Source of the DNA: Archaeoglobus sp. UBA230
GTDB taxonomy: Archaea; Halobacteriota; Archaeoglobi; Archaeoglobales; Archaeoglobaceae
DNA: 52,772 nt
Direction of reading: 5' to 3'
NCBI GenBank assembly: GCA_002507545.1
Contig: DAVR01000020.1
Span: 1-52,772, forward strand
The notes under the pieces are model-generated. The model did no database searches, was not told the DNA's origin, and worked only from the letters and a program-made list of their open reading frames with translations. A program made the translations under genes and the position numbers. This document shows, piece after piece, positions 1 through 52,772 of this stretch. Every line of letters begins with the position of its first letter. Within the stretch, counting starts at the first letter, position 1.

Positions 1-34
1 TTTCCACAGGAAATGGAGGGGGTAGAGGGTTTAC

Positions 35-943
35 TCAACGCTCGCCCGTAAGGTGTCTGTAAGCAGAAAATGCAGCAACTGCTCCATCTCCACATGCCGT
101 GACGACTTGCTTTAACGGATTATCGCAACAGTCACCAGCGGCAAAAATACCTTCAATGTTTGTTTTCTGCTCCTTGTCAACCTTTATGTATCCCATATGG
201 TCTCTCTCAACTCCGAGTTCCGCCACAATATCTGTTGCAGGTCTCATGCCTATCGCAATGAATATTCCGTCAGCATCAATCTTGACCTCCTCCCTCTTCT
301 CTCTGTTGTATACAACAACTTTCTCAACCTTCCCTGATCCAATGATCTTTCTCAGTGTTGTGCTCGTGAGAACTTCAATCCCCCTCTTTTCTACTTCCTC
401 TATCAACGCCCTTTCAGCTCTGAAAGAGGGAGTTCTTGATACAATCGTGACCTTGCAGCCAATATCGTGCAGATATATCGCGTCTTCAAGAGCTTCCTTA
501 CCGCTACCGTAGACAATCACCTTTTTACCTCTGAAAAAGTTTCCGTCACAGGTTGCGCAGTAGCTCACGCCCTTTCCAATAAAAGCACTTTCTCCCTCAA
601 TCCCCGCCTCTCTGTGTTTTCCACCGGTTGCGACGATAACAGTTTTTGTTTCATACTCTCCATTCTCGGACACAATTGTGAATGTCTCACCGTGTCTCTC
701 AATTCTCTCCACCTTCTCCATCTTCCACTCAGCTCCAGCTTTCACAGCCTGCTCTTTCATCTTCTCAAGAAGCTCCATTCCGCTGCCCTCAAAGCCCGGA
801 TAGTTTTCAATCTTTGCAGCAAGGGAAAGCTGGGAGACAGGGTCTACAGTTTCGAAGAATACAGTCTTAAGGCCATATCTCGCAGCATATAAAGCAGCAG
901 TCAAACCTGCTGGGCCTCCACCGATTATCGCCACGTCATACAT
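35..943 (-). CDS. trxB: Thioredoxin-disulfide reductase
   Basis: This 302-residue flavoprotein would pass electrons from NAD(P)H through FAD and a redox disulfide to thioredoxin-like proteins in the cytoplasm. The FAD-binding motif GGGPAG is at residues 8-13, the redox pair CATC at 129-132, a second nucleotide-binding motif (GSGKEA) at about 146-151, and the C-terminal FAD motif (GIFAAGDCCD) near residue 270. Length and domain order are normal for low-molecular-weight thioredoxin reductase. The nucleotide motif is GSG where many relatives have GGG, so NADPH preference cannot be assumed. No thioredoxin gene is adjacent; the upstream side is decayed insertion-sequence DNA. No strong ribosome binding site precedes the ATG, so the mRNA may have little or no leader. 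Confidence 0.93.
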   Translation of the reverse strand: MYDVAIIGGGPAGLTAALYAARYGLKTVFFETVDPVSQLSLAAKIENYPGFEGSGMELLEKMKEQAVKAGAEWKMEKVERIERHGETFTIVSENGEYETKTVIVATGGKHREAGIEGESAFIGKGVSYCATCDGNFFRGKKVIVYGSGKEALEDAIYLHDIGCKVTIVSRTPSFRAERALIEEVEKRGIEVLTSTTLRKIIGSGKVEKVVVYNREKREEVKIDADGIFIAIGMRPATDIVAELGVERDHMGYIKVDKEQKTNIEGIFAAGDCCDNPLKQVVTACGDGAVAAFSAYRHLTGER

Positions 944-1498
944 GAAGTTGGTTAGTTTGAATGACTAATAACATTTGCCCGCTTTTGAATTTGGAATAAG
1001 CTCGCGGCTATGGACAGCCACTTGAGTATACTGTCCAAGCATTGTAGCTTCTGAGCAATTTTTTGATCGGCAAATTCCTTAAATGTTATACTACTGTAAA
1101 CTCTTTACTCAAACGATCCGGTGGAGGAGAGTGTGGGGGGAGAAAGGCAGAGGGGGGTGAACACTCAGTATTACGGCAGGAAGAGCAGAAAATGGCGTTA
1201 ATAGTAGAAGCAACAGCTTCCATGGACGATGCAGGCAGAGTTGTGATGTGTTAGGGGTCTTGGATGAAGCAACGACTAAGCACACAAGCAGTGTAGGGCA
1301 TATATTGTTGCAAGATAAATCAGTAAGACCGACAGCTTTGGGGAGGGTTAATATAGAAGAGCCAAAAAGTTGGTTTGGCATAGACATCATAAGAAGAGAA
1401 TTGATGTGCTTCGTAGAGATGGGAATTGAATAAAAAGTGCAAAATCAGAGTTTAAGACAAAAACTAAAACTAAATAGAGAAATAAAAACAGGAAAATA
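944..1498 (+). pseudogene. Decayed region, probable transposase fragment
   Basis: No intact gene is visible. Between about 1100 and 1434 three reading-frame pieces run on from one another on the plus strand and look like one broken protein: a piece with YYGRKSRKWR, then LIVEATASMDDAGRVV after a frame change, then a piece ending SWFGIDIIRREL. The pattern resembles the middle of a DDE transposase, but I do not recognise the family with confidence. A 7-base inverted repeat (TGGACAG/CTGTCCA, 1012-1038) lies upstream and could be a leftover element end. The stretch abuts the clearer IS630-type relic that follows. Confidence 0.3.
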
Positions 1499-2457
1499 GA
1501 TGCTGTAGTTCTGAGAAAGCTGCGGTTCATCAAATCTTTCTATACAGGAAAGAGCGTGCCTCAGGCAGCGAATGAGGTTGGAATTAGCAAGGTTACCGGC
1601 TACATATGGCTTGATGATGGGAACGAGAAAGTTTAGAGAGCCTAAAAACTCAATTACGGAGGAAAAAGACCTTCTGAGCTAAGCGAAGAGTAGAAATGGG
1701 GGTTGAAAGCCATTCTGAAGGAAAAAGATAGCTGGACAACTAAGTTAGAGAACTCATCAAGGAAGTTCGGGGTGGAGCACTCTTTAAGACTTATTAGCAG
1801 AATACAGAAATCCTTAGGAATAATGTACGCAAAACCCCTACCAGTTAGACCTACAGAAAGCCTGAAAACACCAAAGAAGTAAAAAACTTGACGAGGCTTT
1901 AAATTCTCACAAAGACTGCATTATCGGATTTCTGGACGAAAGCTCACTTTAACTTACAGTAAACTCAATGCTGCAGTCTTTTAGCAAGTCGTAAAAAAGA
2001 GCACGACAAGGCTTAGGACTAATACTTTCGGTTTTTATGCAATAAACGGGAACGGCGTTATTGATTTCAAGGAGAGTTCAAAAAGGAGGATGTATGTGAG
2101 TTTCTGGAGGAAATAAAAGAGACAAATCCCGATAGTCCAATAGTTGTAAATTTCGATAACTTATTGGGCAAATAAAACAGAGGGGATTGCTGGTGAAGTG
2201 GGCATCATTCTGGTGTTCTCTCCTCTTTATTCTCTAGATTCGGATCCGATAGAGTTCATATGGAAAAGCATAAAGCGAGAACTTTTCCTCTGCAGATAGA
2301 AACTCTGGGTGAGCTGAAAAACGTAATTAGGAATGGCTTTAACAGATTCAGTAAGAGTTTGGTTTCGCAAAGATGATGAATTCTTAATTAGTAAGGTTTG
2401 TTATGTCGAACACTATAGATTGCTGATGGGAGAAGTTACAAATTTTAACTATTTTTA
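1499..2457 (+). pseudogene. IS630-type transposase pseudogene
   Basis: Conceptual translation across several frames gives an N-terminal helix-turn-helix segment (FIKSFYTGKSVPQAANEVG) followed by a degraded DDE domain. Near the end is SLDSDPIEFIWKSIKREL, which matches the conserved C-terminal region of IS630/Tc1-type transposases (usually SPDLNPIE...W). The sequence contains many stop codons and frame changes, so the element is dead. Its 3' part, including bases 2385-2417, recurs at 5298-5330 with about 30 of 33 bases identical. I cannot define both terminal inverted repeats. Confidence 0.72.
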
Positions 2458-2679
2458 ACCAAACCCCGTGTTTAAAATGTAAATCGCAAAGACCACCAAA
2501 ACGTTCAGGCAGAGGAGGAGTATTCCGATAATCGTCAAAATCTTCCCATGTATCTTGTAGTTGCTTCTGTTACGCAGCAGTGTGCCAGTGAAGATCAAAA
2601 ACACTGCAAGCAGAAACGCTCGCATGCTGAAACCGTATTCCATTCCCAAAAGCTTTAGGACGAGAGCCAAAACATTCAT
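2455..2679 (-). CDS. Small two-TM membrane protein
   Basis: This is a 74-residue protein of unknown function with two hydrophobic segments, at about residues 19-36 and 47-69, joined by a short basic loop (RNRSNYKIHG). A GGTGAG ribosome binding site lies three bases before the ATG. It is the last gene of an apparent three-gene minus-strand operon, 14 bases after the preceding stop, and probably works with the exported proteins encoded upstream. Its C-terminus meets the end of the transposase relic, so the 3' end may have been trimmed. I do not recognise a family. Confidence 0.6.
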   Translation of the reverse strand: MNVLALVLKLLGMEYGFSMRAFLLAVFLIFTGTLLRNRSNYKIHGKILTIIGILLLCLNVLVVFAIYILNTGFG

Positions 2680-2693
2680 GCTCTCACCAAAAA

Positions 2694-3422
2694 TTAAGAT
2701 GGGGATGCATCCACAATTACATCCACCCAGTTGCCGTTGTTATCCACGCACTTGAATAACCAGACGATCTTGTAATACTTTTGGTTTTCGCTCCCCGCAT
2801 AGTAAGCAAGTTTCACCTCTCTGACTTCAAGTTTTGTACCAGTATAAAGCGGTCTGCTCAGCAGTTCTTCCTTTTTGAGTTTTGTGAATGCCGTTTCGGC
2901 TGAAATTATCTGTTTTTTACCCGCCTCCTTAATCTCCCGCCATAGCTTTGAGATGTAGATTATTTCGTTTTCCGCAACCGCTGCGACGATACCGTCAGCA
3001 GCTGGGCCTATGACTGGAATGCCGTTAATCTCCCTTCCGTAAATTATACTCACGAACTCCGGTTTTTCTCTTACGACCTCTCCAGTTTCCGTGTTCATAA
3101 CTTTAGTTGTTATTGTTTGAACGCTTTTCAGCACAAGACCGTCGTATTGGTCAGACAAGCTTAGAATCTTAATTGCTTCACTTTCACTCGGCACATATTT
3201 GACTTCTTTGAGATTTTTCTTTGGTGGAATTAGTGTTCTTTCCACATCTGTTATCCTGTACACCGTAGCAACCTTGATTTTTGGAAGTTCCGTTTTCAAA
3301 GTTATTTCAGCTTCGCTGCCCAATGGTGCTGGTATAGGTTCGTTGAGATTACTAAACCATGCGTGTAAGGTTGTACCGATTGCTACAGTTAATATAAGGG
3401 CAATCAATCTTAAACCTACCAT
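2694..3422 (-). CDS. Membrane-anchored extracytoplasmic protein, PepSY-like
   Basis: I place the start at the ATG ending at 3422, two bases after the upstream stop and behind a GGAGGTGG ribosome binding site; a longer reading from 3449 would bury that site. The 243-residue product has an N-terminal hydrophobic segment (residues 3-20, signal peptide or anchor) and then a soluble domain outside the cell. The C-terminal half, including YYKIVWLFKCVDNNGNWVD, has the strand pattern of PepSY-type domains, which often inhibit or chaperone secreted peptidases; this is a weak, pattern-based call. Its coupling to the DUF6345-like gene suggests the two products act together at the cell surface. Confidence 0.6.
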   Translation of the reverse strand: MVGLRLIALILTVAIGTTLHAWFSNLNEPIPAPLGSEAEITLKTELPKIKVATVYRITDVERTLIPPKKNLKEVKYVPSESEAIKILSLSDQYDGLVLKSVQTITTKVMNTETGEVVREKPEFVSIIYGREINGIPVIGPAADGIVAAVAENEIIYISKLWREIKEAGKKQIISAETAFTKLKKEELLSRPLYTGTKLEVREVKLAYYAGSENQKYYKIVWLFKCVDNNGNWVDVIVDASPS

Positions 3423-3424
3423 TT

Positions 3425-4205
3425 TTAACCACCTCCAGAACAGACCCATTCTCTGTAAACCACCTCGTTGTCATCTGGATACTCGTCCGGCTCCACGTTT
3501 CTCTGACCCCATAAGCGATCGTTGTAAAGCTGGTTGGAGTTGTCTGCAATGATTACGGCTTTTATTGTACTATCGTATCCCTTGTACGTTTCCGTAGTTG
3601 CGTGATAGTAGGCCCAGTACAAATCCCAGTCCCATTCAATTGCCGCCTTGAAAAATCTCTCAAGCAAATCGGTGCTGGTATATGTTGTTGTTGAGAAACC
3701 CATAATCATATGAGTGTATTTCAGAGCTTTTCCCCATGCCCGTACATCACTCAATACATTGCAGCTGTGCAAAAACACCCATTCGTTGTTAAAATCCCAC
3801 TTTTTCTTGAGATCGCCTGGAGAGACTATTGCTCCGGGATTGAAGCAGAAAGAGTAGTTCCACAATGCCAACCAAGTACCAGTTACAAATTTGTATCCGT
3901 GTCCGAAATGGAAATGGAAATCAGCTTCATCCAAACCCTCATATCCGCTGTTTTGCGTACCAAAGTCAACCTTCTTAACCTCGGCATCGGCATGGCGAAA
4001 TTCTCTGCTCCAACCTGCATTTTGTAACCAATTTTCCACAACGTTCGCCTCCAATTCCCCCCACGGTATCAAGTCACTTGCCTTACACGGTTGAGATACT
4101 GGACTGTAAAGGTAATCTTCGACATACGTTATTCGAATACGTGTACCCACTCGCAGTTGCAGGTAGCAGACCTAAAATCAGACCTAAAAGAGCTGTCCAC
4201 TTCAC
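3425..4205 (-). pseudogene. Exported DUF6345-like protein with apparent frameshift
   Basis: The main frame (3425-4150) encodes about 241 residues resembling the DUF6345 family, with a HFHFGHG motif (His at about 81 and 84) and LHSCNVL (Cys about 130). That His then Cys order matches the catalytic dyad of clan CD (caspase/gingipain-like) peptidases. This frame has no good start. In another frame, a GTG at 4203-4205 follows a strong GGGAGGTGAT site and begins a clear signal peptide (VKWTALLGLILGLL, then ATASG). A single-base indel around 4105-4150 would join the two. The gene may be broken, misread in sequencing, or recoded; I cannot tell. It leads a three-gene operon facing a winged-helix regulator. 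Confidence 0.62.
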
Positions 4206-4268
4206 CGCATCACCTCCCTTAAGCAATCTAAGCAAAGATTCACAAAAAACCACAGATTTTGTTAGAGA

Positions 4269-4299
4269 TTTTTCTAACTTTTTCGCAACTTTTTTAAAG
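4269..4299 (+). promoter_or_regulatory. Tandem AACTTTTTC repeats overlapping a TATA box
   Basis: Between the divergent exported-protein operon and the regulator gene lie AACTTTTTC (4276-4284) and AACTTTTTT (4287-4295), preceded by a partial TTTTTC unit at 4269. The last unit runs into TTTTTTAAAG, a good TATA box about 27 bases before the regulator ATG. The same 9-mer is tandemly repeated at 27604-27621, upstream of another operon encoding a membrane-tethered winged-helix regulator. A binding site for the regulator itself is the simplest reading, and it is inference. Confidence 0.5.
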
Positions 4300-4323
4300 A
4301 ACGTAACTGACACTTCATGGCAA

Positions 4324-4773
4324 ATGACAGAGATTGAAGTGAAAGCTGAAGATGTGAGAGTTCTCCTAAATAAAACAAGACTATCCATTTTGAAACATCT
4401 GTGGCGGAGAAGATATACGGCATCAGAGCTGTCCAAGATTCTCGGTTTGGCGAAACCAACGGTAATTTACCACCTTTCCATACTTGAAAAGGCAGGATAC
4501 GTGAACAGGATCGAAGACGGTAGAAAATGGATCTATTACGAGCTTACAGAATCTGGAAAAAGAACTTTGAAGCTAAAAGCTGTTAAAGTGATTTTAGTAT
4601 CTTCCCTCGTAGCATTTGTGCTGGTACTTGTACTTACAATGCCTATTACCACTCAAAAAACGGTTTCCAAACCCCTGGGCGTCGCTATGTCTGAAGCTGT
4701 AGTGATACTGTTCATGATTTTTATAGTAATATCAATAGCGATATATGCATCCTACCGCATCATCAGAAGCTAA
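4324..4773 (+). CDS. Membrane-tethered winged-helix regulator
   Basis: This 149-residue protein has an ArsR-like winged helix at residues 8-75 (helix-turn-helix around TASELSKILGLAKPTVIYHL, wing with DGRKWIYYELT) and two hydrophobic segments at about 84-103 and 121-144. It is a one-component regulator held in the membrane. I use the ATG at 4324: it sits about 27 bases from a TATA box, and upstream in-frame sequence is not protein-like. It diverges from the exported-protein operon it probably controls. It resembles the regulators at 25960 and 40484 in combining a winged helix with two membrane segments, although domain order differs at 25960. Confidence 0.78.
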   Translation: MTEIEVKAEDVRVLLNKTRLSILKHLWRRRYTASELSKILGLAKPTVIYHLSILEKAGYVNRIEDGRKWIYYELTESGKRTLKLKAVKVILVSSLVAFVLVLVLTMPITTQKTVSKPLGVAMSEAVVILFMIFIVISIAIYASYRIIRS

Positions 4774-4776
4774 CAA

Positions 4777-5064
4777 CTACTCCTTTTTCCACCCAAGCAG
4801 CCTCTTCTCCCCCTCCAACTTCTTGATGTCTGTAATATCCTGCACGACTTCCAGCGTTCCGAGATATTCCCCGCTACCGCCCCTCACGGCAAAGTATCTG
4901 ATGTAGATGAACCTGCCACCCATCTGAATCCAGAACTCCGCTGAGTCTTTCTCACCTTTCCTGAAGACATCTTGAGAATAAGCCCTATATGTAGGGTTAC
5001 TCAACGAAAGGGCTCTTTCTGGGCATGAAGATGATGATTTTAATTGACTACAAGACTCTAACAT
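4777..5064 (-). pseudogene. Truncated PAS-domain fragment
   Basis: The 95-residue reading frame carries the second half of a PAS domain: strands around FWIQMGGRFIYIRYFAVRG and LGTLEVVQDITDIKKLEGE, the usual end of PAS folds in DUF438-type and sensor proteins. Nothing recognisable precedes it. The first 20 or so residues are low-complexity and upstream DNA holds no continuation, so the N-terminal part of the domain and any partner domain are missing. It lies within the segment bracketed by two copies of the same IS relic, which may explain the truncation. Confidence 0.55.
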
Positions 5065-5297
5065 CTTTATTCTTCCACATATATCCTGCTAATGTTCACG
5101 AAAGCAGAATTTGTCTTCTAATTTTAGAAATACTAAGAAGGAGAAGTTTATGAAACGATTGCACTGCTATGATTTCGAACCGGTTAAAAAAAGAGATGTT
5201 CCATTTCTGTCCTGTTAGCAGAGAAACATTTGAGTTGATTTTAGGGAAAAGAAGGTTATTTAAAAATTATCATAGTGGTAAGATGAAGAAGACTCTA

Positions 5298-5330
5298 TAA
5301 TTAGTTAGGTTTGTTACGTCAAACACTATA
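5298..5330 (+). mobile_element. Solo 3'-end relic of the IS630-type element
   Basis: These 33 bases match 2385-2417 at about 30 positions, in the same orientation, and weaker similarity continues 15-20 bases upstream (AGATGA...TCT). They are the transposase 3' end and element end without the rest of the gene. The surrounding bases 5065-5357 hold no gene I can support. Confidence 0.6.
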
Positions 5331-5357
5331 ATTTGGGGTTCCCGCACGGCAAACTCC

Positions 5358-6587
5358 TTAGCTTACTGAAAACCTGAAAGCCATCCTCAACAGCTCAACT
5401 TTCAGCTTCTCATTCAGCCACATGGCATGTGAGATCAAGAAGTTATACAGCTCACTTCCTTCTCTAAGGCTACTAATCATTCTCGGAATATCAATTTCCA
5501 TTGGGCAGTTTTTCTTACACTTTTTGCACGATAGGCAGAGCCTCAAGATATCTTTATCTCCTTTAATTGCATCAACCAGAGCAAACCTCCCACCGGCGAA
5601 TCTACTACCGTAAACCGAATGAGCTGGGCAGTTGGCGACGCAGTTTCCGCATCCGATACAGTAAAGAATTTCTTTGAACTCAGAGGCAGATATCTCGCCC
5701 CTTCCGTTGTCGAGCAGGATGAGGGCAATGTTCTCAGGACTACCGGATTTAATTAGCTTTTTCTCAATGTCTGCTGTTTTAGCATGTCCCGATATTATTT
5801 CAATAAATGAGGGTAGTATCTCACCTGTAGCGAAGAAGCTCTGAACCTTTGCAGCAGCAACAGCATCCTCAAGAGACGGGTAGACCTTGTCTATTCCTGT
5901 GAGGATTATCCACTTCTTCGGCCTATGCATTACCTCGTAAATGTTGCCTTCGTTGTGAATAACGACAATAGCTCCCTCTCTTGTTATGGCATTTGCTCCT
6001 GTTATCCCAACTGCAGCCTTTTCAACCCTTTTTTTTATATCTTCTCTCAAAACTTCAACAATTTTTTCTGCTGACGGAACGATTTCTGTCTTGAAATGGT
6101 TTGAGAGTTTTTCGGCAATCATTTTAACTGAGAGATGGGCCGCAGGTCCTGTAGGATGTGAAGCATCTTCATTCAGAATCTGAATAATTCTGTCCCCTAT
6201 ATCAGTTTCTACTACCTCAACACCCCTGTTCTCAAGCTCCTCTCTCAGACCTATCTCCTTTGCTACATTTGATTTTGACTTAACAACAACTCTTTCACCC
6301 TCCAGAAGCTCAGTTACTACCTTTATTGCATCATCTTTATTTTTTGTCAGATACACGTCAAAACCTTTTTTCTCAAAATTTTCGATAGATTCACTTAAAA
6401 GCTCTCTATTCCCAATGCTCCTCTCCCTCACGCTCCTAATTTTTTTGGCGATAGATTCAATCTCAGGATACCTTTTTATGTTCTCCTTCTGTCTCTCTCT
6501 CAGCAGCTTGAAAGCTTTGTTCATTGCTACGAGCTTTTCAACATCTTCCCTGTTCACAAAATTTTTACTCATGCGAGAATTTAACAT
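5358..6587 (-). CDS. LUD-domain / 2x[4Fe-4S] protein, LutB-like
   Basis: The 409-residue protein combines an N-terminal LUD domain (about 75-290; ITGANAITREGAIVVIHNEG at 195-214) with a bacterial-type ferredoxin domain. Two clusters are fully coordinated: Cys310, 313, 316, 320 and Cys351, 354, 357, 361. This is the architecture of LutB, an iron-sulfur subunit linked to L-lactate oxidation. The neighbours here are not lactate genes: the start codon overlaps the stop of dph2 by one base (TAATG), so translation is coupled to diphthamide synthesis. The physiological substrate is therefore uncertain. A second ATG at 6572 is possible but has no better ribosome binding site. Confidence 0.8.
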   Translation of the reverse strand: MLNSRMSKNFVNREDVEKLVAMNKAFKLLRERQKENIKRYPEIESIAKKIRSVRERSIGNRELLSESIENFEKKGFDVYLTKNKDDAIKVVTELLEGERVVVKSKSNVAKEIGLREELENRGVEVVETDIGDRIIQILNEDASHPTGPAAHLSVKMIAEKLSNHFKTEIVPSAEKIVEVLREDIKKRVEKAAVGITGANAITREGAIVVIHNEGNIYEVMHRPKKWIILTGIDKVYPSLEDAVAAAKVQSFFATGEILPSFIEIISGHAKTADIEKKLIKSGSPENIALILLDNGRGEISASEFKEILYCIGCGNCVANCPAHSVYGSRFAGGRFALVDAIKGDKDILRLCLSCKKCKKNCPMEIDIPRMISSLREGSELYNFLISHAMWLNEKLKVELLRMAFRFSVS

Positions 6588-7519
6588 TATTCGTCCATCT
6601 CATCAAACCCTATATCGCTCCTCTTCCCAATCAGAAATTCAAATTCCTGAGGTGTAATAATGGGCTTTTCAAATCTCTCTGAATCATCGTAGCTTATTCT
6701 TGGGCAGGCTGTGTTGACATAGAAGTCGTAGGAAAGGTTGAAAAGCTCCTCAGCCCTCACGTTGTTGAGGTAGATTATGTGGGCTTTTATACCCTCCTCC
6801 TCACCCTCCTCTTTCAGCCTTCTCGCCAACTCCATCCTCCTTTGTCCGGGCTTTGAAGAGACAATTATGCCAACTTTGTTTTTTCCTACGCATTTTGAAA
6901 CGATGAAGTATCTCTTTTTGACAAAATTTTCTACATCAACTTCCTGCATCGTCCTGTTCAGCGGGTTGAAAGTGTAAACCCTCTTTTTCGTGTATATGGC
7001 AGCACCAATCGCATGAAACAACCCATCACCGATAAAAACAACAGCGTCAGCTTTACTATCTCTGAGAACTGAATAATTGCAGCCCAAAACTTGACCTGGA
7101 TAGTATATTCTTCCACTCCCTCTTCCAATCTCAACCTCGTATCCCCTACCCCTCAGCCACTCCGCAACGTCCTTCAGCCTGTGAGCATATTGGGCAGTAG
7201 AAGTTAGGGCAATCCTCCTTTCCGGAACATCTATTTCAATCTTGGGATTGTAGTCAACAAAGTAGGGAACGTAAACGACCCTTTCAATGCTTAGTATGGG
7301 TGTGTGTGCGAAATGGAGGACACAGTCAACTTCTTCGAGAATGGCTGTATCAATATCGCATGCACCGTAACTCGTTTCTCCCGAAATCAAAACTTCAAAA
7401 CCTCTCCTCTCAATTTCGTTCGCAATATCAAAAGCATATCTTTTAAGCCCATCAGGAAGCTGAATACCGACCCTCTTCACATTTTTCAACTTTTCAAAGG
7501 GAATCTGGAAATTTACCAT
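6587..7519 (-). CDS. dph2: Diphthamide synthase subunit Dph2
   Basis: Archaeal Dph2 is a homodimeric [4Fe-4S] enzyme that cleaves S-adenosylmethionine to a 3-amino-3-carboxypropyl radical and adds the group to a histidine of elongation factor 2, the first step in diphthamide formation. The 310-residue length is typical, and the three scattered ligand cysteines are visible: Cys54 (YGACDID), Cys147 (LGCNYS) and Cys272 (NTACPRISYDD). It is the first of two overlapping genes, with the LUD/iron-sulfur gene next. It diverges from rio1 across 49 bases, which must hold both promoters. Confidence 0.93.
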   Translation of the reverse strand: MVNFQIPFEKLKNVKRVGIQLPDGLKRYAFDIANEIERRGFEVLISGETSYGACDIDTAILEEVDCVLHFAHTPILSIERVVYVPYFVDYNPKIEIDVPERRIALTSTAQYAHRLKDVAEWLRGRGYEVEIGRGSGRIYYPGQVLGCNYSVLRDSKADAVVFIGDGLFHAIGAAIYTKKRVYTFNPLNRTMQEVDVENFVKKRYFIVSKCVGKNKVGIIVSSKPGQRRMELARRLKEEGEEEGIKAHIIYLNNVRAEELFNLSYDFYVNTACPRISYDDSERFEKPIITPQEFEFLIGKRSDIGFDEMDE

Positions 7520-7538
7520 AAAGAAAGGATGTCATTAG

Positions 7539-8345
<807 letters not shown>

Positions 8346-8347
8346 AT

Positions 8348-8884
8348 ATGAACGTTTTGGAGATTGAAATTCCTGAAGACAGGATTGGCGCTCTTATTGG
8401 TAAAGAAGGGGAGATTAAGAGGTTGATAGAGGAGAAAACGGGTTGCAAGCTTAGGGTTAGCAGCAAATTCGGTTTTGTTAAGGTCGAGTGTGAAGATGCT
8501 CTTGGTTTCATGAGGGCGAGGGATGTTGTAACCGCAATAGCGCATGGCTTCTCTCCGGAAATCGCCCTCAGACTGCTGGATGATGAAATGCTCGTTCTTG
8601 AGGTTATTGACCTCTCAACTATCGTCTCTGAGAGCGCAATGAGGAGGATCAAGGGAAGGATAATCGGGAAGGAGGGCAAGATGAGGAGGCAGATTGAGGA
8701 CATGCTGAACGTGAACATCTCAATCCATGGAAAGCATGTTGCGATCATAGGCGAAGCTGAGAACGTTGCCGCTGCAAGAGAGGCGATTATGATGCTTGTT
8801 GATGGTGCCCAGCACTCGACTGTGATAAAGTTCATGGAAAGGAAGAGGCGAGAGTTGAAGTCGAGAAGTCTTGAGTGGTTATGA
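8348..8884 (+). CDS. KH-domain RNA-binding protein, Pno1/Dim2-like
   Basis: This 178-residue protein contains two KH-type modules. The first has a GKEG loop at residues 18-21, the second has GRIIGKEGKMRR near residue 100. The size and arrangement match the archaeal homologue of Pno1/Dim2, which binds the 3' region of pre-16S rRNA during ribosome assembly. I use the ATG at 8348, two bases after the rio1 stop, over an overlapping TTG six bases upstream. The 3' end overlaps the topA start by four bases (ATGA), so rio1, this gene and topA are probably co-translated. Confidence 0.88.
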   Translation: MNVLEIEIPEDRIGALIGKEGEIKRLIEEKTGCKLRVSSKFGFVKVECEDALGFMRARDVVTAIAHGFSPEIALRLLDDEMLVLEVIDLSTIVSESAMRRIKGRIIGKEGKMRRQIEDMLNVNISIHGKHVAIIGEAENVAAAREAIMMLVDGAQHSTVIKFMERKRRELKSRSLEWL

Positions 8885-10866
8885 GCTGGCTGATAATAAC
8901 TGAAAAGGACAATACAGCAAGAAGAATTGCCTCAATTCTTTTTAAAGATGTTAAGATTCTGAAGAAGGGAAGAATCAGCTACTACCACTCTCCATCGAAT
9001 AATGCTTACGTTGTCGGGCTTAAAGGACACATTGTAGAGCTTGATTTTCCGAAAGAGTTTAATAACTGGGCGAAAACACCTCTTGAGAAACTTTTAGAGG
9101 TTGAACTCGTTAAGAAGGTTAAGGAGAAAGGAATAACGTCGCTTTTGAAGACTCTTGCCAAAGATGCCGATAGGGTTACTGTAGCAACGGATTATGACAG
9201 GGAAGGAGAACTAATCGGTGTTGAAGCCCTTGAGATTGTGAAGGGCGTAAATCCGAAGGTTAAAGTGGATAGGGTGAAATACAGTGCTGTTACGGAGCAG
9301 GAGATAAAGGCAGCTTTTTCCAAACCCGAAAAGGTGGACTTTAATCTGGCAAACGCTGCTTTAGCGAGGCAGAAAATTGACCTGATATGGGGTGCAACCC
9401 TCACAAGGCTTATTTCGGTGCATTCGGGCAAAATGGGAAAGGAGTTTCTAAGTGTGGGGAGAGTTCAGACCCCAACACTCAGGTTGATAGTAGATAGGGA
9501 GACAGAGATTCAGAAGTTCAGGCCTGAGAAGTATTACGAAATCTTTGCCGAATTTGAGAAATTTACGGCAAAGCATCCAAAAAAATACAGCAGTAAAGAG
9601 GAGGCAGAGAAAGTATTTTCGAAAATAGGAGAGACTGCTATAGTTGTGACTTTCAGTAGAAGTGAGGTTGCTGAGGCAAAGCCCACACCCTTCAACACAA
9701 CTGAATTTCTGAGAGAAGCATCGAGGTTCATGTCACCATACAGGGCAATGGCAATCGCCGAAACCCTCTACATGAATGGTTACATCAGCTATCCGAGAAC
9801 CGATAACACAGTTTACCCTAACACTCTTAATCTCGTTGGAATAACGAAATCGCTGGCGAACTTGTTTCCAAAGGAAGTGGAAATTGTGCTGTCGCAAAAG
9901 AGAATTACACCGTCGCGCGGGAGGAGAGAGACGAAGGATCACCCGCCTATCTACCCAACGGGAGTTGCAAGCAGGGATGAGCTTTCAAGGGATGAGTGGA
10001 GGATTTATGAGCTCGTTGTCAGACGCTTCCTTGCAACTCTTGCTCCAAAGGCTCTGTGGGATGTCAGGAAAGCTGAGCTTGAGAGTAATGGTGTGAGACT
10101 TGTTGCAAATGGCAGAACCCTCATCGAGCCGGGATGGAGGGCGATATACGTTTACTCAAGGGCTGAAGAGAGTGAGATTCCAATTCTGAAGAAGGGCGAC
10201 AATCTCAGGATAATTAAAAAGAGACTTGAGGAGAAGGAAACCAAACCACCAGCCCGCTACTCTCCCCCCTCTCTTATAAAAATGATGGAAAAGCTAAATC
10301 TCGGCACAAAGTCAACAAGGCATGAGATAATCCAGAAACTCATTAGCAGGAGGTATATTCATGGCAACCCCTTCAGACCGAGTGAGACAGCTTTTTCCGT
10401 AATAAATGTCCTTAAAAAGGAAGCTGAGACAATAACACTGCCTGAAATGACAGCAAAACTCGAGGAAGAAATGGACATGATTGCTGAAGGTAAAAAGGAA
10501 GAAATGGAGGTTGTTGAGAATTCAAAAAAGATGCTCATGAAGATTCTGAGGACGATAGATTACAGTAAACTGAGCAAAGAATTGAAAGAAGGGATTAAAA
10601 AAGACCAAGTTCTTGGCAGGTGTCCAGAATGTAAAGGAGAACTTGTTTTAAGAAAGTCTAAGGCGAAAAAGAGGTTTATCGGCTGCAGCAACTTTCCTGA
10701 TTGCACCTTCACACTCCCACTACCGCAGAACGGAACTCTGTATGTCACGTCCAAACTTTGCAAGGAACATGGGATCAAAGAGGTCAAGATCAGGACGAAA
10801 AAAGGATACTGGAACCTTGGCTGCCCTTACTGCAACTATCTCAAGTGGAGGGAGGAGGATAAGTAA
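8881..10866 (+). CDS. topA: DNA topoisomerase type IA
   Basis: Type IA topoisomerases relax negative supercoils through a 5'-phosphotyrosine intermediate. In this 661-residue protein the TOPRIM domain is N-terminal (glutamate in ITEKDN near residue 8, DYDRE at 105-109), and the catalytic tyrosine is Tyr304 in GYISYPRTDN. The C-terminus holds Cys-rich zinc ribbons, first CPEC with GCSNFPDC, then CKEH with CPYC, as in archaeal topoisomerase I/III enzymes. I chose the ATG at 8881, which overlaps the KH gene stop, over the GTG six bases earlier. It ends convergently with a small regulator gene one base away. Confidence 0.93.
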   Translation: MSWLIITEKDNTARRIASILFKDVKILKKGRISYYHSPSNNAYVVGLKGHIVELDFPKEFNNWAKTPLEKLLEVELVKKVKEKGITSLLKTLAKDADRVTVATDYDREGELIGVEALEIVKGVNPKVKVDRVKYSAVTEQEIKAAFSKPEKVDFNLANAALARQKIDLIWGATLTRLISVHSGKMGKEFLSVGRVQTPTLRLIVDRETEIQKFRPEKYYEIFAEFEKFTAKHPKKYSSKEEAEKVFSKIGETAIVVTFSRSEVAEAKPTPFNTTEFLREASRFMSPYRAMAIAETLYMNGYISYPRTDNTVYPNTLNLVGITKSLANLFPKEVEIVLSQKRITPSRGRRETKDHPPIYPTGVASRDELSRDEWRIYELVVRRFLATLAPKALWDVRKAELESNGVRLVANGRTLIEPGWRAIYVYSRAEESEIPILKKGDNLRIIKKRLEEKETKPPARYSPPSLIKMMEKLNLGTKSTRHEIIQKLISRRYIHGNPFRPSETAFSVINVLKKEAETITLPEMTAKLEEEMDMIAEGKKEEMEVVENSKKMLMKILRTIDYSKLSKELKEGIKKDQVLGRCPECKGELVLRKSKAKKRFIGCSNFPDCTFTLPLPQNGTLYVTSKLCKEHGIKEVKIRTKKGYWNLGCPYCNYLKWREEDK

Positions 10867-10867
10867 A

Positions 10868-11125
10868 CTAAAGACCGCACACGATTTTTGTTCCAGACTC
10901 TGTTAGTCTGTAACTTCTCTTATCCTTCACAACAAAACCAAACTCCAGCAACAGATTGAGATGTCTGTCGAGAATATTGGGGTTTAACTTCGTATCAACC
11001 ATGAGTTGGGTAAATCTTTTTGGTCCATCTTCGAGACTGCAAAGTATGACCCCTATTCCCTCTTTATTAGTGATCTTTGGGATGCTCCCTATGGACACGT
11101 TGCCATCTTTGGCAATCTCTGTCAC
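10868..11125 (-). CDS. Small winged-helix regulator (HxlR-like), copy 1
   Basis: The 85-residue protein is a winged-helix domain and little else: a recognition region around QLMVDTKLNPNILDRHLNLL and a wing near KDKRSYRLTESG. It is clearly paralogous to the gene at 11243-11557, sharing PKRF(T/S)QLM, LNP(N/S)ILDRHL and YRLTE. Starting at the GTG ending at 11125 puts the start about 25 bases from TTTAAAAAA on the minus strand, which suggests a leaderless transcript. Its target cannot be read from the sequence; it converges on topA. Confidence 0.75.
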   Translation of the reverse strand: MTEIAKDGNVSIGSIPKITNKEGIGVILCSLEDGPKRFTQLMVDTKLNPNILDRHLNLLLEFGFVVKDKRSYRLTESGTKIVCGL

Positions 11126-11242
11126 ATTGTTCTGTTTACTTCAGATTTTTTAAATTTATCTATTTCTGAGTATCTTATATTAAATAGTGATATTTGGGTA
11201 AAGTTAATAATCAAAACTGGAACTTCGGTTGCTCTTACTGTG

Positions 11243-11557
11243 TCAACTTATCTTTTCTTTAAACAAGCTTAGTAAGTCCTCAATCATTGTAACAACCTTG
11301 TCTCCTATTTCTGTAAGTCTGTATAGGCCATCCTCTTTTGTTATAAGATCGAGTTGTATCAGTGCCTTGAGATGTCTGTCAAGAATGCTTGGGTTAAGCT
11401 GAGTGTCGAACATTAGCTGGGAAAATCTCTTTGGACTCCTCTCCAAGCTGTAGAGTATATCACTTACTCCCTTCCTCGCAATAACCTTGAGTACGTCTTT
11501 TAGATTGAAAGCAAGTTCTTCCCCGACTCTGTCCTTGGCTTCTATCATTTTCGGCAC
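11243..11557 (-). CDS. Small winged-helix regulator (HxlR-like), copy 2
   Basis: At about 104 residues this is a longer paralogue of the preceding regulator, with an extra N-terminal helix and a C-terminal helix that could serve dimerisation. The winged helix spans about residues 20-90 ([20 protein letters not shown], then [11 protein letters not shown]). I prefer the GTG at 11557 because a TATA-like TTTAAGAAT lies about 27 bases upstream; an ATG at 11548 behind GGTG is also possible. The two paralogues stand in tandem with separate promoters, which points to local duplication and divergence. Confidence 0.72.
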
Positions 11558-11675
11558 CAAAAGGATGTTTGTTCAGTTAATTCTTAAATTTATCTTTGGA
11601 ATTAAAAATTATATCAAAGAAATTACATTTATGTTAGTGGGCAAAGTCCTTATACCTTTGCACCAAATTGTATTT

Positions 11676-11903
11676 ATGAAAGCAGGCTCAATAGCCTCAA
11701 ATCCCAACAAGCTAAGGATAATGAATTTGCTTGTTAAGAAAGAACTCAATGTTGATAGGATAGTCAAGTCAACAAGACTACCACCAAACCTCATTAAAGG
11801 CTTAATCGAGGAACTCCTCAAAGAGGGTTTTATTGAAGAGAAGGAGGGATTTTACTTTGCGACAGATGAAGGCAAAAAAGCTCTGAAGACTTTGAAAGTG
11901 TGA
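11676..11903 (+). CDS. Winged-helix protein leading the radical SAM cluster
   Basis: The 75-residue protein is a single winged helix ([20 protein letters not shown], then a helix with [17 protein letters not shown] and a YFATDEG wing). A TATA-like CTTATACC about 25 bases upstream fits a leaderless start at the ATG at 11676; extending upstream adds sequence that looks noncoding. It ends one base before the radical SAM gene and probably heads that cluster, so it may be its regulator. The sequence is not close to the two minus-strand regulators next door. Confidence 0.7.
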
Positions 11904-11904
11904 A

Positions 11905-13047
11905 ATGCTGAGAGAAGCAGAAACTAAGGATGAGAAAATTTTCATTCTTCGGAATATCGTTGAGGTAAGAATTCCCAAAAAAGTGTATTCCAAGCTGGAG
12001 AAAAAGTATTCAAAGGAATACATCATCTCTTATTGTGACGCAAAGAGGGTTTTGAACAGAGTTACAGGGAGAGAACTCGTTTTTGTAACAAGAGAAAGTG
12101 GTATTCCGCTAATCGGACACTCCGCCTTTGGAATCATTGACAGGGGGACTAATTTACTGCAGGTAAGAACCATCACCGGCTGCAACCTGAACTGCATCTT
12201 CTGCAGTGTGGATGAAGGTAAGAAGAGCAAAACAAGGAGAACTGACTACATCGTTGAGCCGGATTACATGCTTCAGGAACTTGAGAAAGTTGTCGAGTTC
12301 AAAGGAGAGGGGGTTGAGGTACACCTTGATGGGCAGGGTGAACCACTGCTTTATCCGTATTTTGAATATTTTGTGGAGAGAGTGAGCAGGATCAAGGGAG
12401 TGGATGTGATATCTGTTCAGAGTAACGGCACATTGCTAAATGAGGAGAAGATAGCAGCGATTGAGGACCACGTCACAAGGGTAAACTTATCAATGAGCTC
12501 TCTTGAGAGTAAAATTGCGAAAACTCTGCATGGGCCATACAACGTTGAGAGAGTTAAGGAGGTGGCTGAGATGATTGCAAACAGCAAAATGGATTTGCTC
12601 ATAGCTCCAGTCTGGGTTCCGGGTTACAATGACAAAGAGATACCGAAGATAATTGAGTTTGCACTGGAAATCGGTGCTGGCAAGAAGTATCCGCCACTTG
12701 GCATTCAGAAGTACATCCCATACAGGTTTGGAAGAAAGGCAGGGAAAAGCATGTCATTCAGGGAATTTTACAAGAGGCTTGCTGAGTATGAGAAAGAATA
12801 CGGGGTTAAGCTCATTTTAAAACCTGAGGACTTCGGGATGGAAAAGAGGCCAAAGTTGGGCTGCCCCTTCAAAAAAGGAGAGGTTGTGAGGGCGAGAATT
12901 GTGGCTGAGGGAAGACTTTCTGGAGAAAAGCTGTGTGTGGTTAGAGGGAGGAGCGTGGCAGTAATGACGGAGAAGAAAGTGGGAGATGTTGTAGAATTTG
13001 AGGTCGTGAGGACTAAGGACGGCATAGTGGTGGGGGTGGAGAGGTGA
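11905..13047 (+). CDS. Radical SAM protein with TRAM-like C-terminus (COG2100-like)
   Basis: The 380-residue protein has the radical SAM cluster motif at Cys93, Cys97 and Cys100 (CNLNCIFC) after an unusually long N-terminal extension of about 90 residues. A barrel motif with GQGEP follows (VHLDGQGEPLLYPY). The last 60 residues form a small beta-barrel resembling TRAM/OB RNA-binding domains (KKGEVVRARIVAEGRLSGEK, VGDVVEFEVV). Such proteins often modify RNA or translation factors, but the substrate of this family is not known to me. Its stop overlaps the GTG start of the PurH-like gene. Confidence 0.8.
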   Translation: MLREAETKDEKIFILRNIVEVRIPKKVYSKLEKKYSKEYIISYCDAKRVLNRVTGRELVFVTRESGIPLIGHSAFGIIDRGTNLLQVRTITGCNLNCIFCSVDEGKKSKTRRTDYIVEPDYMLQELEKVVEFKGEGVEVHLDGQGEPLLYPYFEYFVERVSRIKGVDVISVQSNGTLLNEEKIAAIEDHVTRVNLSMSSLESKIAKTLHGPYNVERVKEVAEMIANSKMDLLIAPVWVPGYNDKEIPKIIEFALEIGAGKKYPPLGIQKYIPYRFGRKAGKSMSFREFYKRLAEYEKEYGVKLILKPEDFGMEKRPKLGCPFKKGEVVRARIVAEGRLSGEKLCVVRGRSVAVMTEKKVGDVVEFEVVRTKDGIVVGVER

Positions 13048-13523
13048 AGGTTCTAATCTCATCAAGTGTGAAGGAGGGACTGGAGGAACTGGTGAAGGAG
13101 CTTGTGGAGTTGGGGTTCGAGATTCTTGCCACTGAGGGAACGGCGAAATATCTGGCGGAGAAGGGAGTTAAAGTTACACGTCTCTCTCAAATCACGGGGA
13201 TTGAGGAGAACCGAGAACTCAAAACCATACACCCAGAGATATACAGGATGATATTTTCAGGGAAAATAAAGGCTGTTGTTGTAATCCCCTACCAGTTCGA
13301 GAAGAATCCCTGTAAGGAGAACATTGACATAGGAGGCATCTCACTGCTAAGAGCTGCAGCAAAGGCAGGAGTGCTGGCAGCCTACGATGTTGAAGGCTTT
13401 AGAGAACTTATTGAGGTGCTGAAAGGTGATATTGATTGGAAGGAAAATGCAGCAAGAGTTTTCGGATTTACAGCAGAATACGACAGGAAGATTGCGGAGT
13501 GGTTTGAGAATGAAGCACCTTGA
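13044..13523 (+). CDS. purH: Stand-alone IMP cyclohydrolase domain, PurH-like
   Basis: The 159 residues align by eye with the N-terminal half of bacterial PurH: ILATEGTAKYLAEKGVKVT, then LKTIHPEIY, ENIDIGGISLLRAAAKA, and FTAEYDRKIAEWF. That half carries IMP cyclohydrolase activity, closing FAICAR to IMP at the end of purine synthesis. The AICAR formyltransferase half is absent, as expected in archaea that use another protein for that step. GTG start overlapping the radical SAM stop (GTGA). A methylglyoxal-synthase-like fold is shared by both families, but the ENIDIGG motif favours PurH. Confidence 0.82.
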   Translation: MKVLISSSVKEGLEELVKELVELGFEILATEGTAKYLAEKGVKVTRLSQITGIEENRELKTIHPEIYRMIFSGKIKAVVVIPYQFEKNPCKENIDIGGISLLRAAAKAGVLAAYDVEGFRELIEVLKGDIDWKENAARVFGFTAEYDRKIAEWFENEAP

Positions 13524-14043
13524 GTTCAAAAAAAAGTATGCCGATTTACTTTTGAGTGGAGAAAAAAGGGTTACAATAAGGAACTGGACCAATTTAAAAG
13601 AAGGAGATGAAGCTTACGTTCACTGTGGTGGGAAAATAATTGGAAAGGCAAGGATAAAGGCTGTAGAGCGGAAGAAGATTTCTGAACTATCTGATGAAGA
13701 GGCGAGGCTCGACGGTTTTAAAAATAAAGAAGAAATGCTGGAAGAACTTGAGAAAATGGGTTATGGGGATGAGGTTTACGTTATTCGCTTCGATTTTGAG
13801 CCTGTTAAATTTATAAACCCTCACAACATGTACTATGGCAATGCTGATTTGGTGGAGATAGCCAAGAAGAGCTTGAAACATCTCGATCTTGATGAGAGAG
13901 ATAAAGAGGTGCTTGCAACATTTTTGAAGTATGGGAGCATTAGAAGAGCTGCAAGAAGGCTTGGAGGAAGCAGGAAAAGGGGTGAGATAAGGAAAGTTTT
14001 GAGGAAGTGCTATTCTAATCTCGTAAGGCTTGGTTTAATTTAG
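13510..14043 (+). CDS. ASCH-domain protein with C-terminal helical region
   Basis: I start this at the ATG at 13510, inside the purH end, giving 177 residues. Residues 1-105 form an ASCH (PUA-like) domain: LEFKKKYADLLLSGEKRVTI, then EGDEAYVHCGGKIIGKARI and the closing DEVYVIRF strand. Such domains bind RNA or act on nucleosides. The C-terminal 70 residues are helical and basic, with a segment like a helix-turn-helix (KYGSIRRAARRLGGSRKRGEI), so nucleic-acid binding is likely. It ends the four-gene cluster that begins with the small winged-helix protein. Confidence 0.78.
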   Translation: MKHLEFKKKYADLLLSGEKRVTIRNWTNLKEGDEAYVHCGGKIIGKARIKAVERKKISELSDEEARLDGFKNKEEMLEELEKMGYGDEVYVIRFDFEPVKFINPHNMYYGNADLVEIAKKSLKHLDLDERDKEVLATFLKYGSIRRAARRLGGSRKRGEIRKVLRKCYSNLVRLGLI

Positions 14044-14137
14044 CTAAATTATTGTTTTTATTATTTATATATCACTCGCCAAACATCAACAAGCTATTTG
14101 CCAAAAAACTAATATTTAAAGACGATAAAATCGGACC

Positions 14138-15247
14138 ATGAGGCTGGACGATCTTAGAGTTCATACTCTTGCAGTTCCGCTTCGTGAGCCTATTCAGTTT
14201 TCGTGGGAACCCTTTCCACGCCCTGTTTATGTCTTCAGTATTGTTGAGGTGGAGAGTGGGGGATACAAGGGCTATTCGGCAATTGAGTTTGGTACAGCTT
14301 ACAAGCACTTCCTTGAAACTACAGTCAGGCTGACAATTCAGGGTTTGGACATGGAAATTGAAAAAGTAGACATTCGGTTACTTGAGATCGGTAGCTGGGC
14401 GATACAAAGGCTTGGCGCTCTTGAAGTTGCAATCTGGGATTTGATGGCAAAAAGAGAAGGCTTACCACTATACAGACTTCTCGGAGGGGCGAGAAAGAAG
14501 GTTAAGGTCTATGCGAGCACTGGCAGACTACTCAATCCAAAAGAAACGCTGAAGCTTGTTGAAAGGTATGCAGAGATTGGAATTGATGTTGTGAAGCTGA
14601 GGTTTAGGAGGGCAAGGGTCAAGGACGATCTTGAAGTGCTGAAAGCCGTTGTTAAGGAATTTCCGGATATAAAGCTTGCAATTGACGCAAATCAGGCATG
14701 GAGTTACACTCCACCATACTGGAGCAGGAAAACCGCTCTGAAGGTTGCGAGGGAACTTGAAAAATATGATGTGTTATGGCTTGAGGAACCGCTCTGGAAG
14801 GATGACGTTGAGGGTTACAGATGGCTTAGAGAGAACACCACAGTTGAAATATCTGGCGGGGAACTCGAACATGGCTTGCAAAGGTTCAGGATGCTGATTG
14901 AAGGCGGTGCCTTTGACATTGTGCAGGCAGATGCCGTTTATTCGAACGGAATCAGTGAGTGTAGAAAAGTTGCAGCAGTTGCGGAAGCTTTCAATCTGAA
15001 GTTTATGCCCCATGCTTGGGACCCAGGTTTGGGATGGCTCGCAAATTTACATCTTGCTGCCTCACTACCCGAGAAACTCTGCCCCTACATCGAGACCCCC
15101 CTCGACCCGCTGTGGTGGGATGAAGTGATGTTTGGAGTGCTGGATGACAGCGTTGAAATTGAGAAGGGCTACGTAAAGCTTCCTGAGAGGGGCGGACTCG
15201 GACTTGAGCCAGATGATGAAAAATTGAAAAAGTTCAGAATAGCTTGA
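14138..15247 (+). CDS. Enolase-superfamily enzyme (mandelate racemase/muconate lactonizing type)
   Basis: The 369-residue protein has the N-terminal capping domain and C-terminal barrel of this superfamily, which abstracts a proton next to a carboxylate with a bound divalent metal. Visible active-site elements are a base-bearing K-x-R (VVKLRF), metal ligands Asp in AIDANQAW, Glu in WLEEPLW and Glu in SGGELEHG, and a C-terminal His in MPHAWDPG. K-x-R in place of the common K-x-K, with a His opposite, makes a sugar-acid dehydratase or racemase plausible, but the substrate is unknown. It stands alone behind a TATA-like TTATTTATATA near 14060, convergent with cdc48. Confidence 0.8.
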   Translation: MRLDDLRVHTLAVPLREPIQFSWEPFPRPVYVFSIVEVESGGYKGYSAIEFGTAYKHFLETTVRLTIQGLDMEIEKVDIRLLEIGSWAIQRLGALEVAIWDLMAKREGLPLYRLLGGARKKVKVYASTGRLLNPKETLKLVERYAEIGIDVVKLRFRRARVKDDLEVLKAVVKEFPDIKLAIDANQAWSYTPPYWSRKTALKVARELEKYDVLWLEEPLWKDDVEGYRWLRENTTVEISGGELEHGLQRFRMLIEGGAFDIVQADAVYSNGISECRKVAAVAEAFNLKFMPHAWDPGLGWLANLHLAASLPEKLCPYIETPLDPLWWDEVMFGVLDDSVEIEKGYVKLPERGGLGLEPDDEKLKKFRIA

Positions 15248-15261
15248 AATTACGTAACCGA

Positions 15262-17691
15262 TCAGCCGTAGCCAACGAAGGGCTTTGTTGCGACCTGCAT
15301 CCTTTCCGTCCTCATCCTCTCCTCGAATCTCTCGTAGAAGTTGATCATCGTCTCGTTAACGCTCGGCTTAACTTTCTTCAGAGCTTCAAGGAAATGTCTC
15401 ATTTCTACTTTTTCTGCATTTATGTTTTCTCTAATCGCCAGCATCACAGCCTCCCTGCATATCGCCTCTATATCTGCCCCAACGTAACCCTCGGTCAGGT
15501 CAGCAAGTTCTTCAAGGTCAACATCGTCTGAGAGTGGTGTGTCCTTGGTGTGGATTCTGAATATTGCCAGCCTGCTCCTCTTGTCTGGCGGCCTGACGTA
15601 AACGAGTCTGTCAAATCTACCTGGCCTGAGCAACGCTGGGTCGAGTATATCCGGTCTATTCGTCGCACCTATAACAACGACACCATGCAACTCCTCAAGT
15701 CCGTCCATTTCCGTTAGCAACTGGTTTAATACCCTCTCTACTGCTCTGCTCCCCTCATCAATCCCTCTTAACTGTGCGATGGCATCAATCTCGTCAAAGA
15801 AGATTATACATGGGGCAACCTGTCTCGCCTTTCTGAATATCTTTCTTACAGCCTTCTCACTCTCTCCGAGCCATTTGCTCAGAATCTGCCCACCTTTAAT
15901 GCTTATAAAATTCGCCTCGCTCTCATTCGCCACAGCCTTGGCTATCAATGTCTTTCCAGTTCCGGGTGGACCGAAAAGCAACACACCCTTCGGAGGTTTG
16001 ATTCCAAACTTCTTGAACTTCTCTGGGAACTTAAGAGGCCATTCTACCGCCTCGATAATCTCCCTCTTAACGTCTTCAAGTCCTCCCACATCATCCCATG
16101 TAACCTTCGGAATCTCCACAAACACCTCTCTCATAGCTGATGGTTCAATCTCTCGCAGAGCATCCATGAAGTCATCCCAAGTCACTTTTATTGACTCAAG
16201 AAGCTCCAGCGGTATCTCGTCTTCGTTGAGGTCTATCTGTGGCAAGTATCTCCGCAAGGCTTTCATTGCAGCTTCTTTACAGAGCGCTTCAATGTCTGCA
16301 CCGACAAATCCATGGGTCTGATCCGCAAGACTGCGAAGCATAGACCTTGTTATTTCAACTTCGAGCTCATTTAGGACTTCTGGTGGTAGCAGATTTTTGG
16401 CTGCAGCTCTAACTTCTTCATCGTCTTCATAGTTCTTAACCTCATCATATAAGAAGTCGAGAATCTTAAGTGTTTCAGCATCCTCTATGTTTCTCTTGCA
16501 TCTTTCAATGGCTTCAAGAACGAACTCTCTGCTATATTTTGGCTCCAAAGGCATATTCCTTGTGTGTATCTGGAAAATTTCGTATCTCCCCTCTCTGTCT
16601 GGCACTCCAATCTCAATTTCTCTGTCAAATCTCCCTGGTCTCCTTAGCGCAGGATCAACGGCGTCAATTCTGTTGGTTGCTCCAATGACAATCACCTGCC
16701 CTCTCTCCTCAAGTCCATCCATCAAAGTCAAAAGCTGCGCAACAACCCTCCTTTCGACTTCTCCGGTGACGTCTTCTCTCTTGGGGGCAATCGAGTCAAT
16801 TTCGTCAATGAATATAATTGACGGCGAATTTTCCTTTGCCTCCTCGAATATCTCCCTTAACCTCTGCTCTGACTCTCCATAGAACTTGCTCATTATCTCC
16901 GGTCCGTTGATCGTGTAGAAGCTCGCACCGATCTCATTCGCCACAGCCTTGGCTATCAATGTCTTTCCAGTTCCGGGTGGACCGAAAAGCAACACACCCT
17001 TCGGAGGTTCAATTCCAAGCCTCTGGAACAGTTCTGGATACCTCAGCGGAAGCTCAATAACTTCTCTGACCTTCTGAAGCTCGTCCTTCAGCCCACCAAC
17101 ATCCTCGTAAGTCACACCAGCCTTTCCGAATCTTTCAAACCCCTTTGCTGGTCTATCCCTGTAAACGACCTTTGTTGTTTCATCAATGACAACGGGCCCC
17201 TTAGGCTCTGTTTTAACCGCCACAAACACGACCGCCTGATTCTGCTGGTTGTATCTTCCAAATCCTGAAAGGGCTGGAGCGCCAACGAGAGGGACAAGGT
17301 CCCCTTCGACAACAGGTCTCTTTAAGAACTGGTGCTTCAGGTATTCGCCAATATCCACTCCGTAGATTCTAAGGTCCATCTTCTTGAGAGGGGCGAGAAT
17401 GACAGTCTTGGCTGATTGATACTCGACCTTCCTTACTTTCACGACGTCTCCAACTCCAACTCCAGAGTTCTCTCTGATAAAGCGGTCAATCCTTATTATG
17501 TTCTTGCCCCAGTCCCTCTTGGGAGCCCTCCAAACCTTGGCAACAGTCTTTCTAGCCCCCTCTATCTCTATTATGTCTCCGGGTGATATCTGAAGCTTTA
17601 ACATTGTGTCAGGATCGAGGCGAGCAATCCCCCTACCCGAATCGCTCGGGTATGCCTGATTAACTTTAAGCGTGATTTCCATACTCATCAC
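15262..17691 (-). CDS. cdc48: CDC48/VCP-type AAA+ ATPase with extended D1
   Basis: This 809-residue unfoldase has the double-psi-barrel N domain (1-185) and two AAA+ modules with Walker A GPPGTGKT at 237-244 and 574-581 and DEID Walker B motifs. CDC48 pulls proteins apart for degradation or remodelling, with the proteasome in archaea. It is longer than the usual 730-740 residues because about 65 extra residues (roughly 386-452, an acidic helical segment with [15 protein letters not shown]) interrupt the D1 lid region before [17 protein letters not shown]. The C-terminal KPFVGYG differs from the HbYX tail used to dock on the 20S proteasome. It diverges from larC over about 50 bases. Confidence 0.93.
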
Positions 17692-17741
17692 CTACCTAAA
17701 CAGTTTTTATTTTAGAGATAAAAAAGACTTGTGGTGATGTG

Positions 17742-18923
17742 ATGAAAGTTGCAATATTCGATGCTTTCAATGGTGCTGGAGGAGATATGATCTTGGCCAC
17801 CTTAGTCGATTTAGCAATCAGAGAATCTGAGATTTATGAAATTATATCGCTTCTCGACCTTAAAGTTGATTGCCAACTCAAGAAGGTTAATGTGAAGGGT
17901 ATAGAGGCGAGAAGGGTTGTTGTGGAGGTAAAGGAAGATGTTATGAGGAGATATCAAGATGTGGTGTCGCTGATAAGGTCTTCAGACCTTGATAATGACG
18001 TTAAAGCCGATTCTTTGGCGATATTTGAAATACTGGCGAAAGCGGAGGGTAAAGTGCACGGCAGAGATTACAGAGAGGCTGTTTTTCACGAAGTTGGAGC
18101 AGATGACGCCATATTTGACATCGTTTGCTGCGTTAAAGGAATCAGAAATTTGGTGGATAGGGGATATAAGTTATTTGCAACTCCTATCAGGATAGGAAGT
18201 GGTTTTACGGAATTCTCTCACGGTAAATACCCAGTCCCACCTCCAGCAGTTCTCGAAATTCTAAAAAATGCGAAAGTAAAAGTCATTTTTGACGGGGAAG
18301 GAGAGTTACTGACCCCAACTGCAGCGACAATCATTTCTTACTACTGCGAAAACCTTCCAGCTATACCAATAAATGTCGAGAATGTGTCTTATGGGGCTGG
18401 CAGCAAAGAAACAGAAATACCAAACGTCCTTAGGCTTATTCTGGGTAGAACTGAGATACACGACAGCATTGCCGTTGTTGAGACAACAGTTGATGATGTC
18501 AGTGGGGAGTTCGTGGGATACGCTATTGAAAGATTGCTCGGATTCGATGGTGTGCTTGATGTAACAACTCTTCCAGCATTTGGAAAGAAGATGAGACCAG
18601 TTTCGCTAATAAGAGTGATTGCAGAATTGAACAAGGCTGAGGAGGTTGCTTCTGAAATCATGCGACTTACAGGAAGTCTTGGTGTGCGCATAATTCCTGT
18701 CCACCATCGGGTTATTGCGGGGAGGGAGCAGGGAACGATCAGAGTAAGAATATCTGGCAAAGAGTTTGAGGTAAAGTTTAAGCGCTCCACGCCCGGTTTT
18801 GGGCATGTAAAGCCCGAGTTTGATGATATTGCGAGAATAGCAGATGAGCTAAATATGCCAATCCATGTAGTGTATCGGAAGGTAGTGAAGGTGCTGGAGG
18901 ATGTTGATTCCAACAGGAAGTAA
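17742..18923 (+). CDS. larC: Nickel-pincer cofactor biosynthesis protein LarC
   Basis: LarC inserts nickel into the pyridinium dithiocarboxylate precursor to make the pincer cofactor of lactate racemase and relatives. The protein has the family start (FDAFNGAGGDMILATLVDL), the central FHEVGADDAIFDIV segment, and the C-terminal DUF111 half (VVETTVDDVSGEFVGYAIE, RVRISGKEFEVKFKRSTPG). Bacterial LarC is often split by a programmed frameshift into LarC1 and LarC2; here one continuous frame covers both. No larA, larB or larE lies in the window. The ATG at 17742 and the GTG three bases earlier are both possible starts. It overlaps radB by 23 bases. Confidence 0.86.
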   Translation: MKVAIFDAFNGAGGDMILATLVDLAIRESEIYEIISLLDLKVDCQLKKVNVKGIEARRVVVEVKEDVMRRYQDVVSLIRSSDLDNDVKADSLAIFEILAKAEGKVHGRDYREAVFHEVGADDAIFDIVCCVKGIRNLVDRGYKLFATPIRIGSGFTEFSHGKYPVPPPAVLEILKNAKVKVIFDGEGELLTPTAATIISYYCENLPAIPINVENVSYGAGSKETEIPNVLRLILGRTEIHDSIAVVETTVDDVSGEFVGYAIERLLGFDGVLDVTTLPAFGKKMRPVSLIRVIAELNKAEEVASEIMRLTGSLGVRIIPVHHRVIAGREQGTIRVRISGKEFEVKFKRSTPGFGHVKPEFDDIARIADELNMPIHVVYRKVVKVLEDVDSNRK

Positions 18924-19560
18924 GTGCATAGATTCGTTACTTGGAGGGGGGATTGAGACCGGAACGGTTACCCAGATATATGGCCATAGCGGGACAGGGA
19001 AGACAACACTCTGTCTGATGGTGGCCAAAAATGCAGCTAAGGATTACAAGGTTGCCTACATTGATACTGAGGGCTTGTCGGCAGAGAGGGTGAAGCAAGT
19101 TTTTGGTGACGTCAGCCTTTTTTCGAATGTTTTCGTCTATGAGGTTTTTCAGTTCAGACAGCAGGGTGTTGCATTAAAGGAGGCTGAGAAGCTGTGCAGG
19201 AGCGAGAAGGTAAAACTCATAGTTGTTGATTGCTTCACATCTCTTTATCGCAGCGAGCTTGAGGATGAGAAGAAGCAAATCAAGATAAAGAGGGAGTTAA
19301 CTTCTCAACTCACTTTTTTGCTTGGAATAGCGAGAAAGTATGATGTTGCTGTAGTTATAACAAATCAGATGTTCTCAGACGTCAGCTCTGGTATAGACCG
19401 TCCTCTCGGAGGTCCGAGCCTTGATCACCTCTCAAAGGTCGTTCTGGCGCTTGAAAGGGATGATGAGGGAGTTAGAAAGGCTACGCTTGTAAAGCATAGA
19501 TGGATGAAGGAGGGAAGAAGTTGCTTTTACCGCATAACCGATAGGGGAATAGAGCCCTGA
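18901..19560 (+). CDS. radB: DNA repair and recombination protein RadB
   Basis: RadB is a euryarchaeal RecA-family paralogue that assists RadA in recombination. The 219-residue length, lack of an N-terminal helix-hairpin-helix domain, Walker A GHSGTGKTT (about 28-36), Walker B LIVVDCFTSLYR and the LDHLSKVVLALE segment are all typical. The start lies inside larC, so the two are co-transcribed although their functions are unrelated. It is convergent with pth2, with no gap. Confidence 0.93.
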   Translation: MLIPTGSKCIDSLLGGGIETGTVTQIYGHSGTGKTTLCLMVAKNAAKDYKVAYIDTEGLSAERVKQVFGDVSLFSNVFVYEVFQFRQQGVALKEAEKLCRSEKVKLIVVDCFTSLYRSELEDEKKQIKIKRELTSQLTFLLGIARKYDVAVVITNQMFSDVSSGIDRPLGGPSLDHLSKVVLALERDDEGVRKATLVKHRWMKEGRSCFYRITDRGIEP

Positions 19561-19908
19561 TTATTTCAGAAGTGGAAGACTGCCCGTAACCTTGTCTATT
19601 CTTTTCTCCTCATCAGGACCGATCACAACAGCAGTAATCGTTCCCGGTGGGATTTCAGTCAGACCGGCATCCTGGACGATGCCAGTTACAAGCCTCTCCC
19701 TCTCAGCCCTGTACTTTATTCCCATAAGCTCCTCAAGACTCTTAACTTTCAGAACAACCTTTTTCTGCCCCTCATCAATCCATCTTCTCCTTACAGCAGG
19801 ATCGGAGCGAAGATAGCCGATTATTGCAGCATGAGCTACCTGAACTGCCAGCTTTCCCCTCGATAACTTCAGATCGTCCCTTACAACTATAACCTGCTTT
19901 AGGGACAT
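19561..19908 (-). CDS. pth2: Peptidyl-tRNA hydrolase Pth2
   Basis: Pth2 releases tRNA from prematurely dropped peptidyl-tRNA and is the archaeal and eukaryotic form of the enzyme. The 115-residue protein shows the family start ([21 protein letters not shown]) and the C-terminal [21 protein letters not shown]. Length is normal. It follows the gene at 19927 on the same strand with an 18-base gap and is probably co-transcribed with it. Confidence 0.93.
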
Positions 19909-19926
19909 TACCCTTACTCCTCTTCC

Positions 19927-20196
19927 TCACTCCTCTTCCCCAAAACCGTAACTTTTCAGCTCCTCAAGGCTTACAGGCTTTGATTTTTCTTCAACCCATT
20001 TTTTACCAACTTCAACCGCTTCTTTCTCATCAAATTCGGAAACAACGATCTTGTCTCCGTCAACTGACTTTATACAATTTTTCGGCACAGCAAGAAATTC
20101 TGAGCCAACCTTGACTATAAGGTAGTCACCATAAACATCTATGCTCTCACCAAACTCCTCATCACCGCGGAAAACGTACATGCATATCAGGTCCAT
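19927..20196 (-). CDS. Small conserved archaeal protein (DUF5749-like)
   Basis: From the ATG ending at 20196 this is an 89-residue protein. The first half is strand-rich ([20 protein letters not shown], then [19 protein letters not shown]), followed by an acidic helical tail ending GFGEEE. The pattern fits the DUF5749 family of small archaeal proteins, function unknown. The TTG 18 bases upstream was rejected because TTTTAAAA lies about 24 bases before the ATG, suggesting a leaderless transcript. Position upstream of pth2 suggests a role near translation, which is inference. Confidence 0.65.
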
Positions 20197-20231
20197 GGTT
20201 GAAGTATCTGACAATTTTAAAAGTTTTGCCT

Positions 20232-20450
20232 CTACAGTTCCACTTTTATCCCCAATCTCGCTGCATCTTTCCTCAGCCTTTTATCGTATGTGGCGAGCTT
20301 TCCGTACCTTTCCGCTACAGCGAGAATTACCATGTCGTTAAATCTTGCAGGATTATCCGTGAGTTCAAGAGCCTGCCGGTGAAATTCCGATTCTTGCAGG
20401 TGGCATGTACAAACACATCTTGCTGTTGGTGGGCCGGACATAGATGCCAA
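20232..20450 (-). pseudogene. PIN-domain (VapC-type) C-terminal fragment
   Basis: The last 45 residues (FNDMVILAVAERYGKLATYD, then [12 protein letters not shown]) are the C-terminal half of a PIN-domain ribonuclease, including the conserved aspartate region of the VapC toxin fold. The N-terminal half with the first catalytic aspartate is absent; the residues before it (about 20) do not look like PIN sequence, and no antitoxin is adjacent. I read this as the remnant of a lost VapBC pair. The short gap to 20518 shows nothing else. Confidence 0.55.
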
Positions 20451-20518
20451 TCCCGGATGGTTCTGGAGCTACGGTTACAGCGTAGCCCCACAGGAGCTTG
20501 CAGATGATAGTTGATCGA

Positions 20519-21037
20519 TTACTCCTCCTGAACTTTTTTATTAGCCAATGCTCCCATCACCTTTTCAATAACGAGGGCCATTATAATCACAAAAATCACC
20601 GTCAAGATCAGGCGTAAGGCCATGAACTCCACACCGAGAAACTGAAGCTCGACCATCTCCTGGGGAAGCTTTATGCATGACCACGCGGACAGGAATATCA
20701 CGATATTGGATACTCGTGCACCCTTCTTAAGAAGGCTTGCAGCCAGTGGAAAGGCAACATACAATGGGCCAGTTGGCAGTGCACCCAAAAATAAAGAGAG
20801 GAAGAATCCTTTCACCCCAGACGTCTTTCCAAGGTGTTTTACAACAGTCTCCTTCGAAACCCAAACTGCGAAAAGACCCATCACAACCATGACTGCCGGG
20901 AAGACCATCATCATCTCGACAAAGTACTCCCACATCGTGGTTAGGATTGTCTCCTGTTTCTCGGGGAAGATGAGCAGTATTGTTGTAGCAGCTATCGCAA
21001 CCATACCAAGAGCAACCCACTCCCTCCTTCCTGTCAT
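20519..21037 (-). CDS. Half-size permease, DUF318/ArsP-like, second half
   Basis: The 172-residue membrane protein has four or five hydrophobic segments and a motif shared with its upstream neighbour, FPLAASLLKKGARVSNIVIF. Full-length permeases of this superfamily (COG0701-like) contain two such halves in one chain; here they are separate genes. The preceding gene stop overlaps this ATG by four bases, so the two are made together and probably assemble as one carrier. The substrate is unknown; arsenical and metal transport are known within the superfamily. Confidence 0.78.
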   Translation of the reverse strand: MTGRREWVALGMVAIAATTILLIFPEKQETILTTMWEYFVEMMMVFPAVMVVMGLFAVWVSKETVVKHLGKTSGVKGFFLSLFLGALPTGPLYVAFPLAASLLKKGARVSNIVIFLSAWSCIKLPQEMVELQFLGVEFMALRLILTVIFVIIMALVIEKVMGALANKKVQEE

Positions 21038-21543
21038 AAGATCGCCCCCATTATTAAGGCTATCGCTATTGCGATAATGAAGCTCAGACCATTTCGCGAA
21101 AGTGCCATCTCCTTGCCCAGCTCCTTTATTTCTAAAGGCAGTGTCACTGTACCGATCATCGTCAGCGTGGTGATGAAGGCGGCAACCGCACTGATTGATG
21201 CCCCTTTTTCAAGTAATGAGGCTGCCAGAGGGAAGGATAGAAGAGAGGGAATGTGGAGGATAGAGCCTACCACCCCCACCATCAAAACACCAAGAACTCC
21301 AGACTGCTCTCCAACGAATTTTGTTATCTGTTCAGAAGTTACAAAACCGAGAATGAGACCTATGACGATAAGAATCACGAAGAGCATGGGAAGCAGTCTC
21401 ACAAAGGAGATGGCGGCGATTTTCAGAGACATCACCGCTCTCTTCCTGTCCTTCGCAAACGCAACCAGCAGAATAATGATAGCTATAGCATTTACAACAA
21501 TTGCAGTAACACTCATTTCAATCACCCTCTGGAAGTCAACCAC
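21034..21543 (-). CDS. Half-size permease, DUF318/ArsP-like, first half
   Basis: This 169-residue protein is the partner of the previous gene: several transmembrane segments and the related motif SFPLAASLLEKGASISAVAA, followed by a TTLTMIGTVTLP helix. The conserved Pro in the PLAASLL motif occurs at equivalent places in both, as expected for inverted or tandem halves of one transporter. It starts 88 bases from the divergent TPP-enzyme gene. No soluble redox or regulatory partner is adjacent. Confidence 0.78.
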   Translation of the reverse strand: MVDFQRVIEMSVTAIVVNAIAIIILLVAFAKDRKRAVMSLKIAAISFVRLLPMLFVILIVIGLILGFVTSEQITKFVGEQSGVLGVLMVGVVGSILHIPSLLSFPLAASLLEKGASISAVAAFITTLTMIGTVTLPLEIKELGKEMALSRNGLSFIIAIAIALIMGAIL

Positions 21544-21580
21544 AAGCTCTTTTTATTTTCCGGTGCGCCTCCACTCTTCG

Positions 21581-21602
21581 ATGTTTCAAAACATTTTTAA
21601 AA
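21581..21602 (+). promoter_or_regulatory. Promoter with inverted repeat upstream of the TPP-enzyme gene
   Basis: A 6-base inverted repeat ATGTTT-CA-AAACAT (21581-21594) abuts TTTTTAAAA, a TATA-like element about 32 bases before the ATG at 21632. CGGTGAT just before the start is the ribosome binding site. Dyad symmetry against the TATA box is where archaeal repressors bind, so this may be an operator; no regulator gene is adjacent. Confidence 0.4.
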
Positions 21603-21631
21603 TTATAATCAAAAATCGTTTCGGTGATGCT

Positions 21632-23362
21632 ATGGCGAAAATTTCTGGAGGAGAATTGCTTGTGAAGTGTCTAATTAAAGAGAACGTCAAATACGTCTTC
21701 GGTGTTCCGGGTGGGCAGCTTCTGACTTTCCTCGATGCGATAAAGAGGGTTGGAGAGAAGCACGGAATGAAGTTTGTGAACTGCAGACATGAACAAGCTG
21801 CTGCGAGTATGGCAGATGCCTATGCCAGAGTGAGCGGTGAGGTTGGTGTTTGCGTCGGCACAATTGGGCCGGGAGGAGCGGATTTGGTGCCAGGAGTATA
21901 TCCTGCCTACGCTGACAATGTTCCGATGATCGTGATAACGGCTCAAAACCAGAGCTGGAAGAGCTATCCTGACCACGGTTCGATGCAGGCTTTGGATCAG
22001 TATCATCTTTTCAAGCCCATTACAAAGTGGAATGCTGTAGTATCGCACTGGGAGAGGATTCCGGAGCTTGTGCAGAGGGCATTCAGAATGGCAACATCGG
22101 GTAGGCCGGGGCCAGTACACCTCGATTTTCCCTCTGATGTACTGTACAACGGAGAAGAGGAGAGTTATGTCAAATTATATCCTCCTGAGAGGTACAGACC
22201 AACAAAACCACCTGTGGGTAATCCCGAGCTTGTTGAAAAGGCTGCAGAGATGCTTTACAATGCCGAAAGACCGTTAATTCATGCTGGAACTGGTGTTTTG
22301 AGAGCGAAGGCTTGGAATGAGTTAAAGGAGCTTGCTGAGTATCTTGGAGCTGTAGTTACAACAACTATGGGTGGAAGAGGGTCAATCCCAGAAGACCACC
22401 CCCTCTGCATCCTCCCTTCAAGTCCTGCAGCGATAACAGCGCAAAATGAGGCAGATGTTGTTCTTATTGTTGGTAGTAAAATGGGCGATCTGGATTTCTG
22501 GGGAAGGCCACCAGCTTGGGGTGATCCGGATGTGCAAAAAACCATTCAGATAGACATAGACCCTGAAATGATTGCTCTGAACAGACCCGTTGACATCGGC
22601 ATTGTGGGGGATGCAAGGGAAACCTTGAAAGCATTGATCGAGGCTGTGAAGAGGAAAGGTGATAGAAGGAAGCCCGTTGAGAGACTTGCTGAGTATAAAA
22701 AGATGCAGAATGAGTGGCTTGAAAGCTTTTTGAAGCAGGCGGAGAGCAACGAGAAGCCGATGCATCCGTTGAGAGTGATAAAGGAGGTAAGGGATTTCTA
22801 TCCGAGAGATGCGATTTCGTGCATTGATGGTGGCAATACTGCAGTCTGGGCATCCTATCTTAACAGAATTTACGAGCCGAACACGTTTCTGTGGGCTGCC
22901 GATTCGGGACATCTTGGCACTGGCTTGCCATACGCCATTGGAGCAAAGTTGGCAAATCCAGACAAGCCTGTTTACTTGATAGCGGGTGATGGTGCCTTTG
23001 GACTGACAATGGAGGAACTTGAGACTGCAAGCAGAGAGGAAGTGAAGGTTACAGCCATAGTAATGAATGATGGATGTTGGGGTATGATTAAAGGCTCGCA
23101 GAAAATGGGTTTTGGCGGAAGATTCATCGGGGTTGACTTCAAGGACGTGAGGTATGATAAGGTAGCGGAATCAATGGGCTGGTATGGACAGAGGGTTGAG
23201 GAACCTGAAGATTTGTCATCAGCACTTGACAAAGCTGAAAGTTCGGATAAACCAGCTCTACTGGACGTGAAAATATCTCAGGACATCAATCTGACTCCGC
23301 CCGACCTTATCACACTCTCTATCGTCTGGTTAGAGGGCTGCAACCCACCGGAGGTAGAATGA
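21632..23362 (+). CDS. Thiamine-diphosphate-dependent enzyme, acetolactate-synthase-like
   Basis: The 576-residue protein has the three-domain build of the acetolactate synthase/benzoylformate decarboxylase superfamily: a PYR domain with catalytic Glu54 (CRHEQAAASMADAYAR), a middle FAD/ADP-like domain (LIVGSKMGDLDFWGR), and a PP domain with the ThDP motif GDGAFGLTMEEL...NDG. I start at 21632, behind CGGTGAT, and reject the long upstream extension, which is antisense to the permease. The stop overlaps the dehydrogenase start (ATGA). No ALS regulatory subunit or other branched-chain genes are near, so a catabolic carboligase or decarboxylase is as likely as acetolactate synthase. Confidence 0.86.
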   Translation: MAKISGGELLVKCLIKENVKYVFGVPGGQLLTFLDAIKRVGEKHGMKFVNCRHEQAAASMADAYARVSGEVGVCVGTIGPGGADLVPGVYPAYADNVPMIVITAQNQSWKSYPDHGSMQALDQYHLFKPITKWNAVVSHWERIPELVQRAFRMATSGRPGPVHLDFPSDVLYNGEEESYVKLYPPERYRPTKPPVGNPELVEKAAEMLYNAERPLIHAGTGVLRAKAWNELKELAEYLGAVVTTTMGGRGSIPEDHPLCILPSSPAAITAQNEADVVLIVGSKMGDLDFWGRPPAWGDPDVQKTIQIDIDPEMIALNRPVDIGIVGDARETLKALIEAVKRKGDRRKPVERLAEYKKMQNEWLESFLKQAESNEKPMHPLRVIKEVRDFYPRDAISCIDGGNTAVWASYLNRIYEPNTFLWAADSGHLGTGLPYAIGAKLANPDKPVYLIAGDGAFGLTMEELETASREEVKVTAIVMNDGCWGMIKGSQKMGFGGRFIGVDFKDVRYDKVAESMGWYGQRVEEPEDLSSALDKAESSDKPALLDVKISQDINLTPPDLITLSIVWLEGCNPPEVE

Positions 23363-24570
23363 AAGCATTAGTTGTTGAGCTGAGTCTTGCGAAGGCCGCA
23401 TTAACTCTTGTACTCAAGAAATTTACGAAAAGCGTATTCTACAGTCCCCTCTCACTCTTGAGATACTATCCGAACTATCCAGAGCCGAAAATGCCCGGAG
23501 AAGACTGGATAAAGGTAAGGACAAGGCTTTCAGGGATATGTGGGTCGGATATCAGGGTGATAACACTTGAGGAGAGCTTTTACTTGGAACCTCTAACATC
23601 TTTTCCCTTTATCCCAGGCCACGAGGTTGTCGGAACAGTTGAGGAAGTTGGTAATGCGGTGAAGGAGTTCTCGGAGGGAGATAGAGTCATACTAATTCCT
23701 GCTCTCTCATGTGTTGTCAGGGGGTTCGAGGAATGTGAAGCCTGCAGGAAAGGACACTACGCAATCTGCTACAACACAGATAGGGGCAAGTTGTCACCCG
23801 GTATTTTCACCGGAATATGCAGAGATACTGGAGGAGGCTGGGGAGAATATTTTGTCGCCCATGAAACCCAGCTGATGAAAATCCCAGACAGTATTAAGGA
23901 TGAAAATGCAGTTTTTGCTGAGCCCATAACGGTTGGAATTCACTCTGCCTTACGGAGCTTTCCGAAGGATGATGAAATTGCAGCGGTTGTGGGTTGTGGG
24001 ATTATAGGTCTCTGCACGATTGCAGCCTTGAGGCATCTCGGGTTCAAGGGCAAAATCGTCGGGATTGATGTGAGTGATAAGCAGGCAGAACTTGCAAAGA
24101 AATTTGGTGCTGATGAAGTAATAACGAGCAATCCGGTTGAAAAAATTGCTGAGATGACGAGTGGTAGAGTGTACGTCCCACCAAGGGACAAGCCAATGTT
24201 TGTGGGTGGCGGAGTTGATGTTGTCTTTGAATGTGTTGGTATCGCAGAGACCGTGGACTTAGCCTTAAGGATTGCAAAGCCACTCGGCAGAGTTGTTGTT
24301 GCTGGTACAGTTGCAAAAATGAATGTTGACTGGGCTCCAGTGTTTGCCAAAGAACTGAGTGTTATAGGAACCTTTGGATGTGGCATCGAGGAGGTTAACG
24401 GAGAGAAAAAGAGTGCCTTTGACATCGCTGTCGAAATGCTTCAAAAACAGGACTTTTCAGAGCTTTTGACCCACAGGTTCAGGATTGAGGAATACAAGAA
24501 GGCCTTATGGGCAGCTATAAATAAAAAAGATAGTGGGGCAATGAAGGTTGCCTTTGACTTCACTCTCTGA
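23359..24570 (+). CDS. Zinc-dependent medium-chain alcohol dehydrogenase
   Basis: The 403-residue protein has catalytic zinc ligands in GICGSD (Cys61) and GHE (His88-Glu89), four cysteines that could bind structural zinc (Cys118, 126, 129, 137) and an NAD-binding fold beginning near AVVGCGIIG. A 30-residue insert after VITSNPVEKIAEM and a wide spacing of the structural cysteines set it apart from standard threonine dehydrogenases. Translation is coupled to the TPP enzyme by a four-base overlap, suggesting that it oxidises or reduces the ketol or aldehyde that enzyme makes or breaks. The substrate is unknown. Confidence 0.85.
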   Translation: MKALVVELSLAKAALTLVLKKFTKSVFYSPLSLLRYYPNYPEPKMPGEDWIKVRTRLSGICGSDIRVITLEESFYLEPLTSFPFIPGHEVVGTVEEVGNAVKEFSEGDRVILIPALSCVVRGFEECEACRKGHYAICYNTDRGKLSPGIFTGICRDTGGGWGEYFVAHETQLMKIPDSIKDENAVFAEPITVGIHSALRSFPKDDEIAAVVGCGIIGLCTIAALRHLGFKGKIVGIDVSDKQAELAKKFGADEVITSNPVEKIAEMTSGRVYVPPRDKPMFVGGGVDVVFECVGIAETVDLALRIAKPLGRVVVAGTVAKMNVDWAPVFAKELSVIGTFGCGIEEVNGEKKSAFDIAVEMLQKQDFSELLTHRFRIEEYKKALWAAINKKDSGAMKVAFDFTL

Positions 24571-25717
24571 GAAAGATCGTTAGCAGAAAGGATAGTCCGA
24601 GAAGCGCTGCTGATAGCATTAAGGTTGAATCCCAATTCATACCTCTTGCCATACTCTCGAACTCGACGATTAGCAAGACAGAGCCGAGCTGTGATAGTAA
24701 CCAGAGGGATGAATTTGCTGTCCCAGCATATTTTTCTCCTACGGACGTTGCTGATAAATCAAGAGCGAGTGGTAGGGCTGAAATGAAGAAGAATCCGAGA
24801 ATGAAGAGAACAACCGCAAGCATGATAACGCCAAAGGTGAGTGTGTGGATATAGAAAAGAACAGCTGAAAGAGCAAAGCACACGAAAAGGAATGGTCTTC
24901 TCTTGCCAGCCCTGTCCGATAATGCAGGAATCAATATGCTGCCGAAAATTCCGCCGAAGAGCAGTGCAGAAGCCGTGAGGCCAGCAGTTTCTACGTCCAA
25001 TCCATGATCTTCGAGAATCGGCTCGACCCATGTGAGATAGGCGGTGAATATCCCTACACCTATGAAGGCTATGATGGACAAAATAGAGACATTCCTATTT
25101 TTCAGCACGTCTATATATTCTTTCAACCTGTATTCCTCCTCAAACACCTCGGTCTCTGCTTCCTTTCCGAGGATGAAGAAAAGAAACAGCACAATGAAGG
25201 CAGCAACGCCGTAAATCAGGAGCATTTTTTCAAAGCCCAAAGTTACTGTTAGAACTGGTGTTAAGCTCAACCCCAAAATTGTGCCGATGAAAAGGGATAT
25301 GCTTCCAAGACCCGTTGCAAGTCCTGCCTCTTCAGCTGGAAACCAGCTTTTTACAAGCTTAGAAATGCTGTTGAATATGAAAGGCTGCCCCACAGCAGCC
25401 AAAGTTTGGAAGATGAGGAGCAAAAGAAATGTAGTGGCAAAGACTCTGAGAACGCCGAATACTGCAAAAAATGCACTCCCAAGCAGAACAGCTTTTCTAA
25501 AACCCCTCTTATCAACGTAATAACCAATAGGAAGCGCAAGAATAATGAAAACTATTGGAAAAACCGCAGAAAGCAACCCCACTTCTGCATCTCCCACATT
25601 GTAAATCTCTTCGACGATTGGCAGAATGGGGGAGAAGGTTATCCACATGATCTGCGAGATTATTCCTGCCAAGATGTAGACCAGCAGAACAACCCACCTG
25701 TAGGATTTGGATTTCAT
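24560..25717 (-). CDS. Major facilitator superfamily transporter
   Basis: The 385-residue protein has about 12 hydrophobic segments and the MFS loop 2-3 signature as ALPIGYYVDKRGFRKAVLLG, plus a repeat-like ALSDRAGKRRPFL in the second half. A TATA-like CAATAAATAC about 25 bases before the ATG suggests a leaderless transcript. It converges on the dehydrogenase with 11 bases of overlap. It may carry the substrate of the TPP-enzyme/dehydrogenase pair, but being on the opposite strand it need not be coregulated. Confidence 0.85.
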   Translation of the reverse strand: MKSKSYRWVVLLVYILAGIISQIMWITFSPILPIVEEIYNVGDAEVGLLSAVFPIVFIILALPIGYYVDKRGFRKAVLLGSAFFAVFGVLRVFATTFLLLLIFQTLAAVGQPFIFNSISKLVKSWFPAEEAGLATGLGSISLFIGTILGLSLTPVLTVTLGFEKMLLIYGVAAFIVLFLFFILGKEAETEVFEEEYRLKEYIDVLKNRNVSILSIIAFIGVGIFTAYLTWVEPILEDHGLDVETAGLTASALLFGGIFGSILIPALSDRAGKRRPFLFVCFALSAVLFYIHTLTFGVIMLAVVLFILGFFFISALPLALDLSATSVGEKYAGTANSSLWLLSQLGSVLLIVEFESMARGMNWDSTLMLSAALLGLSFLLTIFLRE

Positions 25718-25959
25718 ACATTTTCAATAATTAATTTAGTATTTATTGGTTTTGGCAGTCTGAATTGGTGAAACGAACCGTGCACAAAGAAATTTTCTTG
25801 CGAGTTTTTCAGTTAACCGACCACAGGCAAACAATTGTTCAGTCCCCCTCAGCATTTAAAGTGGCAAACTTACGTTTGTGCTTCTGGCAAATGTGTGGAT
25901 TTCAATCTTTTGGCCGTTGTAAAGTCCATTTTTAGATTCCTAACAGATTGATCGGGTAT
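25718..25959. other. Intergenic stretch, no gene seen
   Basis: Beyond the likely MFS promoter at its left end I see no reading frame, tRNA or convincing repeat in these 242 bases. It separates the MFS gene from the 3' end of the peptide/FtsX/regulator cassette. Confidence 0.5.
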
Positions 25960-26412
25960 CTACTGCAACTTAGACATGATCTCTTCCCTCAATCTAACAA
26001 CTTTCTGCATTCCGTCTCTGTGTCTCGTTACAATATTTTTGGATTCAAGATTTGTGAGTATTCTCGACACAGTTGCATGACTTAGATTGGTTCTTTTGGC
26101 AATTTCACTCTGATTCATCTCTCCATGGTTCAATAGACACTCGACAACTTTCCTCTCATTTGGATCAAGCAAGTTCAAAAACTCCTCCCTCATATCCATT
26201 TCATTATCAGAGACAGAATTATCAGTCCTGTACACCAGATACACAACAACCAAAACGAGTCCCACGAGGTAGTTCATTGTCAGACCAGCCAAAATCGCAA
26301 TTGACCATAGATATGGATTTTTGTCGTTCTTTTTAGCATCGTAAAATACAGCAACTGGCGGTATACACAGTGCAGGAATCCACAGTATAAGCTCATAGAC
26401 TCCCGGAATCAT
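25960..26412 (-). CDS. Membrane-tethered MarR-like regulator
   Basis: From the ATG ending at 26412, behind GGGTGAT, this is a 150-residue protein. Two membrane segments come first (about 6-22 and 35-60), then a winged helix (NERKVVECLLNHGEMNQSEI, AKRTNLSHATVSRILTNLES, wing at RHRDGMQKVVRL). It is a one-component regulator that could sense a membrane or external signal. It is the last gene of the cassette and overlaps the end of the FtsX-like gene by 20 bases, so it is made with the permease. The tandem repeats at the cassette promoter are a plausible binding site. Confidence 0.8.
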   Translation of the reverse strand: MIPGVYELILWIPALCIPPVAVFYDAKKNDKNPYLWSIAILAGLTMNYLVGLVLVVVYLVYRTDNSVSDNEMDMREEFLNLLDPNERKVVECLLNHGEMNQSEIAKRTNLSHATVSRILTNLESKNIVTRHRDGMQKVVRLREEIMSKLQ

Positions 26413-27445
26413 GGCTATCACCCTTCTTTACCGAGAGAAACGCAGAGAAAAAAGAACTGAGTATCCCAAAAACTACGTAAACGATCAGTATAAAAAGCGA
26501 CTCCGAAGAAATTTGGCCAAAAACCAGCATCACAGTGACCAGGCTCACAATCAAAGATGTAAAGAACATCGGCGATAGATATAGCGCGGACTGCAAGCAA
26601 AGATATCCTGAAGGTATACCAATCCCAAATCTCCTTACACTCGAAATAAAAAAGTCGGATTCCTTCACCACCACAACCATTGCGGCAAATACTCCTGCAT
26701 ACTTAGAGGCGATAAAGTAAGGGTTGCTTTTCACACCACTCAGATATGTTTTCAACTCCTGTAACCTCTCCTCTCTCTGATAAACTTCAACTGCCGACGA
26801 GCTTATTGTTCTAACGTAATCCTCAGCTTTTTCAGGAGAGACTTTAAGTTTTATATATGCTTCTCCATACAAAGCGTGCATGGGAAGCTTATTTGCGTAA
26901 TAATCTCTGAATTTTTCAGGGTATTCCAGAATTACATCTATGTTTCTATTGTAAGGTACTTCTACGACACCCACCACTGGGAGCGTAACGTTCCGGTCGC
27001 TGTGGATTGGTTTTAGCGTTACGATATCTCCCACATCCATACTCAATTTCTCGGCTAGATCCTTGGAGATTAGAACTCCATCCTCTTCCACTTCCCCCTT
27101 TACGATAACCGGCCGGTAATTCGTCATGTTCAATTTAGTAATCTCGCTAATCAGTATCCCCTCAACTCGTATGTCATTTAGCTTTAAATCCGTTACCAGC
27201 ACAAACACTGCGCTATCAACAAAACTCCCGTTGAAAATCTCTTTGGCAAGACTTTCGTTTATCAAAGCTGTAACCTTTAAATCATACCCCGAGTTGGCAA
27301 ATGGTGATATTTTCTCCCGAAATGATGATTCATAAGCTTCACCGAGATACAGAGAAGACAGCAATAACAAAGATAACAAAAGGGAAGTAGAAACCACTCT
27401 TTTTTTATTTCTCCTTACTTTGAAAATAAAATAAAAGTTATTCAT
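26393..27445 (-). CDS. FtsX/MacB-like ABC permease without ATPase partner
   Basis: The 350-residue protein has an N-terminal membrane segment (about 17-34), a large extracellular MacB-like domain (about 36-235: VLISKDLAEKLSMDVGDIVT is characteristic) and two or three C-terminal membrane segments from about residue 245. After the first of these, ESDFFISSVRRFGIGIPSGY corresponds to the conserved cytoplasmic REIGILRALG loop. The predicted second membrane helix looks short (KYAGVFAAMVVVV), so a small internal deletion is possible. No ABC ATPase gene is nearby. GGGGG before the ATG is the ribosome binding site, overlapping the end of the small peptide gene. Confidence 0.75.
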   Translation of the reverse strand: MNNFYFIFKVRRNKKRVVSTSLLLSLLLLSSLYLGEAYESSFREKISPFANSGYDLKVTALINESLAKEIFNGSFVDSAVFVLVTDLKLNDIRVEGILISEITKLNMTNYRPVIVKGEVEEDGVLISKDLAEKLSMDVGDIVTLKPIHSDRNVTLPVVGVVEVPYNRNIDVILEYPEKFRDYYANKLPMHALYGEAYIKLKVSPEKAEDYVRTISSSAVEVYQREERLQELKTYLSGVKSNPYFIASKYAGVFAAMVVVVKESDFFISSVRRFGIGIPSGYLCLQSALYLSPMFFTSLIVSLVTVMLVFGQISSESLFILIVYVVFGILSSFFSAFLSVKKGDSHDSGSL

Positions 27446-27455
27446 GCTAACCCCC

Positions 27456-27563
27456 TTACCGATTCAGCTCACGTACAGGTAAGCCGTTGCAAAATAACCC
27501 TGGTGCACCAACACCCGCTAACACCAATCCCACTACAACTAGACACACTACCAGCTTCCTCAT
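27456..27563 (-). CDS. Small exported peptide precursor (35 residues)
   Basis: An ATG ending at 27563 opens a 35-residue frame that begins MRKLVVCLVVVGLVLAGVG, a basic start plus a hydrophobic core like a signal peptide, and ends with a short Cys-containing tail (CNGLPVRELNR). The TAA stop lies 10 bases before the FtsX-like gene start, and both share the promoter at 27590. It is absent from typical gene calls because of its size. A secreted signal or substrate for the permease is a possible role; a leader peptide controlling the next gene is the alternative. Confidence 0.55.
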   Translation of the reverse strand: MRKLVVCLVVVGLVLAGVGAPGLFCNGLPVRELNR

Positions 27564-27589
27564 GCTGTGATATAGAGTGTGAAAGAGCT

Positions 27590-27624
27590 ATTATATCTTA
27601 CTTGAAAAAGTTGAAAAAGTTGAA
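27590..27624 (-). promoter_or_regulatory. Promoter with tandem AACTTTTTC repeats
   Basis: On the minus strand, AACTTTTTC is repeated twice without a gap (27613-27621 and 27604-27612), followed by a TATA box (GATATAATA, 27590-27598) about 30 bases before the peptide ATG. One unit is identical to the 9-mer at 4276-4284 and in the same direction relative to the nearby regulator gene. The repeats occupy the BRE-side flank of the TATA box, where binding would block transcription factor B or recruit an activator. Confidence 0.55.
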
Positions 27625-27711
27625 TGTTATCTGAAATCTTGGCTTGGTTAACTTCATCACTCTCTACAAACAAACCAATTACTTATTTAAATAGTGATGA
27701 AAACAAACAGT

Positions 27712-28488
27712 ATGAGATTTGGTTTTTTCGACTCGGATGGGCTAAAACTGAGATACTTTGAATGTGGGGAGGGTGAGCCTTTAATCCTGATACATGGGCT
27801 TGGAGAATCCATCGAAGGATGGACCTTCCAGTACGATGAGTTCTCGAAGCACTTCAGGGTTATAGCTCTCGATTTAAGGGGTTTCGGGATGTCTGACGTT
27901 CCGGAAAGTATAGCAGTTGAGGATTTTGCCAGAGACGTGAAAAACCTGATGGACTATCTTGGATTGGATAAGGCGAACCTTCTGGGTCTTTCGATGGGTG
28001 GTGTTGTCTGCTTGGAGTTCTACAGGAAATATCCTGAGATGGTGAAATCTCTGATTCTTGCAAACACGCTCCACAAACTGCCCGAGGAGGCAAAGCCGAT
28101 GTTCGAGCAGAGATTGAAGCTGCTTGAAAGCAGCCCGGATATGAGCCAGATTGCGGAGTTTATTGCGGAAATGTCTATCCACCAGGACAGGAAGGACTTG
28201 AAAGACATGGTCAGAACAATTATCAGGAAAAACAACAAGGAATTCTACGCCATGGTCACGGCAGAGATCGGCAGGGTTAACTATGAATCCCTGCTACCTC
28301 AGATTAAGGTTCCGACGCTCGTTATAGTTGCCGAGTATGACATTACAACCCCACCCGCCTTGGGTAGAGAGATTGCCCGGTTAATACCCGGCTCGAAAAT
28401 AGTGGAAGTCAGGAACTCTGCCCATCTGGCAAAGCTGGAGAATCCAGAGGAGTTCAACAGGTATGTTGTTGAATTTCTAAAAAATTAA
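27712..28488 (+). CDS. Alpha/beta hydrolase
   Basis: The 258-residue enzyme has the oxyanion-hole motif HGLGES, nucleophile Ser94 in GLSMGG, and acid and base in VAEYDITTPP and NSAHLAKLE, the complete catalytic triad of the fold. It is similar in size to esterases and the 3-oxoadipate enol-lactonase branch; the substrate cannot be assigned. I choose the ATG at 27712 because TTATTTAAAT (27683-27692) is centred about 25 bases upstream, which fits a leaderless start; ATG 27697 is the alternative. It diverges from the peptide cassette. Confidence 0.83.
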   Translation: MRFGFFDSDGLKLRYFECGEGEPLILIHGLGESIEGWTFQYDEFSKHFRVIALDLRGFGMSDVPESIAVEDFARDVKNLMDYLGLDKANLLGLSMGGVVCLEFYRKYPEMVKSLILANTLHKLPEEAKPMFEQRLKLLESSPDMSQIAEFIAEMSIHQDRKDLKDMVRTIIRKNNKEFYAMVTAEIGRVNYESLLPQIKVPTLVIVAEYDITTPPALGREIARLIPGSKIVEVRNSAHLAKLENPEEFNRYVVEFLKN

Positions 28489-28716
28489 AGCTCTGAACAC
28501 CAGTAATTGGCATTTTCCAAAAGAAGAGTGGAAGGCACGTGATAGCAGGGTTCCCTTGATCAAACATTTGAAGCGTATGTGAAACCACACAATCAGCAGG
28601 AGAAACGAGTATCATTTTTGAATTAGGCAGTTTTGTTCTGATAATTGTATGTGTGTAGTGGTTTAGTAAGGTTAAGCTAATTTTTTCAGGAAGTCTATCA
28701 ACTAAATTAAGAAACG
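28489..28716. other. Intergenic stretch, no gene seen
   Basis: I find no supported gene or RNA here. A short plus-strand frame with NWHFPKEEWKARD occurs near 28495-28580 but has no start and no recognisable continuation. Confidence 0.4.
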
Positions 28717-28917
28717 ATGATTCACAAAGTTAAAGACGACAGAGATTTATATTCGTGTTGCTACAAGGGGATTCGGAAAATGAAATCCACTGGATTTGGG
28801 AGAATTATGGGAGGAACGGATGGTTTATATATGTTTACAACAATTGGAGATAATAGAATTATCGTATTTACTAAGAGGACAATATTGCATTTACCGAAAA
28901 TGGATGTGAACACATGA
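28717..28917 (+). CDS. Small protein paired with a nuclease-like gene
   Basis: The 66-residue protein is basic, with a Cys pair (YSCCYKG) and a strand-rich C-terminal part (GLYMFTTIGDNRIIVFTKR). I do not recognise a family. Its stop overlaps the next ATG by four bases (ATGA), so the two are translated together. The base composition of the pair is lower in GC than that of the core genes nearby, which suggests an accessory unit. It could be an immunity or antitoxin partner, but nothing in the sequence proves this. Confidence 0.5.
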   Translation: MIHKVKDDRDLYSCCYKGIRKMKSTGFGRIMGGTDGLYMFTTIGDNRIIVFTKRTILHLPKMDVNT

Positions 28918-29723
28918 TTCCTGAAAACTTAAAAAAGTATGACTATCGGGAAAATCTAATAGTTGATAAAAACAATCCCATCTTAATTCAAAAGGCTTGG
29001 AGAGACCGGTTTTCGAGCGAGAGTCATTGGTGTGCAGGTTATGGTGGACAGGCGTATTTATCGAAGCCAAATAGTGAGGATGCTTTAACTTGGAATGTTT
29101 TTAGAACTCTTCAACTTTCTGGGAACCAAGGATTAAAAGTAGTATCTGATATTTTTAAAATCTCCAAAGTTGATAAAATGTTGTTTTGGGGTTGTGATGT
29201 TGAACATTATGGTGAAGAGCAGCAATTATTGAATATTTTAATTCAGACAATTGATGGTAGACATCAAGGAACGATGACCGAACCAGATTTAGTAATAATA
29301 ACCGAAAAAGAGGTTGTTTTTGTGGAATGTAAATTGAATCAGAACAGCAGCACTTCACCATGGAAAGCTCAAGGAAAAGGAGCAGAAAAAAGATTCAAGA
29401 CTTATGCAGAGATATTTCCAGAGATAAAAAGCGTTCCCGACTGGGTGACGGTATATCAACTGATTCGTCAGTACGTCTTCGCTAAATCATTGGGTGAATA
29501 TCTTAAGAAAAAACCAGTTGTAATTCCACTAATCAATGGAAAACATAAAGAAATACTGTCGCCCTACTACCTGAAAGTAAAACGAAGCCCCCTGAACAAG
29601 AAAGATATCTTTCGGGAGTTCGTTACATGGCAAGATATCTCAGAAATAATCTCAGCATACGATCTACCAAATAGAGATACCATATTAGCAAAGATAGAGG
29701 AGGCTTTAAAACATGCCAAGTGA
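28914..29723 (+). CDS. PD-(D/E)XK nuclease-like protein
   Basis: This 269-residue protein carries the core of a PD-(D/E)XK nuclease: an upstream helix with a Glu (SEDALTWNVFRTL, Glu55), then Pro124-Asp125 (TEPDLVIITE) and Glu138-Cys139-Lys140 (VVFVECKLN). The pattern PD-x12-ECK fits metal-dependent restriction-type endonucleases. The rest is not recognisable, with a Trp-rich segment near residue 150 and a Tyr-rich helical region after it. There is no methyltransferase or helicase beside it, so it may be a stand-alone defence or toxin nuclease working with the 66-residue neighbour. Confidence 0.7.
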   Translation: MIPENLKKYDYRENLIVDKNNPILIQKAWRDRFSSESHWCAGYGGQAYLSKPNSEDALTWNVFRTLQLSGNQGLKVVSDIFKISKVDKMLFWGCDVEHYGEEQQLLNILIQTIDGRHQGTMTEPDLVIITEKEVVFVECKLNQNSSTSPWKAQGKGAEKRFKTYAEIFPEIKSVPDWVTVYQLIRQYVFAKSLGEYLKKKPVVIPLINGKHKEILSPYYLKVKRSPLNKKDIFREFVTWQDISEIISAYDLPNRDTILAKIEEALKHAK

Positions 29724-29845
29724 AAATGCAACGTCCAATAGCAGACATACGATTTGGCTCCACCCTCCAAAGCCCTTCACTCAAAATATGGCTTAGCTGT
29801 CACTTAAATTAATAGGTGAAAGGGCAAAATTCGACAGGAACAGAC

Positions 29846-29861
29846 ATATATTCGAATATAT
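29846..29861. promoter_or_regulatory. Perfect 16-bp palindrome in a promoter region
   Basis: ATATATTCGAATATAT is a perfect palindrome in an AT-rich segment 40 bases before the UPF0182 ATG. It overlaps or adjoins the likely TATA region, a typical place for an archaeal repressor or a dimeric activator. No regulator gene is adjacent, so the binding protein is unknown. Confidence 0.45.
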
Positions 29862-29901
29862 ATTATTTTAGCTGAATTTATAGTCATAAAAAATAAATAT
29901 A

Positions 29902-32541
29902 ATGAAAACAAGTTTTAGAATGGAAAAAGAATTCGAAATACCGAAAAATAAGAAAGTGGTTATAGCTACATTTGCTATACTTTTGGTTTCCTTGATCATT
30001 GCCCTACATCTTTACACGGAGTTTCTCTGGTTCGAGTCTCTCAATCTCGAGTCCGTGTTCATAGCCATAGTGTATTACAAAGTTACCCTGTTTGTGACCT
30101 TTTTTGTTTCTGCTCTTGTTCTGCTCAGTCTCAATCATCTTGCACTTCAAAGAGTGAGTTATGAGTTTGGTGAATCTCTCAAACTGCCATTCTGGGTGGG
30201 TATATTACTAGCCCTAATAGTAGCTCTACTCTTTTCCAACGTTTGGCTGCAGTATGTTTACTTCACGAACTCGGTTGACTTCAACCTCAAAGATCCGATT
30301 TTTGGACTCGATGTCTCTTTCTATGTTTTCAAACTCCCATTCATCCAGACTATACTTTTCTTTTTCCTCACATTGCTATTACTTGCAATCTCAATTTCGG
30401 TAGCATACTATGTTTTCACATTCAGGTGGGAAAGTTTTGATGAATTCAAGGACAAGCTTCCTCGGATAGGGCATGTTCATATCTCTCTGCTTCTGGCTGG
30501 CATCTTCATCTTCATAGCGGCGTATTTCTACCTTGCGAGGTTTGATTTGCTGACTTCCCCACATGGGGCTGTAATGGGCGCCGGCTATACGGACGTAAAC
30601 GTAAGACTTCCTGCAATGGGATTGATTGCGATATTGTCGCTTTTCTTTGCCGTAGTAAGTGTTTATCTTGGCTATAAACGAAACGTCGCTGCAATGCCCA
30701 TACTTGTCGCCGTTCTGGTAGTTGCAATCCTTCTTTCCATTGTCGCTGTGCCTACTGTAGTTCAGAAGCTCAATGTTGAGCCAAATGAACTTCTAAAGGA
30801 GGAGGAATACATACAGTATGGTATTGATTTCACGAGATTTGCCTACGGATTAAACGTTAAGAAAATGTATTACTCTGCTGAGAACAACCTCAGCGTTGAC
30901 ACAATTGAGAGAAACCGTGGTACTATAGATAACATCAGAATCTGGGATCATAGACCGCTGCTCAGCGTTTACAGGCAGATGCAGCAGATAAGAACTTACT
31001 ATTTCATAAATGACGTTGATGTAGATCGCTATTACATTGATGGAAGATATACACAGATAATGATCACTGCAAGGGAACTTTCAACCGATTTGCTATCGCC
31101 GAGAGCAAAAACGTGGCTTAACGAGCATCTGATATTTACTCATGGCTACGGTGTTGTTGCCTCGCCGGTGAATTCTGTAACCAAGGTGGGGTTGGCCGAT
31201 CTGATAATTGAGGATATACCCCCAAAGGGAAAAATAGCTATTGAACGCCCTGAGATATACTATGGTGAGCTAACAACAAATTACGTAATCGTTAAAACAA
31301 AACAGAAGGAATTTGATTATCCGCTGGGCGAAGGAAATGTTTTGACAACTTACAATGGTTCTGGCGGAGTTAAACTCGATTCGTACTTTAAAAAACTCAT
31401 ATACGCAATAAAATTTGCCGACGTTAGTTTTCTGCTGAGCGATTACATCACAACGGAAAGCAGTTTGATGTTTCACAGGAATGTAATAGACAGAGTATCT
31501 ACAATAGCACCCTTCCTCGTGTATGACAGAGATCCTTATATGGCTGTAATAGACGGAAAGCAGTACTGGATAGTTGATTCGTATACGACTTTGGACAAGT
31601 TCCCGTACTCTGCAAGATATCCGACATTCAATTACATTCGAAATCCGGTTAAGGTCTTTGTAGACACATACAATGGAACAGCTAAGTTCTATGTTATTCA
31701 GGAAGAGCCGGTGATCAAGGTTTTGATGAAAGCATTTCCAGACCTTTTTGTGTCAGCAGATAAAATGAGTGAAGAAGAGAGGGCTCACATAAGGTATCCG
31801 GTTGATCTGTTTGAAGTTCAGGCAAATATTTACGCAACCTTCCATATGGACGATGCCAAAACGTTCTACAACCGTGAGGATGTGTGGGTGATCCCGCAGG
31901 AAATTTTGGAGGATGAGAGAATACAAATGGAACCCTACTATGTTATACTAACCCTACCCGGAAACGACGAGCCGGAGTTCTTGCTAATGCTTCCGTTTAA
32001 TCCAAAAGGAAGGGACAACATAATTGCTTGGATGGCAGCAAGATGCGATGAGAATTATGGTGAGTTAAGGCTGTATGAATTTCCGAAAGGCCAGCTGATT
32101 TATGGTCCTATGCAGATAGAGGCGAGAATAGATCAGAATGCCGAAATTTCCCAGTTATTCACACTCTGGGGGCAGGTTGGGTCGAAGGTCATCAGGGGTA
32201 ATTTGCTTGTTATTCCCATAGAGAACTCGATACTGTACATTGAGCCAATCTATCTGAGAGCTGTAAATGCCCAGATTCCAGAGCTCAGAGGTGTTATAGT
32301 TGTTTACAGTGATGTACTGGCAATGAGACCAACACTTGACGAGGCTTTGATAACTGTATTTGGTGAGGAAGTCTCTGAAATCGTTGAAGAAGAGAGCGTT
32401 AAGGATCTTGTGAAGCAATTGGTTGAGCTTTACGACAGGGCGAGAGAGGAGGCAGGAGCTGGTAACTGGACTGGGTTTGGTGAGTACATTGAAAGGCTTG
32501 GGGACACCATTAGCAAGCTAAACCAGACTGCGGGGCGTTAA
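29902..32541 (+). CDS. UPF0182-family membrane protein
   Basis: The 879-residue protein has about seven hydrophobic segments in the first 300 residues (LWFESLNLESVF after the first is a family hallmark), then a large extracytoplasmic domain. Conserved family blocks are visible: SPHGAVMGAGYTDVNVRLPA, IRIWDHRPLLSVYRQMQQIR and YTQIMITARELS. Length is normal for UPF0182 (COG1615), whose function is unknown. The C-terminal 60 residues form an acidic helix. The ATG at 29902 lies close behind an AT-rich element; a second ATG 12 codons on (MEKEFEIP) is possible. It stands alone. Confidence 0.88.
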   Translation: MKTSFRMEKEFEIPKNKKVVIATFAILLVSLIIALHLYTEFLWFESLNLESVFIAIVYYKVTLFVTFFVSALVLLSLNHLALQRVSYEFGESLKLPFWVGILLALIVALLFSNVWLQYVYFTNSVDFNLKDPIFGLDVSFYVFKLPFIQTILFFFLTLLLLAISISVAYYVFTFRWESFDEFKDKLPRIGHVHISLLLAGIFIFIAAYFYLARFDLLTSPHGAVMGAGYTDVNVRLPAMGLIAILSLFFAVVSVYLGYKRNVAAMPILVAVLVVAILLSIVAVPTVVQKLNVEPNELLKEEEYIQYGIDFTRFAYGLNVKKMYYSAENNLSVDTIERNRGTIDNIRIWDHRPLLSVYRQMQQIRTYYFINDVDVDRYYIDGRYTQIMITARELSTDLLSPRAKTWLNEHLIFTHGYGVVASPVNSVTKVGLADLIIEDIPPKGKIAIERPEIYYGELTTNYVIVKTKQKEFDYPLGEGNVLTTYNGSGGVKLDSYFKKLIYAIKFADVSFLLSDYITTESSLMFHRNVIDRVSTIAPFLVYDRDPYMAVIDGKQYWIVDSYTTLDKFPYSARYPTFNYIRNPVKVFVDTYNGTAKFYVIQEEPVIKVLMKAFPDLFVSADKMSEEERAHIRYPVDLFEVQANIYATFHMDDAKTFYNREDVWVIPQEILEDERIQMEPYYVILTLPGNDEPEFLLMLPFNPKGRDNIIAWMAARCDENYGELRLYEFPKGQLIYGPMQIEARIDQNAEISQLFTLWGQVGSKVIRGNLLVIPIENSILYIEPIYLRAVNAQIPELRGVIVVYSDVLAMRPTLDEALITVFGEEVSEIVEEESVKDLVKQLVELYDRAREEAGAGNWTGFGEYIERLGDTISKLNQTAGR

Positions 32542-32643
32542 CGTCTCCAGTTGTGTTTCTGGGACACACTCTCCGTGAACTTCGACCCATGAAACTCAAG
32601 AACTACACTTAAGATTTTATATTTTGAGTCTAACTTTATTGGT

Positions 32644-33312
32644 ATGTTTGTAATCCAGGACAAGAAATACTACAACAAATTTGGGGTCTTCAGAAATAGA
32701 ACCGACGCTGGAAACAAGCTTGCTGATTTAATTGTGCGACACCTCGATGTGGATGCAGATAAAACGGATGTAGTTGCGATACCAGCAGGAGGAGTCCCCG
32801 TAGCTTCGGCAATGGCTAAAAAAATCGGTTTGAAGTTGAAAGTATTGTTGGTATCGAAAATCCTATTTCCGTGGACGACCGAGGCTGGTTTTGGTGCACT
32901 AAGCATGTTCGGCGAGTTTGAGCTGAATGAGAGTGCAGTTCACCACTACAAGCTTAGTGATGAAGTCGTTAAGGAGCAGATAAAGAAGACTGAAGAAAAA
33001 ATCGCAAAAAGGCTGGAGATGATTCCTGAAGAATGTTTAATTGGGGAGGGGAACGAGTTGGCATTCCTCGTTGACGATGGCTTGGCGTCTGGATATACAA
33101 TGCTGGTGGCTTTAAAGAGTGCGAGAAGATTTTACGATAAAATCTACGTTGCCGTTCCCACAGCTTCTTCACATGCAGTTGATCTGGTTTCTGGAAAATG
33201 TGACGGCGTCTTCTGCATAAACCTGAGAGACATTTATCCCTATGCGGTCGCTGACGCTTACTTAGAGTGGCACGATGTCAGCGATGAGGAAATGTTAGAA
33301 TTTTTAAAATAA
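32644..33312 (+). CDS. Phosphoribosyltransferase-family protein
   Basis: The 222-residue protein has the type I phosphoribosyltransferase fold with VVAIPAGGVPVA near residue 40 and the PRPP-binding loop FLVDDGLASGYT near 140, where two acidic residues and the glycine loop are intact. Its size and the RTDAGNKLADL start match the group often annotated as putative PRTases of unknown substrate, not a nucleobase enzyme. The gene starts about 100 bases after the UPF0182 gene and is followed by a strong hairpin. Function beyond the fold is unassigned. Confidence 0.8.
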   Translation: MFVIQDKKYYNKFGVFRNRTDAGNKLADLIVRHLDVDADKTDVVAIPAGGVPVASAMAKKIGLKLKVLLVSKILFPWTTEAGFGALSMFGEFELNESAVHHYKLSDEVVKEQIKKTEEKIAKRLEMIPEECLIGEGNELAFLVDDGLASGYTMLVALKSARRFYDKIYVAVPTASSHAVDLVSGKCDGVFCINLRDIYPYAVADAYLEWHDVSDEEMLEFLK

Positions 33313-33386
33313 TTGGATTCTATTGTACAAATTTAACAAATCGCTGACCATTAAAGACTCCGAGAATGCTAATCTCGTAACCTCTG

Positions 33387-33414
33387 CTGAAACCTCCTAG
33401 TCCTCAGGTTTCAG
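33387..33414. terminator. Hairpin between convergent genes
   Basis: A perfect 9-bp inverted repeat (CTGAAACCT / AGGTTTCAG, 10-base loop) lies between the convergent PRTase and P-type ATPase genes and is followed by T-rich sequence on the plus strand (33428-33440). A second smaller inverted repeat, CGAGA/TCTCG, is at 33361-33377. A bidirectional transcript end is the simplest reading; archaeal termination depends mainly on T tracts, so the hairpin may serve RNA stability. Confidence 0.5.
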
Positions 33415-33417
33415 AGT

Positions 33418-36033
33418 TTAATGATTTAGTTTTTTATAAAAATTTATTCTTATATATTTCTCCAGCTCAGCAAAGAAAAATACTAAAGAAGATACAGTTA
33501 CAACTCCAAACCACATGTTCGCATCAAGCGGTGCGGTATGCAGAATTGCGTTGAATTGGGGCGAATACGTTGCTACCAGCTGCAAAACGATCGTTGCAAG
33601 AATACCCAAATAGATAGCCCTATTCTTAAATTTCAGAGTTTTTATAAAGCTCAAATCAATACTTCTTGCACTCAGCAGGTAGAATATTTCAAAAAACACT
33701 ATAACATTCATTGCTACTGTTCTGGCTATCAGTTCGTTCTCGCTATATCTGAAATAAAGAAGGTACGCACATACGACCAAAACCGTAGCTACCCAAATTA
33801 TCCTGAATAAAATCGCCGGATTCAGCAACTCTCCAGTTATCGGCTTGAGCTTAAGTAGATTTGGCTCTCTGGATTCAAAAACTAAGGTCGTTCCCAAAAG
33901 CACAGCCGTAACCGTATTAATCCAGAGGATCTGCACCGGTAGAATTGGAAGTGCGAGACCCAAAAGAAAGGCTGCAAGAATCACGATCCCCTCTCCGACA
34001 TTAGTCGGTAGCAACCATGCAAGAATCTTCTGAATCTTCCTAAAAACGTTTCTACCCTCGTCAATGGCCTCTACAATTGTCGCAAAATTATCGTCAAGCA
34101 AAATTATTTCAGCGGATTCCTTAGCCACCTCCGTACCGGAGCCCATCGCAACGCCAACATCAGCCCTTTTCAATGCAGGGGCATCGTTTACACCATCCCC
34201 AGTAACTGCAACTGTTTCGCTCATTTCCTGCAGTAATCTGACTATTCTCAGCTTCATTTTTGGCAAAGTTCTTGCAAATATGTTTGTTTTCTTCAATACC
34301 TCTTTAAGCTCTTCATCGCTCATTTTTTCGATTTCATCCCCCGTTACAACACTGCCGTTAATATCAAGCTCTTCTGCGATGAACAACGCAGTATTTGGAT
34401 GATCTCCGGTTATCATGATAACCCTTACACCGGCTTCTCTACATTTTTTGATCGCCTCGTAACATTCTTCCCTCGGAGGATCTATCATGCATTGAAGACC
34501 GAGGAAGATCAAATCATTAAGATTGTCTTCAATACTACCAAATTCCTCCAAGTCAACGAACTTGTATGCAAATGCCAGAACCCTTAAACCCTGAAGGGCG
34601 AACTCTGATGCCATCTTGCGAACATGACGTTCATCAAGCTCTACTATTCTTCCTTCCACCAAAGCCCACCTGCACATTGAAAGTACTCTCTCTGCTGAAC
34701 CTTTTACGTAGATTTCCACGAATTCCCCCTCTTTTGCTGCAGTTGCCATATAGCGCAATGTGGGATTAAATGGGATTTCGTCAATAATTTTAAACTGCTT
34801 TTTAATTCCCACCAGCGATGCAACCTCGAGAAGAGCCACTTCAGTTGGATCTCCGCTCGTTACAAGTTCTCCATCTTTTAAAAAATAAATTGCTGTATTA
34901 CATACGTAGCCGGCCTTTACTGTGAGATATACCTCGGCATGTTTCGCGAGTTCTTCCCTGCTTAGAACAGAATTGCCACTCTCGACGTCATACTCCCTTC
35001 CTCCAGCAAATATTCGTATTACCTTCATTTTGTTCTGTGTAAGTGTTCCGGTTTTGTCCGTGCATATCGTCGTAACACTTCCCAGAGATTCTACAGCCGG
35101 TAGCTTTCTAACTATAGCCTTTCTTTTTGCCATGTCTCTAACACCAATTGCAAGGCTCATTGTTACAAGAGCGGGTAAACTTTCAGGAATAGCTGCAACA
35201 GCTAAGCTAACAGAAGCTAAGAACATGAATGTAGGCTCGTAACCTCTCAATATCCCAATTGTAAAATTTAAGATCGAAACTGCAACGATTATAAAGAAAA
35301 TGAATCTGCCAAGACGCTTTACTCTACGTAGCAAAGGTGTTTCAACACCTTTCTCCTTTTTAACAGTTTTTGCAATCTTACCCAGCTCGGTATCCTCGCC
35401 CGTAGCAACAACGACTGCTTTTCCGTAACCTTCAAGAACGAGTGTCCCGGCAAAAACCATGTTGTTTCTATCAACGGCAGTCTTCTTCAGAATAGTTTCA
35501 GAGAATTTTTCAACAGGCGTGGACTCGCCCGTTAGTAAAGATTCGTCAACAGTTAGATTTCTTGCTTCAAAAAGCCTCGCGTCTGCTGGAACTTTCATTC
35601 CAGCCTCTAATATTATCACATCTCCGGGGACAAGCTCTTTTGCGGGAATATCTTTTTCGGCCCTTCTTATTACCCTTGCTTTAACCTCTACTATCTTCTT
35701 TAAAGATTCAATTGTTTTTTCTGCTCTTCTTTCCTGAATATAACCAATTAATGCATTTATCAGCACGACTGAGAATATTATGGTTGTATCCACGTATCGA
35801 CGAAGAAATATCGTTATCAAACCGGCCATCATTAAAATGTAAATTAAGGGATCGTTAAAGTGAGAAAGAAATCTTAAAATTTCGCTTATTTTCTTTTCTT
35901 CTTTAATCTCATTATAACCAAACAATACAAGCCTTTCTGCGGCATCTTCATCTGTTATACCTTGAGGTAAGCTTTTAACAAGTCTAAAGACTTCTGAAAT
36001 TGAGATTCTATACCATTCGATTTCTTTGTCCAT
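33418..36033 (-). CDS. P-type cation-transporting ATPase (P2 type)
   Basis: The 871-residue pump has the N-terminal cation-ATPase domain, TGES at 168-171 in the actuator domain, the phosphorylated Asp326 in CTDKTGTLTQ, the P-domain hinge VTGDGVNDAPALKRADVG and about ten membrane segments. The M4 motif is IPESLPALV, close to the PEGLP of Ca2+ and H+ pumps, which places it among P2-type ATPases; Ca2+, or Na+/K+-like specificity, cannot be chosen from this. It diverges from the CBS protein over 236 bases. Confidence 0.92.
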   Translation of the reverse strand: MDKEIEWYRISISEVFRLVKSLPQGITDEDAAERLVLFGYNEIKEEKKISEILRFLSHFNDPLIYILMMAGLITIFLRRYVDTTIIFSVVLINALIGYIQERRAEKTIESLKKIVEVKARVIRRAEKDIPAKELVPGDVIILEAGMKVPADARLFEARNLTVDESLLTGESTPVEKFSETILKKTAVDRNNMVFAGTLVLEGYGKAVVVATGEDTELGKIAKTVKKEKGVETPLLRRVKRLGRFIFFIIVAVSILNFTIGILRGYEPTFMFLASVSLAVAAIPESLPALVTMSLAIGVRDMAKRKAIVRKLPAVESLGSVTTICTDKTGTLTQNKMKVIRIFAGGREYDVESGNSVLSREELAKHAEVYLTVKAGYVCNTAIYFLKDGELVTSGDPTEVALLEVASLVGIKKQFKIIDEIPFNPTLRYMATAAKEGEFVEIYVKGSAERVLSMCRWALVEGRIVELDERHVRKMASEFALQGLRVLAFAYKFVDLEEFGSIEDNLNDLIFLGLQCMIDPPREECYEAIKKCREAGVRVIMITGDHPNTALFIAEELDINGSVVTGDEIEKMSDEELKEVLKKTNIFARTLPKMKLRIVRLLQEMSETVAVTGDGVNDAPALKRADVGVAMGSGTEVAKESAEIILLDDNFATIVEAIDEGRNVFRKIQKILAWLLPTNVGEGIVILAAFLLGLALPILPVQILWINTVTAVLLGTTLVFESREPNLLKLKPITGELLNPAILFRIIWVATVLVVCAYLLYFRYSENELIARTVAMNVIVFFEIFYLLSARSIDLSFIKTLKFKNRAIYLGILATIVLQLVATYSPQFNAILHTAPLDANMWFGVVTVSSLVFFFAELEKYIRINFYKKLNH

Positions 36034-36269
36034 CTGTTAGGTTGCCTATTGGTCAATAATAATTTTGCCCCAAAAATAAGTCCTTAACCGATGTTGAACT
36101 TAGCGAATGGAGCAGATTGTGACCATCTGCGGGTTAGCAAGACGCACTTCGGAAAAATCTTGCAGAATTTACACTTTTAGATTTTTATTATACTTTTAAT
36201 TAAATATATGTAACCAACATTTTTATACTTTGTAGTTTCATTATTATCTACGCAAAAAGGTGGAATGAG
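36034..36269. promoter_or_regulatory. Divergent promoter region, ATPase / CBS protein
   Basis: This 236-base region must contain promoters for both genes. For the CBS gene, TTTTTATACTTT (about 36221-36232) is a TATA-like element and AAAGGTGG about 10 bases before the ATG is the ribosome binding site. An inverted repeat GCAGAT/ATCTGC spans 36112-36130. Confidence 0.5.
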
Positions 36270-37430
36270 ATGGATGTCAGAGAATTAAAGAAGGTCATTA
36301 GAGACGATTATGACGTTATAAGCGCAGGTGAAACACTTTCGAGGGTAATTTCAATGTTAGGCGAGTCCAAGCATGAAAGAGCCCTGTTGGTTGAAGAAAA
36401 TGACGAAATCATTGGGGTTGTAAGAGAAAAGGACTTAATCAGGGGTAGCCTAATGACGAACCCTGATGAAACGAAAATCAAGAAGTTCCTTGCGAAAACT
36501 GGAATCATTCGCCTTGACGAGCTAACGCCAGAGAAGGTGGCGAAAAGGTTTATAGAGGATTCCACGCCCTTTGTTCTTATAAAGCTCAACGGAGGATTTG
36601 GAGTTATTCACATCAACGAGTTTCTACAAAAAATAAAACAGGAATTTGAAAATGTTGAAGTCGGAGATGTTATGAATCCAGAAGTTATCACCGTGAAAAC
36701 GTACGATGGCGTATCCAAGGCTCTGGCCACTATGAGAAATCATGGTATCAGCAGAGTTGTTGTAGTTGATGATGAAAATAAAGTTGTCGGAATCATTACC
36801 GGCAAGGATATTGTAGATAGAGTTGTGTTTATAGGGAAAGACGATAGACTCGGACACCTGAGCATGAAAGAAAAAGAAAAAACGCTTTCAGTGATGGTTG
36901 AAGGTATAATGAGTCATCCGGTTATAACAGTTGAGAGGAATGACACGATTGCCAAAGCTATTGACCTGATGATCGAGAACGACATATCAAGCCTCGTGGT
37001 TGTAAAGGGCATCATTCCTGAGGGGATAGTGGTAAAGAAAGATTTTCTTGAATATTATTTAAAAGAGGCACTTCCAAAAGAGTATGAAGTGCAGATTATC
37101 GCGAAGGGCATAATTTTGGACGATTCTGAAATAGAAAAGCTCTTGGACGAATTAAACAAGTTTTTGAGGAAGCTCAAGAGCTCTCTTGGGAAAGTCCATT
37201 TATTTGTTTATGTGAAGAAGCTCAAATTGTACTATAGACGAATACCTCTCATTTACGTGAGGATGAGGTTGACAAGTGACCGTGGAGTTTTCTTTGTTAC
37301 TGGTGAAAGCTGGGGTGTTGGGTTTGCAGTTCATGCAACCTTGAATAAGCTTGAAAGGCAAGTAATAAAGGACAAAGAGCTTATGCTCGATAAGAGGGTT
37401 GTGCAGAAGTTTTACGAGGAAGTTCTTTGA
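36270..37430 (+). CDS. CBS-domain protein
   Basis: The 386-residue protein contains four CBS motifs in two tandem pairs within the first 275 residues; the second and third are clearest (DVMNPEVITVKTYDGVSKAL, GIMSHPVITVERNDTIAKAI). CBS pairs bind adenosyl nucleotides and report energy state. The C-terminal 110 residues (IIAKGIILDDSEIEKLLDEL, then a strand-rich end) are not a known catalytic domain to me, though they resemble a ribosome-hibernation-like or dsRNA-binding alpha-beta fold. It diverges from the P-type ATPase, which it could regulate; no direct evidence supports this. Confidence 0.83.
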   Translation: MDVRELKKVIRDDYDVISAGETLSRVISMLGESKHERALLVEENDEIIGVVREKDLIRGSLMTNPDETKIKKFLAKTGIIRLDELTPEKVAKRFIEDSTPFVLIKLNGGFGVIHINEFLQKIKQEFENVEVGDVMNPEVITVKTYDGVSKALATMRNHGISRVVVVDDENKVVGIITGKDIVDRVVFIGKDDRLGHLSMKEKEKTLSVMVEGIMSHPVITVERNDTIAKAIDLMIENDISSLVVVKGIIPEGIVVKKDFLEYYLKEALPKEYEVQIIAKGIILDDSEIEKLLDELNKFLRKLKSSLGKVHLFVYVKKLKLYYRRIPLIYVRMRLTSDRGVFFVTGESWGVGFAVHATLNKLERQVIKDKELMLDKRVVQKFYEEVL

Positions 37431-37480
37431 TAACCACAGCCCTGCAAATGAGATTTAAAAATAATAGAATGAGGTTGGCT

Positions 37481-39397
37481 TTATTTTGCCCCTTTAACAT
37501 CCACGATCCTCTCAACAACTGTCATATCTTCAAGAGTTGTGATATCTCCTATCTCTTCACCCTTCTCAATAGCAAGTAGAATCCTGCGCACTATCTTTCC
37601 ACTCCTCGTTTTTGGTAACTGTTCGACGAAGTAAATCTTTTCAGGAACAGCTATTGATCCTATTTCGTTTTTAACATGCGTTTTAAGATATTTTTCAAGT
37701 TCGACGTCCGGCTTGTAGCCAATCTTAAGGACAACAAATGCTACTGGTACCTCTCCTTTGATCTCGTGGGGTTTTCCAACAACGGCTGCCTCGCTTATAG
37801 CTTCATGAGATACAAGCGCACCCTCGATTTCAGCACTTCCAAGTCTATGCCCGCTGACCTTTAGAACTTCATCAATTCTCCCTATTATCCAGTAATACCC
37901 ATCTTCGTCTCTCCTTGCTCCATCTCCAGTATAGTAAATTCGTTTACCGTCTGATGTCCAGTATTGTTTGACGAATCTTCTTGGATCACCCCGTAGATCT
38001 CTGAACATTGCTGGCCACGGGTTCGTTATTACGAGTTCTCCGACATCTGCTGGATTTCCTTTCTCGTCGTGTATCTCTACCAACATTCCCGGGAAGGGCA
38101 GCGTTACAGAGCCGGGCTTGAGCTTTGTTATGCCGGGCAAGGGAGCTATTATGATCATTCCGGTTTCAGTCTGCCACCATGTGTCAATTACAGGGCAGCG
38201 CTCACTCCCTACATACTTGTGGTACCACTTCCAAGCTTCTGGATCTATCGTTTCGCCGACCGTTCCAAGTAGACGCAGCGAGGACAGATCGTGTTTCTCC
38301 AGCCATTCCTCGCCGAGCTTCATGAAGTAGCGTATTGCGGTGGGAGCAGTGTAAAAAATGGTCACGCCGTACTGCTCAATAATGTTCCACCACCTGTCCG
38401 GCTGTGGATAGTCTGGAGCACCCTCGTAAATTAGCACTGTCGCACCGTTGCTGAGCGGTCCATAGACAACATAGCTATGTCCAGTAATCCACCCTATGTC
38501 AGCAGTGCACCAGAATACGTCTCCATCTTTCAAATCGAATACCCACTTGGTTGTAATGTGGGTGCCAACGTTGTAGCCTCCGTGAATGTGAAGAACGCCT
38601 TTCGGCTTTCCGGTTGTTCCCGATGTATACAGTATGAACAACGGATGTTCGCTGTCAAGAGCTTTACATTCGCACTCATCTGCTAAGCCTTCTTCCAGTT
38701 CATGCCACCAGATATCCCTTCCATCGACCATATTCACATCGTTGCCGACTCTCTCGAGCACAACAACACTCTCAACGCTGCAAGCTTCCAGAGCTTTATC
38801 AACGATGCGCTTAGTTTCAATAACCTCGCCTCTCCTGTAGTAACCATCCATCGTAACGACAACTTTAGCGTCGGAATCGTTTATCCTCTCTCTCAGAGCT
38901 TTCGAGGAGAAACCTCCAAAAACCACGTTATGAATCGCGCCGATTCTAGCGCACGCAAGCATTGCGACAACAAGCTCCGGCACCATCCCCATGTAGATCG
39001 TGACTACATCCTTTTCCTCAACTCCAAGCGTCCTGAGAGCATTGGCAAACTTGCAGACTCTCTGGTAGAGTTCGCGGTAAGTGATCATCTCTTTTTCGTT
39101 TTCAGGTTCTCCCTGCCATATTATTGCTGTTTTATCCCCTTTTGATTCAATATGTCTATCCAAACAGTTGTAAGTTATGTTTATCTTTCCACCAACAAAC
39201 CATCTATAAAAAGGAGCGTTACCGCTATATATTATCTCTCTGTAGGGCTCAAACCACTCAATTTCATTCTTTGCAACTGAATCCCAAAATGTAAGATAGT
39301 CCAAAGCCTCCTCATAAATCCCTTCGCTAACCTGTGTACATCCTTTGGCTTCTTCTGTGGACTCATATAAATCATTTTCAGAAAATTTTTTTAACAT
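37481..39397 (-). CDS. acs: Acetyl-CoA synthetase (AMP-forming)
   Basis: This 638-residue enzyme activates acetate to acetyl-CoA through acetyl-AMP. The adenylate-forming motif YTSGTTGKPKG is intact, as are the acetate-pocket region with DTWWQTETG, YYTGDGARRDEDGYYWIIGR and the C-terminal catalytic lysine in PKTRSGKIVRR. Length is typical for AMP-forming acetyl-CoA synthetase. It stands alone, with the AT-rich upstream region (39398-39559) leading into the tRNA-Cys island. In Archaeoglobaceae it would allow acetate assimilation. Confidence 0.94.
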   Translation of the reverse strand: MLKKFSENDLYESTEEAKGCTQVSEGIYEEALDYLTFWDSVAKNEIEWFEPYREIIYSGNAPFYRWFVGGKINITYNCLDRHIESKGDKTAIIWQGEPENEKEMITYRELYQRVCKFANALRTLGVEEKDVVTIYMGMVPELVVAMLACARIGAIHNVVFGGFSSKALRERINDSDAKVVVTMDGYYRRGEVIETKRIVDKALEACSVESVVVLERVGNDVNMVDGRDIWWHELEEGLADECECKALDSEHPLFILYTSGTTGKPKGVLHIHGGYNVGTHITTKWVFDLKDGDVFWCTADIGWITGHSYVVYGPLSNGATVLIYEGAPDYPQPDRWWNIIEQYGVTIFYTAPTAIRYFMKLGEEWLEKHDLSSLRLLGTVGETIDPEAWKWYHKYVGSERCPVIDTWWQTETGMIIIAPLPGITKLKPGSVTLPFPGMLVEIHDEKGNPADVGELVITNPWPAMFRDLRGDPRRFVKQYWTSDGKRIYYTGDGARRDEDGYYWIIGRIDEVLKVSGHRLGSAEIEGALVSHEAISEAAVVGKPHEIKGEVPVAFVVLKIGYKPDVELEKYLKTHVKNEIGSIAVPEKIYFVEQLPKTRSGKIVRRILLAIEKGEEIGDITTLEDMTVVERIVDVKGAK

Positions 39398-39559
39398 TTT
39401 TTACACCCATATATTGTATACACTGTAACTTAATAAGTTTAACTGAAGTCAATATTTTAATAATATAAAAACTAAGTCTTTTTCCTCACACAATTTGCTC
39501 GTTTTCCTAAACGGAATCCAACTAAAATCATATGATAGATTAGAACCAGAGTAAAAGAG

Positions 39560-39580
39560 AGCCAGGGCCTGGATTCTAAC
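39560..39580 (-). repeat. Degenerate copy of the tRNA-Cys 3' end (candidate att site)
   Basis: AGCCAGGGCC-T-GGATT-CT-AAC here matches the complement of the tRNA-Cys 3' end at 49939-49959 in 18 of 21 positions, including the whole acceptor strand. Both copies face the same way, so they form a direct repeat bracketing about 10.4 kb. A tyrosine recombinase remnant begins 33 bases inside this copy. The match extends beyond the general T-loop consensus into the acceptor, which favours tRNA-Cys as the source. Confidence 0.6.
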
Positions 39581-39612
39581 AAAGGGTTGAGAGTCAGGGA
39601 GAAATCTTTTTA

Positions 39613-40105
39613 ATGAAACCAGCACAGTTGGCTACATGGATGATTCATCCTTACATAGTACTACGCTACATTCAAACATTACGAGTTATTCACAGATGGA
39701 AAAACAAGCCATTCAAGGAGTGGACTGAACAAGACCTTGAGGACATTCTTTTTGAGATCGAGAAGGAAGGGTATAAGCCACATACAATTAACGTAACGAA
39801 TTCAAAAAAGGTCTTCGAATGCTCTTCCGCTGGCTTCATTGAGAAAACTGGCTTGGCTTGAAAAGTTCTGAGAGGGGAGAGAAAAGACAAAAGAAAGCCA
39901 GACGTTCTCACAGAAGAAGTCAGTCGTATGATCGAAGCTGCTGTAAATGAGAGAGATCGAGCTATCATCGCTATCGGTTATGAAGCTGGATTGAGAATCG
40001 GAGAGCTTGCTTCGCTTATATGGGGAAATGTTATTTGGACTGAATGAGGAGCTAAGATCAAAGTTCACAGCAAAACTGGTGAAAGAGTCGTTCCAATAGT
40101 TATGG
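39613..40105 (+). pseudogene. Broken tyrosine recombinase (integrase)
   Basis: The first frame (39613-39858) is the N-terminal core-binding SAM-like domain (VLRYIQTLRVIHRWKNKPF, EQDLEDILFEIEKEGY). After an in-frame stop, reading continues with KPDVLTEEVSRMIEAAVNER, then AIGYEAGLRIGELASLIWGN, which holds the first catalytic arginine (GLRIGEL), and after another stop SKTGERVVPIVMAA. The remaining catalytic His-Arg and Tyr residues are missing because the sequence ends at about 40105 in another gene. It is a dead integrase beside a candidate att site, consistent with an element that can no longer excise. Confidence 0.75.
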
Positions 40106-40316
40106 CAGCTACGAGTTCATCAAATTCTTTTAAAGCTTTAACAAGCTCTTTATCGAGGTCAGATTCTAAAAGCCTATCGTTATGGCAACATGGACAATAA
40201 ACTTCCGCAAAGTCTCCGTAATCATCTACCTTCTCTTCAAATCCGTCGTAATCGTAGTATTCGTGGCAGCACTTTGTATAGTCAAAATGAAAACACTCTC
40301 CACAGAATAAAACCAT
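40065..40316 (-). CDS. Cys-rich zinc-ribbon-like small protein, possibly truncated
   Basis: From MVLFCGECFHFDYTKCCHEY, likely at the ATG ending at 40316, this is an 83-residue protein with two cysteine pairs that look like zinc knuckles: CGEC with a following CC, and CPCC in the middle (VYCPCCHNDRLLESD). The last 14 or so residues are encoded by DNA that reads on the other strand as integrase, so the natural C-terminus was probably lost when the two sequences joined near 40105. Function unknown; a small metal-binding nucleic-acid or redox partner is plausible. Confidence 0.5.
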   Translation of the reverse strand: MVLFCGECFHFDYTKCCHEYYDYDGFEEKVDDYGDFAEVYCPCCHNDRLLESDLDKELVKALKEFDELVAAITIGTTLSPVLL

Positions 40317-40459
40317 GCATTCACCCCCCAAAGGATATCGCAGAGTGGCTGAAGCCTAACTTCGTCAGAGAGCAGTTCGATTAAGTCAAATTTCATGTTT
40401 CCAATGTTAGGAAAAATCCTCTCTTTTAAGTAATTTAGTAGCTCTGGACCGTCCCGTCA

Positions 40460-40930
40460 TCTATTACAGATCTATCAAGCAAGTTGGGTATTCCTGCATC
40501 AACTGTACAATATCATGTTAACAAGCTGATGGAGCTTGACATAGTCAGAATTGCACAAAAGAAAGTTGGAAAGAGGATGAGAGATATAAAAATGTACGTT
40601 TACGACAAAGAGAGCATAGTATTTCTCTCATCAATGGAAAAACACGAGTTTGAACATTTATTAAGGACATTTGTTCTTCGGAGATTGAAGAAGGGGGCAC
40701 CGATAGCTGTTTTACTAATTTTTGCGATTGGCTCAATTCTATCAATCATCGGTAGCTGGATGCTCAAAGGAGAGATTAAACGCAGGATTGGATTCTTTTA
40801 CGGGGACGTGGTGGGTAGATCAGTTGGAATGCTTGAAATGAGTGTATTATTAGTATTCCTCGGTGTTTTCTTTCTTTTGGGAGTAGTGAGTTCGTTCTTG
40901 CTCCTTTTGTTTATAATTAAAAGGACTTAA
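40460..40930 (+). pseudogene. N-terminally truncated membrane-tethered winged-helix regulator
   Basis: The frame contains the second half of a helix-turn-helix (SITDLSSKLGIPASTVQYHV, then NKLMELDIVRIAQKK) and two hydrophobic segments at the C-terminus (APIAVLLIFAIGSILSI, then VLLVFLGVFFLLGVV). A stop lies just upstream of 40460 and there is no room for the first helices, so the N-terminus is lost; translation from the TTG at 40484 would give a defective domain. It is the same general architecture as the regulator at 4324. The site lies inside the tRNA-Cys island, next to the integrase scar. Confidence 0.6.
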
Positions 40931-40961
40931 TTTTTAATTTTATATAATGTTATTATGAGCC

Positions 40962-41165
40962 TTATAAGTTCCCTGCCCCAGCTCCCTTAAATCTTTTGAG
41001 AGTGTCTTCGAACACTTCCTCTCCTACCACCTGCTTCATTGACATTAGTAAGAGCTCTGTAACTCCGGCGGGATCGCCACAGCAAACTTGAACAGTTTGT
41101 TTGCCATCTTTCCATCTTCTCAAGAGCTCAGGCAGATTAACTACTGCAGAGTACTTTATGTCCAT
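40962..41165 (-). CDS. Small hypothetical protein at the end of the island operon
   Basis: This 67-residue frame (VCCGDPAGVTELLLMSMKQV in the middle) has no family I recognise. It follows the methyltransferase gene on the same strand after a 102-base AT-rich gap with a long T-rich run, which may end the main transcript, so it could have its own promoter. The sequence is protein-like (balanced residues, amphipathic helices), but it may also be a fragment. Confidence 0.4.
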   Translation of the reverse strand: MDIKYSAVVNLPELLRRWKDGKQTVQVCCGDPAGVTELLLMSMKQVVGEEVFEDTLKRFKGAGAGNL

Positions 41166-41267
41166 GCTCAGGCTGTTAAACCTCTCCGGATTTTCTATAA
41201 TTCTTTGAATTTTTTAATCAAAATATATTTTTTATTTATCTAAATTTTAATTAATTTTTTGCATATT

Positions 41268-41927
41268 TTATTTTTTAAAAGCACCAAATAGAAACTTATG
41301 TTTATGCAAACCTTTTTCACCGTGTTCTTCCATTTCTTCGATTTCTCTTACTGTTATTGAGGTTAGATCGTTAAAATAGCATAGTAGTTCGTCTTTCGTG
41401 AAATAGTGCGAACAATGTCCATCTGACTCAAAAAATGTATTCTCTTCAACCTGTACACCCTCACCAAAGGAGGGATCGTTTACGGAAAAGACATTGACAA
41501 CTAAGATCCCAGATTTCTTTAGAGAGCCCTTAAGACCATTTATCAACTTCATCCTATCACTTTCGAGAAACAAATGTAGTAGATTGTGAGCAAAGATTCC
41601 CTCGTATTTTTTATCAGTTGGTAGAACTTGCAAAACGTCACCGATGATGTATTTTATGTTCGAATTGCATTCTTCCGCATTTTTCTTAGCTATTTCTATA
41701 GCAGTTGTCGAAACATCTATACCCGTTACTGAAAACCCCAGCTTTGCGAAATAAAGGCAGTTTCTTCCGTATCCGCAACCTGGGGCTAATATTGTTTTTA
41801 CACTGTATCGTTTAAACACTTCAGCAGCTAATTTTGCTGATAGAGATTGTTCTTTTCCCCACACTTCCCCTTCGTTTTTAAACCTGACATTCCAGTATTC
41901 TTCCGCATTATACACCCCAATCACCAC
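41268..41927 (-). CDS. Class I SAM-dependent methyltransferase
   Basis: The 219-residue protein has motif I LAPGCGYGRN (48-57) and the acidic residue binding the ribose of SAM in VTGIDVS (Asp71), with a YEGIFAHNLLHLF segment further on; it belongs to the small-molecule tellurite-resistance/TehB-like group by size and pattern. The start is within a GTG-GTG run overlapping the upstream dehydratase gene by about seven bases, so the exact start is uncertain (41927, 41924 or 41915). It is the last gene of the biosynthetic operon and could methylate the pathway product or an intermediate. Confidence 0.8.
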   Translation of the reverse strand: MVIGVYNAEEYWNVRFKNEGEVWGKEQSLSAKLAAEVFKRYSVKTILAPGCGYGRNCLYFAKLGFSVTGIDVSTTAIEIAKKNAEECNSNIKYIIGDVLQVLPTDKKYEGIFAHNLLHLFLESDRMKLINGLKGSLKKSGILVVNVFSVNDPSFGEGVQVEENTFFESDGHCSHYFTKDELLCYFNDLTSITVREIEEMEEHGEKGLHKHKFLFGAFKK

Positions 41928-43153
41928 GGAGACTTGATTTCACCGTAAATTGCGGAGTATGCAACAGTGGCTGCAGAAGCAAGAAAAGCTTCAGAATTTC
42001 TGCCACCAAGCCTGCCCAAATAATTCCTGTTCGTCGTCGTGATAACCCTCTCGCCATCGGCTATTATCCCACCGCTTTTCGATCCAGCACACAAGCTACA
42101 CGAAGGATGAGTTATTATTGCACCTGCTTCGATTAGTATTTCAATGATCTCCTCTTTTAGAGCCTCCATATAGATCCTTCTCGTCGGTGGTGTCACTATG
42201 AGTCTGACATCCGGATGTACTTCGTTCCCCTCTAAGATCTCAGCAGCAATTCTTAAATCCTCCAAACCTGTAGTGCAGGAACCTATAAACGCCTCATCTA
42301 TTTTAGTACCTTCCACTTCTCTCACCGGCTTCACATTATCAACAGAATGCGGACAAGCTATCATCGGCTCAATTTCTTCTGCACAGTATTGGTAAATTTT
42401 CTCGTACCCGTCTCCATCTCCTCTAATTCTTTTGATCTCCTTTCTCGTTTTGCCGGAGAGATACTCAAGTGTCACCTTATCGGGCTCTACCATACCAGTC
42501 TTCGCTCCAGCTTCAACAGCCATGTTGCACAACGTGAACCTGCCATCCATAGACATCTCTTTTACCGTGGATCCAGAGAACTCCATAGCCTTGTAGGTTG
42601 CTCCATCCGCACCTATATCTCCTATGATTTTTAGAATCAAGTCCTTCGCATAAACACCGTCAGGTAGCTTTCCGTTTATCTCAAATTTTAGTGTCTGAGG
42701 AACCTTCAGCCAGATTTTTCCTCTACCCAGTACGGCAGCCATATCTGTATAACCGACACCAGTAGCAAAAGCTCCTAAGGCTCCAGCTGTACAGGTGTGA
42801 GAGTCCGTACCAATCACGATTTCCCCTGGGACAATCAGACCCATTTCTGGCATGACTCGATGACTCACTCCCTCACCAATTACCAGTTTTATTCCGTATC
42901 TTTCAGCAAAACTACGCATTTGTTTCATACTTTCCGATTCTTCCACCGATGCTGGCGGGATTTCATGATCTGCTATAAGCAAAATTTTTGATGGATCCCA
43001 AACCTCAGTGAAACCCATATTTTTAAATTGGCTGAAACAGTGCGGTGCGAAGTAGTCGTGAATCATGGCTAGATCGACTGAAACCGTGATTATTTCTCCG
43101 GGCTTAACTTCCCTCTCAACGTGATTCGCAAGTATCTTCTGGACGATATTCAT
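41921..43153 (-). CDS. LeuC/HacA-like dehydratase large subunit, copy 2
   Basis: The 410-residue aconitase-family large subunit aligns with 3-isopropylmalate dehydratase and homoaconitase. Iron-sulfur ligands are present in GSCTTG and in SCSLCAG, but the usual SCTNGR reads SCTTG with one residue missing before LEDL. It shares a nearly identical 66-codon tract with its paralogue at 43641 (see repeats) yet differs elsewhere. The gene starts inside the leuD-like stop (ATGA), so one small subunit may serve two large ones. The true substrate is uncertain. Confidence 0.8.
   Translation of the reverse strand: MNIVQKILANHVEREVKPGEIITVSVDLAMIHDYFAPHCFSQFKNMGFTEVWDPSKILLIADHEIPPASVEESESMKQMRSFAERYGIKLVIGEGVSHRVMPEMGLIVPGEIVIGTDSHTCTAGALGAFATGVGYTDMAAVLGRGKIWLKVPQTLKFEINGKLPDGVYAKDLILKIIGDIGADGATYKAMEFSGSTVKEMSMDGRFTLCNMAVEAGAKTGMVEPDKVTLEYLSGKTRKEIKRIRGDGDGYEKIYQYCAEEIEPMIACPHSVDNVKPVREVEGTKIDEAFIGSCTTGLEDLRIAAEILEGNEVHPDVRLIVTPPTRRIYMEALKEEIIEILIEAGAIITHPSCSLCAGSKSGGIIADGERVITTTNRNYLGRLGGRNSEAFLASAATVAYSAIYGEIKSPW
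42521..42718 (-). repeat. Gene-conversion-like tract, copy A
   Basis: These 198 bases match 44256-44453 at about 188 positions by eye, while the flanking parts of the two large-subunit genes are much more divergent. The tract covers the coding region for KLPDGVYAKDLILKIIGD and neighbours. Sharp edges suggest gene conversion after duplication. Confidence 0.7.
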
Positions 43154-43644
43154 GAATCTCGCCTCATGTACTCAACCAGTCCACCACATCTGAAAATTTC
43201 CATTATGAATTCTGGGATCTTTGTAGCTTCGTGTATTCTACCAGTTCTTTTATTGAGTATCTTTCCGTTTTCGAGGTCTATTTCTACAATATCTCCTTCT
43301 CCAATTTCATCATAAAGTGTGCTACATTCCACAACTGGCAAACCCAAGTTTATTGCATTTCTGTAGAATATTCTCGCAAATGATTTTGCAACTATTGCTG
43401 CAACACCCAGCTCTTTCAGAACCGCTGGTGCCTGCTCTCTGCTACTCCCGCATCCAAAGTTCCTTCCAGCTACTATTATGTCTCCCTTTTTAACCTCGTT
43501 GCTAAAGTTGGGACGAAGCGGTTCGAATGCATGCTTACTCATGGATTTTACATCGGGAAGAAGCAGATATTGTGTCGGAAGAATGACGTCTGTGTCTATG
43601 TTATCTCCAAAAACCCAACACCTACCTACTATTCTCACGATCAC
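43150..43644 (-). CDS. LeuD/HacB-like dehydratase small subunit
   Basis: The 164-residue small subunit has the swivel-domain motifs of aconitase-family dehydratases: VFGDNIDTDVILPTQYLL at the start and RNFGCGSSREQAPAVLKELG, which binds substrate carboxylates. YLLLPD at the substrate-specifying loop is not the YLR of typical isopropylmalate dehydratases; the loop suggests a variant substrate such as homoaconitate or dimethylmalate, a tentative point. It overlaps both flanking large-subunit genes by four bases, and so is the shared partner of the two. Confidence 0.83.
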   Translation of the reverse strand: MIVRIVGRCWVFGDNIDTDVILPTQYLLLPDVKSMSKHAFEPLRPNFSNEVKKGDIIVAGRNFGCGSSREQAPAVLKELGVAAIVAKSFARIFYRNAINLGLPVVECSTLYDEIGEGDIVEIDLENGKILNKRTGRIHEATKIPEFIMEIFRCGGLVEYMRRDS

Positions 43645-44894
43645 ACCTCCTTTGAGTAGTCACTTATAACCCCATTTATTGCTGAATAAGCAACGGTTGC
43701 CGGAGAAGCTACATATATTTCAGAATTTGGATTACCAGCTCTCCCCCTGAAGTTCCTGCTGCCAGTGCTTATCAACCTTTCACCATCGCCTAAAACCCCC
43801 TGACAAGCTCCCCAGCATGTGCTGCAGTTCGGATTCATGACTATTGCCCCGCTTTCAAGGAACGTTTCTATCAAACCTTCTTTTAACGCATCTCTGAACA
43901 CGTTTCTCGAAGCTGGAGAGATTATCAGTCTAACATCTGGATGTACTTTGTTTCCTTCGAGAATTTCAGCGGCAATTCTCAGATCTTCGATTCTGCCGTT
44001 AGTGCAAGAGCCTATAAATGCTTCATGAATTTTTAAACCCTCTACTTCTCTGACTGGTTTTACGTTGTCAAGTGTGTGCGGGCAAGCTATCATTGGCTCG
44101 ATTTCGCTTGCATCATAATAGTAGACTTTCTCATATTCTGCATCGCTATCACTCCTAAGTAGCCTGTATCCTCGCCCGCTCCTAAGCTTTGATAAGAACT
44201 CAATGATCTTTTCATCTGGTTCGATTATACCAGTCTTTGCTCCTGCTTCAACCGCCATGTTGCACAACGTGAACCTACTATCCATCGACATCTCTTTTAC
44301 CGTGGATCCAGAGAACTCCATAGCCTTGTAGGTTGCTCCGTCTGCCCCTATATCTCCTATGATTTTTAGAATCAAGTCCTTCGCATAAACACCATCTGGT
44401 AATTTTCCGTTTATCTCAAATTTTAGTGTCTGAGGAACCTTCAGCCAGATTTTATCTCTCACCCATATTGCTGCCATGTCCGTCGAGCCTATGCCAGTGG
44501 CAAATGCTCCTAAGGCTCCCAAAGTACAGGTGTGTGAATCTGCTCCGACAATAACAGTCCCCGGTACAGCATGATGCTCTATGAGAAGTTGATGGCAAAC
44601 ACCCTCTCCATCGTACAGCTTTATGCTGTTGTATTTGGCGAACTCCCTCATCTTTTTATGAACTTCCGCTGTTTGAACGGAATTTGAAGGAACATTGTGA
44701 TCTATGACGAACACGATTTTATCGGGGCTTTTCACCTTTACTCCTCCCATTTTTCTGAATATGTCGATTGTTATGTGAGTTGTCGCATCATTGCTCATCA
44801 CGAGATCTGGACCAACGACTACTATTTCGTTTGGCTTTACTTCTTCTCTTCTGCTTGCATGTGCAAGTATTTTTTCTGCTATCGTCATTCCCAT
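43641..44894 (-). CDS. LeuC/HacA-like dehydratase large subunit, copy 1
   Basis: From the ATG ending at 44894, behind GGTGA, this is a 417-residue aconitase-family subunit. The iron-sulfur ligands are canonical: GSCTNGR and NCSTCWGAC. Motifs for substrate and cluster binding include GADSHTCTLGALGAFATGIG. It is the more standard of the two large subunits here and is followed directly by the small subunit, as in archaeal IPMI/HACN operons. No isopropylmalate synthase or dehydrogenase gene accompanies it, which argues against a plain leucine pathway. Confidence 0.83.
   Translation of the reverse strand: MGMTIAEKILAHASRREEVKPNEIVVVGPDLVMSNDATTHITIDIFRKMGGVKVKSPDKIVFVIDHNVPSNSVQTAEVHKKMREFAKYNSIKLYDGEGVCHQLLIEHHAVPGTVIVGADSHTCTLGALGAFATGIGSTDMAAIWVRDKIWLKVPQTLKFEINGKLPDGVYAKDLILKIIGDIGADGATYKAMEFSGSTVKEMSMDSRFTLCNMAVEAGAKTGIIEPDEKIIEFLSKLRSGRGYRLLRSDSDAEYEKVYYYDASEIEPMIACPHTLDNVKPVREVEGLKIHEAFIGSCTNGRIEDLRIAAEILEGNKVHPDVRLIISPASRNVFRDALKEGLIETFLESGAIVMNPNCSTCWGACQGVLGDGERLISTGSRNFRGRAGNPNSEIYVASPATVAYSAINGVISDYSKEV
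44256..44453 (-). repeat. Gene-conversion-like tract, copy B
   Basis: This is the counterpart of 42521-42718 in the upstream large-subunit gene: 198 bases, about 10 mismatches by eye, no gaps. Most differences sit in two short patches, and long runs are identical. Confidence 0.7.
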
Positions 44895-44958
44895 GTTGGT
44901 CACCTGCATAAGTTTGGTAATATATTTTTTAGCTCCTCAAATCGAACCATCTTAGTTC

Positions 44959-46134
44959 TCAGTAAACTGGCACATATATAACTTCACCATTTTCAACTAT
45001 TTTTCTTATGCCGTACACGCCTTCGAAGAGCTCTCCACTCAAAAAATACTCTTTTAATGCTGACAAGTATCTTTTATCCACAGGGAAATTCATAGCAAAT
45101 TGGAGAACATCTTTTAATCTCAACTCGCCATTTTCCCGTGCAAGTTTCCAATAGTCAAGTAAGATAGGATATCGTAATTTATAAGCCCCAGATATTGTTG
45201 CTGTATTGAACTGCGGATTGGTAAATGCCCAATAGCCTATGCCATATTTTTTACACAGTCTCGATACCTTTTCCTCTAACACGTAATGGTCTTTTTCAGA
45301 TGTGGTTATTCTTGCTCCAAGCTTTCGCCCATTATCAAAGTACATCTTTTCGTATAGAGGTATTAGGTATGAATATTTCTCGCTTGTGGCAAGCACTTTT
45401 TTAAGTCTATTCCAGATAAATCCCGATAGCTCAAGAGGTGCCATTATAACATTGCCTATACACGCTTCAGCGGCGTCTTTGATTATGCTATCTATATCTT
45501 TATCCGTTATGTATGGGAAGTATGGAGTTATATGGAGATACGTATCAACCCCGATTTCAGACAGCTTTTGCAATGTAAGGATCCTTTCTTTTTGACGATT
45601 TTGGGAATGAATAAACTTACTTCTTGGAACAAACGGCTCCACAAGTTTTGTAAAATTGTCATCGTAGGAAGTTACAGTCATACCAACCCCAATGAGCTCT
45701 CTTTCAGCTAGTTTCTCTATAATGTCCATATCATTCAGTATTAAGGGCGACTTTGTTTCTATAAAACATGGGAAGTTATATCCATAACATATCTCAAGCA
45801 ATCTTCTAGTTAACCTGTGCTTCATCTCTATTGGTTGGTATGTGTCTGAGATGTTGCCGATAACAATGACGCTTTTCTTTTTTCTTTGCTCATATTTAAT
45901 TATCTCCTTCTCGAAAATCTCAGGGGCATTCTTTTTCACATATATCTCTTTTGAAAAAAGATTTGGAGTTGAACGCATGTAATAGTGAGTACAAGCAGCA
46001 TAACAGTATATACAACCATGGGTACAACCACGATAAATATTCGCCGTTAATCTGAACGGTAGGTACCTCATGGCAAAGAATCCATCTCTCATCCTGCTGA
46101 TTATGGATTTAGCGTTTATTTCAACTATTTTCAT
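44959..46134 (-). CDS. SPL-type radical SAM protein (COG1533-like)
   Basis: Starting at the ATG ending at 46134, just after AGAGGTGAT, gives 391 residues; a longer frame back to 46257 lies inside the terpene cyclase gene and is not protein-like. The cluster motif is RGCTHGCIYC (Cys37, 41, 44), followed by YAACTHYYM, the layout of spore-photoproduct-lyase-like radical SAM proteins. ITSYDD and LHITPYFPYITD are typical barrel elements. It overlaps the cyclase gene by 14 bases, so it belongs to the operon. The reaction is unknown: a radical step on a terpenoid intermediate is possible, but no known member does exactly this to my knowledge. Confidence 0.8.
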   Translation of the reverse strand: MKIVEINAKSIISRMRDGFFAMRYLPFRLTANIYRGCTHGCIYCYAACTHYYMRSTPNLFSKEIYVKKNAPEIFEKEIIKYEQRKKKSVIVIGNISDTYQPIEMKHRLTRRLLEICYGYNFPCFIETKSPLILNDMDIIEKLAERELIGVGMTVTSYDDNFTKLVEPFVPRSKFIHSQNRQKERILTLQKLSEIGVDTYLHITPYFPYITDKDIDSIIKDAAEACIGNVIMAPLELSGFIWNRLKKVLATSEKYSYLIPLYEKMYFDNGRKLGARITTSEKDHYVLEEKVSRLCKKYGIGYWAFTNPQFNTATISGAYKLRYPILLDYWKLARENGELRLKDVLQFAMNFPVDKRYLSALKEYFLSGELFEGVYGIRKIVENGEVIYVPVY

Positions 46135-47878
46135 AGTTATCACCTCTTGCAATTCTATACCATTTGGAGAGTGCCCATAATGGGAATATTGCTGAATATA
46201 TCTCATACTTTCCTGGATCAATTGCTGCTGCAGCGTAGGATGATGGGAAACTTCCATCTTCTTTTTGTAGTTTTAAGAGATACCCAATCCCGCTAATAAC
46301 TGTTTCCGAAAACGGATCAATACCACAGTCCAATAAAGCTAGTATACACCACGATGTATGTTCTGCTGTACTCTCTCCCTTAATCGGGTGGGGCGAATAA
46401 TAGCTGGAATAGTGCTCTCCCCAGCCACCATCATCATTCTGCATGCTTACGAGCCAGTGAACTGCTTTTTTAACATAGCTTTTATTCATATTTTCGCCTA
46501 TGGCTTTTAACGCTTGCAAAACTTGTGTTGTACCATAGATGTATGCTAGCCCCCAACGCCCCCACCATCCACCAAAATCCAACTGGTCGTCTTTTAACCA
46601 TTTAATGGCTTTTTCAACTTGCTCATCTGAAGTACCATATCCTACTTCTCCCAAAAATTGTAAAACGTGTGCTGTGACATCCGCTGTTGAGGGATCCTTT
46701 AATTCATGCCCGTAATCTTCGTGATAAGGTGGCATATATCCTCTCGCTTTTCGGGATTGATTTTTATCAAATGCACCCCATCCCCCATCATCGTTTTGCA
46801 TCTTGAGAAGGTATGTAATAGCATTTTCAACATATTTTCTTCCATCGTTTCCTAATGCCTTTAAAACGGCAAGAGATGCTAAGGCAGTGTCGTCGTTATC
46901 TGGAAGGTTTACATTATACTCACTAAACGCCCACACATTTTTTGAAGTACGTGCTGACAAAAGGTAATTTAACGCAACATTTATTGGGGCATGTTTGTAG
47001 CTCATACCACTTTCAAGCAGTGCCATAACTGACAGAGCAGTATCCCAAACCTTAAGTCTAAATCTGCTCAACAAACCCTCATCATCTACAAGTCCATCCA
47101 AGAAATTGAATGCTTTTTGTATTTTTGGATTGGTTATGTCTTCACCACACTCACATAAAGCGTAAATAGCACCCATTGTTGGTAGTGCAGTATCGAACCA
47201 ACTGCCATTGGCTAGCTGAGTCTCAATAATCTTTTTCTTTAATTTACTGATAATTCGTTTATCAAAATAATTTAGTTTCTTTTTATTTTTGATTAGTGAA
47301 ACAATTTGAAGAGGCGGTAAAGCATTTCTCGTCCATGCGGATGGAAACAGATAGATACTCCAATGGAATAACTTAGGACATTTCATGTGCAGTTTTCCCA
47401 GCAATCTGCCCAAACTCTCAGGAATGCACGAAAAGAGGGGCGGAGGTGAAAATATTTTTACATCTCTTTTTATCGACAGAAACATTTGTGTATAGGGGTC
47501 AAGCCATTTGTTTCCACTATATTTTTCTAACCAACTTTTAGCTCTTTTAAGTGCCTCCTTATCCGCATATTGCTCCAGAGCTACTACAGACAGCAAAGTG
47601 TTCCTGTAATTTCCCTCAGATTTCATCATGATGTTGCCCCAACTTCCATCATCGTTTTGATGCTGTAAAATCCACTCAATAATTTTATTCTTCTTTCCGT
47701 ATTTTAAGTCATATTTTTCCTCTAAATAATCGATGAGTAGGAGATATGCAGCATTACTCCACATATGAAATTCGACTTTTCCATAGAAGGAGCCTTCCTT
47801 TTTTTGATATGATAAAAGATTTGTTTTAGCACGTTTAATAGCAGTTCGTACTTTCTTTACTAACTCATTTTCATCCAT
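46121..47878 (-). CDS. Class II terpene cyclase, squalene-hopene-cyclase-like
   Basis: The 585-residue protein has the double alpha-barrel repeats of squalene-hopene and related cyclases. QW-type repeats occur at 74-80 (QNDDGSW), 221-227, 361-368 (QNDDGGWG), 431-443, 480-487 and 538-544. The protonating acid motif DXDDTA is intact as D327-N-D329-D-T-A, and FGGWWGRWGLAYIYGTTQVL and DPSTADVTAHVLQFLG match conserved SHC blocks. It is a little shorter than bacterial SHC (about 630). It probably cyclises a polyprenyl chain at the membrane surface. Upstream, UbiA ends four bases before. SHC-family genes are rare in archaea, so lateral acquisition is likely. Confidence 0.87.
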   Translation of the reverse strand: MDENELVKKVRTAIKRAKTNLLSYQKKEGSFYGKVEFHMWSNAAYLLLIDYLEEKYDLKYGKKNKIIEWILQHQNDDGSWGNIMMKSEGNYRNTLLSVVALEQYADKEALKRAKSWLEKYSGNKWLDPYTQMFLSIKRDVKIFSPPPLFSCIPESLGRLLGKLHMKCPKLFHWSIYLFPSAWTRNALPPLQIVSLIKNKKKLNYFDKRIISKLKKKIIETQLANGSWFDTALPTMGAIYALCECGEDITNPKIQKAFNFLDGLVDDEGLLSRFRLKVWDTALSVMALLESGMSYKHAPINVALNYLLSARTSKNVWAFSEYNVNLPDNDDTALASLAVLKALGNDGRKYVENAITYLLKMQNDDGGWGAFDKNQSRKARGYMPPYHEDYGHELKDPSTADVTAHVLQFLGEVGYGTSDEQVEKAIKWLKDDQLDFGGWWGRWGLAYIYGTTQVLQALKAIGENMNKSYVKKAVHWLVSMQNDDGGWGEHYSSYYSPHPIKGESTAEHTSWCILALLDCGIDPFSETVISGIGYLLKLQKEDGSFPSSYAAAAIDPGKYEIYSAIFPLWALSKWYRIARGDNYENS

Positions 47879-47882
47879 ATTT

Positions 47883-48854
47883 TCACCTCACGATAAGCAT
47901 ATAGCATGAAGCCGCCATTAAACTCCATATAGCGGTTGTTCCAGCCATTGTGAATATCCCACATTTGCTCTCTATTCTCTCGTATTGTTCCTTTCTGGAA
48001 TATATGTAGTGATAGAAAATTCCCATGATAACGCATGCCAAGACGATCCACAGCAATAAATAGATAAGTTGTAAAACGTTTGAATAGGACATTTTTATAA
48101 AATAACAAACCATCATCAAAATAATTCCCAACGGCATGAGTATTATGGCACCGTTTAAGCATACTTTGTATCCATACTTTGTCGCAAAAGTATTAACAAA
48201 ACCAACATCGTCTTTCCAATCCCATGTTTCACCTACTAAAAATAATCCGAATAGATTTATGCCTAAACCAACAGTATAAAATAACAATGACACAATATCA
48301 CTCATCGAAAAATCAGTATAATGTGCTACTATGAAGAATCCGAACGGCAAGAGAATTACAAGTTGTATCCCTCTTGAAAAGTCCCCAATTGCGATGTACT
48401 TTTTCAATCTTAATGGTTCATTAGAATACGCAAAAGCGAAGAATATCCCTATAATCCAAAGAACTAAGATTACAAACCCAACAGTAAAAGCCAAATAGAT
48501 TATGAAAAAAGTACCTAAAAGCACCATAAACACTATTCCGATGATTAAATTCTGTTTGCCAATAATGTCTACCGATTTTGGGAGATACGACTTGAATTTT
48601 TTGTCCAGTTCATAATCTCCCAAAACATTGGCCCAGACAGACACGTAATGGGCACATATGGTTATTATCAGCCCAATTAAAATCTGTTGGTATGGAAAGA
48701 TGTCACGGGAAATACAACTCAATCCTAAAAATACGCCTGTAATAAAGGGCAACATATCTGCTATGAAATACTCAAACCTCCCAGCTACAAATATGGCAGC
48801 TAAAAACGATTTTAATGATTTGTTCTTAATTCCAAAAATCTTGTTATGAAACAT
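47883..48854 (-). CDS. UbiA-family prenyltransferase
   Basis: The 323-residue integral membrane protein has eight or nine hydrophobic segments and both UbiA aspartate motifs: N76-x3-D80-x3-D84 (VLGDYELD) and the second one at D212, D215, D216 (GETWDWKDDVGFV). YSNEPLRLKK is another family marker. Enzymes of this type attach isoprenoid diphosphates to an acceptor in the membrane, and some cyclise terpenes. AAGGAGGA just before the ATG is a strong ribosome binding site, placed inside the end of the radical SAM gene. Together with the cyclase it points to a modified isoprenoid; the acceptor is unknown. Confidence 0.85.
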   Translation of the reverse strand: MFHNKIFGIKNKSLKSFLAAIFVAGRFEYFIADMLPFITGVFLGLSCISRDIFPYQQILIGLIITICAHYVSVWANVLGDYELDKKFKSYLPKSVDIIGKQNLIIGIVFMVLLGTFFIIYLAFTVGFVILVLWIIGIFFAFAYSNEPLRLKKYIAIGDFSRGIQLVILLPFGFFIVAHYTDFSMSDIVSLLFYTVGLGINLFGLFLVGETWDWKDDVGFVNTFATKYGYKVCLNGAIILMPLGIILMMVCYFIKMSYSNVLQLIYLLLWIVLACVIMGIFYHYIYSRKEQYERIESKCGIFTMAGTTAIWSLMAASCYMLIVR

Positions 48855-49435
48855 TTATATTCCTCCTTTATCTCTACAGCTCTCATAAACTTGTCAAAGG
48901 TACCGGGAACATTTACTATCCTTTCGTAGATTTCCTTGGTAATAGAATCCATTTTTACTACCAAAGATGCTTCGTGCTCATACAAGGTTTCACACAGTTC
49001 AAACGAGTCCACTCCATGAATTCGTTGAGATAGCGTATCATCGCCTAACGCAATTCCGTTTGTAACTACAACTGGATACATTCCTTTATCCGAAAGGTGT
49101 TCAACAAATTCAATCAGATATCTGTACATTAACGGCTCACCATCACCGCAAATCAAAGCAACTTCTGCACCAAGCTCTCTAGCCTCATCGACAACCCTCT
49201 TGTACTCGTCTACAGTAAGCTCATTCTTTGATCTGACCCTATCACTACCCGCATAACAGTATACACACCTAAGATTACAAATTTTCGGTGTGCTTAACCC
49301 TACAGCCCTTATTTTTGGATTTTCTGGATTCCATTCTCGCCAGAACTTCTCAATTTCATCTCTTGAATGATGATCCAAACCTCTCACACCTATTTTTGTT
49401 CGACCTTCAATGCTGTTATCAGATGTCATTGACAT
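48812..49435 (-). CDS. Short radical SAM protein, C-terminus possibly lost
   Basis: The 207-residue protein has the cluster motif at Cys53, 57 and 60 (CNLRCVYC) and LICGDGEPLMYRY, then PVVVTNGIAL, all typical of the first part of the radical SAM barrel. Related enzymes usually continue well beyond 300 residues with extra domains. Here the last 20 residues are encoded by DNA that also contains the UbiA ribosome binding site, so the natural C-terminus was probably lost. It starts about 22 bases from the TATA box that heads the operon; the second ATG at 49429 gives a better spacing. Confidence 0.65.
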   Translation of the reverse strand: MSMTSDNSIEGRTKIGVRGLDHHSRDEIEKFWREWNPENPKIRAVGLSTPKICNLRCVYCYAGSDRVRSKNELTVDEYKRVVDEARELGAEVALICGDGEPLMYRYLIEFVEHLSDKGMYPVVVTNGIALGDDTLSQRIHGVDSFELCETLYEHEASLVVKMDSITKEIYERIVNVPGTFDKFMRAVEIKEEYKCFITRFLELRTNH

Positions 49436-49452
49436 TATGTCTCAAAGTATCA

Positions 49453-49461
49453 GTATATAAG
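49453..49461 (-). promoter_or_regulatory. Promoter of the island biosynthetic operon
   Basis: CTTATATAC on the minus strand is a good archaeal TATA box, 22-28 bases before the two candidate start codons of the radical SAM gene. Downstream of it, seven more genes run to 41268 with overlaps or small gaps and no other obvious promoter, so most of the island is likely transcribed from here. Confidence 0.6.
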
Positions 49462-49585
49462 AATTTCTTACATGTCCTTTTTTTCCTATGAAAAAAGAAA
49501 ATTTTAAAAAACATAATCAAATAAGCATTGTAAGAGTTAAAAGCCCAGTCACGTTTGGTGCATAGCTAACAAGAGCTTTCCACTC

Positions 49586-49810
49586 CTAGTCTCTAAACTT
49601 GTACTTCTTAACCTCAATCCATTTTTCAATAATCTCCCTTAGCTCCTCATTCGTTATCTCGCAACCATCTGCTGATCTCACAGAATAACCCTTCCCAGCG
49701 TGATGGATTGGCAATCTTATCTTCCCGCCAGATGATTTCGATTTTCCTGTTGTGCAAGTGATAAAGGCAGGAACTGGATTTAAGCTGATTCCAGTAAATA
49801 GGAGCGGACA
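49586..49810 (-). pseudogene. Decayed gene fragment at the tRNA-proximal end of the island
   Basis: A 74-codon frame with no start codon reads as a protein remnant: FITCTTGKSKSSGGKIRLPI, then HHAGKGYSVRSADGCEITNE and ELREIIEKWIEVKKYKF. The composition is protein-like and the frame is bounded by stops, so it is probably the 3' part of a gene cut off at its 5' side. I do not recognise the family. The remaining bases of the 49436-49938 gap show nothing else. Confidence 0.4.
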
Positions 49811-49938
49811 TTAAATACATAAGTAATTCTACCAGAATTTTAATCTTGCAACAAAATAAAAACCATAACAACTTTAGTCTACCAGAAAGTAAAAAATAGG
49901 AAAGAGAATTTGGAGCTGGCTCTACATCTTTTCCTTTA

Positions 49939-50009
49939 AGCCAGGGCCCGGATTTGAACCGGGGTCAGCGGATCTGCAGTCCGCCGCATAGCCCCTCTGC
50001 CACCCTGGC
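49939..50009 (-). tRNA. tRNA-Cys (GCA)
   Basis: The minus strand folds as a tRNA: acceptor GCCAGGG/CCCTGGC, anticodon stem GCGGA/TCCGC with loop CTGCAGA (anticodon GCA), and T arm CCCGG-TTCAAAT-CCGGG. Discriminator T; CCA is not encoded. There is no intron. Its 3' end is the apparent attachment site of the island to its left. Confidence 0.93.
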
Positions 50010-50051
50010 TTGTGTGATACCTTTCGGTAGATTTGTATTTAAACCTTGCTG

Positions 50052-50369
50052 TTACCTGTACATCCTCCTTTCTATTGATTCGAGTTTTTCCTCAAGGTCT
50101 CCTATTTTGTCTCTAAAGAGAGCTTCTATCCTCCCTTCGAGATCATCGGAGTTGACAGCTATCGTTCTTTTCACACTCTGAAATTCATCCATTATCTTCT
50201 GCATTCTCAGTTCTATGCTGATAAGAAGCAGAGTGAGCGATGCTATGAGTAATGTAGCCAGAAAGATGACAGTTCCATCAATCCTGTTGTATAATGACAA
50301 CCATTTGTATACCAACGCTGCTGCCGAAAACACACTAATTACCGACAGCACAACATCTCTGGCATCCAT
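50052..50369 (-). CDS. Small membrane protein with coiled coil
   Basis: The 105-residue protein has two hydrophobic segments (about 6-23 and 33-51) and then a charged heptad-like helix (LRMQKIMDEFQSVKRTIAV, DLEGRIEALFRDKIGDLEEK) predicted to form a coiled coil in the cytoplasm. No family recognised. It lies between tRNA-Cys and the divergent hef gene. The architecture suggests a small membrane scaffold. Confidence 0.65.
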   Translation of the reverse strand: MDARDVVLSVISVFSAAALVYKWLSLYNRIDGTVIFLATLLIASLTLLLISIELRMQKIMDEFQSVKRTIAVNSDDLEGRIEALFRDKIGDLEEKLESIERRMYR

Positions 50370-50439
50370 TCTCTCCCACCGATAGTTTCTGTGCTTTAAT
50401 ACTATATATTTCTTTTCTAAATTTTTGGAGATTTAAGGT

Positions 50440-52704
50440 ATGTTTTATTTACTGTTTTATCCAACACGAAATGTGGCATACGTAACTCACCCATTGATTA
50501 AAGAGAATACAATTGAGCGGAGAATGTATCAGATTTCGATAGCTGCTACTGCACTGGCTAAGAACACACTCGTTGTTATACCGACTGGATTGGGGAAGAC
50601 AACAATTGCTGCTCTTGTCATTGCATCAAGATTGCTCAACGAGGATGGAAAGGCTCTCTTCCTTGCCCCTACAAAGCCGCTGGTTGAGCAGCATGCAAGG
50701 TTTTTGAGAAATGTGCTTAAGATAAATGGCGATAGTATTGTTTCTCTAAGTGGTGAAGTTGAGCCTGAGAAAAGAAAAGAGATGTGGAAAGACGCGAAAA
50801 TTATCGTTTCGACACCACAAGTAATTGAAAACGACCTTCTTGCCAGTAGAATCGAACTGACGGATGTTATTCTGGTTGTTTTTGATGAAGCGCATAGAGC
50901 AGTCGGAAACTACTCTTATGTTTTTATCGCCAGAGAATATTTGAGACAGGCGAAAAAACCTTTAATTTTGGCAATGACCGCCTCGCCTGGTAGCGATCCC
51001 GAAAGAATAATGGAGGTTGTCCAGAATCTGGCAATCGAGACCATAGAAGTCAGAACTGAGTGGGATGAGGATGTTGCCCCTTACGTTGGCAGGAAGGAAA
51101 TAGAGTGGATAAAGGTTGAGATGCCGAAGGAAATGCAGGAGGTCAAGAGGAGGCTTGAAGAGTGTATAAAGATCAGGTTCAAGAGGTTGAAAGATGTAGG
51201 GATAGAGATTCCGGAAAACGCATCAAAGAAAGATTTACTTGCCTTGCAAGAGGCTCTGCAGGTTGAGGCTGCCGAGAGTAGAGATTCGGATATGTTTGAA
51301 GCAATATCGGTTCTTGCAGAAATTCTCAAACTTCAGCATGCTGTTGAACTGATAGAGACCCAGGGAATTAAGGCGTTGAAGCTATATTTGAAGAAGCTGA
51401 TAAAGGAGGCATCGTCAAAGGGCGGAAGCAAGGCTGCAAAGAGCATCGTTAACGACACTCTCTTTAGAAATGCCGTCGTTGCAGCAGCGAAATGCAAGGT
51501 GGAGCATCCGAAGCTAAAAAAGCTTAAAGAGATAATTGAGGAGCAGTTTCGGGCTAAGGAGGATTCAAGAATTATTGTTTTCACGAACTACAGGGATTCG
51601 GCGGATATGATTGTGAGAGAGCTTTCAGACAGGTTTCCGGTTGCGAAATTCGTGGGACAGGCGAGCAGGGAGGATGACAGGGGAATGAGGCAGAAGGAGC
51701 AGATTGAAACGCTTGACAAGTTCAGGAAGGGAGAATATAAGGTTCTCGTTGCCACGTCCGTTGGGGAAGAGGGATTGGACATTCCGTCAACAGACCTTGT
51801 TGTGTTTTACGAAGCAGTTCCTTCAGAGATAAGGGCAATACAGAGGAAAGGTAGAACTGGAAGAGGGAGAGAGGGAAGGATTGTTGTTCTGATGACCAAA
51901 GGGACGAGGGATGAGGCCTATTATTACACAAGTCTGAGAAAGGAGAAAAAGATGTATGAAATGATTCTCAAAATTAAAGAAACAATTGAAAGAAAGAAGC
52001 AAAAAACGCTTGTCGAATTTGAGGAAATTCCAAGAGCTGGTGTTAAGATCATAGTGGATTCGCGAGAGCTAAGGTCGGATGTGGTGAAGCACCTCAGAGA
52101 GATGGGGGTAGGTATAGAGATCAGAAATCTGGAGGTTGCAGATTACGTTTTGAGTGATAGGGTGGCAGTGGAGAGAAAGACTGTTGACGACTTTATAGAG
52201 AGCATCAAGCAGCGTGAAAGGCTTTTCTCGCAGATCGGGAAGTTAAAATCTGCTTATTCACGTCCGGTGCTTATAATTGAGGGGGCGAACTTGTATAGGG
52301 GAATGCATCCTAACGCAATCCGAGGTGCAATTGTATCTCTTGCAATTGATTTTTCTATCCCCATAATCCAGACAAGGGATGCAAAAGAAACGGCAGAATT
52401 CATAATGGCTATGGCGAAAAGAGAACAGGAGGAGAAGAGAAGAGCTGTCGTGGAGCATGCTGCGAAGACGAAAAGAACGCTGAAAGAGGAGCAGGAGCAC
52501 ATAGTGTCAGCCATTTCCAATGTAGGGGGAGTTATTGCGAAAAACCTGCTCGACTATTTCCAGACGATAGAGAAAATTGCCACTGCCGATGAAGAAGAAC
52601 TGGCAAAGGTTCCGAAAGTTGGCAGAAAGATCGCTTCGAGAATTAGGCGTGTTATGACTACCCCATACAGCGAGGCTGGATTTTACGATAGCGAAAGCTT
52701 TTAA
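50440..52704 (+). CDS. hef: Hef helicase-nuclease (XPF/FANCM family)
   Basis: Hef processes stalled replication forks and branched DNA. The 754-residue protein joins a superfamily 2 helicase (Walker A PTGLGKTT at 48-55, DEAH at 149-152, motif VI with QRKGRTGRGREG) to an XPF-type nuclease (VDSREL, ERKTVDDF near 578-585) and a C-terminal helix-hairpin-helix pair (NVGGVIAKNLLDYF, KVPKVGRKIASRI). Both modules are intact. The ATG follows GGAG. A shorter start a few codons on would also keep every motif. Confidence 0.93.
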   Translation: MFYLLFYPTRNVAYVTHPLIKENTIERRMYQISIAATALAKNTLVVIPTGLGKTTIAALVIASRLLNEDGKALFLAPTKPLVEQHARFLRNVLKINGDSIVSLSGEVEPEKRKEMWKDAKIIVSTPQVIENDLLASRIELTDVILVVFDEAHRAVGNYSYVFIAREYLRQAKKPLILAMTASPGSDPERIMEVVQNLAIETIEVRTEWDEDVAPYVGRKEIEWIKVEMPKEMQEVKRRLEECIKIRFKRLKDVGIEIPENASKKDLLALQEALQVEAAESRDSDMFEAISVLAEILKLQHAVELIETQGIKALKLYLKKLIKEASSKGGSKAAKSIVNDTLFRNAVVAAAKCKVEHPKLKKLKEIIEEQFRAKEDSRIIVFTNYRDSADMIVRELSDRFPVAKFVGQASREDDRGMRQKEQIETLDKFRKGEYKVLVATSVGEEGLDIPSTDLVVFYEAVPSEIRAIQRKGRTGRGREGRIVVLMTKGTRDEAYYYTSLRKEKKMYEMILKIKETIERKKQKTLVEFEEIPRAGVKIIVDSRELRSDVVKHLREMGVGIEIRNLEVADYVLSDRVAVERKTVDDFIESIKQRERLFSQIGKLKSAYSRPVLIIEGANLYRGMHPNAIRGAIVSLAIDFSIPIIQTRDAKETAEFIMAMAKREQEEKRRAVVEHAAKTKRTLKEEQEHIVSAISNVGGVIAKNLLDYFQTIEKIATADEEELAKVPKVGRKIASRIRRVMTTPYSEAGFYDSESF

Positions 52705-52730
52705 TTCCCTTTTTCATTAGGACATTGCAG

Positions 52731-52772
52731 GCCACGGTAGCTCAGCAGGAAGAGCGCGTGCTTGGTAAGCAC
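52731..52772 (+). tRNA. tRNA-Thr (GGT), 5' part
   Basis: The window ends inside a tRNA. The acceptor 5' strand GCCACGG, D arm (AGCTCAGCAGGAAGAGC) and anticodon arm CGTGC-TTGGTAA-GCAC are present; the loop gives anticodon GGT, threonine. The variable loop, T arm and acceptor 3' strand lie beyond the window. Confidence 0.88.

Follow-up and report, generated by a model that had tools for sequence, protein, structure and literature searches.

Gene content of the locus

The DNA analysed, called the window below, was the whole 52,772-nucleotide stretch of contig DAVR01000020.1 (positions 1 to 52,772, forward strand) of Archaeoglobus sp. UBA230 (GCA_002507545.1; GTDB lineage Archaea; Halobacteriota; Archaeoglobi; Archaeoglobales; Archaeoglobaceae). 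The stretch under study covered positions 39560-50009. The original prediction described an eight-gene operon on the minus strand, and all eight open reading frames (ORFs) exist there. The following features were located.

39560-39580, plus strand: attR-like direct copy of the tRNA-Cys 3' end, 18/21 (match scan)
39613-40111, plus strand: tyrosine recombinase, decayed N-terminal part (93% nucleotide identity to L143)
40080-40453, minus strand: two element-gene scraps, p174 N-terminus and p333 C-terminus (intact copies in L144 and L145)
40965-41210, minus strand: C-terminal scrap of an element gene, putative MoxR-like AAA (58% amino acid identity over 83 residues)
41268-41927, minus strand: class I SAM methyltransferase (profile matches)
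41921-43153, minus strand: LeuC-like large subunit 2 (NF001614, 542 bits, cut-off 385)
43150-43644, minus strand: LeuD-like small subunit (TIGR02087, 208 bits, cut-off 109)
43641-44909, minus strand: LeuC-like large subunit 1 (NF001614, 581 bits)
44900-44947, minus strand: last 16 codons, including the stop, of a Sua5/YrdC-like gene that once adjoined LeuC-like 1 on its upstream side
44959-46134, minus strand: radical SAM enzyme of the PA0069/Rv2578c kind with CxxxCxxC (profiles, alignment)
46121-47878, minus strand: SHC-like class II cyclase with DNDDTA (profiles, alignment, structure model)
47883-48854, minus strand: UbiA-family prenyltransferase with both aspartate motifs (PF01040, 50.0 bits, cut-off 34.2)
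48812-49435, minus strand: truncated radical SAM ORF, whose own sequence ends near 48869
49454-49460, minus strand: TATA-like TTATATA before the truncated radical SAM, candidate promoter (read from the sequence)
49550-49744, minus strand: C-terminal scrap of the element's HATPase gene (78% amino acid identity to residues 739-803 of the L145 protein)
49716-49799, plus strand: C-terminal scrap of a VirD4/TrwB-like coupling ATPase gene (28 residues, 64%, E 9.5e-7)
49820-49937, no strand assigned: right-end flank of the element, kept at tRNA-Cys in two further genera
49938-50010, minus strand: intact tRNA-Cys (gca), the integration target (tRNA gene call)

A decayed integrative element at tRNA-Cys

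The intact tRNA-Cys was found at the right border of the island, as predicted, and the copy of its 3' end at 39560-39580 was the only other match in the window at up to three mismatches; 100 shuffles of the sequence gave no copy of such quality. The recombinase just inside this copy is broken, with stop codons in the window, and corresponds to residues 39-200 of an intact 417-residue Phage_integrase protein (85.5 bits) at 77% amino acid identity. At L143, from another genus, the intact integrase is preceded by a tRNA-end copy with two mismatches, which starts 77 bases ahead of it, and at L152 the integrase homologue follows the first 15 bases of the att copy. No att copy was found at up to five mismatches in L153, the stretch holding a third homologue. 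Since integrase homologues in two other genera follow a tRNA-Cys copy, the reading of the 39560 match as an unrelated tRNA-like sequence was excluded.

Element scraps flank the cargo on both sides (40080-41210 and 49550-49799), and five of the eight element proteins compared with the window have left a scrap there; none was found for the VWA-like protein, p177 or p223. The intact copy of the VirD4/TrwB-like gene (L144:334-2826) matched TrwB_AAD_bind and TraG-D_C in Pfam. The gene whose scrap lies at 40965-41210 is read as encoding a MoxR-like AAA protein, and its intact copy (L146:8198-9331) gave no Pfam match. The same element sits at the same tRNA in different hosts. In G010, a further genus, the right end lies at its own tRNA-Cys with 96% identity over 50009-49312 and the same disabling stop codon, and in G025 the identity is 89% over 49820-50011, which comprises the tRNA and the 118 bases beside it. 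The DNA search scored five first-look candidates per genome, so a lack of matches there carries no weight. The att copy, the integrase remnant and the scraps on both sides therefore show insertion at tRNA-Cys followed by decay, and the ancient island with a broken integrase that had been proposed is real. The element belongs to a family with a VirD4-like coupling ATPase gene.

To look for an empty site in relatives, twenty helicase loci were fetched, some ending early at contig ends, with LeuC and methyltransferase matches shown only at 30% identity or more. The tRNA-Cys was seen at two of them (G005 and G007, of the same genus), both without the island and both also lacking the left-flank gene beside the tRNA. 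In G002 the left flank was present without the island. The left flank was never seen joined to tRNA-Cys, and no exact empty site was found among these loci. According to PMC4158269, ArcVen-P3 of A. veneficus is an integrated element at tRNA-Ser; it shares with the island an att repeat overlapping the tRNA gene and a second att beside the integrase, whereas the island has a tRNA-Cys target, is decayed, carries metabolic cargo and holds a scrap of a VirD4-like ATPase gene. No description of an Archaeoglobus tRNA-Cys element, or of the cassette described below, was recognised in a search of open-licence papers.

A three-gene cassette that travels as a unit

The unit that travels together comprises UbiA, the SHC-like cyclase and the second radical SAM enzyme (44959-48854). 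A contig of an archaeal bin, L013, carries this cassette edge to edge between different flanks, matching window positions 48869-44959 at 79% nucleotide identity over 3917 columns, with the match ending at the ribosome site of UbiA on one side and at the stop codon of the radical SAM gene on the other. Identity is about 82% for UbiA, 83% for SHC and 86% for the radical SAM, with dN/dS values of 0.07, 0.06 and 0.04 respectively, and the cassette has been kept intact by purifying selection. Across 80 SHC loci a UbiA relative was found in three and a radical SAM relative in the same three (E 1e-4), with one alone in none.

The L013 contig, which may come from Thermococcus, is short (8.1 kb) and perhaps misbinned. 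Its ends have a G+C content of 46.7 and 51.4%, against 38.4% for the bin, and the protein beside its cassette has matches in two of 94 genomes of the Thermococcus family, its own included. The UbiA of L013 ends 26 codons early, apparently because a frameshift or deletion has occurred.

Distant homologues of all three genes lie together, within about 11 kb, in two Lachnospiraceae clusters, from Kineothrix alysoides (L017) and Mobilisporobacter senegalensis (L014), with identities of 22-25% for UbiA, 34% for SHC and 31% for the radical SAM. These clusters have homologues of the same trio but contain many more genes, and their SHC forms one ORF with a permease-like C-terminus. A search for UbiA relatives in 392 genomes of the Kineothrix order at E 1e-12 returned only two, both already known.

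Full-length SHC was found in one of the eight searched genomes of the window's genus. Some SHC match occurred in 25 of the 60 genomes searched, and outside the window's own genome none was full length, the matches covering at most 158 of 585 residues in repeat proteins of other lengths. A host operon conserved in relatives was rejected, and the possibility that most relatives share this gene order is excluded, because none of the 59 other genomes exceeded this coverage. Of 392 genomes searched in the phylum, two gave a match to the SHC profile. The second match is a different protein (L169:7654-9804, in a genome that we take to be haloarchaeal); it has a Tat-like signal, no UbiA or radical SAM was present among the listed ORFs of at least 180 residues around it, and it was set aside as unrelated. 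None of the 109 viral-contig stretches that matched the search pattern encodes a relative.

The cassette enzymes and their predicted pathway

In the proposed pathway an acceptor would receive a polyprenyl chain from the membrane enzyme UbiA. The cyclase, using the DXDD aspartate, would protonate the double bond at the far end and zip the chain into rings, and the radical SAM enzyme would alter either the ring skeleton or the acceptor by a reaction that needs no oxygen. Such a pathway would yield, under anaerobic conditions, a prenylated and cyclised compound, either a meroterpenoid or a modified lipid. We give about an even chance to this division of labour, in which UbiA prenylates, SHC cyclises and the radical SAM tailors.

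The SHC-like label was borne out by the DXDD motif, the QW repeats and the predicted fold. DNDDTA is invariant in four aligned sequences, and D327, D329, D330 and Q361-W367 (DXDD and QW repeats) vary little across 28. The structure model (mean pLDDT 85.9) has the full class II two-domain fold, with Z 46.1 to 2sqc over 547 residues (2.4 Å, 29% identity). The protein shares the DXDD motif, the Q..DGGW repeats and this fold with the A. acidocaldarius enzyme (2sqc/1gsz), but differs in a divergent N-terminal third, a shortened F601-L607 loop and a long branch. In a tree of 82 rows (the window, 80 SHC loci and L122), the two archaeal rows, the Lachnospiraceae pair and L122 formed a supported set of five. 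The tree carries a long-branch warning and was therefore used only for the placement of the archaeal rows far from the rest; by this placement the SHC lies on a long separate branch, joined to the Lachnospiraceae SHC only via long branches.

An ordinary triterpene made from squalene, such as a hopene-like membrane lipid, with UbiA serving another step such as quinone or lipid synthesis, would fit a cyclase whose nearest solved relative is a squalene-hopene cyclase and in which the counterparts of A. acidocaldarius F365, D374, D376, D377, D447, H451, W489 and Y495 (numbered by counting from the alignment; residues with roles in the known enzyme) are kept. This reading is unlikely: the score against the curated hopene-cyclase equivalog TIGR01507 is 262.9 bits, below the cut-off of 431.1, the loop with F601 and F605, which we take to have late-ring roles, is altered and three residues shorter, and UbiA and the radical SAM accompany SHC jointly or not at all in the 80 loci. 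A cyclase acting on a prenylated aromatic has a precedent in MstE, which according to PMC9401909 is a class II cyclase that cyclises geranylgeranyl dihydroxybenzoate. The proposed proton-initiated class II cyclisation is common to both, although MstE is a single domain of 367 residues, of which 302-310 aligned with the SHC at 19-20% identity.

The UbiA label was likewise upheld, with PF01040 above its gathering score and both aspartate-rich motifs present, as in UbiA and chlorophyll synthase prenyltransferases; N76, D80, D84, D212 and D216 are invariant in four sequences. The nearest solved chain, chlorophyll a synthase, was matched at only E 5e-5, and the structure model (pLDDT 50.6) was too poor for use. 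No curated NCBIfam cut-off was reached, and the match to an archaeal prenyltransferase was weak (PRK12884, E 7e-6). This match, and the occurrence of geranylgeranyl ether lipids in archaea, would suit a cassette that tailors archaeal membrane lipids or menaquinone, in which UbiA would attach an additional chain and SHC would close it into rings, giving ring-bearing ether lipids or quinones. We consider such a role rather unlikely, as the distant bearers of the trio are Lachnospiraceae, which to our knowledge lack such archaeal-type lipids, and full-length SHC in a single searched genome of the genus would be odd for a core lipid step.

For the tailoring step of the proposed pathway, the second radical SAM enzyme has a conserved start at 46134, compared with 46257 for the longest ORF. 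It had been called SPL-type; the radical SAM part of this label stood (Pfam, CxxxCxxC) and the SPL part did not, as Radical_SAM was the sole Pfam match at E 0.001, with no SPL model, and TIGR04070 was absent from the NCBIfam matches at E 0.001. The best family was PA0069/Rv2578c, with which it shares the Radical_SAM match and the CxxxCxxC motif, although its 172.5 bits do not reach the family cut-off of 360. In G005, of the same genus, a solitary orthologue (83% amino acid identity) occurs in a genome with no full-length SHC and with no UbiA or SHC match in the surrounding 19.9 kb, so this enzyme can also serve outside the cassette.

Mosaic structure of the gene block

Two joints, one near 48869 and one at 44947-44959, make the eight-gene block a mosaic. 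The first gene, predicted as a short radical SAM, is indeed a radical SAM but a 5' fragment, severed where the cassette begins. Of its 207 residues the Pfam Radical_SAM match reaches only to 189, at position 135 of the 166-position profile, and from there the ORF reads through the UbiA ribosome-site and start region; the remainder was not found in G010. The truncated gene probably now mainly lends its promoter. A sigma-70 promoter scan was set aside as unsuited to archaea.

Beyond the second joint, the LeuC-like, LeuD-like and LeuC-like labels were confirmed, since all three reached subfamily cut-offs, the two large subunits those of NF001614 and TIGR02086 and the small subunit that of TIGR02087; the solved chain nearest to the LeuD-like subunit is 3vba. 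LeuC-like 1 is 98% identical over residues 1-221 in G010, and the Sua5-like tail precedes it both there and in the window. A 52-residue version of the Sua5-like protein in L147 matched TIGR00057 at positions 158-200 of 202 (E 5.8e-6); the match is partial and does not reach the cut-off set for full-length proteins. Lying 49 bases downstream of the cassette and in the same orientation, the Leu block is perhaps co-transcribed with it; no observation links the block to the cassette's pathway, and it has a history of its own. The G010 pieces sit at contig ends and one of them, C22 (79 bases), resembles a chimeric join, for which reason G010 supports this joint less than L013 does.

That all eight genes form one pathway, in which the isomerase pair and the methyltransferase make or finish the acceptor, is very unlikely and was ruled out as the main reading by the two joints. 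The ORFs are co-oriented and closely packed, but the first is truncated, the cassette on L013 (a contig of only 8.1 kb) stands without the other five, the Sua5-like tail intervenes before LeuC-like 1, and the blocks differ in G+C (0.371 and 0.427). The predicted terpenoid-type operon thus held for the cassette and failed in its eight-gene extent, the whole being a patchwork of truncated radical SAM, cassette and LeuC-LeuD-LeuC-methyltransferase block. A cassette that is a passenger without current function in a region decaying as a whole is highly improbable. The first radical SAM and the genes of the element are broken, but the cassette has kept intact frames, with dN/dS values of 0.04-0.07 against L013, albeit averaged over a long past. 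With two joints, the interior of the element now holds secondarily joined cargo, and the case shows how patchwork cargo resembling a single operon can accumulate in an integrative element that has died at a tRNA gene.

Implications of the cassette

Class II triterpene cyclases are found mainly in bacteria and eukaryotes and are behind hopanoid and sterol biomarkers. The cassette is small, intact and very rare, and its putative ring-shaped isoprenoid products are hardly known from archaea; its presence in a hyperthermophilic archaeon points to candidate new chemistry. It is possible, and proposed here tentatively, that it is a mobile three-gene pathway by which hyperthermophilic archaea make a cyclised prenylated compound without oxygen, with an ancestry common with the natural-product cluster of anaerobic Lachnospiraceae. 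If true, Archaeoglobaceae would have a first pathway of the class II triterpene-cyclase type, and cyclic terpenoid biomarkers might have an archaeal source that has gone unrecognised. An intact, selected cyclase with a prenyltransferase and a radical SAM in such an organism calls for caution in reading hopanoid and sterol biomarkers. No TrpD-like or UbiU-like relative is present among the eight ORFs of the block; the Kineothrix alysoides cluster also holds a TrpD-like enzyme, a UbiU-like protein and B12 radical SAMs, which fits an aromatic acceptor and oxygen-free chemistry.

Island borders and remnants of an integrative element

The island at the tRNA-Cys gene is real, and its support exceeds that available to the original prediction, which had placed its borders at an intact tRNA-Cys at 49939 and a degenerate copy at 39560, with a broken integrase just inside the copy. 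Both claims were upheld, the borders by the direct repeat and by integrase homologues alike, the integrase by its match to an intact recombinase. The features of the element are:

49938-50010 (-), tRNA-Cys
39560-39580, direct copy of the tRNA-Cys end, 18 of 21 bases identical
40080-40453, p333 and p174 scraps, similar to proteins of more intact relatives
40965-41210, C-terminal scrap of a protein read as MoxR-like, similar to a more intact relative
49550-49744, HATPase C-terminal scrap, similar to a more intact relative
49716-49799, VirD4/TrwB-like C-terminal scrap of 28 residues, similar to a more intact relative

Across the whole window 39560-39580 was the sole other match to the tRNA-Cys end at up to three mismatches, and none of 100 shuffled sequences contained such a match. 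Just inside it, stop-bearing frames matched an intact tyrosine recombinase of 417 residues across its residues 39-200; this recombinase is encoded at L143:8406-9659 in G022, a genome of another genus (Pfam Phage_integrase, 85.5 bits). A copy of the tRNA-Cys end with 2 mismatches to the window's tRNA begins 77 bases ahead of this intact gene, and window 39560-40111 is 93-94% identical to L143 DNA, except for about 120 bases absent from the window. On L152, from G204 of a further genus, the first 15 bases of the tRNA-Cys core lie at 4026, ahead of an integrase homologue at 4242. Because att copies precede the integrases in both L143 and L152, the 39560 repeat is part of a tRNA-Cys integrase family and not a product of chance. 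The stretch compared around a third integrase homologue (L153, genome G026) held no tRNA-Cys-end copy at up to five mismatches.

Five of the eight proteins of more intact element relatives have left scraps around the window cargo, where no scrap of the other three was found. The HATPase and coupling ATPase were identified by Pfam on intact copies; the intact MoxR-like, p333 and p174-type proteins gave no Pfam match. Between the scraps lies a 148-residue ORF (40484-40930, +) without a match in Pfam or NCBIfam, apparently with a winged-helix N-terminus and membrane helices. Contig C24 of the window's own genome also carries the element family, in a more intact copy (L145:579-5895) with HATPase, p177, p333, p174 and a thioredoxin-like gene.

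Distribution of the island and its flanks

The right end of the island was also present after the tRNA-Cys of G010 (96% over 699 columns, tRNA included), the match running to the end of the G010 contig inside the first radical SAM gene. G010 represents a different genus, its helicase being 62% identical to that beside the window tRNA, whereas five genomes of the window's genus reach 79-81%. The window and G010 have in common a TAG that interrupts the HATPase frame, with tryptophan at that position in L144, L145 and L146, so that the island most simply decayed before the two copies parted. G025, of a further genus, matched the window at 89% over tRNA-Cys and 118 adjoining bases. Beyond the right end at the tRNA-Cys of G025, L151:1535-5844 contains a methyltransferase-like gene and ABC-transporter genes that look like a set for metal or cobalamin uptake, possibly cargo of a related island.

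In two of 20 helicase loci of relatives (G005 and G007, same genus) tRNA-Cys was accompanied by the same genes on its right as in the window. Within about 17 kb of the tRNA no gene of the island was detected at the cut-offs used, and the left-flank acetyl-CoA-synthetase-like gene was also absent over that distance. Between 33382 and 39470 the window is 92% identical to same-genus G002, and the two diverge from there on, 90 bases short of the att copy; an exact joined empty site was seen neither among the 20 loci nor in this match. The left flank at 30959-39470 is collinear with a short G002 contig at 92-94%, with the break at 39470. Among the 8 genomes of the genus that were searched, G002 has the acetyl-CoA-synthetase-like gene at 94% identity and no other match exceeded 65%, and this scarcity indicates that the left flank is itself variable.

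The cargo is a mosaic

The eight genes between the borders had been read as a single terpenoid-type operon serving one pathway. This was abandoned, as joints were found near 48869 and 44947 and the first ORF is a gene fragment. The segments are:

48812-49435 (-), first ORF, truncated radical SAM
44959-48854 (-), cassette of UbiA, squalene-hopene-cyclase-like protein (SHC) and radical SAM
44900-44947, tail of a Sua5/YrdC-like gene, 48 bases, VRFEELKNILPNLCR plus stop
41268-44909 (-), Leu block of LeuC1, LeuD, LeuC2 and methyltransferase

The closest SHC relative in genome_contigs was on L013 (MTLP01000013.1, titled Thermococcus sp. JdFR-02), at 83% identity; the best segments of the remaining 79 of 80 SHC loci kept were 26-36% identical. 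Of the whole window, L013 aligned only with 48869-44959 (3917 columns, 79% identity). The alignment limits, the UbiA ribosome site and the radical SAM stop codon, define the unit as UbiA-SHC-radical SAM. Two HhH-GPD DNA-glycosylase-like genes flank the L013 cassette on one side.

The final 19 codons of the first ORF read through the UbiA start region. Its Pfam Radical_SAM match reaches profile position 135 of 166, stopping at residue 189, and its BLAST similarity to two radical SAM proteins (407 and 426 residues long) stops at residues 137-139; because both stop early, the ORF is the 5' fragment of a radical SAM gene. At the other joint, 44900-44947 matches the final codons of an open frame, Sua5/YrdC-like, that precedes LeuC1 in G010 (partial matches below their cut-offs to TIGR00057, E 5.8e-6, and PF01300, E 7.5e-4), and the G010 LeuC1 match (98%) likewise stops at 44947. 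The G+C content was 0.371 for the cassette, 0.427 for the Leu block and 0.432-0.437 for the host.

Both LeuC-like genes share a tract (42510-42805 and 44245-44540, codons ~140-215) with dS ~0.3 and dN near 0, compared with dS of 1.3 or saturation elsewhere in the two genes. The tract is a gene conversion between paralogues of one operon.

Selection, co-inheritance and rarity of the cassette

The three-gene cassette, putatively for a cyclised isoprenoid, is rare and under selection, and apparently mobile. Between window and L013, identities were ~82% (UbiA), ~83% (SHC) and ~86% (radical SAM), with dN/dS of 0.07, 0.06 and 0.04, respectively; dS of 1.4-1.8 makes the split an old one. UbiA relatives occurred in three of 80 SHC loci (L013, L014, L017) and radical SAM relatives in the same three, with no locus containing just one of them, in flanks of up to 10 kb on contigs that were often shorter. 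However, G005, a closed same-genus genome, carries a cassette-type radical SAM alone (83% amino acid identity); no UbiA or SHC match was found within the 19.9 kb examined near it, nor a full-length SHC in the genome. This solitary orthologue lies at L149:9725-10897.

In a sample of 392 genomes of the phylum, the SHC profile at E 1e-30 detected two, the window's own and one whose protein is a different and probably exported one; at E 1e-20 it detected, of 94 genomes in the family of L013's genome, that genome only. In an SHC tree of 82 rows the two archaeal rows shared a branch 3.0 changes per column from the rest; the tree carries a long-branch warning. The second SHC-like protein found in the phylum, at L169:7654-9804 in a genome read as haloarchaeal, has a twin-arginine-type N-terminus and NWDDTA resembling the DWDDTA motif, and is a possible exported class II cyclase.

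The ends of L013 have G+C contents of 0.467 and 0.514; Table 5 of PMC5369317 lists 38.4% for the JdFR-02 bin. L013 may be misbinned, but either way its cassette lies in an AT-rich stretch (1114-6600, including the next 1.6 kb, 0.33-0.36) between G+C-richer ends. Two JdFR-02 contigs (L164 and L167, genome G060) have a G+C content above the rest of the bin. Their tetranucleotide patterns lie nearer to Archaeoglobus than to the rest of the bin; blastn against the Archaeoglobaceae stretches compared here gave no match, so that contamination is a suspicion.

Enzymes of the cassette and Leu block

The SHC retains DNDDTA and the class II fold; its score did not identify it as a hopene-cyclase equivalog. 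An AlphaFold2 model from 28 sequences (mean pLDDT 85.9) aligned with 2sqc in VIA-align over 547 residues (Z 46.1, 2.4 Å, 29% identity). Residues aligned with A. acidocaldarius F365, D374, D376, D377, D447, H451, W489 and Y495, numbered by counting along the alignment, are conserved, and the loop matching F601-L607 has changed and lost three residues. These positions act in early and late ring closure. The enzyme may thus form fewer rings or use another substrate.

The UbiA protein scored above the PF01040 cut-off and has both aspartate motifs, and LeuC1, LeuC2 and LeuD scored above isopropylmalate-isomerase-type subfamily cut-offs; 3vba is the nearest solved chain to LeuD. The cassette radical SAM, labelled SPL-type in the original prediction, has PA0069/Rv2578c as its nearest family, and spore photoproduct lyase was rejected. 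MstE provides a precedent for the proposed cyclisation chemistry (PMC9401909).

Related clusters in Lachnospiraceae

Uncharacterised clusters with UbiA, SHC, several radical SAMs, a TrpD-like and a UbiU-like protein occur in Mobilisporobacter senegalensis (L014:394-17191) and Kineothrix alysoides (L017:415-17200), and their gene sets are closely alike. The UbiA profile at E 1e-12 detected 2 of 392 genomes in the order of Kineothrix. Pfam and NCBIfam annotation, run on L017, gave:

Long-N-terminus radical SAM, methyltransferase, TrpD-like enzyme and UbiA
Two B12 radical SAMs and one further radical SAM
Two U32-family proteins, one UbiU-like (below cut-off)

The bacterial SHC appears to be fused to a permease-like C-terminal part within one ORF, and the next gene looks ABC-ATPase-like. 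The L017 gene content is suggestive of an aromatic acceptor and of hydroxylation without oxygen, and the two clusters look like an oxygen-free meroterpenoid pathway.
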